A stretch of 64,000 bases of DNA from Amphiura filiformis (taxonomy: Eukaryota; Echinodermata; Ophiuroidea; Amphilepidida; Amphiuridae). The notes under the pieces are model-generated. The model did no database searches. It was given only the letters and a program-made list of their open reading frames with translations, and had not been told where the DNA came from. The DNA is taken from NCBI RefSeq assembly GCF_039555335.1, contig NC_092646.1:24120893-24184892 (forward strand), given 5' to 3'. The translations under genes and the position numbers were made by a program. This document shows, one piece after another, positions 1-64,000 of this stretch; within the stretch, counting starts at the first letter, position 1, and the number at the start of each line of letters is the position of its first letter.

Positions 1-317
1 TATTTAATAAGATTTACAATTCAACAAATTCTGGTACAAAAATCACCAGGAAATGGCTGCAAAAAGCCTCGAGTCAGTATTTCCTGGAGCTCCAGCCATA
101 ATGTAAATTAAATGTAAAACAATACTACCAAAAAAAGAATCAAACTTCTGCTGCCCTTTATGAATATGTACCAAAGACTTAATAAACACTCTTCATGTTT
201 TATATCCAGCTTTACAGACAATGCAATCAAGAGTTGCAACTTTATTATAAAGTAGTATAAATTTTCTTTAAAACAGTGGCAAAATGATTGACTTGATTGT
301 GAGGAAGCATAAACCAT

Positions 318-580
318 AAGGTCCATATGCACAAAAGATAGTTAGATCTAGTCTAAATGGAATTTAGTACCAGGACTTGTCCAGGAGAAAGGACATTTTC
401 CTTTACATTTTCTTAAGTTAATTTGTATTATTTTTGAACTTTGCATTTAAATCTGTAGAATTTACTAGCTACTCTAGGAAGGAAATAAGAGTAAAGGACA
501 ATTCCTGATGGAACTAAATTCACTTAGTCCAGGTCTAACTTTAGATCCGGTCTAACTCTTTTGTGCATACGGATCTAAGT
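318..580. repeat. Imperfect inverted-repeat element
   Basis: The left arm, with ATGCACAAAAGATAGTTAGA, is matched in reverse complement by the right arm TCTAACTCTTTTGTGCAT near 551-568. Likely a decayed fold-back element; nothing coding is seen in 1-318. Confidence 0.55.
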
Positions 581-590
581 ATATATTCTT

Positions 591-787
591 TCTCGTCTCA
601 AGTGAGAGTAACACCATGTTGGAATTCAGTGGTAGATTTGAATTGTGTGTGCAAATCTAATCCCATGTGACATATACACATGTGCAGTAGAGTGATTTGT
701 CCATAAGCTGGCCACCTGCGTAAATGCACCAATTCGAATCTGCCACTGCCAAATCCAAAATGGTGTTATTCTGAACTTGAGACGAGA
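591..787. mobile_element. MITE with long inverted ends
   Basis: TCTCGTCTC at 591 pairs with GAGACGAGA at 779-787, and homology continues inward through the AACACCAT and GGTGTT segments to AATTCGAATCTGCCACTG. About 60-base arms, about 200 bases overall. Confidence 0.65.
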
Positions 788-1192
788 CACACTATAGAAT
801 CTGATCAACCAGGCCATAGGAATTGTGAAATGGAGATACGAGTAAAACTAGTGTTGCATACAACACAAACAAGCCGGTCGGCAAAAAATACCACATGATA
901 CACTAGGTATGAACATACGGACTCTCTGCTATGTTTTTCCTGGTTAATAAAAATTGTTGACGGTATTTTGTTTTAGACCGGAAACATTATACATGTAATA
1001 ACATGTAAATGTTGGGTTAAATATAAAGATCAAGAATACATTTTTAAAATGTTTTTGTAAAATATTTTGTCATCAGTTATGTTTTGCATCGCATTGTCAA
1101 AATGTTTTCTGAATGTCGTTAAAAAGTGTAAATACATTTTGTATTTCTGCAAAACATTTTGTGTTTGCTGGGATAAAAGTAAATGTTGGAAA

Positions 1193-1680
1193 CAGGGTTC
1201 GCAGGTTTTTGCCACAGGTGGAAAAAAACGCGGTTTTAACCACTTGGCAAAAACAGTTTTTGCCGGCAAAAATGGCAAAAACTAAAAAAGTGATTCATAG
1301 TTCAGTTTTTTCATCTCAAAACAAATTATTAAGTTACAAAAATAAGTTCCTGAGTGTAACAAGGCCAGATTTTGTAATTATAAGTAATATATTCAGAAAT
1401 TAAAAGCATGCATTTTCATTGCTCAAGTGCAATTAACCAAAATGTGGCATGTATAAAATTAAAAAAATTTTCATTTCAAGGACTTGATGAGACAAAAAAT
1501 ATGTTGAATGATTCATTAAAAGTTGTGTGTTACTGTTTATGAGCTTTCTGTGCCACTTTTTAATATTTGAGTGAATATATGCGAGTTTTTGCCAGTTTTT
1601 GCCGGTTTAAACCAGGCAAAAACTGGCAAAAACAGTTTTTGCCAGGTTTTTGCCACTTTGCCGGCAAAAACCGAACCCTG
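1193..1680. mobile_element. hAT-like MITE, copy 1
   Basis: Ends are CAGGGTTCGC and CGAACCCTG in inverted orientation. The interior is built of repeated GCCAGTTTTTGCC-type palindromes. The flanks gttggaaa and gtggaaac are a near match for an 8-base target duplication. Same family as 13888-14329. Confidence 0.8.
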
Positions 1681-1727
1681 GTGGAAACCACCAATACCTT
1701 ATTTTGTGAACTAAATTTATCTTTCAG

Positions 1728-1953
1728 GTTCCAAGGGGTATTTTTGTGCTACGACTCTGAAAATGACCCCACAGGAAATAAGCAATTTAAACTTCTGAAA
1801 CATGTCTTATTTTGTTGCCACTGTGACCCTTTGAATGGAAAAGATGCAGATTTGAAAGTTACACTTAAACTAACGAACTTTTGCCGCTTTAACATCAGTT
1901 GGCCTGATGATGCATCCGAGATAGGATGTGAAATATTGCCACTCATCAAAAAC
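1728..1953 (+). CDS. Putative internal exon of an unrecognised gene
   Basis: A 226-nt open segment lies between a good acceptor (atttatctttcag) and a good donor (AACgtaagt). It reads as one base plus 75 codons (FQGVFLCYDSENDPTGNKQF, later FNISWPDDASEIGCEILPLI). I do not recognise the protein. No neighbouring exon was identified on this strand, and the next gene (TOE1) runs the other way. It could be part of a gene extending to the left, or a fossil exon. The hAT-like MITE at 1193-1680 sits immediately upstream. Confidence 0.4.
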
Positions 1954-2239
1954 GTAAGTCCAGTAGATCAGATTATAATAATTTCACAGTTTTTTATACC
2001 TGGATGAATGATAGTCTTCATAATCGTACACTTAAACTCATTGAAAACAATGCTTTGGTTGCCAGAATGCCTATTCATCACTGGTCATCCTTTACCAGTC
2101 ATGTAGAAAATATAATGGTACACTGGCTTGAGCAGCTTCACTACAACGTTTGAATTTGCATCTTTTTTTTCATTCAAAGTGACCATGGCAACAAATTTGC
2201 TGTAAATAAATGTCCACCTTGTGGCCCGGGGTGTTTATA

Positions 2240-2415
2240 AAGGTCCGTTCATACTACGCCGCAACTGCTTTGCGATGCGCTTACTTTTTGCCGCAACTCG
2301 TCGCATTTCCAATTTATTGCGATGCCGCAAATCAGTAGTTTGCAGTATGATGCAGTCCGGCAACGCAGTCCGCACCGAATTGCAAAGCAATTGCGGCGTA
2401 GTATGAATGGACCTT
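2240..2415. mobile_element. MITE with about 34-base inverted ends
   Basis: Begins AAGGTCCGTTCATACTACGC and ends with its reverse complement apart from one mismatch. The interior is rich in GCGATGC/GCGGCA palindromes. No open frame of its own. Confidence 0.8.
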
Positions 2416-2508
2416 CAGAAACAATACAGTACACCTCTTGAGAAGCCCACAGACTGCAAGAGACTTGGCGACTTGTTGCCTGAAATTACAACTAATCAAA
2501 ACCTGGCA

Positions 2509-3315
2509 TTACAATTTACCTAACCTTTTCATTTTCTCCCTATGCGTTACTGACGGCTTTGAAAAGTGACTTTTAGTGATTTGCAGCGGCACATCTTTAC
2601 CGCCAAGATACAGTTTGTTCACAAGTTCTTCCAATGCATAGAATTCCACAAAAGAAGCACCTATACTTGGAATATCGGCGCTGGACGGGACACGGCCATG
2701 TTGGGATACAAAGGTTGCCATGGCAAATCCTGTCATGAACGCATCAAAACCAGCTCTATGGCAACCGGCATATTTAGGTTTGAGGTGGGAATCTCCAGCT
2801 GAATTTATACTGCTACCATTTACATTACCAACCACACTCCCTAAAACCTTCTTGCTTTCACTGCTATCTGTACTCTTCGACATGTCCACATCTGAATCAC
2901 GTGTCTGTACAGTTTGCTCACTAGAATTTGCCTCTTTATTTTGGTCACTAACACTAACACCATCCTGCGAGACGGTGTCACTCATTTCTTTATCAGTTCT
3001 ACTATCTTCATCCGCATCTGCAGATATATCTTGTTCATCATCCTCAAAGTCATCATCCTCACCATTCCTCTCTACATCACCATGGCAACCATCCTCCATG
3101 TTATCTTCACACCTGATCTTCATCTCAGGTTCTCCAGACTGTGAACCCTGTTGTCTATCGTCGCCACCCTGGTGGCTTCTCTTCCGTCTGCGTTCTCTCT
3201 TCTTCTGGTTCCTCCTCTTCTTTCTGGCTACCAATTTAAACTCCTCCTCATCCAGTATGTCGTCTGCAACGTGAGATTTGGGGCACTGCATGCCTTTGAC
3301 ACAATGACCATGAGC
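2509..3315 (-). CDS. TOE1: TOE1 last coding exon: zinc finger, NLS, acidic region, conserved C-terminus
   Basis: Starts after acceptor cttctgcag with AHGHCVKGMQCPKSH, the last three zinc ligands. A strongly basic run (RKKRRNQKKRERRRKR) follows and is a likely nuclear localisation signal. Next comes a long Asp/Glu/Ser-rich stretch. The exon ends with the TOE1-specific block HRAGFDAFMTGFAMATFV, KLYLGGKDVPLQITKSHFSK and KMKRLGKL before a TAA. A long plus-strand open frame over the same bases (2720-3274) is only a shadow of the acidic and basic codons. Confidence 0.92.
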   Translation of the reverse strand, partial: AHGHCVKGMQCPKSHVADDILDEEEFKLVARKKRRNQKKRERRRKRSHQGGDDRQQGSQSGEPEMKIRCEDNMEDGCHGDVERNGEDDDFEDDEQDISADADEDSRTDKEMSDTVSQDGVSVSDQNKEANSSEQTVQTRDSDVDMSKSTDSSESKKVLGSVVGNVNGSSINSAGDSHLKPKYAGCHRAGFDAFMTGFAMATFVSQHGRVPSSADIPSIGASFVEFYALEELVNKLYLGGKDVPLQITKSHFSKPSVTHREKMKRLGKL

Positions 3316-6300
3316 CTGCAGAAGAGATAATACACAAAACACATGAACTTTCATGGATAGATCTGAAAGTGATGGAAAAACCATGTGAAATAGAGCACAA
3401 CCACAGCAGCTAAAAGGAGTATCCCATCATGCATTGCAGTATATCTGCATGTTCCATAGCAAATGTATACAAAATATAAACAAGAGCCGCTTATAGATAT
3501 TGAGAGCTATGGATAGTTTCGCAATACTTCATGGGCCATATTTTTTCAAACAAAAGTCTAAGCTGATTAAAGCGAGTTATAGAAAGTTGAAGCGAAGGAT
3601 TTTGTGTACATTTTCAATGACATGTTTAGTTCTATTATGGTACCGCAAAAGGGATACTCCCTTTAGCTGCTGTGGAGCAAAACACCTAAAGTAGAATGAA
3701 AATAACACAAACTTGTATTTCAATAGTGTACCTTTGGAGAAATAGAATCAAGATTAAATGGTATTGATAAGATTGCAATTTACTTGGAGAAAGACTAGAG
3801 GTTAGTAAAATTAGCCAGCATTCAACTTGGGCTAGCTATAACCCTGATGATACAATCCCACAAGAGGTGAATATGCCCTACAGATACATCAAATTTGATC
3901 ATGCATGTATCACACACAGACGCTACAGTCTCAAGCATGCCAAATGGACTATACAGTAAAATGGTTCGAATAAAAGTATTGACTTACTGCATATTGTTCA
4001 CAGACATTCTCTGGAGCCTTGGAAGGTATTCCATCAATGATACTCTTGGGCAGTGCGCAATTATGATACTCCACAAATGGCGAGTCTTTTGGGAAACTTT
4101 GGAATTCAACGGTAATGTATGGCTTGCCTTCATGACAGAGTCTGGCATTGTTCCTCTGACTGCAATACAAAGAAAGATGAAGTTTTAAAGAAATATTTAG
4201 TAAGTATGTATATATGGATGCAGCTAGAGGTTACAGATTTACAGATACTTGTCCCAGGATACCAGGGGGCACATTGTCAAGTTTTGGTGGGTAACTCCCC
4301 CTTGCATGGGGCACACATTCCTGTTCCCCTGAAGGACTGCGCCCAAAAGGTTGACCCATTTTTTAGATGGTTTGAAAAAGTGAAGCTACTGGGAAGCTCC
4401 AGGATTTTAGGTTTTTTAACCTTAAATATGGCCGTTTTTAAGGGGTAAAGTGGTAAAGCTTACTCTCAGTTTAATGCACTATTCATTATTTTATCTAAAT
4501 GATCTTTTCAGAAAATTTTCTGGCTCAACCTGGCATGAACAGTTACCACTCCAGCTCCCCTGAATGATTTCTCCCTGACTGATAGGTCAAACTGGGGCCC
4601 CCCTTTGCGCATACCACTGGCCATAAATGATCATAGTAAACTCACCAACTTCTAAACACATACTCCAAGTAGGATGCCACCATCCTGACTTCAAAATCTG
4701 CCACATACTTGGTATCTAACACTCCCCCTGTGAACATCTCGCACATATCACATATGAACTGGGAAGCTTTGGGAGGCAAGTTGCTGTAGAGATTCTGATA
4801 GAGGAAAGCCAAATCTATCAGTCCATTGTGAAGAATGATTGGTACGTTGCTGACAATGAGTTCAGAGAAGAGGATCCTGGGTGAACAGGTGTCTTTGTCA
4901 TCAACCTGGAGAAATTTCAATAAACAATAAGAAATTATGTTTTCTGGAATTTTCAATGAATATTATTCAAAATGAAGCTAATATATAAATTTACTACAAC
5001 ACCTAGTAATGAGCACTATTTTCATGAAAAAGGCAACACTTCTCTGTTGCCATTTTGTGACCCTTATTTTCATACGTAGATCCAACAAAGACTACCTTTT
5101 AAACATGATCACCATACCTACATGTACCAGTCAACTACGAACTTCATCTCCAACCACATTTGTTGTATCCCCCAAATCATGAATGTTCATGGAGACACGG
5201 AGTCCAAATTCTCTTGTGCATGGATGGATGTACATGTATGAATGTTAAGGTTTCATTTGTGACTGGACGCGGCGAATCAGCCGTAAAGTCGGCCCCGGTC
5301 AATTTTGTTTTATTTCGTGTTTAGAAAATATATACCATAAGCTTTAAAATGGTATATCATTTGACTTCAAACGATATCCAAAAGCGGGGTTATAATTTGT
5401 TGAACTCTGTTCCATCGACAAAATTGTATTTTTTATCGGTTCTACATGTGTCTCTTTTTCTACATTTCTGGTAATAAATATCCAACAGTCATAATTGGCG
5501 GTCATTTCAAATCATCCCCAAGTCAACGAGGTTAAGAAATATCCTCTCATTGTTCATTGTTGGTTATATATACCTAGACAAAATACAATGCTTTGTTATC
5601 TTCCACTTGAACAGGATTTAGCCAAAGCAAACAAAGACAAGAACTATTCTATAGAAATAGGTAGAAGCTTATTTTCCTCTTCAGCAGTAGTATTATTGAT
5701 TGATTTAAACAGCGTTTGATAAGATACTTGTCGCAACGAATTGATACACCAATGAATACGACCTTCACATACATTTTACACATTAACTCAGAATACAATT
5801 TGCCGAGTTTACGGCTGATTCGCCGCGTCCACTCACATTTATGTTTGTAAAATTGCCCCCACTTCCAATGTATGAAGGCCCCTGTCCATGCAACTTGGAT
5901 ACAATTGTCCAACATTTTGTGATAGGATGCTATGTATTAGGTCAAATGTCACCGGTCAATGGTCAGTTGAGGTTATTTTCCAAAATTGCTCATGCTTTTT
6001 CTTCCACAGAATGCAACATTGGCTTTGATGCAACAGCATCTAGGGGTAAACAATTTTCCAAACCTCATCCCCCACATGTCAAAAAGAAATCTACGCCACT
6101 GTTTTGTTGACATACTTAACTCTGTAGGTACAAAAATTACAGCATATATATACCCAAGCAGTAATCAGATAAGTTACGAATTGTTAATATATATTTATAG
6201 GGAGACTATATAAACTTTGTACCATGATCGACTTGATATAAACACACCAGAAAGTTTTGTTTGTATTTGCATACTTGTAACTTTGAACTTCTCATGTTTG

Positions 6301-9300
6301 TACAACAGCTATCATAGTTGGTATCATTTACAAGCATTGTGCACCACCTAATCAAGCCAGTCGGAACTGGTTCCTTCCTTCCTTCCGTAAAAGTTTGTTA
6401 ATTGCAATCCTTCACTGGGTGATAATCACACTGTAGTTGAATGTGTGCACAGAAAAAATAACATACATGTACAAAGATCCATGTGCAAAGTTTGTGCAGT
6501 GGTTGTAGTATTCAATTTTGTTTGCACATCAATTTTTGATTTTTGCCTGTATTACATTTGATGCATATACTTGGCTCTAAGCAGACAGTTAAATTGTTTT
6601 CAAGCTTACATCACATGACTGTCAAGACAACTCTCAGTAACCATGGCGACAGCATCAGACAGTCTTAATGTTTCTGTTACGTTGATGGAAGATGATTTAT
6701 CTTGCAACATTTGTTATAATCTACTGAAAGAACCCAAAGATTTAGACTGTCCTCATGTGTTCTGCCTGCAATGTCTTCAGAAATGGGTCAAGAAAGGAAG
6801 AATGGTCAAGTGCCCAGAATGTCGCCATATCACTATTGTACCACAAGGAGGGTTGATTAACTTAAAGACTAACTTACGCTTAAAATCTATGGTGGAGAAA
6901 TATGGTGAACGTGTTGAGAAACAGAAGAGTGTACCGATATGCGCAAATCACGAGGGAGAAAGGCAACATTTCTTCTGCGTTACTTGTGGTGTAACGGTTT
7001 GTCGTGATTGCCTTGTGCTGCAACACCCCATATCGCAACACGAAATTAAAGAGCTGAAAGATATTACTAAGACACGAAAAACAGAAATGAACGTCACAAT
7101 GGCTAGCGTTGAGCAAGAAATGAAGGAAATAGAGATTGATACAAAGATATTGGACGAGATGGAGAGACAATTGCAAGCAGCCTGGGTGAAAGCAGAGAAA
7201 GATGCCAAGAAACGAGTACAAGAAGTTGTGTCTGAAGTAGAAACCAAAGGGAATGAAGTGATTGCATCCATGCAAGCTTCATATCAGCAACACATGGACA
7301 CACTGAAAGAAAAACAGCATCAGACAAAAGATCTGTTTACTCGATTGCACAATGTCCATACGGCCGCACAAAATGTAGGTGATATAGCAGCCGATCACAT
7401 ATACTTGAAACATCACTCTTTACTTGCAGATAAAATGGACAAACTATGTTTAACTATAAGCCAACGCAAAATGCTGTCTCCAGACTTGGCAACTATACAG
7501 TTCAACGCATCATCTGATATAGTGAAGTCGTCATGGATTGGGCAGGTGGTTGCCGGCGGTACTAGAAAGTGTAAATTGAAACTAGCTGCTGAATTTGGTG
7601 CATTTCAATTTGCGCAGGGAATTGCGGTAACCCAAACCGGTTTAGTAGCAGTAGCTGATGCCAGAGCTAATTCAGTTATCATTTATCGGGATGTCAATGG
7701 GGAATACGAGCAGCAGTTCAGTCTTGGCTCCTCAGCTGATAGTCCTGACGGGAAAATAACCAAGCCATTTGATGTAGCTGTAACATCCGATGGTAGATTC
7801 TTTGTTACTCACAGTGGACGTATTGCAAAGATATTCTCCCCATCCGGTCGATACGAGACGACATTGACTAACGTTGGCGGCAGAATCACCACCACCCCTG
7901 ATGACATAATAGTGACTAGCAGCAATCTGAAACGAGTCCTCACTGTGCATCAGTCCGATGGCGAGTTGATCAGGACACATCAAGTTGACCATAATAACAT
8001 TGCGGCTATTTCCAGCAACGGAAAACAGATCGCATTGACAACAGGCGTCAAAGGCAATTCAATACATGTGATTGACATTGTAACAGGTCTTGAAGTATGG
8101 CAAGCCAAAATGACAAAACCATTTAGCATATGCTATGAACCCAAATCCAACACCTTACTGGTAGCAAACGGTGAGACAGCAGGTGATCGCGTAATAGAGC
8201 AGTACTGCCGCACAACCGGACAACTGATTGCACGTCTGGCAAGTAATCTGCGCTGTCCGTTCTCTATGGTTGCTTCACAGGATGGGAAGATATACGTAGC
8301 TGATAACAATTCCGTTAAAGTGTATAACGTAGAATAGATCCTGTTACCAGTGAAATTTACATATACAGGAATAGGTAGCAGACAATTAAAACTGAACCTT
8401 CAGGATGGTATGCAGAATAATATAAAATGCTTATATTCAGTGATCCCAACAAAAGTGTTAAAAAAAATTGTGTATAAATTTCCTAAAAGTGAAGGATAAG
8501 TCCTTAAAATTGTCATTGGGTATTTTTGAAATGAAAAATTTGGCAAAAAAACAAGAAAAACATCAGTTTTGACAAATTTGAAGCCTCATTCAAGTACATG
8601 AAGCCCCATTCAAGTACATGTAGCTAATTTCTCTACTTAGGGGACTGGCTTTTTCTTCGGAAGGGGGGGGCTCCAAAATATACTAGGGGTCATAAAGTTT
8701 TGGAAAGAAAAATAGGGGGGGGGGTCATAAAACTTTTGATGACCAAAATGATTGTAGGGAGTCACAAGATGACCACAGATAGTATGTTTATTTTATTCAA
8801 AAAGACAGACTGATTTAACATCAGTAAAGTGTAGGGTAAGTCAGTAATGATAGTAACTCAATTTTCAAAATGTCTGACTTTGGCCTAAGTAGATCCGATC
8901 CGATCACATATTGTCATGCGAGTGCAAGAAATTTGTCCATAAGAGCCATTTTGACAAAAATGAGATTTTGAGTCCCCCTCAACTGCACAGAATTGTTGGA
9001 GTGTCTTACAATGTAAATGTCCCTTGTTCAATGTGCCTACAATTTGTACATACAACTAAACTTTGTCAAATATTAAAATAAAATGACCATCTAAACATTA
9101 AATAATTATTTATCATGTTTATGCAAGCTATGTTTTCAGGTCAAAGGTCATTTGTCCATAGAATACAAAGGAGGTTGATGCAATTGCTACAGTGGAGAAA
9201 TCAGTGCACGCCGACAAGGGGGTTATGGGGTGCATAACCCCCGGGCCCGGGGTCCTAGGGGACCTGTAAAAATAAAGCAAACATACATTAATGGGTCCAT

Positions 9301-12300
9301 AAAAGCAAAGAAAAGACACATCAGGGGCTTGTAAAAAAGGGGGCCTGTGCGTTCATTTTATCCCCTGGCCCGTAATGGCTCTTGGTGGCACTGGGAGAAA
9401 TCCATTTTCCAAAGGTAAGGTACTGAGCAGGAATTTTGCATCACAGGTCATCTAGAAAAAATTTGGTTATGATTCAGTGCCAGAAGTGGGTCGTAAGTGC
9501 AATAGCTGCCATGTGTAGATGAGTACAATATACTGTGCGTAAATTACCAAATGTTCACAGTTCAGCTATTGTACTTATCCACTTCTGGCACTGAGCAGTC
9601 AATATAAACAGCCCTCGAATTAACCCACAGCACCCATGGCATTTTGCCGTGGGTGCCCAACCCCACTGCCGTAATGCCCTCAAAATATGTCCTTTACCCA
9701 AGGCAGTCACTTGCCGTGCCCTCTATTGAAGTTGCCGTCGGTGCCCCAGCCCTGCCCCTTCATTATAAAATTATCTATCTATGTTTGTGTGTGTTTTCTT
9801 CACTTTTGAGAAATTGCCTTGGTGCCCTTCTCAAATTTTCAACAGTTGCCATGATGCCTTCTTGAAATATTACAAACTGCTGTGCTGCCTTGCCTTTTCA
9901 GTGAAAATCCAAGGCAATTATCAACGTGCCCTAAAAAAGTTGCTGTGCCCCTTCAGATCCTTAATTCGAGGGCTGCATGTATGATAGATGCCCACTGACT
10001 TCTAAAGCTAGCAAGAGTTTGCACAGATCCGCCATTTCGCTACCAAAATGAGGTTCTCACTGCAAAATGTGCATTTTTATTTCTTGCACTTTCCTAGCAA
10101 CCCGCCAGAAAGCTTTTGCAAAGCGTACGCAGTATATAAAACACGCATTAGACAGGGGTTCGCACACACAACATGCACTTTGCGGGTAGAATCTTGTTTT
10201 GAGATGAGGTCAAAAAAAACCCAATTGTTTGCTTGTCCTCCATCGACCGACCCTAATCTGAAAGATCTGGAAAAAGGTTTTTTTTGTTTTACTGTACAAA
10301 TGAATACTGACCCAAATGTTGGTGTTTTTTTCTTTCAACTTTTTTGACATCCTGGAAAGTTTTTTTACAGTTTCTACACACTTCTAAACTGTTTAAACAC
10401 ATGAATGAAGTGGTATACAGTATATAGAGAAATATACCAATTCACATTTATTTGGGCTATATTTATTAAGCTCATTAAAGGCATACAGTCATGTTCTGGC
10501 TATGACCTTTAAAGAAAAAAAAATCCTGACCGACCGACCCAATTCTGAAAAAGTTGGTGAGGACAAGCAAACAATCTTTTTTTTTTGGCGTGACCGTGTA
10601 AAGTGTCAATACTTGCCTTATCTACTCCTCTATAATATGATACTCCTTGACTGTACTGTTTGTTGAAATCAAAAGCATGCTCCACCAGAAATCTCAAGGC
10701 CACTGGCTCCACAACATAGTCTTCATTGCACAGAAGGGTAATATTGTAGGTCTGAAACAAAAAGCCATGAAAGAAACTAAGATTTATATGCATTGGTTTT
10801 GAGCAAGATATTGCAAAAATACCCTACCATGTTTTCACACAGAAAGAAGGCAGGATTCCCCTCGTTAAGCACGCGCCTCAGGAAAGCTTGGTCATAAAAC
10901 GGATGGATTATATGCATCAGTGATACACCCTGCCCAGGATATTAACAAAAGAAGGCTAGCACAGGAAAGCTGCAGGATGGCGCACACCTTCCTGTGTAAG
11001 GGAATTTCAATATGAGCCCTTACATATTTTAGGTGCACTTTCAAATCATATTAGCTCATTTAATTACATTGATTACTGTTAAAATTAAAGTGTGTGTATT
11101 AGGCAAAAAAAAAAAGTCTGTCTCAGTACTGTGCGCATTGCTATGTGAATTCCAATTAATGCTTAGAAGTACGTGTTGGCCGTAAAATTCTGTTTTTGTG
11201 TGTTGTTTTTTTTGTTTTCCATATGTTAAATTGTTTTTGGATATTTTCACAATCCAATTTTGTCTTTTTTTTTTGCAGTTTGGTTGTTTGGTCATTTTTT
11301 TTGTACACATTTCGCCATGATTGTAAAAGAGACAAACAAAACTATTCACTGTGTAAACTCACAAAGTAAACAATATATTGCTTGATTTTTTTTTAATCGC
11401 ATATCGTATTTTTTGTCAAATGTGTGTCTGAGACGGACTTTTTTGAGGGCCTTATGAAAATTTGATGTCCGATTAGCTTAAAGCCATATTATAACATTTG
11501 CTGAGAAGAACGCCCTCAAAAAAATTATTACGATAGAAATATAAGCCAAATCAGCATTGGAAGTTTGCAATGCATTGTAGGACAGTTTTTGCAGTTTTGG
11601 GACACTTTGTCCTTTGACCTTTCAGAAAATTCAGAAATATTGGGTTTTTGTACGCACAAAATATAATCTAAAATGTTTTACAATAATTAAAACAAATATA
11701 AAAAATATTAGTATTTTATAAATTAATTATTTAGTATTTTTAATGATCAACATTACGACAATAACAAAAAAATTATTAATAATTACGTCAATTTTCCCGA
11801 TATGTCAGAGGTCAAAGTGTCCCAAAACTGCTCTCAAAAACCGGAAGTTAGAATGGCGATTGGGCTTATTAGTCGAATGCGTATGTGTTGTTCATAACAC
11901 AGTACTACGTACACGGCGTGCGGGACACACACACACACACGCCAGAGGATCGTACTGTATTACAACCGCCGGAGTAACATGCATTGGAGCTATTAGTAAA
12001 TTCCAATTTTCTTTGCTTTACCTTACTTGTTCGGCTCAAAATTAAAAGGGGACATATCTGACAGTAAAAGCTAACATTTTATGGAAAATAAATACTAAAC
12101 TATTTTTAAAGAAATGTTATAATATGGCTTTAACACATTAGTGATTAGCTGTACATTCGCTACAATGTACCCAGTTAATCTGTTTCAAACATGATTACAG
12201 CATTTTCAAAATGCCTCATATTTTGCCTTAAATGGACCATTCCAGTTGAAATCCATACACCCCATATGGAAGACTCCGCGTGAGAGATTAAGGTCATGTC

Positions 12301-15300
12301 TTCCATAGCGGGTGTATGGATTGCCAATTTAAAATGGAGTCACCCATTCAGGTAACCATGTTTAAAATTCACACTCCCTGTGTGCAAGATTAAGGTCATG
12401 TCATGTCTTCCATAAGGGGTGTATGGATTTCAACTGGCATAGCCCAAGTAGCTCCATTTGAAACTCCCACCCCCTGTGTGGGAGATTAAGGTCAAGTCTT
12501 CCATAGGGGTGTATGGATTTCAACTGGCATTGTCCATTACCTGTACTTGGAAGCCTAGTGGTTTGCCTGCAGCACACAGATCATCTGGATCATTGTCACC
12601 CTTGACTACTTTGAAACAGGATAGACCTAGCGATAGAATGGAATGACTTTTGGCAACTTCACGTAGAGCTTGGTATCTCTCATCAAATGACCTGTAAAGA
12701 GCAATATTTATTTAATTTATTCATTAGATTTCATCATTGTCACCATTTGAAACAGGATAGACCTAGCGATAGAATCGAATGACTTTTGGCAACTTCACGT
12801 AGAGCTTGGTATCTCTCATCAAATGACCTGCAAAGAGCAATATTATTTTAATTTATTCATTAGATTTCATCATTGTCACCATTTGAAACAGGATAGTCCT
12901 AGCGATAGAATGGAATGACTTTTGGCAACTGGACTTCACGTAGAGCTTGGTATCTCTCATCAAATGACCTGCAAACAGTAATATTATTTTAATTTATTCA
13001 TTAGATTTCATCATTGTCACCCTTGACTACTTTGAAACAGGATAGTCCTAGCGATAGAATGGAATGACTTTTGGCAACTTCACGTAGAGCTTGGTATCTC
13101 TCATCAAATGACCTGCAAACAGTAATATTATTATAATTTATTCATTAGATTTCATCATTATCACCCTTGACTACTTTGAAACAGGATAGTCCTAGCGATA
13201 GAATGAAATGACTTTTGGCAACTTCACATAGAGCTTGGTATCTCTCATCAAATGACCTGCAAACAGTAATATTATTTTAATTTATTCATTAGATTTCATC
13301 ATTATCACCCTTGACTACTTTGAAACAGGATAGTCCTAGCGATAGAATGGAATGACTTTTGGCAACTTCACGTGAGCTTGGTATCTCTCATCAAATGACC
13401 TGCAAACAGTAATATTATTTTAATTTATTCATTAGATTTCATCATTATCACCCTTGACTACTTTGAAACAGGATAGACCTAGCGATAGAATGGAATGACT
13501 TTTGGCAACTTCACGTAGAGCTTGGTATCTCTCATCAAATGACCTGCAAACAGTAATATTATTTTAATTTATTCATTAGATTTCATCATTATCACCCTTT
13601 ACTACTTTGAAACAGGATAGTCCTAGCGATAGAATGGAATGACTTTTGGCAACTTCACGTAGAGCTTGGTATCTCTCATCAAATGACCGGTAAAGAGCAA
13701 TATTATTATAATTTATTCATTAGATTTCATCATTTTCACCCTTGACTACTTTGAAACAGGATAGTCCTAGCGATAGAATGGAATGACTTTTGGCAACTTC
13801 ACGTAGAGCTTGGTATCTCTCATCAAATGACCTGCAAACAGTAATATTATTTTAATTTATTCATTAGATTTCATCATTATCACCCTTCAGGGTTCGCAGG
13901 TTTTTGCCGCAGGTGGAAAAAACCATGGTTTTAACCACGGTTTTAACCGCTTGGCAAAAACAGTTTTTGCCAGTTTTTGCCGGCAAAAATGGCAAAAACT
14001 AAAAAAGTGATTTAAAGTTCCGATTTTTGATCTCAAAACAATTATTACATTCAAAATTAATTTCCATTTACTGAAATGTGGTATATCACATTCAAAATAT
14101 TTTCATTTTAAGGACTTGATGAAAAAAAAATAAGTTGAATGATTCATTAAAAGATATATGTTTACTGTTTATTAGCTTTCTGTGCACTTGTTAACATTTG
14201 AGTGACTATAAATGAGTTTTTGCCAGTTTTTGCCATTTTTGCCGGGTTAACCCAGGCAAAAACAGGTTTTTGCCAGTTATTGCCACTTTGTCGGCAAAAA
14301 CAGGTTTTTGCCGGCAAAACCGAACCCTGTCACCCTTGACTACTTTGAAACAGGATAGTCCTAGCGATAGAATGGAATGACTTTTGGCAACTTCACGTAG
14401 AGCTTGGTATCTCTCATCAAATGACCTGCAAAGAGCAATATCATTTTAATTTATTCATTAGATTTCATCATTGTCACCCTTGACTTCTTTGAAACAGGAT
14501 AGTCCTAGCGATAGAATGGAATGACTTTTGGCAACTTCACGTAGAGCTTGGTATCTCTCATCAAATGACCTGCAAACAGTAATATTATTTTAATTTATTC
14601 ATTAGATTTCATCATTGTCACCATTTACTACTTTGAAACAGGATAGTCCTAGCGAAAGAATGGAATGACTTTTGGCAACTTCACGTAAAGCTTGGTATCT
14701 CTCATCAAATGACCTAAAAAGAGCAATATTATTTTAATTTATTCATTAGATTTCATCATTATCACCATTTACTACTTTGAAACAGGATAGTCCTAGCGAT
14801 AGAATGGAATGACTTTTGGCAACTTCACGTAAAGCTTGGTATCTCTCATCAAATGACCTACAAAGAGCAATATTATTTTAATTTATTCATTAGATTTCAT
14901 CATTATCACCATTTACTACTTTGAAACAGGATAGTCCTAGCGATAGAATGGAATGACTTTTGGCAACTTCACGTAGAGCTTGGTATCTCTCATCAAATGA
15001 CCTGCAAACAGCAATATTATTTTAATTTATTCATTAGATTTCATCATTATCACCCTTGACTACTTTGAAACAGGATAGTCCTAGCGATCGAATGGAATGA
15101 CTTTTGGCAACTTCACGTAGAGCTTGGGATCTCTCATCAAATGACCTACAAAGAGTAATATTATTATAATTTATTCATTAGATTTCATCATTATCACCCT
15201 TGACTACTTTGAAACAGGATAGTCCTAGCGATAGAATGGAATGACTTTTGGCAACTTCGCGTAGAGCTTGGTATCTCTCATCAAATGACCTACAAAGAGT

Positions 15301-18300
15301 AATATTATTATAATTTATTCATTAGATTTCATCATTATCACCCTTGACTACTTTGAAACAGGATAGACCTAGCGATAGAATGGAATGACTTTTGGCAACT
15401 TCACATAGAGCTTGGTATCTCTCATCAAATGACCTACAAAGAGTAATATTATTTTAATTTATTCATTAGATTTCATCATTATCACCATTTACTACTTTGA
15501 AACAGGATAGACCTAGCGATAGAATGGAATGACTTTTGGCAACTTCACGTGAGAGCTTGGTATCTCTCATCAAATGACCTACAAAGAGCAATATTATTTT
15601 AATTTATTCATTAGATTTCATCATTATCACCATTTACTACTTTGAAACAGGATAGACCTAGCGATAGAATGGAATGACTTTTGGCAACTTCACGTAGAGC
15701 TTGGTATCTCTCATCAAATGACCTACAAAGAGTAATATTATTATAATTTATTCATTAGATTTCATCATTATCACCCTTGACTACTTTGAAACAGGATAGT
15801 CCTAGCGATAGAATGGAATGACTTTTGGCAACTTCACGTAGAGCTTGGTATCTCTCATCAAATGACCTGCAAACAGTAATATTATTATAATTTATTCATT
15901 AGATTTCATCATTATCACCCTTGACTACTTTGAAACAGGATAGTCCTAGCGATAGAATGGAATGACTTTTGGCAACTTCACGTAGAGCTTGGTATCTCTC
16001 ATCAAATGACCTGCAAACAGTAATATCATTTTAATTTATTCATTAGATTTCATCATTATCACCCTTGACTACTTTGAAACAGGATAGTCCTAGCGATAGA
16101 ATGGAATGACTTTTGGCAACTTCACGTAGAGCTTGGTATCTCTCATCAAATGACCTGCAAACAGTAATATTATTTTAATTTATTCATTAGATTTCATCAT
16201 TATCACCCTTGACTACTTTGAAACAGGATAGTCCTAGCGATAGAATGGAATGACTTTTGGCAACTTCACATAGAGCTTGGTATCTCTCATCAAATGACCT
16301 ACAAACAGTAATATTATTATAATTTATTCATTAGATTTCATCATTATCACCCTTGACTACTTTGAAACAGGATAGTCCTAGCGATAGAATGGAATGACTT
16401 TTGGCAACTTCACGTAGAGCTTGGTATCTCTCATCAAATGACCTGCAAACAGTAATATTATTTTAATTTATTCATTAGATTTCATCATTATCACCCTTGA
16501 CTACTTTGAAACAGGATAGACCTAGCGATAGAATGGAATGACTTTTGGCAACTTCACGTAGAGCTTGGTATCTCTCATCAAATGACCTGCAAACAGTAAT
16601 ATTATTATAATTTATTCATTAGATTTCATCATTGTCACCCTTGACTACTTTGAAACAGGATAGTCCTAGCGATAGAATGGAATGACTTTTGGCAACTTCA
16701 CGTAGAGCTTGGTATCTCTCATCAAATGACCTACAAAGAGCAATATTATTGGGATTTATTCATTAGATTTCATCATTATCACCCTTTACTACTTTGAAAC
16801 AGGATAGTCCTAGCGATAGAATGGAATGACTTTTGGCAACTTCACGTGAGCTTGGTATCTCTCATCAAATGACCTACAAAGAGCAATATTATTGGGATTT
16901 ATTCATTAGATTTCATCATTATCACCCTTTACTACTTTGAAACAGGATAGTCCTAGCGATAGAATGGAATGACTTTTGGCAACTTCACATAGAGCTTGGT
17001 ATCTCTCATCAAATGACCTACAAAGAGTAATATTATTATAATTTATTCATTAGATTTCATCATTATCACCCTTTACTACTTTGAAACAGGATAGTCCTAG
17101 CGATAGAATGGAATGACTTTTGGCAACTTCACGTAGAGCTTGGTATCTCTCATCAAATGACCTGCAAACAGTAATATTATTTTAATTTATTCATTAGATT
17201 TCATCATTGTCACCCTTGACTACTTTGAAACAGGATAGTCCTAGCGATAGAATGGAATGACTTTTGGCAACTTCACGTAGAGCTTGGTATCTCTCATCAA
17301 ATGACCTGCAAACAGTAATATTATTATAATTTATTCATTAGATTTCATCATTATCACCATTTACTACTTTGAAACAGGATAGTCCTAGCGATAGGATGGA
17401 ATGACTTTTGGCAACTTCACGTAGAGCTTGGTATCTCTCATCAAATGACCTGCAAACAGTAATATTATTATAATTTATTCATTAGATTTCATCATTATCA
17501 CCATTAACTACTTTGAAACAGGATAGACCTACAGTGTAGCGATAGAATGGAATGACTTTTGGCAACTTCACGTAGAGCTTGGTATCTCTCATCAAATGAC
17601 CTGCAAACAGTAATATTATTATAATTTATTCATTAGATTTCATCATTATCACCATTTACTACTTTGAAACAGGATAGTCCTAGCGATAGAATGGAATGAC
17701 TTTTGGCAACTTCACGTAGAGCTTGGTATCTCTCATCAAATGACCTGCAAACAGTAATATTATTATAACTTATTCATTAGATTTCATCATTATCACCATT
17801 TACTACTTTGAAACAGGATAGTCCTAGCGATAGAATGGAATGACTTTTGGCAACTTCACGTAGAGCTTGGTATCTCTCATCAAATGACCTGCAAACAGTA
17901 ATATTATTTTAATTTATTCATTAGATTTCATCATTATCACCATTTACTACTTTGAAACAGGATAGTCCTAGTGATAGAATGGAATGACTTTTGGCAACTT
18001 CACGTGGAGCTTGGTATCTCTCATCAAATGACCTGCAAACAGTAATATTATTTTAATTTATTCATTAGATTTCATCATTATCACCATTTACTACTTTGAA
18101 ACAGGATAGTCCTAGCGATAGAATGGAATGACGTTTGGCAACTTCACGTAGAGCTTGGTATCTCTCATCAAATGACTGCAAACAGTAATATTATTTTAAT
18201 TTATTCATTAGATTTCATCATTATCACCATTTACTACTTTGAAACAGGATAGTCCTAGCGATAGAATGGAATGACTTTTGGCAACTTCACGTAGAGCTTG

Positions 18301-21300
18301 GTATCTCTCATCAAATGACCTGCAAACAGTAATATTATTATAATTTATTCATTAGATTTCATCATTATCACCATTTACTACTTTGAAACAGGATAGACCT
18401 AGCGATAGAATGGAATGACTTTTGGCAACTTCACGTAGAGCTTGGTATCTCTCATCAAATGACCTGCAAACAGTAATATTATTTTAATTTATTCATTAGA
18501 TTTCATCATTATCACCCTTTACTACTTTGAAACAGGATAGTCCTAGCGATAGAATGGAATGACTTTTGGCAACTTCAATGAGAGCTTGGTATCTCTCATC
18601 AAATGACCTGCAAACAGTAATATTATTTTAATTTATTCATTAGATTTCATCATTATCACCATTTACTACTTTGAAACAGGATAGACCTAGCGATAGAATG
18701 GAATGACTTTTGGCAACTTCACGTAGAGCTTGGTATCTCTCATCAAATGACCTGCAAACAGTAATATTATTTTAATTTATTCATTAGATTTCATCATTGT
18801 CCTATGGACGCAATAAGTAGACCAAACACAACTATTGCCGGAGCTGGATCTTTACCATCCGAATCTTTTATTTCCTTTCATTTACACAGTTGATCAAGTG
18901 TCAACTGTGTTCTTCATACTTAATTTAATATCGCATATCACTTCAGACAGCTATATCATCTGATATTTTAAATAGATATAAATTCAAATTCATTAGCGCC
19001 TCAGACAGCTATATCATGTGGCTTATTCTTTAAAAGCAATATATATCAATCATTGAAATCATATATGTATCAGACAGCAATATCATCTGATACCCTTTTT
19101 ACGCAATCAGACAGCTATATCATCTGATATTTTAAATAGATATAAATTCAAATTCATTAGCGCCTCAGACAGCTATATCATCTGGCTTATTCTTTAAAAG
19201 CAATATATATCAATCATTGAAATCATATATGTCTCAGACAGCAATATCATCTGATACCCTTTTTACGCAATCAGACAGCTATATCATCTGATGCCATTTA
19301 TGGTCCTGAAGTGAGACGACCCACTTCAAATCCCAAACAGCATATTTGGCTTGGACCTAATCATTACTCATTTCGAATTAGGACAACCCCATTCAATTTC
19401 CAAACATCCTAATTTGGAATTGACATTAAATATTAAGTATGTGAAAACATTCCCAATGACTTGCTCAAATGCAGCAATGTATCTCCATTTTGATTCATAT
19501 ATTGGACAAAATGGTAAAAAGCAAAAAGAAACAATGCCATTTAATATCATATTTTTTATAAAGGGAGTGGTGGGTGGGTTTTAAAATTTTCCTGACCTCT
19601 TCGGATGGTATCGAAACAGCTTATGAATTTTCCCGGCAACAATTTCTGTGAAAACAGCCACGCCCCCAGAACCGCTGCCTATGATTGGCTACTGGCACGC
19701 GACTCGACACAGGCATGGATGCACAACAGGTGTCGGACTGATGTCACAACACGCATGGCACCACCTTTTATTGATCTACAGGACAATGAAACCCTTTTCA
19801 ACAAAACCCAGGGCTTATTACGCCAATGACAATTTTGGTTTTGATTGAAGTTTGCTCAATCAAAACCCGATTATCACCATTTACTACTTTGAAACAGGAT
19901 AGTCCTAGCGATAGAATGGAATGACTTTTGGCAACTTCACGTAGAGCTTGGTATCTCTCATCAAATGACCTGCAAACAGTAATATTATTATAATTTATTC
20001 ATTAGATTTCATCATTATCACCATTTACTACTTTGAAACAGGATAGTCCTAGTGATAGAATGGAATGACTTTTGGCAACTTCACGTAGAGCTTGGTATCT
20101 CTCATCAAATGACCTGCAAACAGTAATATTATTTTAATTTATTCATTAGATTTCATCATTGTCACCATTTACTACTTTGAAACAGGATAGTCCTAGTGAT
20201 AGAATGGAATGACTTTTGGCAACTTCACGTAGAGCTTGGTACATCTCTCATCAAATGACCTGCAAAGAGCAAATATTTATTTGATTTATAGATTTATTAC
20301 TGGGAAATATTACAAAGCGCATATAATCAAAAATCTATAATATAACATAATTTACCATATATTCATACTGGTCATTAAGGGGTACTGCACCCTGGCCAAT
20401 TTTGTGCCTATTTTTGCATTTTCTCAAAAATTATAGCGCATTGGTGACAAGTAAGATATGTATATTATAGGGGCAAGGACTACCACTACTGCACTGAAAA
20501 TTCAGCAACTCAAGGCAAGTAGTTTATTGATTTATTGATCAAATACTGGTTTTCCCTCATTTTTACTGTAACTCCAGAACTGTTGTCTGTGTTGAAATAA
20601 AATTTCCAGTGCCCCTATAATATACATCTTTTGTCACCAATGCGCTATAATTTTTGAGAAAAATGCAAAAATAGGCACAAAATTTGGCAGGGGTGTAGTA
20701 CCCCCTTAACCGCCCATACCCCTATAAGCGCCCACCCAGTTGACAACTGACAACAAGCAAACTGTGATAATATTAACAGTCAATGCATTTTAAGGCGCGC
20801 GAGTGCGATCGCGCGCATAGAGCCCACCTTAAATCACTTTACCGAGTGCGATTTATAGCGCACCTTGTCACCTCAAGGAGTTTCCAAAAGCAAGTCATTT
20901 GCAGCGGTTCCCGAAAGTTTGTTGCATAAAATAATCTTTACATTAGAAAGGTGACGACCCACAGTGGTGACGACCCAAACAATATCTTTTCTACTCGCTG
21001 ATTGGCCGTTTTCGACAATTTAATATGTAAATTAGCTGACCTTTCTTGTAAGGTCACGCTACCGAAATATGATAACATGCTGTTCATGTCACAACAAAGA
21101 CGTGACATGCCATTGCCCACCGTAGTAAATGAGGTAATGTTTATGCATTCAACTGAACTGTACAATTATTTAGAAGCTGAACAAGGCTGATTTAATATTT
21201 TGACATGACCTACACATGTGCGATCTGTGTGTAGCGCTATGATAAAATTGTACCGAGGTTTGCCGATAGAAATATCAGTTTAGGCCTATACTACTCATCA

Positions 21301-21881
21301 TGGCGGACAAAAAGAACAAATGGGTCCAGTATAAGACATGGAAAACCTACAAGCTTAATGATGTAATGGGGTTTGAAAAAACCGAGGCAGAGTTGGCAGA
21401 CGGGACGATATTCGTGTCGTAAGTTTGGTGTTTGAGTTGAGTATAAGTAGTGAATTACACTACAGTTTTTATTCTTTATCTTACAATGTAGGGCTCATTG
21501 ACTTCTTCAAATGATTTTTTTAATGATAGAGTGAATCCCCTGGCCCTCTATAATTACGTCCCCTTAATGTTTATCAAACGTTTGGCTAAAGCTTAAGCGG
21601 CTACATGTACACACATTACAGATTCACCATTTTTGAATGGGACTCAAATTTCCCTGACCGTATAGATGTCAAAATCGTATGGGCAAACTAATCATATTTC
21701 ATGTGTTGAACTAACCTGAGCATTAGATTCTTTCTTGGTCCAAGTCCACTCAATTCAGCATCCAAAGCAACAAAACTGGAATTTCTGATGGCAACAATTA
21801 TCGATGGCCAAATTGATTCAAAATTGTCACGATGCACATCAACAATCGGCACACTTGAAAACCATGCCATGTCACTTTTCA
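2509..21881 (-). CDS. TOE1: TOE1 gene (target of EGR1 / CAF1-family deadenylase), six coding exons
   Basis: Six minus-strand exons join in frame (21716-21881, 12541-12691, 10617-10751, 4646-4905, 3988-4159, 2509-3315) to a protein of about 560 residues; human TOE1 is about 510. TOE1 is a nuclear Cajal-body DEDD 3'-exonuclease that trims snRNA and other 3' tails. Visible hallmarks are the catalytic DAELSGLG motif, NGLIDLAFLYQNLYSNLP with the second Asp, DTKYVADF with the third, a C-X8-C-X5-C-X3-H zinc finger made by joining two exons, a basic nuclear-localisation run, an acidic middle, and the C-terminal GFDAFMTGFAMA block. Oddities: one intron has a GC donor, another holds a nested TRIM gene, and a third holds about 42 truncated copies of exon 12541-12691. 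The true 5' end is uncertain: either ATG at 21870 or an upstream exon. Assignment comes from recalled family resemblance, not a search. Confidence 0.9.
3401..3675. mobile_element. MITE in a TOE1 intron
   Basis: CCACAGCAGCTAAAAGGAGT at 3401 is matched in inverted orientation by ACTCCCTTTAGCTGCTGTGG ending at 3675. Confidence 0.75.
3988..4159 (-). CDS. TOE1: TOE1 exon ending in the first half of the CCCH zinc finger
   Basis: Encodes QRNNARLCHEGKPYITVEFQ through NVCEQYA. The acceptor is tgtattgcag and the donor GCA|gtaagt, phase 0. The terminal Cys of VCEQYA is the first zinc ligand. The remaining three ligands come from the next exon, giving exact C-X8-C-X5-C-X3-H spacing after splicing. That spacing confirms both the exon borders and the family. 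Confidence 0.88.
4646..4905 (-). CDS. TOE1: TOE1 exon carrying the second and third catalytic aspartates
   Basis: Encodes VDDKDTCSPRILFSELIV, then the HNGLIDLAFLYQ motif and DTKYVADF, ending YLEYVFRS plus two bases of a Cys codon. Acceptor is tttctccag, donor gtgagt. The junction with the next exon makes FRSC, the counterpart of FRKC in vertebrate TOE1. The 5.7-kb intron before it holds the TRIM gene and several MITEs. Confidence 0.9.
5255..5841. mobile_element. MITE with about 35-base inverted ends in a TOE1 intron
   Basis: The left end GGACGCGGCGAATCAGCCGT is repeated in reverse complement (ACGGCTGATTCGCCGCGTCC) near 5811-5830. About 590 bases, no coding capacity seen. Confidence 0.85.
5842..6642. 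other. TRIM upstream region
   Basis: Mostly AT-rich unique sequence with an acceptor-like signal near 6632, consistent with a 5' leader intron. No TATA box or other element could be placed with confidence, and no other gene is seen. Confidence 0.3.
6643..8337 (+). CDS. TRIM-family RING/B-box/coiled-coil protein with C-terminal NHL-like propeller, intronless
   Basis: A 564-residue uninterrupted reading frame whose start ATG sits in a good context (accATGGCG). It contains a C3HC4 RING finger (CNICYNLL at about residue 21, CPHVFCLQC, KCPECRH), and a B-box type 2 near residues 99-135 (CANHEGERQHFFC, CRDCL, HEI). A long charged coiled coil follows to about residue 290. The last 250 residues are repeated beta-rich segments (VAVTSDGRFFVTHSGR, IYVADNNSVKVYNVE) typical of an NHL-type propeller, as in TRIM2/3/71-like or invertebrate TRIM56-like proteins. 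The likely role is a cytoplasmic E3 ubiquitin ligase; the substrate is unknown. It lies inside a TOE1 intron on the opposite strand. Being intronless, it may be a retrogene or a member of an expanded invertebrate TRIM set. An acceptor-like ctctcag just upstream suggests a spliced 5' UTR. Confidence 0.92.
   Translation: MATASDSLNVSVTLMEDDLSCNICYNLLKEPKDLDCPHVFCLQCLQKWVKKGRMVKCPECRHITIVPQGGLINLKTNLRLKSMVEKYGERVEKQKSVPICANHEGERQHFFCVTCGVTVCRDCLVLQHPISQHEIKELKDITKTRKTEMNVTMASVEQEMKEIEIDTKILDEMERQLQAAWVKAEKDAKKRVQEVVSEVETKGNEVIASMQASYQQHMDTLKEKQHQTKDLFTRLHNVHTAAQNVGDIAADHIYLKHHSLLADKMDKLCLTISQRKMLSPDLATIQFNASSDIVKSSWIGQVVAGGTRKCKLKLAAEFGAFQFAQGIAVTQTGLVAVADARANSVIIYRDVNGEYEQQFSLGSSADSPDGKITKPFDVAVTSDGRFFVTHSGRIAKIFSPSGRYETTLTNVGGRITTTPDDIIVTSSNLKRVLTVHQSDGELIRTHQVDHNNIAAISSNGKQIALTTGVKGNSIHVIDIVTGLEVWQAKMTKPFSICYEPKSNTLLVANGETAGDRVIEQYCRTTGQLIARLASNLRCPFSMVASQDGKIYVADNNSVKVYNVE
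8338..9474. other. TRIM 3' flank and TOE1 intron
   Basis: Contains the presumed TRIM 3' UTR. AATAAA occurs near 9077 but no single polyadenylation site stands out. G-rich runs lie near 8665 and 8717, and a C/G-rich stretch at 9215-9260. No gene found. Confidence 0.3.
9475..9594. repeat. Fold-back repeat shared with 62.8-62.95 kb
   Basis: CAGTGCCAGAAGTGGG at 9475 pairs with CCACTTCTGGCACTG ending at 9594. The loop sequence GAGTACAATATACTGTG recurs in the fold-back element at 62289-63113. Confidence 0.75.
9609..9975. mobile_element. MITE with 15-base inverted ends
   Basis: CAGCCCTCGAATTAA at the left end and TTAATTCGAGGGCTG at the right are perfect inverted repeats. The interior is rich in TGCC and GTGCCC. 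Confidence 0.85.
10205..10600. repeat. Inverted repeat next to the TOE1 GC-donor exon
   Basis: The AATTGTTTGCTTGTCCTC...CGACCGACCC arm at 10210-10255 is matched inversely at 10530-10580 (CGACCGACCCAATTCTG...GACAAGCAAACAAT). A related fragment lies near 59880-59940. The right arm ends within 20 bases of the exon donor. Confidence 0.65.
10617..10751 (-). CDS. TOE1: TOE1 exon with a GC splice donor
   Basis: Encodes TYNITLLCNEDYVVEPVALR through YYRGVDK, which matches the TOE1 nuclease fold. It has 45 codons, phase 0 at both ends. The acceptor is tgtttcag. The donor reads AAG|gcaagt, so this is a GC-AG intron: no GT lies nearby that would keep the frame, and the next exon (4646-4905) follows in phase 0. 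Confidence 0.88.
10815..11020. mobile_element. About 205-bp dispersed element, copy 1
   Basis: Ends in TTTCAATATGAGCCCT and is the reverse complement, with minor changes, of 57214-57430. The shared interior includes GGAAAGCTGCAGGAT and CAGTGATACACCCTGCCCAG. Confidence 0.8.
11478..12133. mobile_element. TTAA-flanked MITE, about 650 bp
   Basis: Left end TTAAAGCCATATTATAACAT and right end ATGTTATAATATGGCTTTAA are perfect inverted repeats beginning and ending with TTAA. A TTAA target suggests mobilisation by a piggyBac-type transposase. It includes a (CA)n run near 11927. Confidence 0.8.
12231..12540. mobile_element. Palindromic CCATACACCCC-family element abutting the TOE1 exon donor
   Basis: Starts AATGGACCATTCCAGTTGAA and ends TTCAACTGGCATTGTCCATT. 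Contains internal repeats of the GATTAAGGTCATGTCTTCCA motif. The same family occurs at 27071-27270, 29375-29560, 47380-47540, 50280-50505, 60640-60830 and 60960-61500. Its right end lies within the splice donor of the 12541-12691 exon. Confidence 0.8.
12541..12691 (-). CDS. TOE1: TOE1 exon, the intact parent of the tandem exon array
   Basis: Encodes SFDERYQALREVAKSHSILS and continues through LGLSCFK to FQVQ, matching the TOE1 block between the first catalytic motif and the beta-strand that follows. It has 151 nt, acceptor ctttacag and donor gtaatg, and joins in frame on both sides. This is the only copy that keeps the 3' part of the exon and a splice donor. All other copies upstream in the same intron stop after the GDND codons. 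The donor lies directly against an inverted-repeat element (12231-12540). Confidence 0.88.
13888..14329. mobile_element. hAT-like MITE, copy 2, inserted in the TOE1 exon array
   Basis: Has CAGGGTTCGC / CGAACCCTG inverted ends and a perfect 8-base target duplication TCACCCTT (13880-13887 and 14330-14337). Because TCACCCTT is itself part of the array unit, the insertion happened after the array formed. Confidence 0.9.
18800..19869. mobile_element. 1.07-kb insertion in the TOE1 exon array with short palindromic iterons
   Basis: Splits the 144-bp array. Near its left end is a 10-bp-stem hairpin (ACACAGTTGA / TCAACTGTGT at about 18875-18902). An internal duplicated block of about 170 bp follows (18945-19115 and 19109-19290). 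At its right end is a 12-bp-stem hairpin (GGTTTTGATTGA / TCAATCAAAACC, about 19837-19867). Seven copies of CAGACAGC(T/A)ATATCATCTG-like motifs lie at 18945-19290. No convincing protein; the class is uncertain. Confidence 0.75.
20375..20709. mobile_element. TTAA MITE, copy 1 (piggyBac-like)
   Basis: TTAAGGGGTACTGCACCC at the left and GGGTGTAGTACCCCCTTAA at the right, long imperfect inverted arms, TTAA on both sides. Same family as 55752-56116. Confidence 0.85.
20710..21299. other. CpG-richer stretch upstream of the unassigned plus-strand exon
   Basis: Contains an 8-bp-stem hairpin of GCGCGCGA and TCGCGCGC near 20794-20815 and is visibly richer in CpG than its surroundings. It could be a promoter region for the 21300 exon or part of an old insertion. 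No TATA box placed. Confidence 0.3.
21300..21419 (+). CDS. Putative first coding exon of an unrecognised gene
   Basis: An ATG in good context opens MADKKNKWVQYKTWKTYKLN and runs about 40 codons to GTIFV, followed by a donor-like gtaagt in phase 2. The composition looks like a real lysine-rich N-terminus and a CpG-richer stretch precedes it. I do not recognise the family, and no second exon was found before the repeat mosaic starting at about 22.15 kb. It lies within a TOE1 intron on the opposite strand. It could be the start of a gene interrupted by repeats, or a stranded exon. Confidence 0.4.
21716..21881 (-). CDS. TOE1: TOE1 first recognised coding exon
   Basis: Encodes MAWFSSVPIVDVHRDNF followed by the first catalytic motif ALDAELSGLG (Asp and Glu of the DEDD set). 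It ends with a gttag donor in phase 2, and AG plus the G of the next exon makes Arg. An acceptor-like pyrimidine-AG precedes position 21881, so the ATG at 21870 may be the start, or coding may begin in an unseen upstream exon whose last base completes another codon. Confidence 0.85.
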
Positions 21882-22156
21882 CTGCAAAGAAACTTTGTTA
21901 AATCAGAGAAAGACTGGTCTTTTAAAGGTCATTTATCAAATTTAAAAAAAATAAAAGCTTCATGCAGGAAAACTTTATTGATCACCCAACATAGACACTT
22001 GCAGCAGGTCTTACAGCAGGTCCTACACTTGTTTACATTGCACATGTGTTTACAAAATATGTCTGCTGCCCTCTCACGACAGACATCTGTTTCCGATCTT
22101 GTAAATGATATTGTACATCATATAATTAATCTAGACCGTTGTTAATAAGCTTTTTA

Positions 22157-23229
22157 CAAGCCGACGTCAAACGTCGGCTTGTGCTGTCTCTTCTCAATTC
22201 TTCTTTCTTACAAGCCGACGACGGATGTCGGCTTGTTCTGTCTTCTTCCAATTACAAGCCGACGTCAAACGTCGGCTTGTGCTGTCTCTTCTCAATTCTT
22301 CTTTCTTCTTCTTTCTTCTTTCTTCTTCTGGCAACCGCAATCAACTGCATGTAGCTCCGCAACGGATTGACAGATTTCAACCAAAGTTGACCCAAATGAC
22401 CATTGGGCTAGGCCAAACCTTCCATTTGACTTTGACCTCGCTGTGACCTTTGACCTAGCTATAATGGTCAAAAACGTGATTTCACAAAAAATGCTACTCC
22501 TTCCACAAATTACATGCAATGATCATGTGACTCATGCATATGAATCAACATGTAGCAGTGCTTATACCTTGCTAAAAAGAGTTGAGGTCAAAGGTCATTA
22601 AGGTGGTCATTTCCGGTCTGAAAGCTAAAATATTCAAAAATCACTGTCTTTACAAATTATATAGCAGAGAGTCGCCTTTAGCACACATGCATCGCTACTA
22701 GCCAGGGTCTTTAGGATGCCTACAGTTTTGGGGTCAAAGGTCATTAAGGGGTTACTTCCGGTCAAAAACCGAAATATTCAAAAAATTTTTATCTCAAAAT
22801 GTAAACAGACCAGAGTAATATAACCATCATACATGAATAAGTGTTCCCTGATGTATGCATGGTATTTTTATTTTGGGGGTCAAAGGTCATTAAGGGGTCA
22901 CTTCCTGTTTTTAGCTGAATAACTTTAAGAATTTTTATCTCAAGAACTAAACATGTTAGAATTTTTTAATTAAAATTGGAACAATGCATTTTGTCGGTGT
23001 ACACAAGGTTTTTTTCATTGAGGTCAAAGGTCATTAAGGGGGTCAAAAGGTCAATCAAAATTTGCAAAAAATCAAAATCCATGTATAAGTTCCGATTAAG
23101 CTGAAATTCACCAGGAATATTTCTTATGACCTCCTAAGCACAATGCAAGAGCAGTTGACCCCATCCGTAACCCAGGGGTCAAGTTATAGGGTCAAATTGC
23201 GGCTTGTATCAGCGTCTGTTGACTCTAGT
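22157..23229 (+). mobile_element. Family A representative unit
   Basis: Three ACAAGCCGACG...CGTCGGCTTGT hairpins (22157, 22210, 22253) stand at the head, then (TTC)n, then about 950 bases with repeated GGTCAAAGGTCATTAAGG and ACTTCCGGT segments. The unit ends GCGGCTTGT...GTTGACTCTAGT. The inner GGCTTGT matches the head hairpin in inverted sense. Eleven copies in the mosaic. Confidence 0.8.
22585..22597 (+). promoter_or_regulatory. Perfect DR1 nuclear-receptor half-site pair (representative of many)
   Basis: AGGTCA-A-AGGTCA is the consensus DR1 bound by RXR heterodimers, HNF4 and COUP-TF. By eye, each A unit has about two on the plus strand and one on the minus strand (TGACCTTTGACCT). Each 107-bp C minisatellite unit has one. 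Occupancy cannot be judged from sequence. Confidence 0.5.
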
Positions 23230-24380
23230 TACACAGCCGTGACGTTATACACAGCCGTGACGTTAGTCACGGCTGTGTCTTTTTTCTTACAGGTTCTTTC
23301 TTCTTTCTTCTTTCTTTCTTCTTCTTTCTGCCGACCACTTCATTTGCTCTAGCACTTACATGCTTACACCGATTTTGACCTAACTTGGTCATAACCATCA
23401 TTGACCATGCCCCTACATGTCATATGAAATTCGTGGGGTCAAAGGTCACGCAGGGGTCATAGGGGTCAAAAACGTGATTTCAACTCAAAATGCTTCTTCT
23501 CTCACAGATTACATAGGACGGTGACACCACTTGCACACATGAATTGTTATTATCCCGTGTCTATGGGGTCCTCACAGATTTGGGGTCAAAGGTCATTAAA
23601 GGGTCACTTCCGGTATAAAACGAAAAATCTTCAAAAATTTTTATTTGCTAAGAAAAACATAGGACAGTAACGGTATGTTCACACATAAATTGTAGTTACC
23701 CTGTGTATATGTGGTATTTTTTTATTTAGGGTCAAAGGTCATTAAGGGGCCACTTCCGGTATAAAACGAAATACCTTTAAAATGCTTCTTCTCCGACAAA
23801 TTACGTAGGACAGTGACAGCACTTGCACACATGCATTGTTATTACCCAGTGTCTATGGGGTCCTCACAGATTTGGGGTCAAAGGTCATTAAGGGGTCACT
23901 TCCGGTATAAAACGAAAAACCTTCAAAATTTTTTATTTGCTAAGAAAAACATAGGACAGTAACGGTATGTTCACACATGAATTGTGGATACCCAATTCAT
24001 ATGTGGTATTTTTTTATTTGGGGTCAAACGTCATTAAGGGGTCACTTCCGGTATAAAACGAAAAACCGTCAAAATTTTTATTTGCTAAGAAAAACATAGG
24101 ACAGTAACGGTATGTTCACACATGAATTGTGGGTACTCAATTCATATGTGGTATTTTTTTATTTGGGGTCAAATGTCATTAAGGGGTCACTTCCGGTCTG
24201 AGACGAAAAACCTTCAAAATGCCCCTTCTGCCACAAGTAACATAGCAAAGTGGTGCCACATGCACCCATGCATTGACATTAGCCTATGTCTATGGCCGTT
24301 TTCATATATTTTGGGGTCATAAGGTCATTAGGGGTAACAACACGGCTGTGTTCGTGGGTTAGACCACAGCTTAGTCTAGT
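23230..24380 (+). mobile_element. Family B representative unit
   Basis: Starts with a 13-bp-stem hairpin (ACACAGCCGTGAC, loop GTTA, GTCACGGCTGTGT) preceded by a partial copy of itself. The body has four or five about 190-base repeats carrying CACTTCCGGTATAAAACGAA. It ends near AACACGGCTGTGTT and CTTAGTCTAGT. The second copy is 36473-37460. Confidence 0.78.
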
Positions 24381-26504
24381 TCTTACAAGCCGACGACGAA
24401 CGTCGGCTTGTTCTGTCTTCTTCTAATTCTTTCTTCTTTCTTCTGGCAACCAATGAAAATGCTCTAGCTCTGCCAGGCATTGACAGATTTCAACCATATT
24501 TGACCCAAATGACCACTGGGTTAGGCAAAACCTTCCATTTGACTTTGAGCTGGCTGTGACCTTTGACCTTGACCTTATGGTCAAAAATGTTGATTTCACA
24601 AAAAATGCTACTCCTTCCACAAATTACATGCAATGATCATGTGACTCATGCATATGAATCAACATGTGGCAGTGCTTAAAACCTATCAAAAAGAATTGAG
24701 GTCAAAGGTCATTAAGGGGTCATTTCCGGTAAAAGTCTGAAAAATTTGTAAAAAAGATTCAAAAAATCACTGTCTTTGCAAATTATATAGCAGAGAGTCG
24801 CCATTAACACACATGCATCGCTACTAGCCAGGGTATTTAGGATGCCTACAGTTTTGGGGTCAAAGGTCATTAAGGGGTTACTTCCGGTCAAAAACTAAAA
24901 TTATCAAAAATGTTCAAAAAAATTATCTCTTAATGTAAACAGACCAGAGTAATATAACCATCATACATGAATCAGTGCTACCTGATGTATGCATGGTATT
25001 TTTATTTTGGGGGTCAAAGGTCATTAAGGGTCACTTCCTGTTTTAGCTAAATAACTTTAAGAATTTTTATCTCAACAACTAAACATAGTAGAATTTTTTA
25101 ATTAAAATTGGAACAATGCATTTTGACAGTGTACGTAAGGTTTTTTTTTCATTGAAGTCAAAGGTCATTAAGGGGGTCAAAAGGTCAATCAGAAATATAA
25201 AAAAATAAAAATCCATGTATAAGTTCCGATTAAGCTGAAATTCACCAGGAATCTTTCTTATGACATCCTAAGCACAATGCAAGAGCAGTTGACCCCATCC
25301 GTGACCCAAGGGTCAAGTTATAGGGTCAAAGGTCAAATTTCGAAATTGCTCCAATCGAGCTCAAATTCAACAGGAATTATTCTTACGACATTCTAAACAT
25401 GTTAAAAATATAATAATATTTATGACCCCAAAGGTCAAAGTTTAAGGGTCAAAGGTCAACTGCGGCGGCTTGTACTCAGAGTCTGTTGACTCTAGTTCTT
25501 TCTTTCTTCTGGCAACCGCGTGACATTTTGCGTGACTTGCCACGTTTCGCCCTAGCTCTCTTGTGCTTCGACAGATTTCAACCATACTTTAGCCAAATGA
25601 CCACTGGACTAGGCCAAACCTTACATTTGACTTTGACCTGACTGTGACCTTTGACCTTGACCTTATGGCCAAAAAATATTGATTTCACAAAAATGCTACT
25701 CCTTCCACAAATTACATGCAATGATCATGTGACTCATGCATATGAATCAACATGTGGCAGTGCTTAAAACTTCCTAAAAAGATTGAGGTCAAAGGTCATT
25801 AAGGGGTCATTTCCGGTGAAAGTCTGAAAAATTTGTAAAAATATTCAAAAAATCACTGTCTTTACAAATTATATAGCAGAGCGTCGCCATTAGCACACAT
25901 GCATTGCTACTAGCCAGGGTCTTTAGGATGCCTACAGTTTTGGGCTCAAAGGTCATTAAGGGGTTACTTCCGGTCAAAAACGAAAATTATCAAAAATGTT
26001 AAAAAAAATTTATCTCAAAATGTAAACAGACCAGAATAATATAACCAACATACATGAATAAGCGTTTCCTGATGTATGCATGGTATTTTTATTTTGGGGG
26101 TCAAAGGTCATTAAGGGGTCACTTCCTGTTTTTAGCTGAATAACTTCAAGAATTTTTATCTCAAGAACTAAACAAGTTAGAATTTTTTAATTAAAATTAG
26201 AACAATGCATTTTGTCGGTGTACACAAGGTTTTTTTTTCATTGAGGTCAAAGGTCATTAAGGGGGTCAAAAGGTCAATCAAAATTTTCAAAAATCAAAAT
26301 CCATGTATAAGTTCCGATTAAGCTGAAATTCACCAGGAATATTTCTTATGACCTCCTAAGCACAATGCAAGAGCAGTTGACCCCATCCGTAACCCAGGGG
26401 TCAAGTTATAGGGGTCAAATTGCGGCTTGTATCAGCGTCTGTTGACTCTAGTTCTTCTTACAAGCCGACGACGGATGTCGGCTTGTTCTGTCTTCTTCTA
26501 ATTA

Positions 26505-28886
26505 AGTTAGGCGTGCAGCCTAACTTATTTTTTTCTTGCTGTTTGTTAAGTTAGGCGTGCAGCCTAACTTATTTTTTTCTTGCTGTTTGTTTCTTTCTTT
26601 CTTTCTTTCTTTCTCACAATTGACTACTAGTGCTACATCCGTGATCGGATGTGGACCAAACGCATAGCCAAGCCGTATTGGGTAAGTGGCTACAAAAGTC
26701 TTTAAATGTTTTAATATCGGAGGTCATCCAGGGGGGCACAGGGGTCAAAACTGGTCATTTTGCCTCATATGTGCCGCACCCCCATTATAATTAGGGGCAA
26801 AACATGGAGACATCTAGTCTAGTGTTTTGATAAACAAGAGATAACCACAGTCAATGGTTCTGCTGTCTGTGCTTCAAAACGTGTAAAATTTCGTCTGGAT
26901 TCGTCTATTGCCAGGTGGTGAGTGCCGTGCATTCTCTAAATTCAGTAAATTTCCATCGTCAACCGTGTGGAAAATGTCATACGGCCGGGCGGTTTCACAA
27001 GTTGCCGGCTCTATCATACCAGTCGCTGCCTGGCTATTGCAGCTGCAATCCATACATCAAAACGTGTAAATTTTGGCTATTCCAACTGCAATCCATACAC
27101 CCTTCATGCAAGACATGACTGGAATCGTCCACACATGGAGTGAATATTACAAACGGAGTCACCCATTGAGGTAGGCCCATTCGAAATTCACACGCCCTGT
27201 GTGGGAGATTAAGATAATGTCTTCCGGAGAGGTTGTATGAATTTCAACTGAACAGCCCAGTTGGGGTGTATGAAACCCCAAGTGGGCGATTCACACGAAA
27301 CAAACTGAGGTATGTTCAGATGCCAATTTCGTTACATATCTTGAGTGTAACTTGTGATGTGATGCCTGTATGCTAGATATAAACAGCTACATCATTTCCA
27401 CTGATGGCTATAGGGTGTGGATGTGTGAGTGTGTGTGGGGTGGGGTGATATCTTGGCTAAAACTGCATCACGCCTTCCCATGATGCATTTATGAAAATCA
27501 ATAATCCCCTATATAGTTTCTACAGATGACGCAATAATGGTGAATAAGGGGGTGAGGGGTAAGTAAAATGTTGAAATATGACCGCATTAAACCACAAAGG
27601 TCATGTGAGGTCAAAGGTCAGGTCAAATTTAAAGTTGCTCCGATTGGGCTGTAACTCGGGGAAAATGATCCCTGACACTTGGGGAGTATGAAACCGCAAA
27701 GGTCATGTGAGGTCAAAGGTCAGGTCAAATTACAAGTTGCTCCGATTGGGCTGTAACTCGGGGAAAATGATCCCTGACACTTAGGGAGTATGAAACCGCA
27801 AAGGTCAAGTGAGGTCAAAGGTCAGGTCAAATTTGAAGTTGCTCCAATTAGGCTGTAAGTCGGGGAAAATGATCCCTGACACTTTGGGAGTATAAAACCA
27901 CAAAGGTCATGTGAGGTCAAAGGTCAGGTCAAATTTGAAGTTGCTCCAATGAGGCTGTAAGTCGGGGAAAATGATCCCTGACACTTTGGGAGTATAAAAC
28001 CACAAAGGTCAAGTGAGGTCAAAGGTCAGGTCAATTTTGAAGTTGCTTCAATTAGGCTGTAAGTCGGGGAAAATGATCCCTGACACTTTGGGAGTATAAA
28101 ACCACAAAGGTCAAGTGAGGTCAAAGGTCAGGTCAAATTTGAAGTTGCTCCAATTAGGCTGTAAGTCGGGGAAAATGATCCCTGACACTTTGGGAGTATA
28201 AAACCACAAAGGTCATGTGCGGTCAAAGGTCAGGTCAAATTACAAGTTGCTCCGATTGGGCTGTAACTCGAGGAAAATGATCCCTGACACTTGGGGAGTA
28301 TACAACCACAAAGGTCAAGTGAGGTCAAAGGTCAGGTCAAATTTGAAGTTGCTCCAATTAGGCTGTAAGTCGGGGAAAATGATCCCTGACACTTGGGGAG
28401 TATGAAACCGCAAAGGTCATGTGAGGTCAAAGGTCAGGTCAAATTTGAAGTTGGTCCAATTGGGCTGTAAGTCGGGGAAATGATCCCTGACACTTGGGAA
28501 GTATTAAACCGCAAAGGTCATCCGAGGTCAAAGGTCAGGTAAAATTTAAAGTTGCTCTGATTGGGCTGCAATTCGGGAAAATAATCCCTGACACTTGAGA
28601 AGTATGAAACTGGAAAGGTCATCCAAGTTCAAAGGTCAGGTCAAATTTAAAGTTGCTCGATCAGGCTGCAACTTGCGGCAATGATCCCTAACACTTGGGA
28701 AGTGTAAAACCGAAAAGGTCATCCGAGGTCAAATTTAACGTTGCTCAAAATATGAAACCGAAAAGGTCAACCGAAGACAAAGGTCGGGTCAAATTTAACG
28801 CTGCACAGTATTGCTGCGTGATGATGTCATAACAGTCATACGGCTAACTTACCTCGTGCCCTTGCAAAGGGCACAGTTGCTCTAGT
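26505..28886 (+). mobile_element. Family C representative unit
   Basis: Starts with AAGTTAGGC / GCCTAACTT hairpins (twice), then (TTTC)n, then a unique head also present in C2 and C3. A 107-bp minisatellite follows, and the end is GTGCCCTT GCA AAGGGCAC (8-bp stem) seven bases before CTAGT, a textbook Helitron 3' arrangement. CTAACTTA near the end matches the head hairpin. Confidence 0.8.
27590..28790 (+). repeat. 107-bp minisatellite in C1
   Basis: About eleven units with AAAATGATCCCTGACACTT and GAGGTCAAAGGTCAGGTCAA, decaying toward the right end. Nearly every intact unit has a perfect AGGTCAAAGGTCA. Confidence 0.88.
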
Positions 28887-29889
28887 TTCTTTCTTTCTTT
28901 CTTTCTTTCTCACAATTGACTACTAGTGCTACATCCGTGATCGGATGTGGACCAAACGCATAGCCAAGCCGTATTGGGTAAGTGGCTACAAAAGTCTTAA
29001 AATGTTTTAATATCGGAGGTCATCCAGGGGGTCACAGGGGTCAAAAATGGTCATTTTTGCCTCATATGTGCCGCACCCCCCACTATAATTAGGGGCAAAA
29101 CATGGAGACATCTAGTCTAGTGTTTTGATAAACAAGAGATAACCACAGGCAATGGTTCTGCTGTCTGTGCTTCAAAACGTGTTAAGTTTCGTCAGGTTTG
29201 GTCTAGTGCTAGGTGGTGAGTGCCGTGCATTCTCTAAATTCAGTAAATTTCCATCGTCAACCGTGTGGAAAATGTCATACGGCCGGGCGGTTTCACAAGT
29301 TGCCGGCTCTATCATACCAGTCGCTGCCTGGCTATTGCAGCTGCAATCCATACATCAAAACGTGTAAATTTTGGCTATTCCAACTGCAATCCATACACCC
29401 TTCATGCAAGACATGACTGGAATCGTCCACACAGGGAGTGAATATTACAAACGGAGTCACCCATTGAGGTAGGCCCATTCGAAATTCACACGCCCTGTGT
29501 GGGAGATTAAGATGTCTTCCGGAGAGGTTGTATGAATTTCAACTGGAACAGCCCAGTTGGGGTGTATGAAACCCCAAGTGGGCGATTCACACGAAACAAA
29601 CTGAGGTATGTTCAGATGCCAATTTTGTTACATATCTTGAGTGTAACTTGTGATGTGATGCCTGTATGCTAGATATAAACAGCTACATCATTTCCACTGA
29701 TGGCTATAGGGTGTGGGTGTGTGGGGGTGTGTGTGTGGGGGGGGGGTGATATCTTGGCTAAAACTGCATCACACCTTCCCATGATGCATTTATGAAAATC
29801 AATAATCCCACTATATAGTTTCTACAGATGACGCAATAATGGTGCATAAGGGGGTGAGGGGTAAGTAAAATGTTGAAATATGACCGCAT

Positions 29890-31910
29890 TAAACCACAAA
29901 GGTCATGTGAGGTCAAAGGTCAGGTCAAATTTAAAGTTGCTCCGATTGGGCTGTAACTCGGGGAAATGATCCCTGACACTTGGGGAGTATGAAACCGCAA
30001 AGGTCATGTGAGGTCAAAGGTCAGGTCAAATTACAAGTTGCTCCGATTGGGCTGTAACTCGGGGAAAATGATCCCTGACACTTAGGGAGTATAAAACCGC
30101 AAAGGTCAAGTGAGGTCAAAGGTCAGGTCAAATTTGAAGTTGCTCCAATTAGGCTGTAAGTCGGGGAAAATGATCCCTGACACTTTGGGAGTATAAAACC
30201 ACAAAGGTCATGTGAGGTCAAAGGTCAGGTCAAATTTAAAGTTGCTCCAATTGGGCTGTAAGTCGGGGAAAATGATCCCTGACACTTTGGGAGTATAAAA
30301 CCACAAAGGTCAAGCGAGGTCAAAGGTCAGGTCAATTTTGAAGTTGCTCCAATTAGGCTGTAAGTCGGGGAAAATGATCCCTGACACTTGGGGAGTATAA
30401 AACCGCAAAGGTCAAGTGAGGTCAAAGGTCAGGTCAAATTTGAAGTTGCGCCAATTAGGCTGTAAGTCGGGGAAAATGATCCCTGACACTTTGGGAGTAT
30501 AAAACCACAAAGGTCATGTGAGGTCATAGGTCAGGTCAAATTTAAAGTTGCTCCAATTGGGCTGTAAGTCGGGGGAAATGATCCCTGACACCTGGGGAGT
30601 ATAAAACCACAAAGGTCAAGTGAGGTCAAAGGTCAGGTCAAATTCGAAGTTGCTCCAATTAGGCTGTAAGTCGGGGAAAATGATCCCTGACACTTTGGGA
30701 GTATAAAATCACAAAGGTCATGTGAGGTCAAAGGTCAGTTCAAATTTGAAGTTGCTCCAATGAGGTTGTAAGTCGGGGAAAATGATCCCTGACACTTTGG
30801 GAGTATAAAACCACAAAGGTCAAGTGAGGTCAAAGGTCAGGTCAATTTTGAAGTTGCTCCAATTAGGCTGTAAGTCGGGGAAAATGATCCCTGACACTTT
30901 GGGAGTATAAAACCACAAAGGTCAAGTGAGGTCAAAGGTCAGGTCGAATTTGAAGTTGCTCCAATTAGGCTGTAAGTCTGGGAAATGATCCCTGACACTT
31001 TGGGAGTGTAAAACCACAAAGGTCATGTGAGGTCAAAGGTCAGGTCAAATTACAAGTTGCTCCAATTGGGCTGTAAGTCGGGGGAAATGATCCCTGACAC
31101 TTGGGGAGTATAAAACCGCAACGGTCATGTGAGGTCAAAGGTCAGGGCAAATTTGAAGTTGCTCCAATTGGGCTGTAAGTGGGGAGAAATGATCCCTGGG
31201 AAGTATTAAACCGCAAAGGTCATTCGCGGTCAAAGGTCAGGTCAAATTTAAAGTTGCTCTGATTGGGCTGCAATTCGGGGAAAATGATCCCTGACACTTG
31301 GGGAGTATGAAACCGCAAAGGTCATGTGAGGTCAAAGGTCAGGTCAAATTTGAAGTTGGTCCAATTGACCTTTTCGGTAAATCCCATAACCCATTGCGAG
31401 TACACCTGAGAACTCGTCATTTTACGCCACGCCCGACTTGCAATGCGCAGTAACGATGTTCGATAAACGATGTGCGATCGGCGCAGAGCGGCGTGATTTA
31501 AAAATGACGAAGTTCTTAGGTGTACTCGCAAAGGCTTATGGGATTTACCGAAAAGGTCAATTGGGCTGTAAGTCGGGGGAAATGATCCCTGACACTTGGG
31601 AAGTATTAAACCGCAAAGGTCATCCGAGGTCAAAGGTCAGGTAAAATTTAAAGTTGCTCTGATTGGGCTGCAATTCGGGGAAAATAATCCCTGACACTTG
31701 AGAAGTATGAAACTGGAAAGGTCATCCAAGTTCAAAGGTCAGGTCAAATTTAAAGTTGCTCCGATCAGGCTGCAACTTGCGGCAAATGATCCCTAACACT
31801 TGGGAAGTGTAAAACCGAAAAGGTCATCCGAGGTCAAATTTAACGTTGCTCAGAATATGAAACCGAAAAGGTCAACCGAAGACAAAGGTCGGGTCAAATT
31901 TAACGTTGCA
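29890..31910 (+). repeat. 107-bp minisatellite in C2
   Basis: The same unit as in C1, expanded to about seventeen copies and interrupted by a fold-back element at 31370-31561. Confidence 0.88.
31370..31561. mobile_element. Fold-back element nested in the C2 minisatellite
   Basis: Arms GACCTTTTCGGTAAATCCCA and TGGGATTTACCGAAAAGGTC are perfect inverted ends and homology extends inward about 60 bases. Absent from C1, so it inserted after C1 and C2 separated. Confidence 0.82.
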
Positions 31911-34900
31911 CAGTATTGCTGCGTGATGATGTCATCACAGTCATACGCCTATCTTACCTCGTGCCCTTGCAAAGGGCACAGTTGCTCTAGTTTCTTTCTT
32001 TCTTTCTTTCTTTCTCACAATTGACTACTAGTGCTACATCCGTGATCGGATGTGGACCAAACGCATAGCCAAGCCGTATTGGGTAAGTGGCTACAAAAGT
32101 CTTAAAATGTTTTAATATCGGAGGTCATCCAGGGGGTCACAGGGGTCAAAAAATTGTCATTTTTGCCTCATATGTGCCGCACCCCCCACTATAATTAGGG
32201 GCAAAACATGGAGACATCTAGTCTAGTGTTTTGATAAACAAGAGATAACCACAGGCAATGGTTCTGCTGTCTGTGCTTCAAAACGTGTTAAGTTTCGTCA
32301 GGTTTGGTCTAGTGCTAGGTGGTGAGTGCCGTGCATTCTCTAAATTCAGTAAATTTCCATCGTCAACCGTGTGGAAAATGTCATACGGCCGGGCGGTTTC
32401 ACAAGTTGCCGGCTCTATCATACCAGTCGCTGCCTGGCTATTGCAGCTGCAATCCCTTGCAAAGGGCACAGTTGCTCTAGTTCTTACAAGCCGACGACGG
32501 ATGTCGGCTTGTTCTGTCTCTTCTCAATTCTTTCTTCTTCTTCTTCTTCTTTCTTCTGGCAACTCGTGACATTTTGCGTGACTTGCCACGTTTCGCCCTA
32601 GCTCTCTTATGCTTCGACAGATTTCAACCATACTTAAGCCAAATGACCACTGGACTAGGCCAAACCTTACATTTGACTTTGACCTGACTGTGACCTTTGA
32701 CCTTGACCTTATGGTCAAAAATGTTGATTTCACAAAAAATGCTACTCCTTCCACAAATTACATGCAATGATCATGTGACTCATGCATATGAATCAACATG
32801 TGGCAGTGCTTAAAACTTCCTAAAAAGAATTGAGGTCAAAGGTCATTAAGGGTCATTTCCGGTCAAAATCTGAAAAATTTGTAAAAATATTCAAAAAATC
32901 ACTGTCTGTACAAATTACATAGCAGAGAGTCGCCATTAACACACATGCATTGCTATTAGCCAGGGTCTTTAGGATGCCTACAGTTTCGGGGTCAAAGGTC
33001 ATTAAGGGGTTACTTCCGGTCAAAAACCAAAATTATCAAAAATGTGCAAAACATTTTTATTTCAAAATGTAAACAGACCAGAATAATATAACCAACATAC
33101 ATGAATTAGTGTTCCCTGATGTATGCATGGTATTTTTATTTTGGGGGTCAAAGGTCATTAAGGGGTCACTTCCTGTTTTTAGCTGAATAACTTCAAGAAT
33201 TTTTATCTCAAGAACTGAACATGTTAGAATTTTTTAATTAAAATTGGAACAATGCATTTTGTCGGTGTACATAAGTTTTTTTTTTTTTCATTGAGGTCAA
33301 AGGTCATTAAGGGGGTCAAAAGGTCAATCAAAAATTTAAAAAATCAAAATCCATGTTTAAGTTCCGATTAAGCTGAAATTCACCAGGAATATTTCTTATG
33401 ACATCCTAAGCACAATGTAAGAGCAGTTGACCCCATCCGTAACCCAGGGGTCAAGTTATAGGGTCAAATTGCGGCTTGTATTCAGCGTCTGTTGACTCTA
33501 GTTCTTTCTTTCTTCTGGCAACCGCGTGACATTTTGCGTGACTTGCCACGTTTCGCCCTAGCTCTCTTGTGCTTCGACAGATTTCAACCATACTTTAGCC
33601 AAATGACCACTGGACTAGGCCAAACCTTACATTTGACTTTGACCTGACTGTGACCTTTGACCTTGACCTTATGTTCAAAAATGTAAAAAAAAAAAAAAAA
33701 TGCTACTCCTTCCACAAATTACATGCAATGATCATGTGACTCATGCATATGAATCAACATGTGGCAGTGCTTAAAACTTCCTAAAAAGATTGAGGTCAAA
33801 GGTCATTAAGGGTCATTTCCGGTGAAAGTCTGAAAAATTTGTAAAAAATATTCAAAAATCACTGTCTTTACAAATTATATAGCAGAGCGTCGCCATTAGC
33901 ACACATGCATTGCTACTAGCCAGGGTCTTTAGGATGCCTACAGTTTTGGGCTCAAAGGTCATTAAGGGGTTACTTCCGGTCAAAAACGAAAATTATCAAA
34001 AATGTTAAAAAAATTTATCTCAAAATGTAAACAGACCAGAATAATATAACCAACATACATGAATAAGCGTTTCCTGATGTATGCATGGTATTTTTATTTT
34101 GGGGGTCAAAGGTCATTAAGGGTCACTTCCTGTTTTTAGCTGAATAACTTCAAGAATTTTTATCTCAAGAACTAAACAAGTTAGAATTTTTTAATTAAAA
34201 TTAGAACAATGCATTTTGTCGGTGTACACAAGGTTTTTTTTTTTTTTTTTTTTCAAAGGTCATTAAGGGGGTCAAAAGGTCAATCAAAATTTTCAAAAAA
34301 TCAAAATCCATGTATAAGTTCCGATTAAGCTGAAATTCACCAGGAATATTTCTTATGACCTCCTAAGCACAATGCAAGAGCAGTTGACCCCATCCGTAAC
34401 CCAGGGGTCAAGTTATAGGGTCAAATTGCGGCTTGTATCAGCGTCTGTTGACTCTAGTTCTTCTTACAAGCCGACGACGGATGTCGGCTTGTTCTGTCTC
34501 TTCTCAATTCTTCTTACAAGCCGACGACGGATGTCGGCTTGTTCTGTCTCTTCTCAATTCTTCTTTCTTTCTTTCTTTCTTTCTTCTTCTGGCAACCGCA
34601 ATCAACTGCATGTAGCTCCGCAAGGGATTGACAGATTTCAACCAAAGTTGACCCAAATGACCATTGGGCTAGGCCAAACCTTCTATTTGACTTTGACCTC
34701 GCTGTGACCTTTGACCTAGCTATAATGGTCAAAATGTGATTTCACAAAAATGCTACTCCTTCCACAAATTTCATGCAATGATCATGTGACTCATGCATAT
34801 GAATCAACATGTGGCAGTGCTTAAAACTTCCTAAAAAGAATTGAGGTCAAAGGTCATTAAGGGGTCATTTCCGGTCTGAAAGCTAAAAATATTCAAAAAT

Positions 34901-37900
34901 CACTGTCTTTACAAAATATATAGCAGAGAGTCGCCATTAGCACACATGCATTGCTACTAGCCAGGGTCTTTAGGATGCCTACAGGTTTGGGGTCAAAGGT
35001 CATTAAGGGGTTACTTCCGGTAAAAAAACCAAAAATGTTCAAAAAAATTTTATCTCAAAATGTAAACAGACCAGAATAATATAACCAACATACATGAATT
35101 AGTGTTCCCTGATGTATGCATGGTATTTTTATTTTGGGGTCAAAGGTCATTAAGGGGTCACTTCCTGTTTTTAGCTGAATAACTTCAAGAATTTTTATCT
35201 CAAGAACTGAACATGTTAGAATTTTTTAATTGAAATTGGAACAATGCATTTTGTCGGTGTACATAAGGTTTTTTTTACATTGAGGTCAAAGGTCATTAAA
35301 GGGGTCAAAAGGTCAATCAAAATTTTTCAAAAAATCAAAATCCATGTATAAGTTCCGATTAAGCTGAAATTCACCAGGAATATTTCTTATGACATCCTAA
35401 GCACAGTGCAAGAGCAGTTGACCCCATCCGTAACCCAGGGGTCAAGTTATAGGGTCAAATTGCGGCTTGTATTCAGCGTCTGTTGACTCTAGTTACAAGC
35501 CGACGACGGATGTCGGCTTGTTCTGTCTCTTCTCAATTCTTCTTCTTCTTCTGGCAACTCGTGACATTTTGCGTGACTTGCCACGTTTCGCCCTAGCTCT
35601 CTTATGCTTCGACAGATTTCAACCATAGTTAAGCCAAATGACCACTGGACTAGGCCAAACCTTCCATTTGACTTTGACCTTGCTGTGACCTTTGACCTAG
35701 CTATAATGGTCAAAAGTGTGATTTCACAAAAATGCTACTCCTTCCACAAATTTCATGCAATGATCATGTGACTCATGCATATGAATCAACATGTGGCAGT
35801 GCTTAAAACTTCCTAAAAAGAATTGAGGTCAAAGGTCATTAAGGGGTCATTTCCGGTCTGAAAGCTAAAATATTCAAAAATCACTGTCTTTACAAAATAT
35901 ATAGCAGAGAGTCGCCATTAGCACACATGCATTGCTACTAGCCAGGGTCTTTAGGATGCCTACAGGTTTGGGGTCAAAGGTCATTAAGGGGTTACTTCCG
36001 GTCAAAAACCAAAAATGTTCAAAAAATTTTATCTCAAAATGTAAACAGACCAGAATAATATAACCAACATACATGAATTAGTGTTCCCTGATGTATGCAT
36101 GGTATTTTTTATTTTGGGGGTCAAAGGTCATTAAGGGTCACTTCCTGTTTTTAGCTGAATAACTTCAAGAATTTTTATCTCAAGAACTGAACATGTTAGA
36201 ATTTTTAATTAAAATTGAAACAATGCATTTTGTCGGTGTACATAAGGTTTTTTTACATTGAGGTCAAAGGTCATTAAAGGGGTCAATAAGTCAATCAAAA
36301 TTTTCAAGAAATCAAAATCCATGTATAAGTTTCGATTAAGCTGAAATTCACCAGGAATATTTCTTATGACATCCTAAGCACATTGAAAGAGCAGTTGACC
36401 CCATCCGTAACCCAGGTGTCAAGTTATAGGGGTCAAATTGCGGCTTGTATTCAGCGTCTGTTGACTCTAGTTACACAGCCGTGACGTTAGTCACGGCTGT
36501 GTCTTTTTTCTTACAGGTTCTTTCTTCTTCTTTCTTCTTCTTCTTCTTCTTCTGCCGACCATTACATTTGCTCTAGCACTCACATGCGTACACCGATTTT
36601 GACCTAACTTGGTCACAACCATCATTGCACATGCCCCTACATGTCACATGAAACTCGTGGGGTCAAAGGTCACGTAGGGGTCATAAGGGTCAAAAACGTG
36701 ATTTTAACTCAAAATGCTTCTTCTCCCACAGATTACGTATGACGGTGACCCCACTTACACACATGCATTGCTATTACCCAGTGTCTATGGGGTCCTCACA
36801 GATTTGGGGTCAAAGGTCATTAAGGGGTCACTTCCGGTATAAAACAAAAACCTTCAAAAAATTTTTTATTTGCTAAGAAAAACATAGAACAGTAACGGTA
36901 TGTTCACACATAAGTTGTAGTTACCCTGTGTATATGTGGTATTTTTTATTTAGGGTCAAAGGTCATTAAGGGGCCACTTCCGGTACAAAACGAAATACCT
37001 TTAAAATGCTTCTTCTCCCACAAATTACGTAGGACAGTAACACCACTTACATACATGCATTGTTATTACCCAGTGTCTATGGGGTCCTCACAGGTTTGGG
37101 GTCAAAGGTCATTAAGGGGTCACTTCCGGTATAAAACGAAAAACCGTCAAAATTTTTTATTTGCTAAGAAAAAACATAGGACAGTAACGGTATGTTCACA
37201 CATGAATTGTGGGTATCCAATTCATATGTGGTATTTTTTTATTTGGGGTCAAATGTCATTAAGGGGTCACTTCCGGTCTGAGACGAAAAACCTTCAAAAT
37301 GCCCCTTCTGCCACAAGTAGCATAGCAAAGTGGTGCCACATGCACCCATGCATTGACATTAGCCAATGTCTATGGCCGTTTTCATATATTTTGGGGTCAA
37401 AGGTCATTAGGAGTAACAACACGGCTGTGTTCGTGGGTTAGACCACAGCTTAGTCTAGTTCTTACAAGCCGACGACGAATGTCGGCTTGTTCTGTCTTCT
37501 TCCAATTCTTTCTTCTTTCTTCTGGCAACCAATCAAAATGCTCTAGCTCCGCCAGGCATTGACAGATTTCAACCATACTTAAGCCAAATGACCACCGGAC
37601 TAGGCCAAACCTTACATTTGACTTTGACCTGACTGTGACCTTTGACCTTGACCTTATGACCAAAAATGTTGATTTCACAAAAATGCTACTCCTTCCACAA
37701 ATTACATGCAATGATCATGTGACTCATGCATATGAATCAACATGTAGCAGTGCTTAAAACCTATCAAAAAGAATTGAGGTCAAAGGTCATTAAGGGGTCA
37801 TTTCCGGTAAAAGTCTGAAAAATTTGTAAAAAATATTCAAAAAATCACTGTCTTTGCAAATTATATAGCAGAGAGTCGCCATTAACACACATGCATCGCT

Positions 37901-40900
37901 ACTAGCCAGGGTCTTTAGGATGCCTACAGTTTTGGGGTAAAAGGTCATTAAGGGGTTACTTCCGGTCAAAAACTAAAATTATCAAAAATGTTCAAAAAAA
38001 TTATCTCTTAATGTAAACAGACCAGAGTAATATAACCATCATACCTGAATCAGTGCTACCTGATGTATGCATGGTATTTTTATTTTGGGGGTCAAAGGTC
38101 ATTAAGGGGTCACTTCCTGTTTTAGCTAAATAACTTTAAGAATTTTTATCTCAACAACTAAACATAGCAGAATTTTTTAATTAAAATTGGAACAATGCAT
38201 TTTTAAAGTGTACGTAAGGTTTTTTTTTCCATTGAAGTCAAAGGTCATTAAAAGGGGTCAAAAGGTCAATCGAAAATTAAAACAAATAAAAATCCATGTA
38301 TAAGTTCCGATTAAGCTGAAATTCACCAGGAATCTTTCTTATGACTTCCTAAGCACAATGCAAGAGCAGTTGACCCCATCCGTGACCCAAGGGTCAAGTG
38401 ATAGGGGTCAAAGGTCAAATTTCGAAATTGGTCCAATCGAGCTGAAATTCAACAGGAATTATTCTTACGACATTCTAAACATGTTAAAAATATAATAATA
38501 TTTATGACCCCAAAGGTCAAAGTTTAGGGTCAAAGGTCAACTGCGGCGGCTTGTACTCAGAGTCTGTTGACTCTAGTTTCTTTCTTCTTCTGGCAACCTC
38601 GTGACATTTTGCGTGAATTGCCACGTTTCGCCCTAGCTCTCTTATGCTTCGACAGATTTCAACCATACTTGAGCCAAATGACCACTGGACTAGGCCAAAC
38701 CTTCCATTTGACTTTGACCTTGCTGTGACCTTTGACCTAGCTATAATGGTCAAAAGTGTGATTTCACAAAAATGCTACTCCTTCCACAAATTTCATGCAA
38801 TGATCATGTGACTCATGCATATGAATCAACATGTGGCAGTGCTTAAAACTTCCTAAAAAGAATTGAGGTCAAAGGTCATTAAGGGGGTCATTTCCGGTCT
38901 GAAAGCTAAAAATATTCAAAAAATCACTGTCTTTACAAAATATATAGCAGAGAGTCGCCATTAGCACACATGCATTGCTACTAGCCAGGGTCTTTAGGAT
39001 GCCTACAGGTTTGGGGTCAAAGGTCATTAAGGGGTTACTTCCGGTCAAAAACCAAAAATGTTCAAAAAAATTTTATTTCAAAATGTAAACAGACCAGAAT
39101 AATATAACCAACATACATGAATTAGTGTTCCCTGATGTATGCATGGTATTTTTTTATTTTGGGGTCAAAGGTCATTAAGGGGTCACTTCCTGTTTTTAGC
39201 TGAATAACTTCAAGAATTTTTATCTCAAGAACTGAACATGTTAGAATTTTTAATTAAAATTGGAACAATGCATTTTGTCGGTGTACATAAGGGTTTTTTA
39301 CATTGAGGTCAAAGGTCATTAAGGGGGTCAAAAGGTCAATCAAAATTTTCAAAAATCAAAATCCATGTATAAGTTCCGATTAAGCTGAAATTCACCAGGA
39401 ATATTTCTTATGACATCCTAAGCACAGTGCAAGAGCAGTTGACCCCATCCGTAACCCAGGGGTCAAGTTATAGGGGTCAAATTGCGGCTTGTATTCAGCG
39501 TCTGTTGACTCTAGTTTCTTACAAGCCGACGTCAAACGTCGGCTTGTGCTGTCTCTTCTCAATTCTTCTTTCTTCTTCTTTCTTCTTTCTTCTTCTGGCA
39601 ACCGCAATCAACTGCATGTAGCTCCGCAACGGATTGACAGATTTCAACCAAAGTTGACCCAAATGACCATTGGGCTAGGCCAAACCTTCCATTTGACTTT
39701 GACCTCGCTGTGACCTTTGACCTAGCTATAATGGTCAAAAATGTGATTTAAAAAAAAATGCTACTCCTTCCACAAATTACATGCAATGATCATGTGACTC
39801 ATGCATATGAATCAACATGTAGCAGTGCTTATACCGTGCTAAAAAGAGTTGAGGTCAAAGGTCATTAAGGGGGTCATTTCCGGTCTGAAAGCTAAAATAT
39901 TCAAAAATCACTGTCTTTACAAATTATATAGCAGAGAGTCGCCTTTAGCACACATGCATCGCTACTAGCCAGGGTCTTTAGGATGCCTACAGTTTTGGGG
40001 TCAAAGGTCATTAAGGGGTTACTTCCGGTCAAAAACCGAAATATTCAAAAAATTTTTATCTCAAAATGTAAACAGACCAGAGTAATATAACCATAATACA
40101 TGAATCAGTGTTCCCTGATGTATGCATGGTATTTTTATTTTGGGGGTCAAAGGTCATTAAGGGGTCACTTCCTGTTTTTAGCTGAATAACTTTAAGAATT
40201 TTTATCTCAAGAACTAAACATGTTAGAATTTTTAATTAAAATTGGAACAATGCATTTTGTCGGTGTACACAAGGTTTTTTTTTTCATTGAGGTCAAAGGT
40301 CATTAAGGGGTCAAAAGGTCAATCAAAATTTTCAAAAATCAAAATCCATGTATAAGTTCCGATTAAGCTGAAATTCACCAGGAATATTTCTTATGACCTC
40401 CTAAGCACAATGTAAGAGCAGTTGACCCCATCCGTAACCCAGGGGTCAAGTTATAGGGGTCAAATTGCGGCTTGTATCAGCGTCTGTTGACTCTAGTTCT
40501 TTCTTCTTCTGGCAACCGCAATCAACTGCATGTAGCTCCGCAACGGATTGACAGATTTCAACCAAAGTTGACCCAAATGACCATTGGGCTAGGCCAAACC
40601 TTCCATTTGACTTTGACCTCGCTGTGACCTTTGACCTAGCTATAATGGTCAAAAATGTGATTTCACAAAAAATGCTACTCCTTCCACAAATTACATGCAA
40701 TGATCATGTGACTCATGCATATGAATCAACATGTAGCAGTGCTTATACCGTGCTAAAAAGAGTTGAGGTCAAAGGTCATTAAGGGGGTCATTTCCGGTCT
40801 GAAAGCTAAAAATATTCAAAAAATCACTGTCTTTACAAATTATATAGCAGAGAGTCGCCTTTAGCACACATGCATCGCTACTAGCCAGGGTCTTTAGGAT

Positions 40901-41418
40901 GCCTACAGTTTTGGGGTCAAAGGTCATTAAGGGGTTACTTCCGGTCAAAAACCGAAATATTCAAAAAATTTTTATCTCAAAATGTAAACAGACCAGAGTA
41001 ATATAACCATAATACATGAATCAGTGTTCCCTGATGTATGCATGGTATTTTTATTTTGGGGGTCAAAGGTCATTAAGGGGTCACTTCCTGTTTTTAGCTG
41101 AATAACTTTAAGAATTTTTATCTCAAGAACTAAACATTTTAGAATCTGTTAATTAAAGGTGGAACAATGCGTGTTGTCGGTGTACACAAGGTTTTTTTTT
41201 CATTGAGGTCAAAGGTCATTAAGGGGGTCAAAAGGTCAATCAAAATTTTCAGAAAATCAAAATCCATGTATAAGTTCCGATTAAGCTGAAATTCACCAGG
41301 AATATTTCTTATGACCTCCTAAGCACAATGCAAGAGCAGATGACCCCATACGTAACCCAGGGGTCAAGTTATAGGGGTCAAATTGCGGCTTGTATCAGCG
41401 TCTGTTGACTCTAGTTCT

Positions 41419-41617
41419 ATTTACATTTAATAAAATTGTGTATATAAAAATGTTGATACAGTAATCAATAATTTTTATTTTTAAATAAAAATCTTAAAAC
41501 CTAAAATTTAATACTTACAATGTAGTAAGTAAACTAAATATTTTGGGCAATTATTGTCTACACTATCAATATGGCGACTGCGGCATAGGCGGAATTTTAC
41601 GATTGGTCGTCAAAATA
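41419..41617 (+). other. Presumed CHERP promoter and leader
   Basis: AT-rich sequence between the last A unit and the CHERP start codon. It contains the 41571 upstream ORF but no clear TATA box or CpG island. The proximal promoter would have to be short or lie inside the repeat mosaic. Confidence 0.3.
41571..41588 (+). promoter_or_regulatory. Short upstream ORF in the presumed CHERP 5' leader
   Basis: ATG GCG ACT GCG GCA TAG reads as a complete five-codon ORF 30 bases before the CHERP start codon. Whether it lies in the mature leader depends on the transcription start, which cannot be seen. Confidence 0.4.
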
Positions 41618-41717
41618 ATGTCTGGAAGTAGCATATCTCAAACGCTTGCTACATATTTGGGACAAAAACAAGAAACGGAAGGGTCAAGTATGGACAGCGT
41701 ACCAAAACCTCCTGAAG
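41618..41717 (+). CDS. CHERP: CHERP first coding exon
   Basis: The ATG at 41618 opens MSGSSISQTLATYLGQ and ends PKPPE plus one base before gtaaga. The phase-1 join gives PPEDNELRTIIDKL, matching the start of the CHERP SURP region. The same frame is open upstream only from a non-ATG codon. An earlier out-of-frame ATG at 41571 makes a five-codon upstream ORF (MATAA, stop TAG), a possible translation damper. Confidence 0.8.
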
Positions 41718-44700
41718 GTAAGACCGATTTTATGCTTTAAAAAACATGTCTCAATTTTCTAATATCAATATTATCATCGCAATGGAGTGGAATTCTGCAC
41801 CTTTGTCGCTATTTTGTGTGTGTGTGCAGACATAGACTGTAAGGTACTAATTTCGAGGAGCATAACAAACACCAAATTGGTGTCATAACAAACATCAAAT
41901 TGGTGTCGTATGACCTGCCATGCATGCATTCTTTTGTCGAGAGTTGACATGGTCTTTCAATTTGTGCTGAGTGTCCTTGCTTGGCAGACTTGACTATGGT
42001 TATGTAGGTATCCCAGGCAAACCTTAGTTAACACATTTGCTAGTCAGCTAAATTCGCTGAGACCGGGGCCCAAACACAATGCATATTTACATAGAAATTT
42101 GATTTTTTTTTCGAGAACAGGTCGGTGAAGGAAACCTACATAAATATGTTTTCTATACTTCACTTGACCCAAATATATGATTTTTTATAATGGTGATAAT
42201 CAAGTCGCACATGGAATTTTAGAGGGATTTTGATAGCAGTTCCATTAAAAAAAGCTGCTATCGCCATGAGATTAAGATCTAGAAACACCCCTAAATGCCT
42301 TTTGGGGAATTTTGCTAGCAGAATCTTTTTGATGAAAGTCAATCTTTGACAAGATGTAACTTTGTTACGGAAAGTGCTATGACAAAAATGTTTTCAGTTT
42401 TGGCTTTCTTTACTCAAGGGCTTTAATTTGATATGTAAAATGATGCAATTTGATGGCAAATTTGAATTCACCTAGCATACCTAGGTTATGCTTCAGTGGT
42501 CATGAAAGGATTCAATAGATAACCCCTGCCCCACTAATCCCCAGCTATTGTCTGAAATTGCTCCTCAGAAAATATATTATAACAACTCAGTCCTCAAATG
42601 ATAGTCATATAACGACCAAAAGATAAATGACTGACTATCAAGTATCATTGAGGACTGAGTTCCGCGGTCTAGTGTGTGTGGTGATCCACCGGCTGCGGGT
42701 TTAGGTCATTTTATTATTTCGCCGATCAATTGCGATGCACCGCTTTGGAAAGCATTAAGCGATGCGGATATGGCAATCGATCGGCAAAATTTTGCAACTC
42801 ATCACCCCGGCCGGCCCTGGTCCCCGCGCATCGCGATCACTCGTCCTAAAATTGCATTATTAATTTTGAGTGTCTGACCGATCAGATCGGTAGCTTCCGA
42901 ATCGGGCCAATTATAATTAGTAGCTTATCGGTGGTGATCGGCATCGATCGGCCCATTTTTCCTTCATTCGCCGATTTACTCTTGAAAGCCAAGCCAGGCT
43001 TCAACTTCAAGCTAAAGAACTCTAGCTTCGAATTTGCACACAATAATACGCATTTGATGCTAGAGTACATTGCTATCGTTTTTCGGTCGGACAGCGGTGC
43101 ACATTTTTGCACCGGAGGTTATTTATTTTGTTAATGTTGAAATTTGTATGTATCTTTTGAGCAAGATTTGCCTAGTTTGGACAGTTTGCGGTGATCGGCT
43201 GTGTTTACTTCTGAACTTCCATTGGCATTTTGCTTTACAAATTACATGGTGTCGTGCTTCAGCTATCAGTGAGCAAATTCTTGGCTAGACTTCTCGAGCA
43301 ACCGCCGATGTAATGCACCGATCACTCAGTATCATGAAACTCGTGAAGTACCGGTAATTGTTGAATTGAAGCTTAACTTCCTAGCAGAATCATGAGAATA
43401 GCTGTTTTCAAAAAAATATTTTAACATACAGGGCTTTCTCAGTTCTTTGAGTGCATGACCTAGCGGTGTTTGCACTCAAATATTGATGCAGATAAAGCTG
43501 ACACACAAGAGGATGGTAAAAGTTCTATTTAAAAGCAAACCCCAAGTCTGGATATGTTGTACATACTGTAATTTATAAATTACTATAATCGTGCCATACT
43601 GCCATTTCCACCCCCCCCCTCTATACCACTCGCCTTTGAAAACACTGGTCAGTCTTCCTTTAATTTGAATGACACTTTATGATAATTCCATTATCTATCC
43701 TCTCTATTTCAGACAATGAGCTTCGGACAATCATCGACAAGTTGGCCAACTTTGTCGCTCGCAACGGCCCCGACTTTGAGCACATGACAAAGATGAAGCA
43801 GAAGGGCAATCCTAAATTTAATTTCCTGTTTGGTGGTGAATATTACAACTATTACAGTTACAAAGTAGCTACTGAATCTCAGAGTAAGTACTGTTGAACA
43901 GCACTGTTGTTTTTAAGGCTGTGATTTTCGGGTAATTTTATGCCTTTTTATGATCACCAGGAGTGCAAAAATTATTGTATTTAATTTAGTCTCTGTTTGT
44001 AATTCCGAGTTGTTTTCGTTTTCTAAAAATAACCACAAAAAAGTATCCACTTTTGGGAAATCTGATTATTTCATTTTACTGAAAAAAATGTCAACCATAT
44101 GTTTCTATCTGGCAACACTGAATCCAACAACATGGCGATTCACATGCGCAAAATCGGCAGCATCATGAAAAGTAATGGCATATTTAATCAGTTTGTTCTT
44201 TCTGCTTGTACAATTGGAAACTAGACCTGAATAAGCTTAAATTTTGCCTGTTCTTGGAAAACTCCATTTTCCATTTTCTACTTGGAATATTCAGTGAAAT
44301 TTCTCCATTTTCCATGGAGAACTCTTATTTAATTCTTGGACACGACCTGTACAATTTGAAAGCAAAGAGTGCATCCACTACACTGGGTTTCAGAAAAGAA
44401 TGGCACTCCCTTTCTCAGATTGACGCGAGCGCCCTGTTAATGAGCGACATACGCGGAGCTTGTGTTCACTTTAATTGAGCCGACCAACGATGTGACGCAC
44501 AATCGGCCAATTTGGATTATCGGTCTGTTGCTATGATTGTCAGATGATTGATTCAGCCAATCAGAACCCCACTTCCGTGCTTACGCTCTGCACGCTCTCA
44601 CAATGTAAACAAGTGCCGTTCTTTTCTGACAAAAACTTCAGTGCTGTTATCGACAAATATTTTGAGTATCAACATGTAAATACTTCCAATTTATCGACAT

Positions 44701-47700
44701 GTATCAACAGTGAATAACCTGACAGGGCTCAAAGCTCCTTCCTGGGGAAATAAACATGATAGCAATTTTAGCAAAGCTGTTAATTTCACCCTTGTTGGTA
44801 AGGTCATCATTCCCTGAATACCTTTGTAATTTTTTACCAACAGTCCAGCAACAAACCAAGCAGAAGCTAGTGCAGCAACAAGCCATTATACAGGAGGTCA
44901 TCACACAGCAGTCTATTCAGTCAGCACCATGGCAACAGATCCAACAACAACCGCCACCACCACCACAAGCACCGCCGACAGTTGTGACTGCTGCGGCGCC
45001 TCCACCGGTGCAATTGCAAGTTGTAGCACAAACTCCTGTGAGTATATTTGTTACTGGTAAGATTGTGAAATCATAATAATAATCATGTATTCATCTCCCC
45101 GCACCACCTTATCCATGTAAGAATTTGTATGCAAGCTGTTTTTAATGTACCAAATTTGACATAATTAGCATCCTGGGTGCGTCTGTAGTTCATCTGAAGG
45201 ATCGCTTTATAATAACCTTATTTAGAAAGTCATGCTGGACATTTTTTATGCAAAACAGTAATCAAAGCTGCAATTGAAGTAAATAGAAATAACACCCATA
45301 CAACAAATGTTACCAAATGTTACAGCTACAACTATTACATCATTATTGAGAAATGATTTTCTATTCATCTCAAATTTCCATTCAAATTTCATCAAAATGG
45401 TGAAGAAGTTTATTTGGACCAGACATCGCATTTACCTTTTTTAAGACAGTTCTTGTTTCAAAATAAGAATTGTAGCATCTCTTCCAGGGTTGTAGCTAGC
45501 CAAATATTAGTGCTGGCTAGAATTAAGAGAAAATTGAATCAGAATGCCAATTACATGTACTTGACAGCAATGGCATTTGACAGCTGTTTTGGGGACAATT
45601 TGTCATTTTAGTGCTGGTCGGCAAGACCCATAATTCCCTTGAGTGCCGGTCGGTCAGGCTGAGGACTGGTTACTGCCGACCACCGTGGCTACAACCCTGA
45701 TCTCTTCTCAAAGAATACCCAAGGGATTGATTAACAGATTTTATAAATTTTAAATTATCTTCTATGAATACTGCACTGTAGTGCTTTATTGTACTGGTAG
45801 CATTGAGTAATTTGCTAATTAACAGTACTTGTTTGATATTTACTCAGATAACCCAGCCTCCTCCCTCAGCCATTCAACATGCCCAGCTAGTCATGCAGAA
45901 ACAAGAGATTAAGAGGCAGATTGCACAGAGTGAAGAAAACCTGAAGAAACAACATGAAGTACTCATGAAATCACAGCAGGTAGGTTGATCACATCAGGTG
46001 GGTAGGTTGATGACAGCAGGTAGGTTGACAAGCTAGTCATGCAGAAACAAGAGATTAAGAGGCAGATTGCACAGAGTGAAGAAAACCTGAAGAAACAACA
46101 TGAAGTACTCATGAAATCACAGCAGGTAGGTTGATCACATCAGGTGGGTAGGTTGATGACAGCAGGTAGGTTGACAAGCTAGTCATGCAGAAACAAGAGA
46201 TTAAGAGGCAGATTGCACAGAGTGAAGAAAACCTGAAGAAACAACATGAAGTACTCATGAAATCACAGCAGGTAGGTTGATCACATCAGGTGGGTAGGTT
46301 GATGACAGCAGGTAGGTTGACAAGCTTGTCATGCAGAAACAAGAGATTAAGAGGCAGATTGCACAGAGTGAAGAAAACCTGAAGAAACAACATGAAGTAC
46401 TCATGAAATCACAACAGGTAGGTTGATCACATCAGGTGGGTAGGTTGATGACAGCAGGTAGGTTGACAAGCTAGTCATGCAGAAACAAGAGATTAAGAGA
46501 CAGATTGCACAGAGTGAAGAAAACCTCAAGAAACAACATGAAGTACTCATGAAATCACAGCAGGTAGGTTGATCACATCAGGTGGGTAGGTTGATGACAG
46601 CAGGTAGGTTGACAAGCTTGTCATGCAGAAACAAGAGATTAAGAGGCAGATTGCACAGAGTGAAGAAAACCTGAAGAAACAACATGAAGTACTCATGAAA
46701 TCACAGCAGGTAGGTTGATCACATCAGGTGGGTAGGTTGATGACAGCAGGTAGGTTGACAAGCTAGTCATGCAGAAACAAGAGATTAAGAGGCAGATTGC
46801 ACAGAGTGAAGAAAACCTAAAGAAACAACATGAAGTACTCATGAAATCACAGCAGGTAGGTTGATCACATCAGGTGGGTAGGTTGATGACAGCAGGTAGG
46901 TTGACAAGCTAGTCATGCAGAAACAAGAGATTAAGAGGCAGATTGCACAGAGTGAAGAAAACCTCAAGAAACAACATGAAGTACTCATGAAATCACAGCA
47001 GGTAGGTTGATCACATCAGGTGGGTAGGTTGATGACAGCAGGTAGGTTGACAAGCTAGTCATGCAGAAACAAGAGATTAAGAGACAGATTGCACAGAGTG
47101 AAGAAAACCTCAAGAAACAACATGAAGTACTCATGAAATCACAGCAGGTAGGTTGATCACATCAGGTGGGTAGGTTGATGACAGCAGGTAGGTTGACAAG
47201 CTAGTGATGCAGAAACAAGAGATTAAGAGGCAGATTGCACAGAGTGAAGAAAACCTAAAGAAACAACATGAAGTACTCATGAAATCACAGCAGGTAGGTT
47301 GATCCGTTGAATGCAGCGAAAATCCTCAGGCTCAGTTCTTCAATCCAGAAGTGGAACCCTGGCTCTCTCTCATTGGGCTATTCCATTTAAAATCCACACT
47401 ACCCCTGTGGAAGATTTTGGAAATATCTTCCACAGTGGAGTATGAATTTCAAAAGGAATGAGCACTTTAGGCAGCTCCATTTGAATTTCATACACCCTCT
47501 GAGAAAGATTCAATCTGAATCCTCCACAGAGGGAGGCCCAACATGCAGAGAAAGTCCTCTGTTGTAAAGCAGGCTCAGTTCTTCACCCAGAAGTGGAACC
47601 CTGGCTCTCATTCTTGAAGTCTTGATGGTACTATACTGCGTTCAAAAACAACCTCTATTGCATGGCATCTGAGATGCAAAGTTGCTTGCTTATGCTTATT

Positions 47701-50700
47701 TTGTGTGGTGTTCCCAAACCACAACATCTCTCCATATCCTGGATTGACGACTGAGAAAACTGAGGAAAAAACTGACAGATTTTGCAATAGGATTCCTGTG
47801 GCATAGAGCATGGGCAGTTGTGTCAAAATTGACTTTTGACCGAGGATGTTGTTTTTAGAACTTGTTTTTAGAGCGCGATCTTGTCACAACGCTGCGGTAC
47901 AGGGATGTGGTACACAGGCTCCGCTAGAAGTCGCATTGAATATTTTTTCAAAAGTCCGTCATGATATGGATTGTAACTTGTAAGGCAATCAGTCGTCACT
48001 ACGAAGCATAACACAGTACATATGCAGTGTAGATGGCTGATTGGAATTAGTCTAATTTTTAGATATAGTTACGTTAGTCAACTCTTGGTTTTCAATAGTC
48101 GTAGTTGTGACTGCCTGTAGTAGTCGCGATTAACAACAATATCTATATACTGAAATCATGTTTACTGTGCTTACTTTTTTCAGGATCAGATAGACGCTGC
48201 TTTAGTGCAAGGCAGAGAGGGCAAACTTCAGGACATGGCCACTAAGCTTGATATCCCTATTGCAGATTTTGATGGTAAACTACAGACCATAAGCGAGTCA
48301 TGCACCAAAGATGCTATCTCAGTAAGTAGATATGTACCTATACTAGCTGACAAAAGCTAAGATTCATGCACATCTGGGATTTTTTTCCTCCGGTGTATCT
48401 GCTTGTTCATGCTATGTTTACATGGTAATATGGTAGTATTCACCAACATTTAATACTTATATATATTCCAGGCAGGGAAGCAGTGGATCTTCTCAACGTC
48501 CAAAAGTCCGGAGCATTGTCAGCTGGTAGCTCAACATCTCCTGGTGAAGATCTTACCCAAAGGGATGACATTCCAAACCAAGCTTCATCTTATTTATCTC
48601 ATCAATGATGTGCTACACCACTGGTAGGTTATGCCTATGAGAACTACCTGCCTATTGGTCAAAAAGAAGTTTTCATTATCAATTGGACCAATCAGCATCA
48701 TTGTTAGAATAATATCACCACACAAATAAATTAGGTTGAATTATTTGCAAAGCTCCATTCTGATTGGTGATTAAAGTAAAGATATCACGTAATTGACCAA
48801 TCAGAGGCAGGTAGTACTCAGGGGGTTATGCTTCATTTGGAAAGGTTATGCTTAGTGTTGTCAAAAAATTTCAGCTCCAAGGCGCAGCACATTGGCACTC
48901 CCGGCCGCGGTAAAGGAGTCTCAGGTAGCCCAATTTTTAAGCTTAAAAAAAAGCGCCCAATACTAGATATTTGGGCAAATTGACCCGAATTTAGAATGCA
49001 AATCACCCACTTAGTTGGAAGAGCACTTGACTTTAAAACTCCTGGTAGTTAATGGGGAGTTATGGACCGATCAATAAATGCTCACAGAACCCTTTGTAAT
49101 TCAACCTGATTTCTGCAAAGTAGCCCAATTTTAGGCAAGTAGCGGCACAGTATTTTGAGTAGCGTCAAGTGATTGCCAAGTAACCTAATTGTGCACCTAA
49201 GGCGCAGCGTTAGCATCAATGGTTATGCTACATTTTGGAAGAAATAATAATAAAATTTATTCCGCTGTCATTAGAATATGTCAGCTGCCATTAGCCTTTT
49301 CGAGATATGGCGTGCACAATAGGATGGCGCTGCACGAAATTGGTTAAGTCTTTTGAATTTGCCAGGTTTTATCCATATTGAAGACTGCCCTCCTATTGTG
49401 TACGCCATATCTCGAAAAGGCTTTGTTTGCAAACAAATGTGTATGAGACATGGAAGTACACCAAATGGCACAACTTTCTGTCACTGGAAAAATATCATTT
49501 CATGTCGTTTTCCTAGAAATCTACTTCAAACCATTTTCACATGCAATGCATCATGGGTAAAATCAACAGGTTCATTTTCTTCATTTATATTAATGAGTTT
49601 ATAAAAGTGAGAGAATAATTTAGTGGGAAACCAACATGATGGTTTGTTTTCTGCATTTCAGTATTCGATGTCTGAGACAAAGTTTACGGTAGGACTTGTA
49701 GCCGAATTCTCCTGAGTCACTTGTCTCGGTCATGTATTTGGTGGAATTTTTGATGTGATGTATGCACAATGTCATGCAAGCACAAGCACATATCACATCA
49801 AATTTTTTTTTTTTTTACCATTTGTAAGCCTGGATGCTGTCTACGCACTTCATCATTTTGCCATGTGTATTAGAAAATAAATAAAAACAAGTGCAGGGAT
49901 TTATGTAGTGCCTAGAATTCGTAATGAAATGTATATCAAAGCGCTGTACATTTATTCCACTGCCACTAAGATATATCACACAATTTCACAGCCAAGTAAC
50001 CAACAATAATGGCACTGGTATGACTACCCTATTACAGCTCCCCAATTTACACTTGGGTGGAGTGGGTCAAGCGATATTAAGTGTCTTGCCCAAGGGCACA
50101 ACACATTGACCCTGACAGGGTTCAAACCAACAACCTCACTGTCACAATTTGAACATCCTAAGGTAAACAGGGGTATAGCTCTTAAAATGGGAGTATTGTA
50201 GCCATAAAGAGCTTAGAATGCTTGTTGCATTTTTCTTTCTCCGAGTGCGATATTTGGGTTGTTGCTGGAATTTTTCGCTATTTTGAAAATATCTTCCACA
50301 GGGGGAGTATGTTTTTTAAATGTAATTAGTCAGGGTTAATCATTTTGAAACCCATACTCCCCCTGTATTATACCTTAACCTATATCTTCCACAACTGGAG
50401 TGAGTATTCCAAATGGAAGTTAACTCAATTTGAAACTCATACTCCCTCTGTGGAAGGTATTTCCAAAATCTTCCACAGGGGGAATGTGGATTTTAAATGG
50501 AACAGCACAATGACAAGATGAAATGTGTTAACTTAAAATTTGTATGTACAGACTTTTTTTGCTTCTTGGACATTGTCATTGGAATTTGTCCACAGTCAGT
50601 ATTGGTTTGGGTGACTGGAAAACAATTTATTTCGAACACTGCTCATTTAGAGTACATAGCATTAGCATTTACCTACAATCAATTTATACTTGACAGCAAG

Positions 50701-53700
50701 ATACTGATAACACTTATGGGATTCTGTTCTTATGAACTTCTTACTTGATATTGGTGTTTGTTTTGGTATATTTTGTTTTGTTTTATTGGTCTCTCTCTTG
50801 AGATAAACAGTGTGTTGGAATCACTATGAATGGAATACTGTAGAATTTCATTTACAAGCATATATGCCGATGATTGAGTGTTTTTTTTTTTTCAAAAGAG
50901 ACAAATGGCAGACACCCTGCACTAAAATATTTGGAGTCTGAGCATCTATATTACTGATGCAGGCAGCAGTACAAACAGACACCCTCCACTAAACTATTTG
51001 GAGTTTGAACAACTATATTGCTGATATAGGCAGCTGTACAAACTTTTGTAATGTGTATGTGGAGTGTTTCTAGTCTCTTTCGTCAAAAAACACTAATTTA
51101 GAGGCATATGCTTGTAGACATAATTCTATGGTATGGGTTGTGTTATTTTGTAAGTGTGTTATGTTTTTAATGTTTGTTTGATTGTTCATTTGTTTGATAT
51201 GTTTTGTTTTGTTTGTTTGTTTTGTTTGTTTGTTTGTTTATTTTTTGTTCAAGTTATAAATTCACATTCATATATTTGGGCATGCATGTTTTGACTGGTG
51301 AAATGCAACAAGAAAAGAGCACAGTGAGTAATAGTACCCATGAACAGGCATAAATCCACATTACAGCCATTTAGTATCATTCAGATGATGCTTCTCTATA
51401 CAGGGGCAAAACCCTAATCAGCCTACTTGTGCATATAATCTTTGCAACCAGGATTAGCTCCCTTTCCTTTCCTTTTTGTCTCGCCTGAATGTTCAGGGAG
51501 AGACTTAGTAATCACTATGGTGTGTGTGTGTCCGTGTGTGTGTGTGGGGTGTGTGTGCGGGGTGCGTTTGTAAATGCCTCCAACTGTGGAGGTGTGTGTG
51601 TTTTGTCACATTCACACTGCGGAGTCTGCTAACAACCGTGGAGCTCCACAGTTGAAGATGGGGTTTTTGAACCATAGGGGGTATACCACCTGTCATTTTT
51701 CTGATTAGAGCAACCTCCACAGTATGGCGGTTTGCTGTGAGATTTGTGTAAAAAATCTCCCCAGTTTGAATGTGGGTGTGTGAATCTCCCCAGTTGGAAT
51801 ATACACACACCTCCACACTTGGCGGCATTTACAAGAGGGGGTGTGTGCGTGTGTGTGTTCGGAAAAAGGTTGTGAACGCGTTATCTTGAGAACCGTAAGT
51901 GCTATGATGATGAAACTTTATAGGGGGTAGCATGACCAGAGGGTGTCGACCTGATTAGATTTTGAGCGCAAAATATGGTAATTAAGTACCTAATTTGCAT
52001 AATTTATGCGTAATAAGCAAAATACCTTGTGAACAGATTATCTGGAGATCCGTATGGGGTACAGTGACGTAACTTGGTGGGGAGTAAGCGTGGCCAGATG
52101 TTCTCGACCTGATTAGATTTTCAGCGCAAAATATGCTAATTAAGTACCTAATTTGCATAATTTATGCGTGTTTGATGCGTATCAAGCAAAAAACCCTTGT
52201 GAACAGCTTATCTGGAGATCCGTATGGGGTACAGTGACGTAACTTGGTGGGGAGTAGCTAGGCCAGATGTTCTCGACCTGATTAGATTTTCAGCGCAAAA
52301 TATGCTAATTAAGTACCTAATTTGCATAATTTATGCGTATTTGATGCGTATCAAGCAAAAAACCCTTGTGAACAGCTTATCTGGAGATCCGTATGGGGTA
52401 CAGTGACGTAACGGGGAGGAGTAGCGGGGCCCGAGGGTCTCGACCTGATTAGATTTTGAGCGTAGAATATGGTAATTAAGTACCTAATTTGCATAATATA
52501 TGCGTAATAAGCAAAATACCTTGTGAACAGATTATCTGGAGATCCGTATGGGGTACAGTGACGAACTTGGTGGGGAGTTATGTGGCCAGAGGTACTCGAC
52601 CTGATTAGATTTTCATGAGGTCAAAGGTCACATACAAGGTCAAAGGTCAACTGAGGTCACCAAATCTTTTAATAATTAATTTTCAACTGTGCATCACATA
52701 TCCCAATAACAGCTTGATCGGTCATGTAATTAAGGAAATATGACGACTTTAAGATAGTCGCTTTCTTTGTAAAGTATAGCAAAGTAGCACTTTCAATGAG
52801 TGACAACTCGTAAAGGAAGCATCTTTCTGTTTTGATTTATTTGATGAAATAGTTCTTTGGTATTGCCAAATTTGATTTTTCAGCGCAACATACTTTATCC
52901 AATTTCGTGAGGTCAAAGGTCACATACAAGGTCAAAGGTCAACTGAGGTCACCAAATATTTTAATAATTAATTTTCAACTGTGCATCACATATCCCAATA
53001 ACAGCTTGATCGGTCATGTAATTAAGGAAATATGACGACTTTAAGATAGTCGCTTTCTATGTAAAGTATAGCAAAGTAGCACTTTCAATGAGTGATAACT
53101 CGTAAAGGAAGCATCTTTCTGTTTTGATTTATTACTTTGATGAAATAGTTCTTTGGTGTTGCCAAATTTTTGGAATGTCATTACGGGGTCATCCGAGGTC
53201 ACTCAGGGGTCATCTGAGGTCAAGTTATTAAAAACTCGTATGGGCATGAAACTTGATGGGTACAGTCAACATTTCAAGCCAATTTTTGGAAGTTCATTTT
53301 GGGGTCACCAGGGGTCATCTGAGGTCAAATTCGTAAAAACTGTCGTATGGGCATGAAACTTGGTGGGTACAGTCATCATTTAAAGCCAAATTTTGGAAGG
53401 TCATTTTGGGGTCACCAGGGTCATCTGAGGTCAAATTAGTAAAACTGTCGTATGGACATGAAACTTGGTGGGTACAGTCAACATTTCAAGCCAAATTTTT
53501 GGAAGGTCATTTCGGGGGCATCTGAGGTCAAATTAGTAAAAACTGTTGGATGGACATGAAACTTGGTGGGTACAGTCAACATTTAAAGCCAAATTTTTGG
53601 AAGGTCATTTTGAGGTTACCAGGGTCATCTGAGGTCAAATTAGTAAAACTGTCGGATGGGCATGAAACTTGGTGGGTACAGTCAACATTTAAAGCCAAAT

Positions 53701-56700
53701 TTTGGAAGGTCATTTCGGGGTCACCAGGGTCATCTGAGGTCAAATTAGTAAGAACTGTCGTATGGTCATGCAACTTGGTGGGTACAGTCAACATTTAAAA
53801 CCAAATATTTGGAAGGTAATTTCGGAGTCACCAGGGGTCATCTGAGGACAAATTAGTAAAAACTTGTATGGGCATGAAACTTGATGGGTACAGTCAACAT
53901 TTAAAGCCAAATTTTTTGGAAGGTCATTTCGAGGCCACCATGGGTCATCTGAGGTCTAATTAGTAAAACCTGTCGATGGGCATGAAACTTAGCACGAGGG
54001 GTACAGTCAACATTTAGAGCCAAAATTTTAGAAGGTCATTTCAGGGCCACCAGGGGTCATCTGAGGTCATATTAGTAAAAACTGTTGCATGGGCATGAAA
54101 CTTGGTGGGTACAGTTACCATCGGCTAGATAATCGTGCCCAGCCGATAACCGCCAAATTCATTTACCTCTCTACCAACAGTTATCGCAAAAGCAGGCGGT
54201 CACAAAAGCAGGCGAGACTCGTGGTTCGAGAACCGCCTTGTCTTTCCTTTCCTTTCCTTTCCTTTCTAGTACTTCCTATAGCAGCTCATTTGAGCTAAAC
54301 TGGAAGTCCTCTGGAACTTAGAGGAGGTGATTATACAGATATCAGAACCAGGGATGGTCCCCCTTCTCTTTCGAATAGCTCTGACACTTAACGTGCACAG
54401 GATTTGACTCTTCCTGTACACGGGACCACCAGCTTTATGTAACTTTCCGAACCTCGATACACCGTTCATACACTACATATATCTGCATGTGCTACGTAGT
54501 GTATGGGGGCGAGAGGAATTCTACAATTATATTCTATACTGCTTCGAAGCAGAGACTGCTTCACACTTTCAGGGGATAGGTTAATGAATTCTTACCAAAG
54601 GCAAGCCCAAGGCTTGAACCCACGCAGAATGTATTATCCCGGCCGACGGCTCAGCGCCTTAGACCGCTCAGCCATCTCGCCCTCCCTGGCTTTCAAAGAT
54701 GAAATAACCACTTGACACAGTAATGGCACCATACAATTCAAACTGAGTCTCACCACACTGTATCACATGGCTGGTAACCACCCAGCTATTAATTACAGTG
54801 GGTACATTAATGACGATTGTATTAATATGCACTTTGACGTATCTATTTGTTACTTTTGCAGTGTGAGACGTGGTGCTGAAGAGCTGCAGCTTGCGTTAGC
54901 TGATATTGTGGTGCCTATTTTCTGTTCTACACATATCAGTGCTGATGAGGAACAAAGACAGAAATTAGATAAGGTAAGCGATGGTCTAAACCAAAAAGGG
55001 TATTTTATGGGAGTACGGGGGAAGTGTGTCCAGCAATATGCGATGCAATCAAGCTAAATAAGACTTGATGTCAATCAAAAACAAAATTCAGTAGGCACCA
55101 TTCTACATCTTCATAGGCACCCCAATTTGTTGAACTTTACGCTCAACACTGTACACACAACCGTTACGACCAACCGATTCATTTTCATGTCATGGTCCCC
55201 ACATTAGGAACCATATGCCAGATCACATCAAACTTCTCTGAGACACATTCAAGAAACTGTTAAAATTTCATATTTTCATAATATCCTACAACCAATAACA
55301 TTTTTGCTTTAAATTACTGCAGCATTATATTTTACATGTATTGTTTTCTTAAAATGATTATTATATGTGTACATCCATATCAAAACGATGCACTTGTCGG
55401 CTGCTACATGTATCTCATTTCACATAATAGCTAGGAACAAATACCAGACTCATCTCAAGTGGAGGTCACTTCAAATCATCCCTAATAAGTCACATGGTTT
55501 GGGAATATATAGAACATTCCTTAACCATGTGACTTGGTGATGATTTGAACTGATCTCTGCTTGAGATGAGTGTGGTATTTATTCCTAGCTATTATGTGAA
55601 ATGAGACATATGTAGCAGCCGACAAGTGCATCGCTTTTGATATGGATGTACACATATTTCTTTGCTTATGTACATAGTTTTTAGTACCTACTAAGGTCCT
55701 TAAAGTGGAAATTCATTTTGGTTTTGGCACTCTGTAAGTGCCAGTGATTGATTAAGGGGTACTACACCCTGTGGTAAATTTGTGACTATTTTGCATTTTT
55801 CTCAAAAATAATAACACATTGGTAACAAAAGTAATGTATATTATTGGGGCAAGGAATCCAATTAGTACACTGAAATTTCAGCGACTCAAGACAAGCGGTT
55901 CAGTATATATGATAGGAAACGAGGTACATCCTAGCGGTACCTTATTTCTTATCATAAATAATCTAACCGCTTGTCTTGGGTCACTGAAATTCCAGTGTAG
56001 TAATTGGATTCCTTGCCCCTATAATATACATAACTTTTGTTACCACTGTGTTCATAGTTTTTGAGAAAAATGCAAAAATAGACAGAAATTTATCGAGGGG
56101 TGTAGTACCCCCTTAATTGATTAAGATCTCATGATGTGAGATGGGTTTTTTTAATGGTACCTTTTTTTCCTTGCATTGCTTACAGGTGCTGAATTTATGG
56201 AAGACCAACAATTACTTTGCTGACAATGTGATCAAGGATTTGGAGAGCCCTGCCACATCTCTATCTGCATTCCAAGTAAGTCTCAGTGGTCCGATTTCTC
56301 GAAGCTTGGCTAGTGGTCAAGCTTCCTAAGCCATTTAAGCCCAAGTAGTCATGTATACCAGTGCTTACAATTTCACATAGTACATCATCTAGAAAGATAA
56401 ATCAATAAAATGGATCCACATTGGTAGGACTAGCCTTGACACAGGAAATAATGCATTGCTACTTGTACTGGGTGCAGCCATGTTGATGTGTGCTATAACG
56501 TCCATTGTTCATGATAAAAAAAAAAAAGTCTAGGGCAGGGCCTATTTTAGGATCGGTTGGGTTACACCATATAGCAATTTATGTTAGACCTTAAATTCCA
56601 CACAAATGATGGCTGTGCTAAAATCATAAGATTTGTATTGTATTTCATTTCATTTCAGGCATCTCAAATAGAAGATTCCAAAGTCGCTGTTCAAAAGATA

Positions 56701-59700
56701 CAAACGGACATCAACACCAAAATGCAGAATCTACAGAAACAACATGATGAATTTGTTGCCCACATGGAGAAAATCTTGCTGCAAAATCAGCAGCAAATAC
56801 AGCAGCATCAGCAGCAGCAGCAACAAGGTAGGGATTTAATGAGAGTATCTTAGATCAAAGCCGTAATGTACAATCTTTTACAATGAATTTGTCAGTCGCA
56901 ACACATAGTGTCATATATGAAGGAGAGAACAATGTGTTTGAAGAATATGTTACTAATAACGAAGTCAATACTCCTCCACTGTTCTCGCTCAGTGGCCCGA
57001 TTCCATTTGAAATTGAAGTTTAAGGTTCAAACTCTTAAACTACAATCCCGGCCATAAGTCGTTCGAACACTTGTGTAAAAGTTTGATTGTTTTGACTGGT
57101 ATTTTAGTTATAATTAACATACTGAAATTTAACTTTCTTTGATGTAAAGTTTTAAACCGTTCCTACTACTACAACCCTCCCCCTTCCCCACCAATCAATG
57201 TTGGATGTCTCTAAGGGCTCATATTGAAATTCCCTTACACAGGAAGGTGTGCGCTATCCTGCAGCTTTCCTGTGCTAGCCTTCTTTTGTTAAAATCCTGG
57301 GCAGGGTGTATCACTGATGCATATAATCCATCCGTTTTATGACCGAGCTTTCCTGAAGCGCGCACTTAGCGTGGGGAATCCTGCCTTCTTTCTGTGTGAA
57401 AACGTGGTAGGGTATTTCAATATGAGCCCTAAGGGTGCATGGCCAAATAAACAACTACCAACATTGATCGGGGGGAATGGGGGGCATATTTGCAGCACTC
57501 ATGTTAAAGTGTTTGAACAATTTTGACCGGGATTGTAGATCTTTAATAGTTAAAAAGGAATAACTGTTATTGAATATAGCTGGCTCTAAACCTTTGTTAC
57601 TATGTGAAACAGAAATTTGGAAAAATCACTCAACTCCACTATGTGTTGCGACCGACGAATTGGGTTAATTTTTTTCAAACCTGATTTTTGGCATATTTGT
57701 AGTACACATGTCCCAACTTACACCTAATTGGAATCAGCCAAATTCATTGTGCATGTAGAACAAGAGAAATTTTGAATTGAAGTCTTATTAAGATTTTAAA
57801 TTCCCCATAGAACCACAGTTAATCAGCCAAGATAATAAGTGGGATAATTTATCCCACTTATACCACTACGCCGAAAAGTAGAGCCATGTTATCAGTGATA
57901 TAGCCTACTTGACCTGCCTGGTCTATATTGTGACTGATAAAGAAAGTAGATAAAGTATAGGACTTGAATTAATACTTTGATGCTTTTGGGAAGATGTTAC
58001 AGGCCAATTCTTTGATATTAATCCGCAATGATATAAGGCCCGTCAATTACGAGCTGATCAAACTATAGCTTTAAAATTCCTGACAGTTGTTAGTAATATA
58101 TTATAGAGACATTGCGATTTCCAAACGTAGACATCGGACGACGTTGATCTATTCAAAACCACTCTCCTGTATCGAAGCGAGGTCACGTATTTAGCTATTT
58201 TTGAAGATATTCCACGTGCGAAATCGGCGTAGGTACATTGTTGAAAATTCACAAAATTTGTCCATTTCCCAATATATTAAAGACAGTCAAAGATAATGAA
58301 CATATGAAGGAAAGTCTAATTATTATTATGATCCTTTTTGTTTGTAACAAATCATTATAATAAAGGTACTAGCGATGTGTTAAAAAGGGACTAAATTTAA
58401 ACGCAATATTCACATGCAGAGATTGCCCATTGAAATGTGTGTGATACTTTGCGTTAAAAAAATTACATTGCGATTTGCATTTTGGATTCCAACGTAGAAT
58501 AAAAACGCAGATGCTACGTTGAAATATGCTGATTTTACCTCATGTCTAAGTCCATGCAACGCACCCAATTTTCAGGACGAATAAGTCTCATTTTGAAAAT
58601 AAAGTCATGATGTATGTATGTAGTGATCTTTAATCTACCAAAATATATGTTTTGGGGCAACTATATTATTTGGGGAGCACAAAAAACAATTAGGTTTAAT
58701 CAGCATGAAGGTCAAAATTTTAATCAAAATCAAAAGCGGTCTGTTTGAATTTAGGCAGAGTCTCAGCTCACTGTTATTTTTCAATCACTGTGCCCTCTAT
58801 CGACTTAGGTTAGAAGCTGTTAGATATTGAGCAAATATTATAGTCTTTATTCTGACTTTCTTGTTCTCCATCGTGACGAATGAGCACAATCCAGTCTGGA
58901 ACAGAGGCTAGCCATATTCAACACCAGACATGTACGCGAAAACGCGCTGAAAACGTGACGTGCCACGTACACGCTTGAAAAATCGCAATGTCTCTATTAT
59001 TTCATAATTTTTACAAAAGAATTAACAAAATTAGAATTTCACCAAAGATGAATAGAGTGTAATACTCTTTGCTTTCCACAGTCGCTGTAACATCTCAGCA
59101 ACAGCCACAGCAGCAGCAGATTGTGACAGTGCAATCTACAGTGACAGTTCCTCCACCACAACAGGTTTTGGTCGTCACCAGTGCCCCACCCCCTCCAGCT
59201 GTAGTAGTTGCATCAGCACCATCGGTAACTGTGCCTACCGTGAGCGTACAGCAACACCCAGCGGCTGTTGTGTCAGCGCCGACTAGTGTGGCTGTACCAC
59301 CACAAGGTATGTTTTATTAGTTCAAAGGTCAACATTTAAAGGCTGATATGAAAAAAACTTTTGTCACATGAACAGTTCAAATCCAGTTTGCAACTATTAT
59401 TGATGTTTTCAGCATCTTGCATCCTATACCTTTGTACATAACCTAGCTTGCCGATTAGTTCACCACTCGGACTGTAGCCGCATTGGCATATTTCTGTAGG
59501 CTATTTATTTTGAAAACATAAAAATGATAAAATTGGATGAATTTTTCTCATGATATAATTTTAGGCATGACAAATTTAGGCGGAATTCAGCATGGTTAAT
59601 GTTTCCTTACATTGACCTATACACAAAAGGAATATATTCGTTAGATGTTATTTTCACGTTAGCAGCTTGGAACGTGAAAAGCGCAAAAATAAATGTCGCA

Positions 59701-62700
59701 CAGAAATAAACAATATTCAGTGTTTCCCAGCAAACGCTTTTCGATATTAATCCCAAAACTTAGAAAAGGTTGCCAGAAAATGGTTACATGTTGGATTATA
59801 TAAAGGGTATAAAAAGTTTTCATAACATTCCAAAATATTTTACTCTAACATAATGATTCTGACATAAGGCCAAAAAAAATATGTTTGTTTGTCCATAGCG
59901 GCTTATGAAACAGTTGGGTCGGTAGGTCGGATTTTTTTTTTTTACAGATAATTGCACTTGAAACTGACAATTTGAAGACTGGTAAATAAGTCAAAACACA
60001 CATCACTTTACTGGTTGAACTCTTGAATAGTTCTGCATGTTATACTGTTCATTATATTTTCTTTACATTTTCTTTCTTTAAATTTATACTAACCACTGTT
60101 TTACTAGCACATTCAACGCAAATTTAAAAAAAAAAATTTTGGCCTAATGATTCTAACATAATGATAAACTTGTCTATTAATGGTTTGTCAGTGTGTTATG
60201 TTGTGATCACTTTTCATATATGCTTGCATCTACAGGTCCACCACCATTTTCTGGGATGCCTCCTACTCAGCTCCTCACAGGTATTATATGATGGGCTAGT
60301 GTGTAGAATTATCTAACAGCATTTCTGATTGGTTGATAACTTGAAATGCTCATTTCAATTGCCAATCATGACTGGGCTTTAAACTATTTATGGTCAAACT
60401 TGCATTTGCAGATGATCTGATTAATACACTCCTTGATTGGTTCAAAATGGGACACAATGTTCATTGTGGCCAATCGGCAGGTAGTTCTCATGGGGTTAAG
60501 CAACTGTTTCCGTGATATTTGTACAAGCCAAACACGCTATCCGATTTGGTACACAATCTTGACTGCCACTTTTTCTCAAGTGAGAAGTCTGAAAATGAAA
60601 AACATGTGATTGTCCAATGTGATTCCCAGATCTTGGGCTGTTCTGGTTGAAACCCCTATACCTGTATGAAAGACATGACCTTAATCTCCTACACAGGGGG
60701 GTGAAGATTTTAAATGGAATCATCCACTATGTAAGGTAACCTGATTTGAATTTCACATTCCCTGTGTGAAAGATTAAGGTCATGTCTGCTGGGTGTATGG
60801 ATTTTAGCTGGAATAGTCTAGTGCTTCCAGTGACTGAATTTTGAAATTAAAAAAAAAGCCATTTGGACAAATTACCAAAACAAACTAAAGACAGGGATTT
60901 ACAAAGAGGAGCTAAAAATCTCTCTCAGATGTGGAGCTATAAGGATAGCTGATGAAGAGCAAATAGGCTATTCCAGTTGAAATCCATACACCCCTTACAG
61001 AAGACATGTCTTTAATCTTCCACACAGGGAGTGTGAATTTCAAATGGGGTTACCTGAATGGGTGACTCCATTTGAAATCTACACCCCCTGTGTGGGAGTT
61101 TAAGGTCATGTTTTCCATAGGGGTATATGGATTTTAACTGGAAAAGCCCATTTTGGAGCAGACGACACTGAATGGGTGAATCCATTTGAAATTCACACTC
61201 CCTGTGTGGAAAATTAAAGTCATGTCTTCCATAGGGGGTGTATGGATTTCAACTGGAATAACCCATTTTGGAGCAGACAACATTGAATGGGTGGCTCCAT
61301 TTGAAATTCACACTCCCTGTGTGGGAGATGAAGGTCATGTCTTCCATAGGGGGTGTATGGATTTCAACTGGAAAAACCTATTTTGGAGCAGACGACACTG
61401 AATGGGTGGCTCCATTTGAAAGTTGCACTCTCTGCGTGGAAGATTAAGGTCATGTCTTCCATAAGGGTGTGTGGATTTTAACTGGAATAGCCCATTGTCT
61501 CTCAATCCTGCTTTTACAGACAGCCTGTGTGATTCATCCTTGGTATCGCAAAGAAACGTCAGAACTTTTAAATTTTTGTTTTCTTATTTTTTGTCTAGGT
61601 CCACCACCACCACCAGGCCAGCCACCCGAACACTTTTTGCCCAAATTTGATCCAAGTGTACCACCCCCAGGATTTCCCAACCTGAACATGCCTCCTCCTC
61701 CTTTCCAACCAGGTAAGTTGATATTTTATATTCTATCAGTAGCGAAAAAAGGAAAAATATTTATCTGGAAAGAGGTTCTTTCATCGTGGTCCCAAATAAA
61801 AAAGAAACACACTCCTGATTGCTAGTGATGTTGAGACACCTCCAATGACGCCACAGGAGTTGATGACATCACATACAATGTTGCACCCCCTTTTGTCTTG
61901 GGCATCACAAGGTTGCCAGACTGGGTCAAGTTAAACCCCTTTGTTTACATCACTAGCAACTAAATATCTTCAGAGCAATAACAACTGCGCATGCAGACGA
62001 CACCGGTTGCGCTTTGAAAGTGCTCTGTTGAATATAAAATTGAGTATAATCTAAGGCTGAATCAACTCCCACTGTCAGTGGTTGGTTAGAAGCGTGTAAA
62101 AGGAAGTTTAATTCATCTGGTGCCTTCAGCAGAGAAAAAGAATCCCAGAAGATGGCAAAAAATTCAGGTAGTTTTAGAAGGCAAAAGGCACTTTTTAAGG
62201 CATTGTTGTTGACATGGTGCTTTCAGGAAAGAATGTTTCCTATTAATTACTAAGAAATAACTTTTGATATGGTTTGTATGTTTGAAGGGGCAAAATTAAC
62301 CGTAGGTCACACTTTTTTACCCTGAATTTAGAAATTTCAATCATCTCGACATACTTTTAATAAATCGTTTCCGAGTTTGATTGACAAGTGATGTCAGATG
62401 CAAACTGCTATTTTAAATTAAGTTTAGCACACCTCTTCATATCAACTGCTCAGTGCCAAAAGTGGTTAAGTGTAAAACTGTAATAGCTCCCATGTGTTAG
62501 ATAAGGCTGGCATTTTCGGTCGGGTTTTTAAGTTTTTTATTTTTTCGGTTTTGTAGTGTCCCTGGACCTAGACCTAAATGCTAGGATCATTCATGGTTGA
62601 CCTAAAAAAAAAATTTTCAAGATGTTTTGTATTTTTAATATGAAAATTGATAATTTGTATTCATGTCATACTCTATTAATGATTTGAATGAATGCATTTT

Positions 62701-63370
62701 GAAATCATTAATAGAGTATGACATGAATACAAAATATCGATTTTATATTTTTTTTTTTTTTTTTTTTTTTTTGCAATTTGGTACCCGTTACCCACCCAAA
62801 AATGCGGCGGGTACCGGGTACAAAATTACCCGAAAATGCCAGGCCTAGTGTTAGATGAGTACAATATACTGTGTGTAAATTGCCCAAATGTTCACATGGC
62901 AGCTATTGCACTTACCCACTTCTGGCACTGAGCAGTTGATATGAAGAGGTGTGCTAAACTTCTATGATATAATCAGAGATGGAATTAAAAATAGCAGTTT
63001 GCATCTGACATCACTTGTCAATCAAACTCGGAAACGATTTATTAAAAGTATGTTGAGATGATTGAAATGTCTAAATTCAGGGTAAAAAAGTGTGACCTAC
63101 GGTTAATTTTGCCTGAGCTGTTTATGAAATTCAATTAATAAGTCCAACGGTTTTCCACCAGTTGGTCATGAGCTCAAGACTGTCCCGCAAAAAGGTGAGA
63201 CATGCATGTGACACACAAATGGATATGGGATATTCCTCTAGAACCAAAGTTAAATAGATACATGTTCTATTTGGATCAAGAAATTAACAAGTTTTTGACG
63301 TATTTTGCATGTTTTGCAGCATTTTATCACGGGCCTGATAATAGTGACCAATATCACCACAGTGGTAATG
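41618..63370 (+). CDS. CHERP: CHERP gene (SURP and CID domain splicing factor), 5' part, continues past the window
   Basis: Exons at 41618-41717, 43713-43883, 44844-45037, 45848-45979, 48184-48321, 48472-48623, 54862-54973, 56186-56275, 56659-56827, 59082-59306, 60236-60280 and 61599-61712 join in frame; 63162-63194 and 63320-63370 probably continue it. The product has a SURP module (LANFVARNGPDFEHM), a Gln-rich coiled segment, an RPR/CID domain (SCTKDAIS, KLHLIYLINDVLHH, VVPIFCSTHISADEE) and Gln- and Pro-rich exons. CHERP is a nuclear U2 snRNP-associated SR-related protein first described through calcium homeostasis. The Arg/Ser-rich region and G-patch expected at the C-terminus are not in view. 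Nine extra copies of one exon follow 45848-45979. Assignment comes from recalled family resemblance. Confidence 0.9.
42565..42665. repeat. Fold-back hairpin in CHERP intron 1
   Basis: AACTCAGTCCTCAA near 42583 and TTGAGGACTGAGTT near 42648 form a 14-bp perfect stem with further pairing (TGATAGTCA / TGACTATCA) inside. Confidence 0.75.
42660..43340. other. GATCGG/CCGATC-dense CpG-rich stretch in CHERP intron 1
   Basis: Unlike its AT-rich surroundings, this stretch contains many CCGATC, GATCGG, CGATCG and GCGATGC words. Only short open frames and no recognised protein. Could be an intronic regulatory segment or an old element. Confidence 0.35.
43713..43883 (+). CDS. CHERP: CHERP exon encoding the SURP (SWAP) domain
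   Basis: Encodes DNELRTIIDKLANFVARNGP, then KFNFLFGGEYYNYYSYK. This is the SURP motif with its conserved FVARNGPxFE and FLxGxxYxYY elements, used for protein contacts in splicing complexes. Acceptor is tatttcag; donor A|gtaagt, phase 1. Confidence 0.92.
44844..45037 (+). CDS. CHERP: CHERP exon, Gln-rich then Pro-rich
   Basis: Follows acceptor taccaacag and encodes QQQTKQKLVQQQAIIQEV, then QQPPPPPQAPPTVV and ends VVAQTP before gtgagt. Both joins hold the frame. It corresponds to the low-complexity linker between the SURP and CID domains. Confidence 0.85.
45485..45699. mobile_element. hAT-like MITE with perfect 8-bp target duplication
   Basis: Left end CAGGGTTGTAGC, right end GCTACAACCCTG, flanked by ATCTCTTC at 45477-45484 and 45700-45707. 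215 bases, interior with GCTGGTCGG-type repeats. Confidence 0.92.
45848..45979 (+). CDS. CHERP: CHERP exon with predicted helical segment, parent of the 146-bp array
   Basis: A 44-codon, phase 0-0 exon. It starts ITQPPPSAIQHAQ and then encodes LVMQKQEIKRQIAQSEENLK and KQHEVLMKSQQ, a charged, probably coiled-coil helix upstream of the CID domain. Acceptor is tttactcag, donor CAG|gtaggt. Its last 31 codons and the following 53 bases are repeated nine times downstream. Confidence 0.88.
46027..47300 (+). repeat. CHERP: Tandem array of nine 146-bp exon-plus-intron units in CHERP
   Basis: Nine copies of the last 31 codons of the preceding exon lie at 46033-46125 and then every 146 bases to 47201-47293. 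Each starts after the in-frame acceptor candidate ttgacaag and ends with the donor CAG|gtaggt. Each exon copy is 93 nt and phase 0-0, so any number could be included without changing frame; inclusion of all would add 279 residues. Differences from the parent are CTA to CTT, GTC to GTG, AGG to AGA, CTG to CTC or CTA, and CAG to CAA, all synonymous. The 53-base intron copies are identical but lack a pyrimidine tract, so splicing efficiency is doubtful. Confidence 0.93.
48184..48321 (+). CDS. CHERP: CHERP exon leading into the CID domain
   Basis: Encodes DQIDAALVQGREGKLQDMAT, then IADFDGKLQTISESCTKDAIS. The last part matches the CHERP sequence before its RPR/CID helices. 46 codons, phase 0-0; acceptor ttttttcag, donor TCA|gtaagt. 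Confidence 0.92.
48472..48623 (+). CDS. CHERP: CHERP exon, first half of the CID (RPR) domain
   Basis: Encodes AGKQWIFSTSKSPEHCQLVA, then KLHLIYLINDVLHH, the diagnostic helix of CTD-interacting (RPR) domains. Ends in phase 2 with donor gtaggt; TG plus T of the next exon makes Cys. A MITE begins four bases after the exon border. Confidence 0.93.
48627..48832. mobile_element. MITE starting four bases after a CHERP splice donor
   Basis: Left arm GTTATGCCTATGAGAACTAC, right arm GTAGTACTCAGGGGGTTATG region, with internal inverted ATTGGTC/GACCAAT words. A divergent relative ends near 60500 (GGCAGGTAGTTCTCATGGGG). Confidence 0.7.
49292..49422. repeat. Fold-back element with about 32-base arms
   Basis: AGCCTTTTCGAGATATGGCG and CGCCATATCTCGAAAAGGCT pair perfectly at the two ends. 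Confidence 0.82.
49895..50160 (+). mobile_element. Probable SINE/LINE-tail fragment
   Basis: Contains AAGTGTCTTGCCCAAGGGCA, then GGGTTCAAACCAACAACC, words I recall from widely spread metazoan SINE and LINE 3' regions. No internal promoter identified here. Confidence 0.4.
50280..50505. repeat. Palindromic CTTCCACAGGGGGA-family element
   Basis: Several inverted and direct copies of ATATCTTCCACAGGGGGAGT and its relatives; kin of the 12231 family. Confidence 0.6.
50858..51112. repeat. Fold-back element with an internal duplication
   Basis: GCATATATGCC...GAGTGTTTTTT at the left is matched inversely by AAAAAACACT...GGCATATGC at the right. The interior holds two copies of a 70-base block starting CAGACACCCT. 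Confidence 0.6.
51180..51252 (+). repeat. (TTTG)n microsatellite
   Basis: Tandem TTTG/TTTTG units. Confidence 0.8.
51477..54241 (+). mobile_element. Helentron/HINE-like element, family D, 2.77 kb, in a CHERP intron
   Basis: Subterminal inverted repeats GTCTCGCCTG (51478) and CAGGCGAGAC (near 54209) are perfect. A (TG)n run follows the head. Next come tandem units with GGAGATCCGTATGGGGTACA, two about 250-base repeats with GAGGTCAAAGGTCACATACA, and about ten 110-base units with GGGCATGAAACTTGGTGGGT. The tail has an AGGCGGT...ACCGCCT stem. Flanks are T/C-rich on both sides. No transposase seen. Structure matches non-autonomous Helentrons; class inferred. Confidence 0.75.
51566..51842. mobile_element. 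MITE nested in the family D element
   Basis: GTAAATGCCTCCAACTGTGG at the left and inverted CCTCCACACTTGGCGGCATT at the right, with GTGTGTG on both flanks as expected from insertion into the (TG)n run. Confidence 0.7.
54242..54683 (-). mobile_element. tRNA-Leu-derived SINE with (AAAGG)n tail
   Basis: On the minus strand the head has an A box like tRNA-Leu (TGGCTGAGCGGTCTAAGGC, near 54658-54676) and a B box GGGTTCAAGCC near 54613-54623. A tRNA-unrelated body follows, with an (AAAGG)n tail at 54242-54267. The anticodon arm is not convincing as a functional tRNA. Confidence 0.72.
54862..54973 (+). CDS. CHERP: CHERP exon, middle of the CID domain
   Basis: Encodes VRRGAEELQLALADIVVPIF, then CSTHISADEEQRQKLDK, the counterpart of the vertebrate stretch around VVVPIYCTS. 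Acceptor is acttttgcag, donor AAG|gtaagc. The 6.2-kb intron before it holds the Helentron-like element and a SINE. Confidence 0.92.
55363..55657. mobile_element. Fold-back element with about 140-base arms
   Basis: ATATGTGTACATCCATATCA and its reverse complement mark the ends. The arms run almost continuously to a short centre near 55505 (AACCATGTGACTTGG / CACATGGTTT). Confidence 0.88.
55752..56116. mobile_element. TTAA MITE, copy 2 (piggyBac-like)
   Basis: TTAAGGGGTACTACACCC left, GGGTGTAGTACCCCCTTAA right. Inverted arms of about 170 bases meet near 55930. Lies in the CHERP intron before exon 56186. Confidence 0.88.
56186..56275 (+). CDS. CHERP: CHERP exon, end of the CID domain
   Basis: Encodes VLNLWKTNNYFADNVIKDLE and SPATSLSAFQ, matching the final CID helices (LWEKNGYF in vertebrates). 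30 codons, phase 0-0; acceptor gcttacag, donor CAA|gtaagt. Confidence 0.9.
56659..56827 (+). CDS. CHERP: CHERP exon, coiled coil then polyglutamine
   Basis: Encodes ASQIEDSKVAVQKIQTDINT, then KQHDEFVAHMEKILL and a Gln/His run. Vertebrate CHERP has an equivalent KTQHEEFV segment followed by polyglutamine. Ends in phase 1 before gtaggg. Confidence 0.88.
56895..57665. repeat. Element with TIR around CGCAACACATAGTG
   Basis: The left GTCAGTCGCAACACATAGTG is matched inversely by CACTATGTGTTGCGACCGAC near 57641. The 57214-57430 element is nested inside. Confidence 0.6.
57214..57430. mobile_element. About 205-bp dispersed element, copy 2
   Basis: Begins AGGGCTCATATTGAAAT and ends ATTTCAATATGAGCCCT, so it has inverted ends. 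Second copy of the element at 10815-11020, in a CHERP intron. Confidence 0.8.
58100..59000. mobile_element. About 900-bp MITE-like element just upstream of CHERP exon 59082
   Basis: TTATAGAGACATTGCGATTT at the left and AAATCGCAATGTCTCTATTA at the right are inverted. The flanking TA dinucleotides would suit a Tc1/mariner-type target. No transposase frame. Confidence 0.72.
59082..59306 (+). CDS. CHERP: CHERP exon, Gln/Pro/Val-rich linker
   Basis: Encodes AVTSQQQPQQQQIVTVQSTV, then repeated VPPPQQ and APPPPAVVVA-like segments to VPPQ. Phase 1-1, acceptor tttccacag, donor CAAG|gtatgt. Low complexity, so family support comes from frame continuity with its neighbours. Confidence 0.8.
60236..60280 (+). 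CDS. CHERP: CHERP small proline-rich exon
   Basis: A 45-nt phase 1-1 exon encoding GPPPFSGMPPTQLLT across its joins, with acceptor catctacag and donor ACAG|gtatta. It starts with the same bases as the exon at 61599, suggesting an old duplication of symmetrical proline-rich exons. Confidence 0.7.
60640..61500. repeat. Cluster of palindromic CCATACACCCC-family units
   Basis: Several about 75- to 115-base units repeat GATTAAGGTCATGTCTTCCA and GTATGGATTTCAACTGGAA, in direct and inverted arrangement, between two CHERP proline-rich exons. Apparent ORFs here are repeat-derived. Confidence 0.75.
61599..61712 (+). CDS. CHERP: CHERP proline-rich exon
   Basis: Encodes GPPPPPGQPPEHFLPKFDPS, then VPPPGFPNLNMPPPPFQP. 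Phase 1-1, acceptor tttttgtctag, donor CCAG|gtaagt. Resembles the proline-rich middle of CHERP. Confidence 0.85.
62289..63113. mobile_element. Long fold-back element with about 230-base arms and nested insert
   Basis: Starts GGCAAAATTAACCGTAGGTC and ends with its reverse complement. The arms are interrupted near 62507-62845 by a second inverted-repeat element whose ends share GGCATTTTCGG / CCGAAAATGCC. That insert holds a perfect 32-bp stem at 62654-62685 and 62702-62733 and a long T tract. Confidence 0.85.
63162..63194 (+). CDS. CHERP: Possible CHERP micro-exon
   Basis: A 33-nt open segment between acceptor gttttccaccag and donor AAAG|gtgaga fits phase 1-1 and would encode VGHELKTVPQK. It is short, so the support is only frame and splice signals. 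Confidence 0.4.
63320..63370 (+). CDS. CHERP: Probable CHERP His/Gln-rich exon
   Basis: A 51-nt phase 1-1 segment between acceptor catgttttgcag and donor AATG|gtaggc encodes FYHGPDNSDQYHHSGN. Phase agrees with the preceding exons, and composition fits the His/Pro-rich middle of CHERP. Confidence 0.55.
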
Positions 63371-63516
63371 GTAGGCATGCTAACTGTAAAGGGCTGTCAA
63401 GTGTCAGAAATGCATCAAATAAAAGTGCTGTAAATTCTTAACGCACGACCTATCGTTATGAATTCGGCAGACAGCTGAATCCAGATTCGGTTGTTGGTAC
63501 ATGTAAATTCATGTTA

Positions 63517-63738
63517 CGCACGCATTATTTTTTAATTAGAGAACAAGGGATCAATGCTTTACATATTAGAGGGCAGCATATCAATTTTAAACGCAGATCA
63601 GATGATAACAGGGTAATAAATAATCAAAAGATGGCGGCACATAGGGTTAACTATGATAACCGTTAAAAAATTGATATACTGCACTGTATAGGTAAAGCAT
63701 TGATCCCTTGTAATCTAATTCAAAAATAATGCATGCGT
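63517..63738. mobile_element. MITE near the window end
   Basis: ACGCACGCATTATTTTTTAA...ACAAGGGATCAATGCTTTAC at the left and GTAAAGCATTGATCCCTTGT...ATAATGCATGCGT at the right form about 75-base inverted arms. Confidence 0.8.
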
Positions 63739-64000
63739 AAGATGAAGTCACCAAAGGCTGTATGCCAAATTCATAATGTATGAAAGTATACATATTTAGG
63801 AATCTAAATATAAACACAGACTTTTTCAAGTATCAACCAAATAAGGAAAAAATATGATTTTTTTTTCACTGAACATGTCATTTTGTAGCCAAAGTCAAAA
63901 AGTCTCAAGAATGGAGTCTCTAGATTAAAAAACACACAAAGACCAAATTTTGAACAAGTAAACATTGTTATACTCCCTGGGAAAAAAACAGCAAGATTTT

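Follow-up and report, generated by a model that had tools for sequence, protein, structure and literature searches.

A gene that sequence comparison identifies as CHERP (calcium homeostasis endoplasmic reticulum protein) in the brittle star Amphiura filiformis contains a tandem array in which the last 93 nt of an exon occur ten times, all copies encoding the same peptide and differing from one another at silent positions only, and in which the nine 53-nt spacers between them do not differ at all. The array lies in a 64,000-nucleotide stretch of contig NC_092646.1, referred to here as the window. The explanation that we prefer, tentatively and with rather less than even confidence, is that of a young array situated in an intron, whose silent variants would be alleles of the working exon 4 moved in by exchange.

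The gene model, guided by human sequence, comprises 12 exons with consistent phases from 41618 to 61712, where it ends, and the gene appears to continue beyond the end of the window, where the C-terminal G-patch and RS region of CHERP would be expected. Pfam domains Surp (4.3e-17) and CID (1e-26) were found in the model, both above the cut-off, and the top relatives in the protein search, among the matches listed, are CHERPs, which agrees with the CHERP assignment made in a preliminary description of this DNA. SURP domain, conserved helix, and CID follow one another in the same order as in CHERP. The parts of the gene and of the array considered here are the following.

43713..43883, + strand: exon 2 of the model, SURP domain (gene model, Pfam)
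45848..45979, + strand: CHERP exon 4 of the model, 132 nt, beginning and ending in phase 0; acceptor TTTACTCAG, donor CAG|GTAGGT
45887-45979, + strand: copy 0, the last 93 nt of exon 4
45980..46032, + strand: first spacer, with the donor and a frame-0 stop at its start (GTA GGT TGA) and ACAAG at its end
46033..46125, + strand: copy 1, identical to copy 0
46179..46271, + strand: copy 2, identical to copy 0
46325..46417, + strand: copy 3, with CTT and CAA
46471..46563, + strand: copy 4, with AGA and CTC
46617..46709, + strand: copy 5, with CTT
46763..46855, + strand: copy 6, with CTA at codon 19
46909..47001, + strand: copy 7, with CTC
47055..47147, + strand: copy 8, with AGA and CTC, equal to copy 4
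47201..47293, + strand: copy 9, with GTG and CTA, followed by 11 shared bases and then by different sequence
46126, 46272, 46418, 46564, 46710, 46856, 47002, 47148, + strand: starts of the other eight spacers, each 53 nt
48184..48321, + strand: exon 5 of the model, acceptor TTACTTTTTTCAG; by its anatomy the likely splice partner of 45979

The ten copies start at 45887 + 146×i, all nine spacings being 146, and each of them (10/10) translates into the same 31 residues, LVMQKQEIKRQIAQSEENLKKQHEVLMKSQQ, without a single replacement, indel, or stop. Compared with copy 0, there are 11 variant codons at 5 sites, all silent, which represent six distinct changes: CTA to CTT (copies 3 and 5), CAG to CAA (copy 3), AGG to AGA (copies 4 and 8), CTG to CTC (copies 4, 7, and 8), CTG to CTA (copies 6 and 9), and GTC to GTG (copy 9). 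The sets of copies sharing each change are nested or disjoint, so that a single tree fits (haplotypes read by eye), with seven distinct haplotypes and no mosaic ones. All six changes fall in the part common to the working exon and none in the spacers after copies 0 to 8; the sequence 3' of copy 9 agrees with the spacer over its first 11 bases only (GTAGGTTGATC). Tandem Repeats Finder reports the same array at 45885-47304, with a period of 146 and 98% matches. The array, which is known from one sequence, resembles a VNTR in that its tandem unit bears exon sequence and all ten copies are open, in frame, and specify the same peptide. Our recount reproduces the 146-bp units, the 31-codon copies, the 11 silent variant codons at 5 sites, and the identical spacers given in the preliminary description, and its caution that some variants are shared was well placed, 11 codons reducing to 6 changes.

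Of the 53 bases of the spacer 20 are G, and near-copies of the exon-donor junction (CAGGTAGGTTGA) recur within it at 22-base spacing. A search of the window for its origin, with lengths of 12, 14, 16, and 18, returned one 12-base match only, on the other strand.

The duplicated segment belongs to a conserved part of the protein. The stretch QIAQSEENLKKQ aligns with the SxxNLxxQ helix segment between SURP and CID, whose S, N, L, and Q are invariant in 30 chosen aligned relatives, and 8 to 18 of the 31 residues are identical across 16 relatives. In the predicted model of sea-urchin CHERP (P0004; 30 alignment rows, mean pLDDT 63.6, pTM 0.40), residues 99-158, which include the conserved motif, form one helix adjoining the CID, with a block confidence of 81 to 95 from residue 101 on, and Foldseek matched this model to CID structures; with bird CHERP as the query, no PDB chain named CHERP was found among 17 sequences. 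The helix between SURP and CID that the preliminary description had proposed is, on this prediction, a reasonable one, the motif lying inside the single helix 99-158. Second copies of the helix were also sought in relatives and the idea was rejected: in the 120 listed proteins the motif pattern occurs once in 74, is missed in 46, and never occurs twice, the misses showing the pattern to be narrow; the list also includes fragments and a few other proteins (such as an SF3A1, P0117). As a separate observation, the CHERP-like protein of Uloborus diversus (P0001, 1117 aa) has, by eye, two identical blocks bearing the CID and not this helix, which may be a true duplication or an assembly or annotation error.

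Could a pattern of silent changes only be due to luck? A young array free of constraint, whose six mutations were silent by accident, has in its favour that there are six events only, that the array was selected for its pattern, and that tandem arrays are plentiful in genomes of this kind (63 Tandem Repeats Finder rows in the window alone, overlapping rows included). For six independent events and kappa from 1 to 4, the probability of an all-silent outcome lies between 2.6e-5 and 2.6e-4 when the exon is taken as neutral and between 1.7e-6 and 1.7e-5 when the whole unit is, values that are flattering to the silent-only pattern, as it was singled out post hoc. The latter range speaks against chance, which we regard as improbable. 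Omega across the ten copies has an upper bound of 0.14 to 0.22 (one-sided, 95%), and constraint on the exon-copy sequence is supported.

The spacers are no less surprising than the exons. Pairwise divergence among copies averages 0.08 to 0.11 per silent site. Spacers of equal age that changed at this rate would be expected to show 4.1 to 6.0 pairwise differences, and 0 are observed; the upper bound on the ratio of spacer to silent rate is 0.20 to 0.29, so that the noncoding part does not vary at least as much as the silent sites. If nothing is constrained, an invariant spacer is unremarkable (p 0.067). With constraint on the exon and none on the spacer, the probability that all six changes miss the spacer is 1.6e-4 to 8.4e-4 (8.8e-4 for the 44-nt version of the intron), rising to 0.046 when three quarters of the spacer are held fixed and to 0.24 with nine tenths. 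Coding constraint on the copies alone does not explain the invariance of the spacers, because such constraint leaves the spacers free. Either most of the spacer is also constrained, or the exon variants predate the spacer. The preliminary description had taken silent variants and identical spacers together as a sign of constraint on translated copies; coding constraint would account for the exons, six of six changes being silent, and not for the spacers, whose identity it leaves unexplained.

Other arrays of the window provide rough controls. Two 102-bp arrays show variant positions in phases 12/10/15 and 8/17/16, with 9/11 and 10/14 copies kept, and are weak controls; a 144-bp array (11/43 copies kept, phases 9/4/4), a 115-bp array (2/3 copies kept), and a 106-bp array (0/8 copies kept) are of little use. 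The row for the CHERP array itself includes sequence 3' of copy 9 and was left out of this comparison. The large noncoding tandem arrays found by Tandem Repeats Finder are these.

12589-18798: period 144, about 43 copies
27589-28733: period 102
29891-31367: period 102
53197-54115: period 106

Apart from these, the palindromic element AAGCCGACG...CGTCGGCTT recurs at about 22150, 34458, 37460, and 39518, each time with a stretch rich in TTCTTC after it, and is likely the end of a repeat family. An intronless 572-aa frame at 6619-8337 (+ strand) has relatives carrying RING and B-box domains (TRIM-like) and is closest to Amphiura filiformis proteins, at 64% over 96%, with nothing near identity. 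At 2509-3426 (- strand) there is a 305-aa open frame with a zinc-finger-like stretch, HGHCVKGMQCPKSH, and an acidic/basic middle, which we take to resemble TOE1.

Whether the copies reach the protein depends on splicing. Reading straight through 45848-47304 was considered and rejected, with 22 to 44 stops per frame in the six frames and a longest open stretch of 58 codons; past the donor, frame 0 reads directly into the stop. An enumeration of GT-AG pairs with bounded intron length gave 14 stop-free combinations, 10 of which continue in the frame of exon 5, all 10 from the native donor. Two of these ten use acceptors in the spacer, TAG|GTT (44-nt intron, 34 codons) and AAG|CTA (53-nt intron, 31 codons), and the others use acceptors within the exon copy, one of them leaving zero exon. 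RNA structure was also considered and rejected, one unit having a z-score of 0.19, with 108/200 shuffles folding equally well or better.

According to the reading first put forward for this array, splicing would retain the copies and their translation would yield a variable-length helix between SURP and CID, with purifying selection acting on each copy and the spacers serving as ultrashort introns whose identity is maintained by the needs of splicing. Ten intact in-frame copies with 6/6 changes silent, the conservation of the duplicated segment, the two frame-preserving spacer acceptors, and a good donor on each copy, CAG|GTAGGT as in exon 4, are consistent with it. Splicing of introns like these is also conceivable: SPF45/RBM17 is reported to act on human introns that are short and have a truncated pyrimidine tract, and ultrashort introns rich in G, 43 and 49 nt long, are described (PMC8363638). 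Against it, the nine copy acceptors differ from all 11 others of the gene model: their pyrimidine share is 0.35, against 0.59 to 0.88, and their final 20 nt contain three AGs, against none. In addition, p would come near 0.05 only with about three quarters of the spacer fixed, and ten redundant copies ought to tolerate some replacements. Joined copies are absent from the protein searches, a point of little weight, as no protein of the source species was recognised there: a two-copy query (about 74-234 aa) gave 145 candidates, none significant, and a five-copy query (about 369-1174 aa; 7989 candidates scored, 121 significant, 120 listed) gave no joined-copy protein among the matches listed, where the name Amphiura is also absent and many entries are nameless or have shortened names. 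Selection on the exon sequence is the part of the original interpretation that we retain; translation of the copies is kept as a serious rival, which we judge unlikely.

A more elaborate version makes use of the protein itself. SPF45 is found in a complex with CHERP and SR140/U2SURP (PMC13332222), and the three are reported to regulate one another's levels (PMC9250932). The array might then act as a self-reading sensor, with nine short introns on which the activity of the complex would set the number of helix copies or of stop-bearing failures per CHERP transcript, the length or dose of the protein being tuned through its own capacity for splicing. Conservation would then extend to exon and spacer alike, each of them being read; we hold this version to be very improbable.

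The explanation preferred here, the young intronic array, would start with the joint duplication of part of exon 4 and a new 53-nt spacer, which would have grown to a tandem array in the downstream intron. The transcript most likely joins exon 4 (45979) directly to exon 5 (48184), the expected default for such anatomy, and the nine extra copies would mostly be removed. Unequal exchange or gene conversion would bring silent alleles of the strongly constrained exon 4 into the array, where block duplication would multiply them, and the spacer, made once, would be younger than the exon alleles. The array would receive only silent alleles because selection removes replacement alleles of the working exon, and its spacer, having arisen later, would not have had time to vary, which would cover silent exon variants and invariant spacers alike. 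What was computed is the array itself, the restriction of its differences to silent positions, the identity of the spacers, and the poor quality of the acceptors; from these we infer the skipping of the copies, the exchange with the working exon, and the relative ages.

Changes confined to the exon-shared stretch, poor copy acceptors, and strong constraint on this segment of CHERP all favour the young intronic array, and the 4.1 to 6.0 spacer differences expected against none seen suit exon variants older than the spacer. High allelic diversity is known in the group, with a heterozygosity of 3.22% (all sites counted) reported for Amphiura filiformis (PMC11310086). On the other side, there are no mosaics, and one tree equally suits plain mutation plus block duplication within the array; several separate exchanges across a 93-nt homology block are needed; and six silent variants exceed what ten alleles would be expected to carry, with p 0.010 for theta 0.032 and p 0.064 for theta 0.05.

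High heterozygosity also lends itself to another account, in which reads from other exon alleles altered the copy number or the variants during assembly or polishing. Variants that occur only where the array and the single working exon have sequence in common would fit such an artefact, and in one brittle-star project a long-read assembly was polished by short reads (PMC11310086). The exact 146-bp register, the seven distinct haplotypes, and the one consistent tree argue against it, and we consider it about as improbable as chance.

What the array means depends on the fate of the copies. Their translation would mean that, in one lineage, a conserved splicing factor acquired a helix that is repeated and may vary in length. 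Otherwise, the array suggests that silent-only differences between untranslated repeats can arise via exchange with one working copy, and dN/dS tests applied to repeat arrays would call for caution. Because the spacers are identical, RNA and population data can tell the two readings apart.

No report of a CHERP exon array was found among the literature matches listed, a search that covered few subscription papers. Among the 120 listed relatives the motif pattern of the helix segment was never matched twice, and the array here holds extra copies of that segment. The spacers, at 53 or 44 nt and with a pyrimidine share of 0.35, resemble the short introns (less than about 100 nt long, their pyrimidine tract truncated) that depend on SPF45/RBM17 (PMC8363638), whereas the 56-nt intron studied there has conventional splice and branch sites and AGs crowd the pre-acceptor stretch here, making these candidate introns only. 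The model of intron gain by tandem duplication (PMC4974935) is a second point of comparison: an AG|GT in the duplicated segment supplies both splice dinucleotides, as here, where CAG|GTAGGT ends each copy and an AG precedes each CTAG/CTTG. In that model, however, the peptide is unchanged, and each copy here, if spliced, adds 31 or 34 codons, so that the peptide would gain as many residues.

An exon-bearing tandem repeat is already a known kind of thing. The LPA KIV-2 array, like the one described here, is made of a tandem unit with exon and intron sequence (PMC11201333), although its units, of about 5.6 kb, contain whole exons and are known to be translated, and those here measure 146 bp and combine a partial exon with a new spacer. 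KIV-2 subtypes differ at more than 100 intronic positions (PMC11201333) and the spacers here are identical, a comparison that is a loose guide, given an intron of some 5 kb against 53 nt, some hundredfold longer, and mutation counts from about 199,000 people. In the exon, KIV-2 subtypes are distinguished by three synonymous variants (PMC11201333), and the differences among the CHERP copies are also silent.
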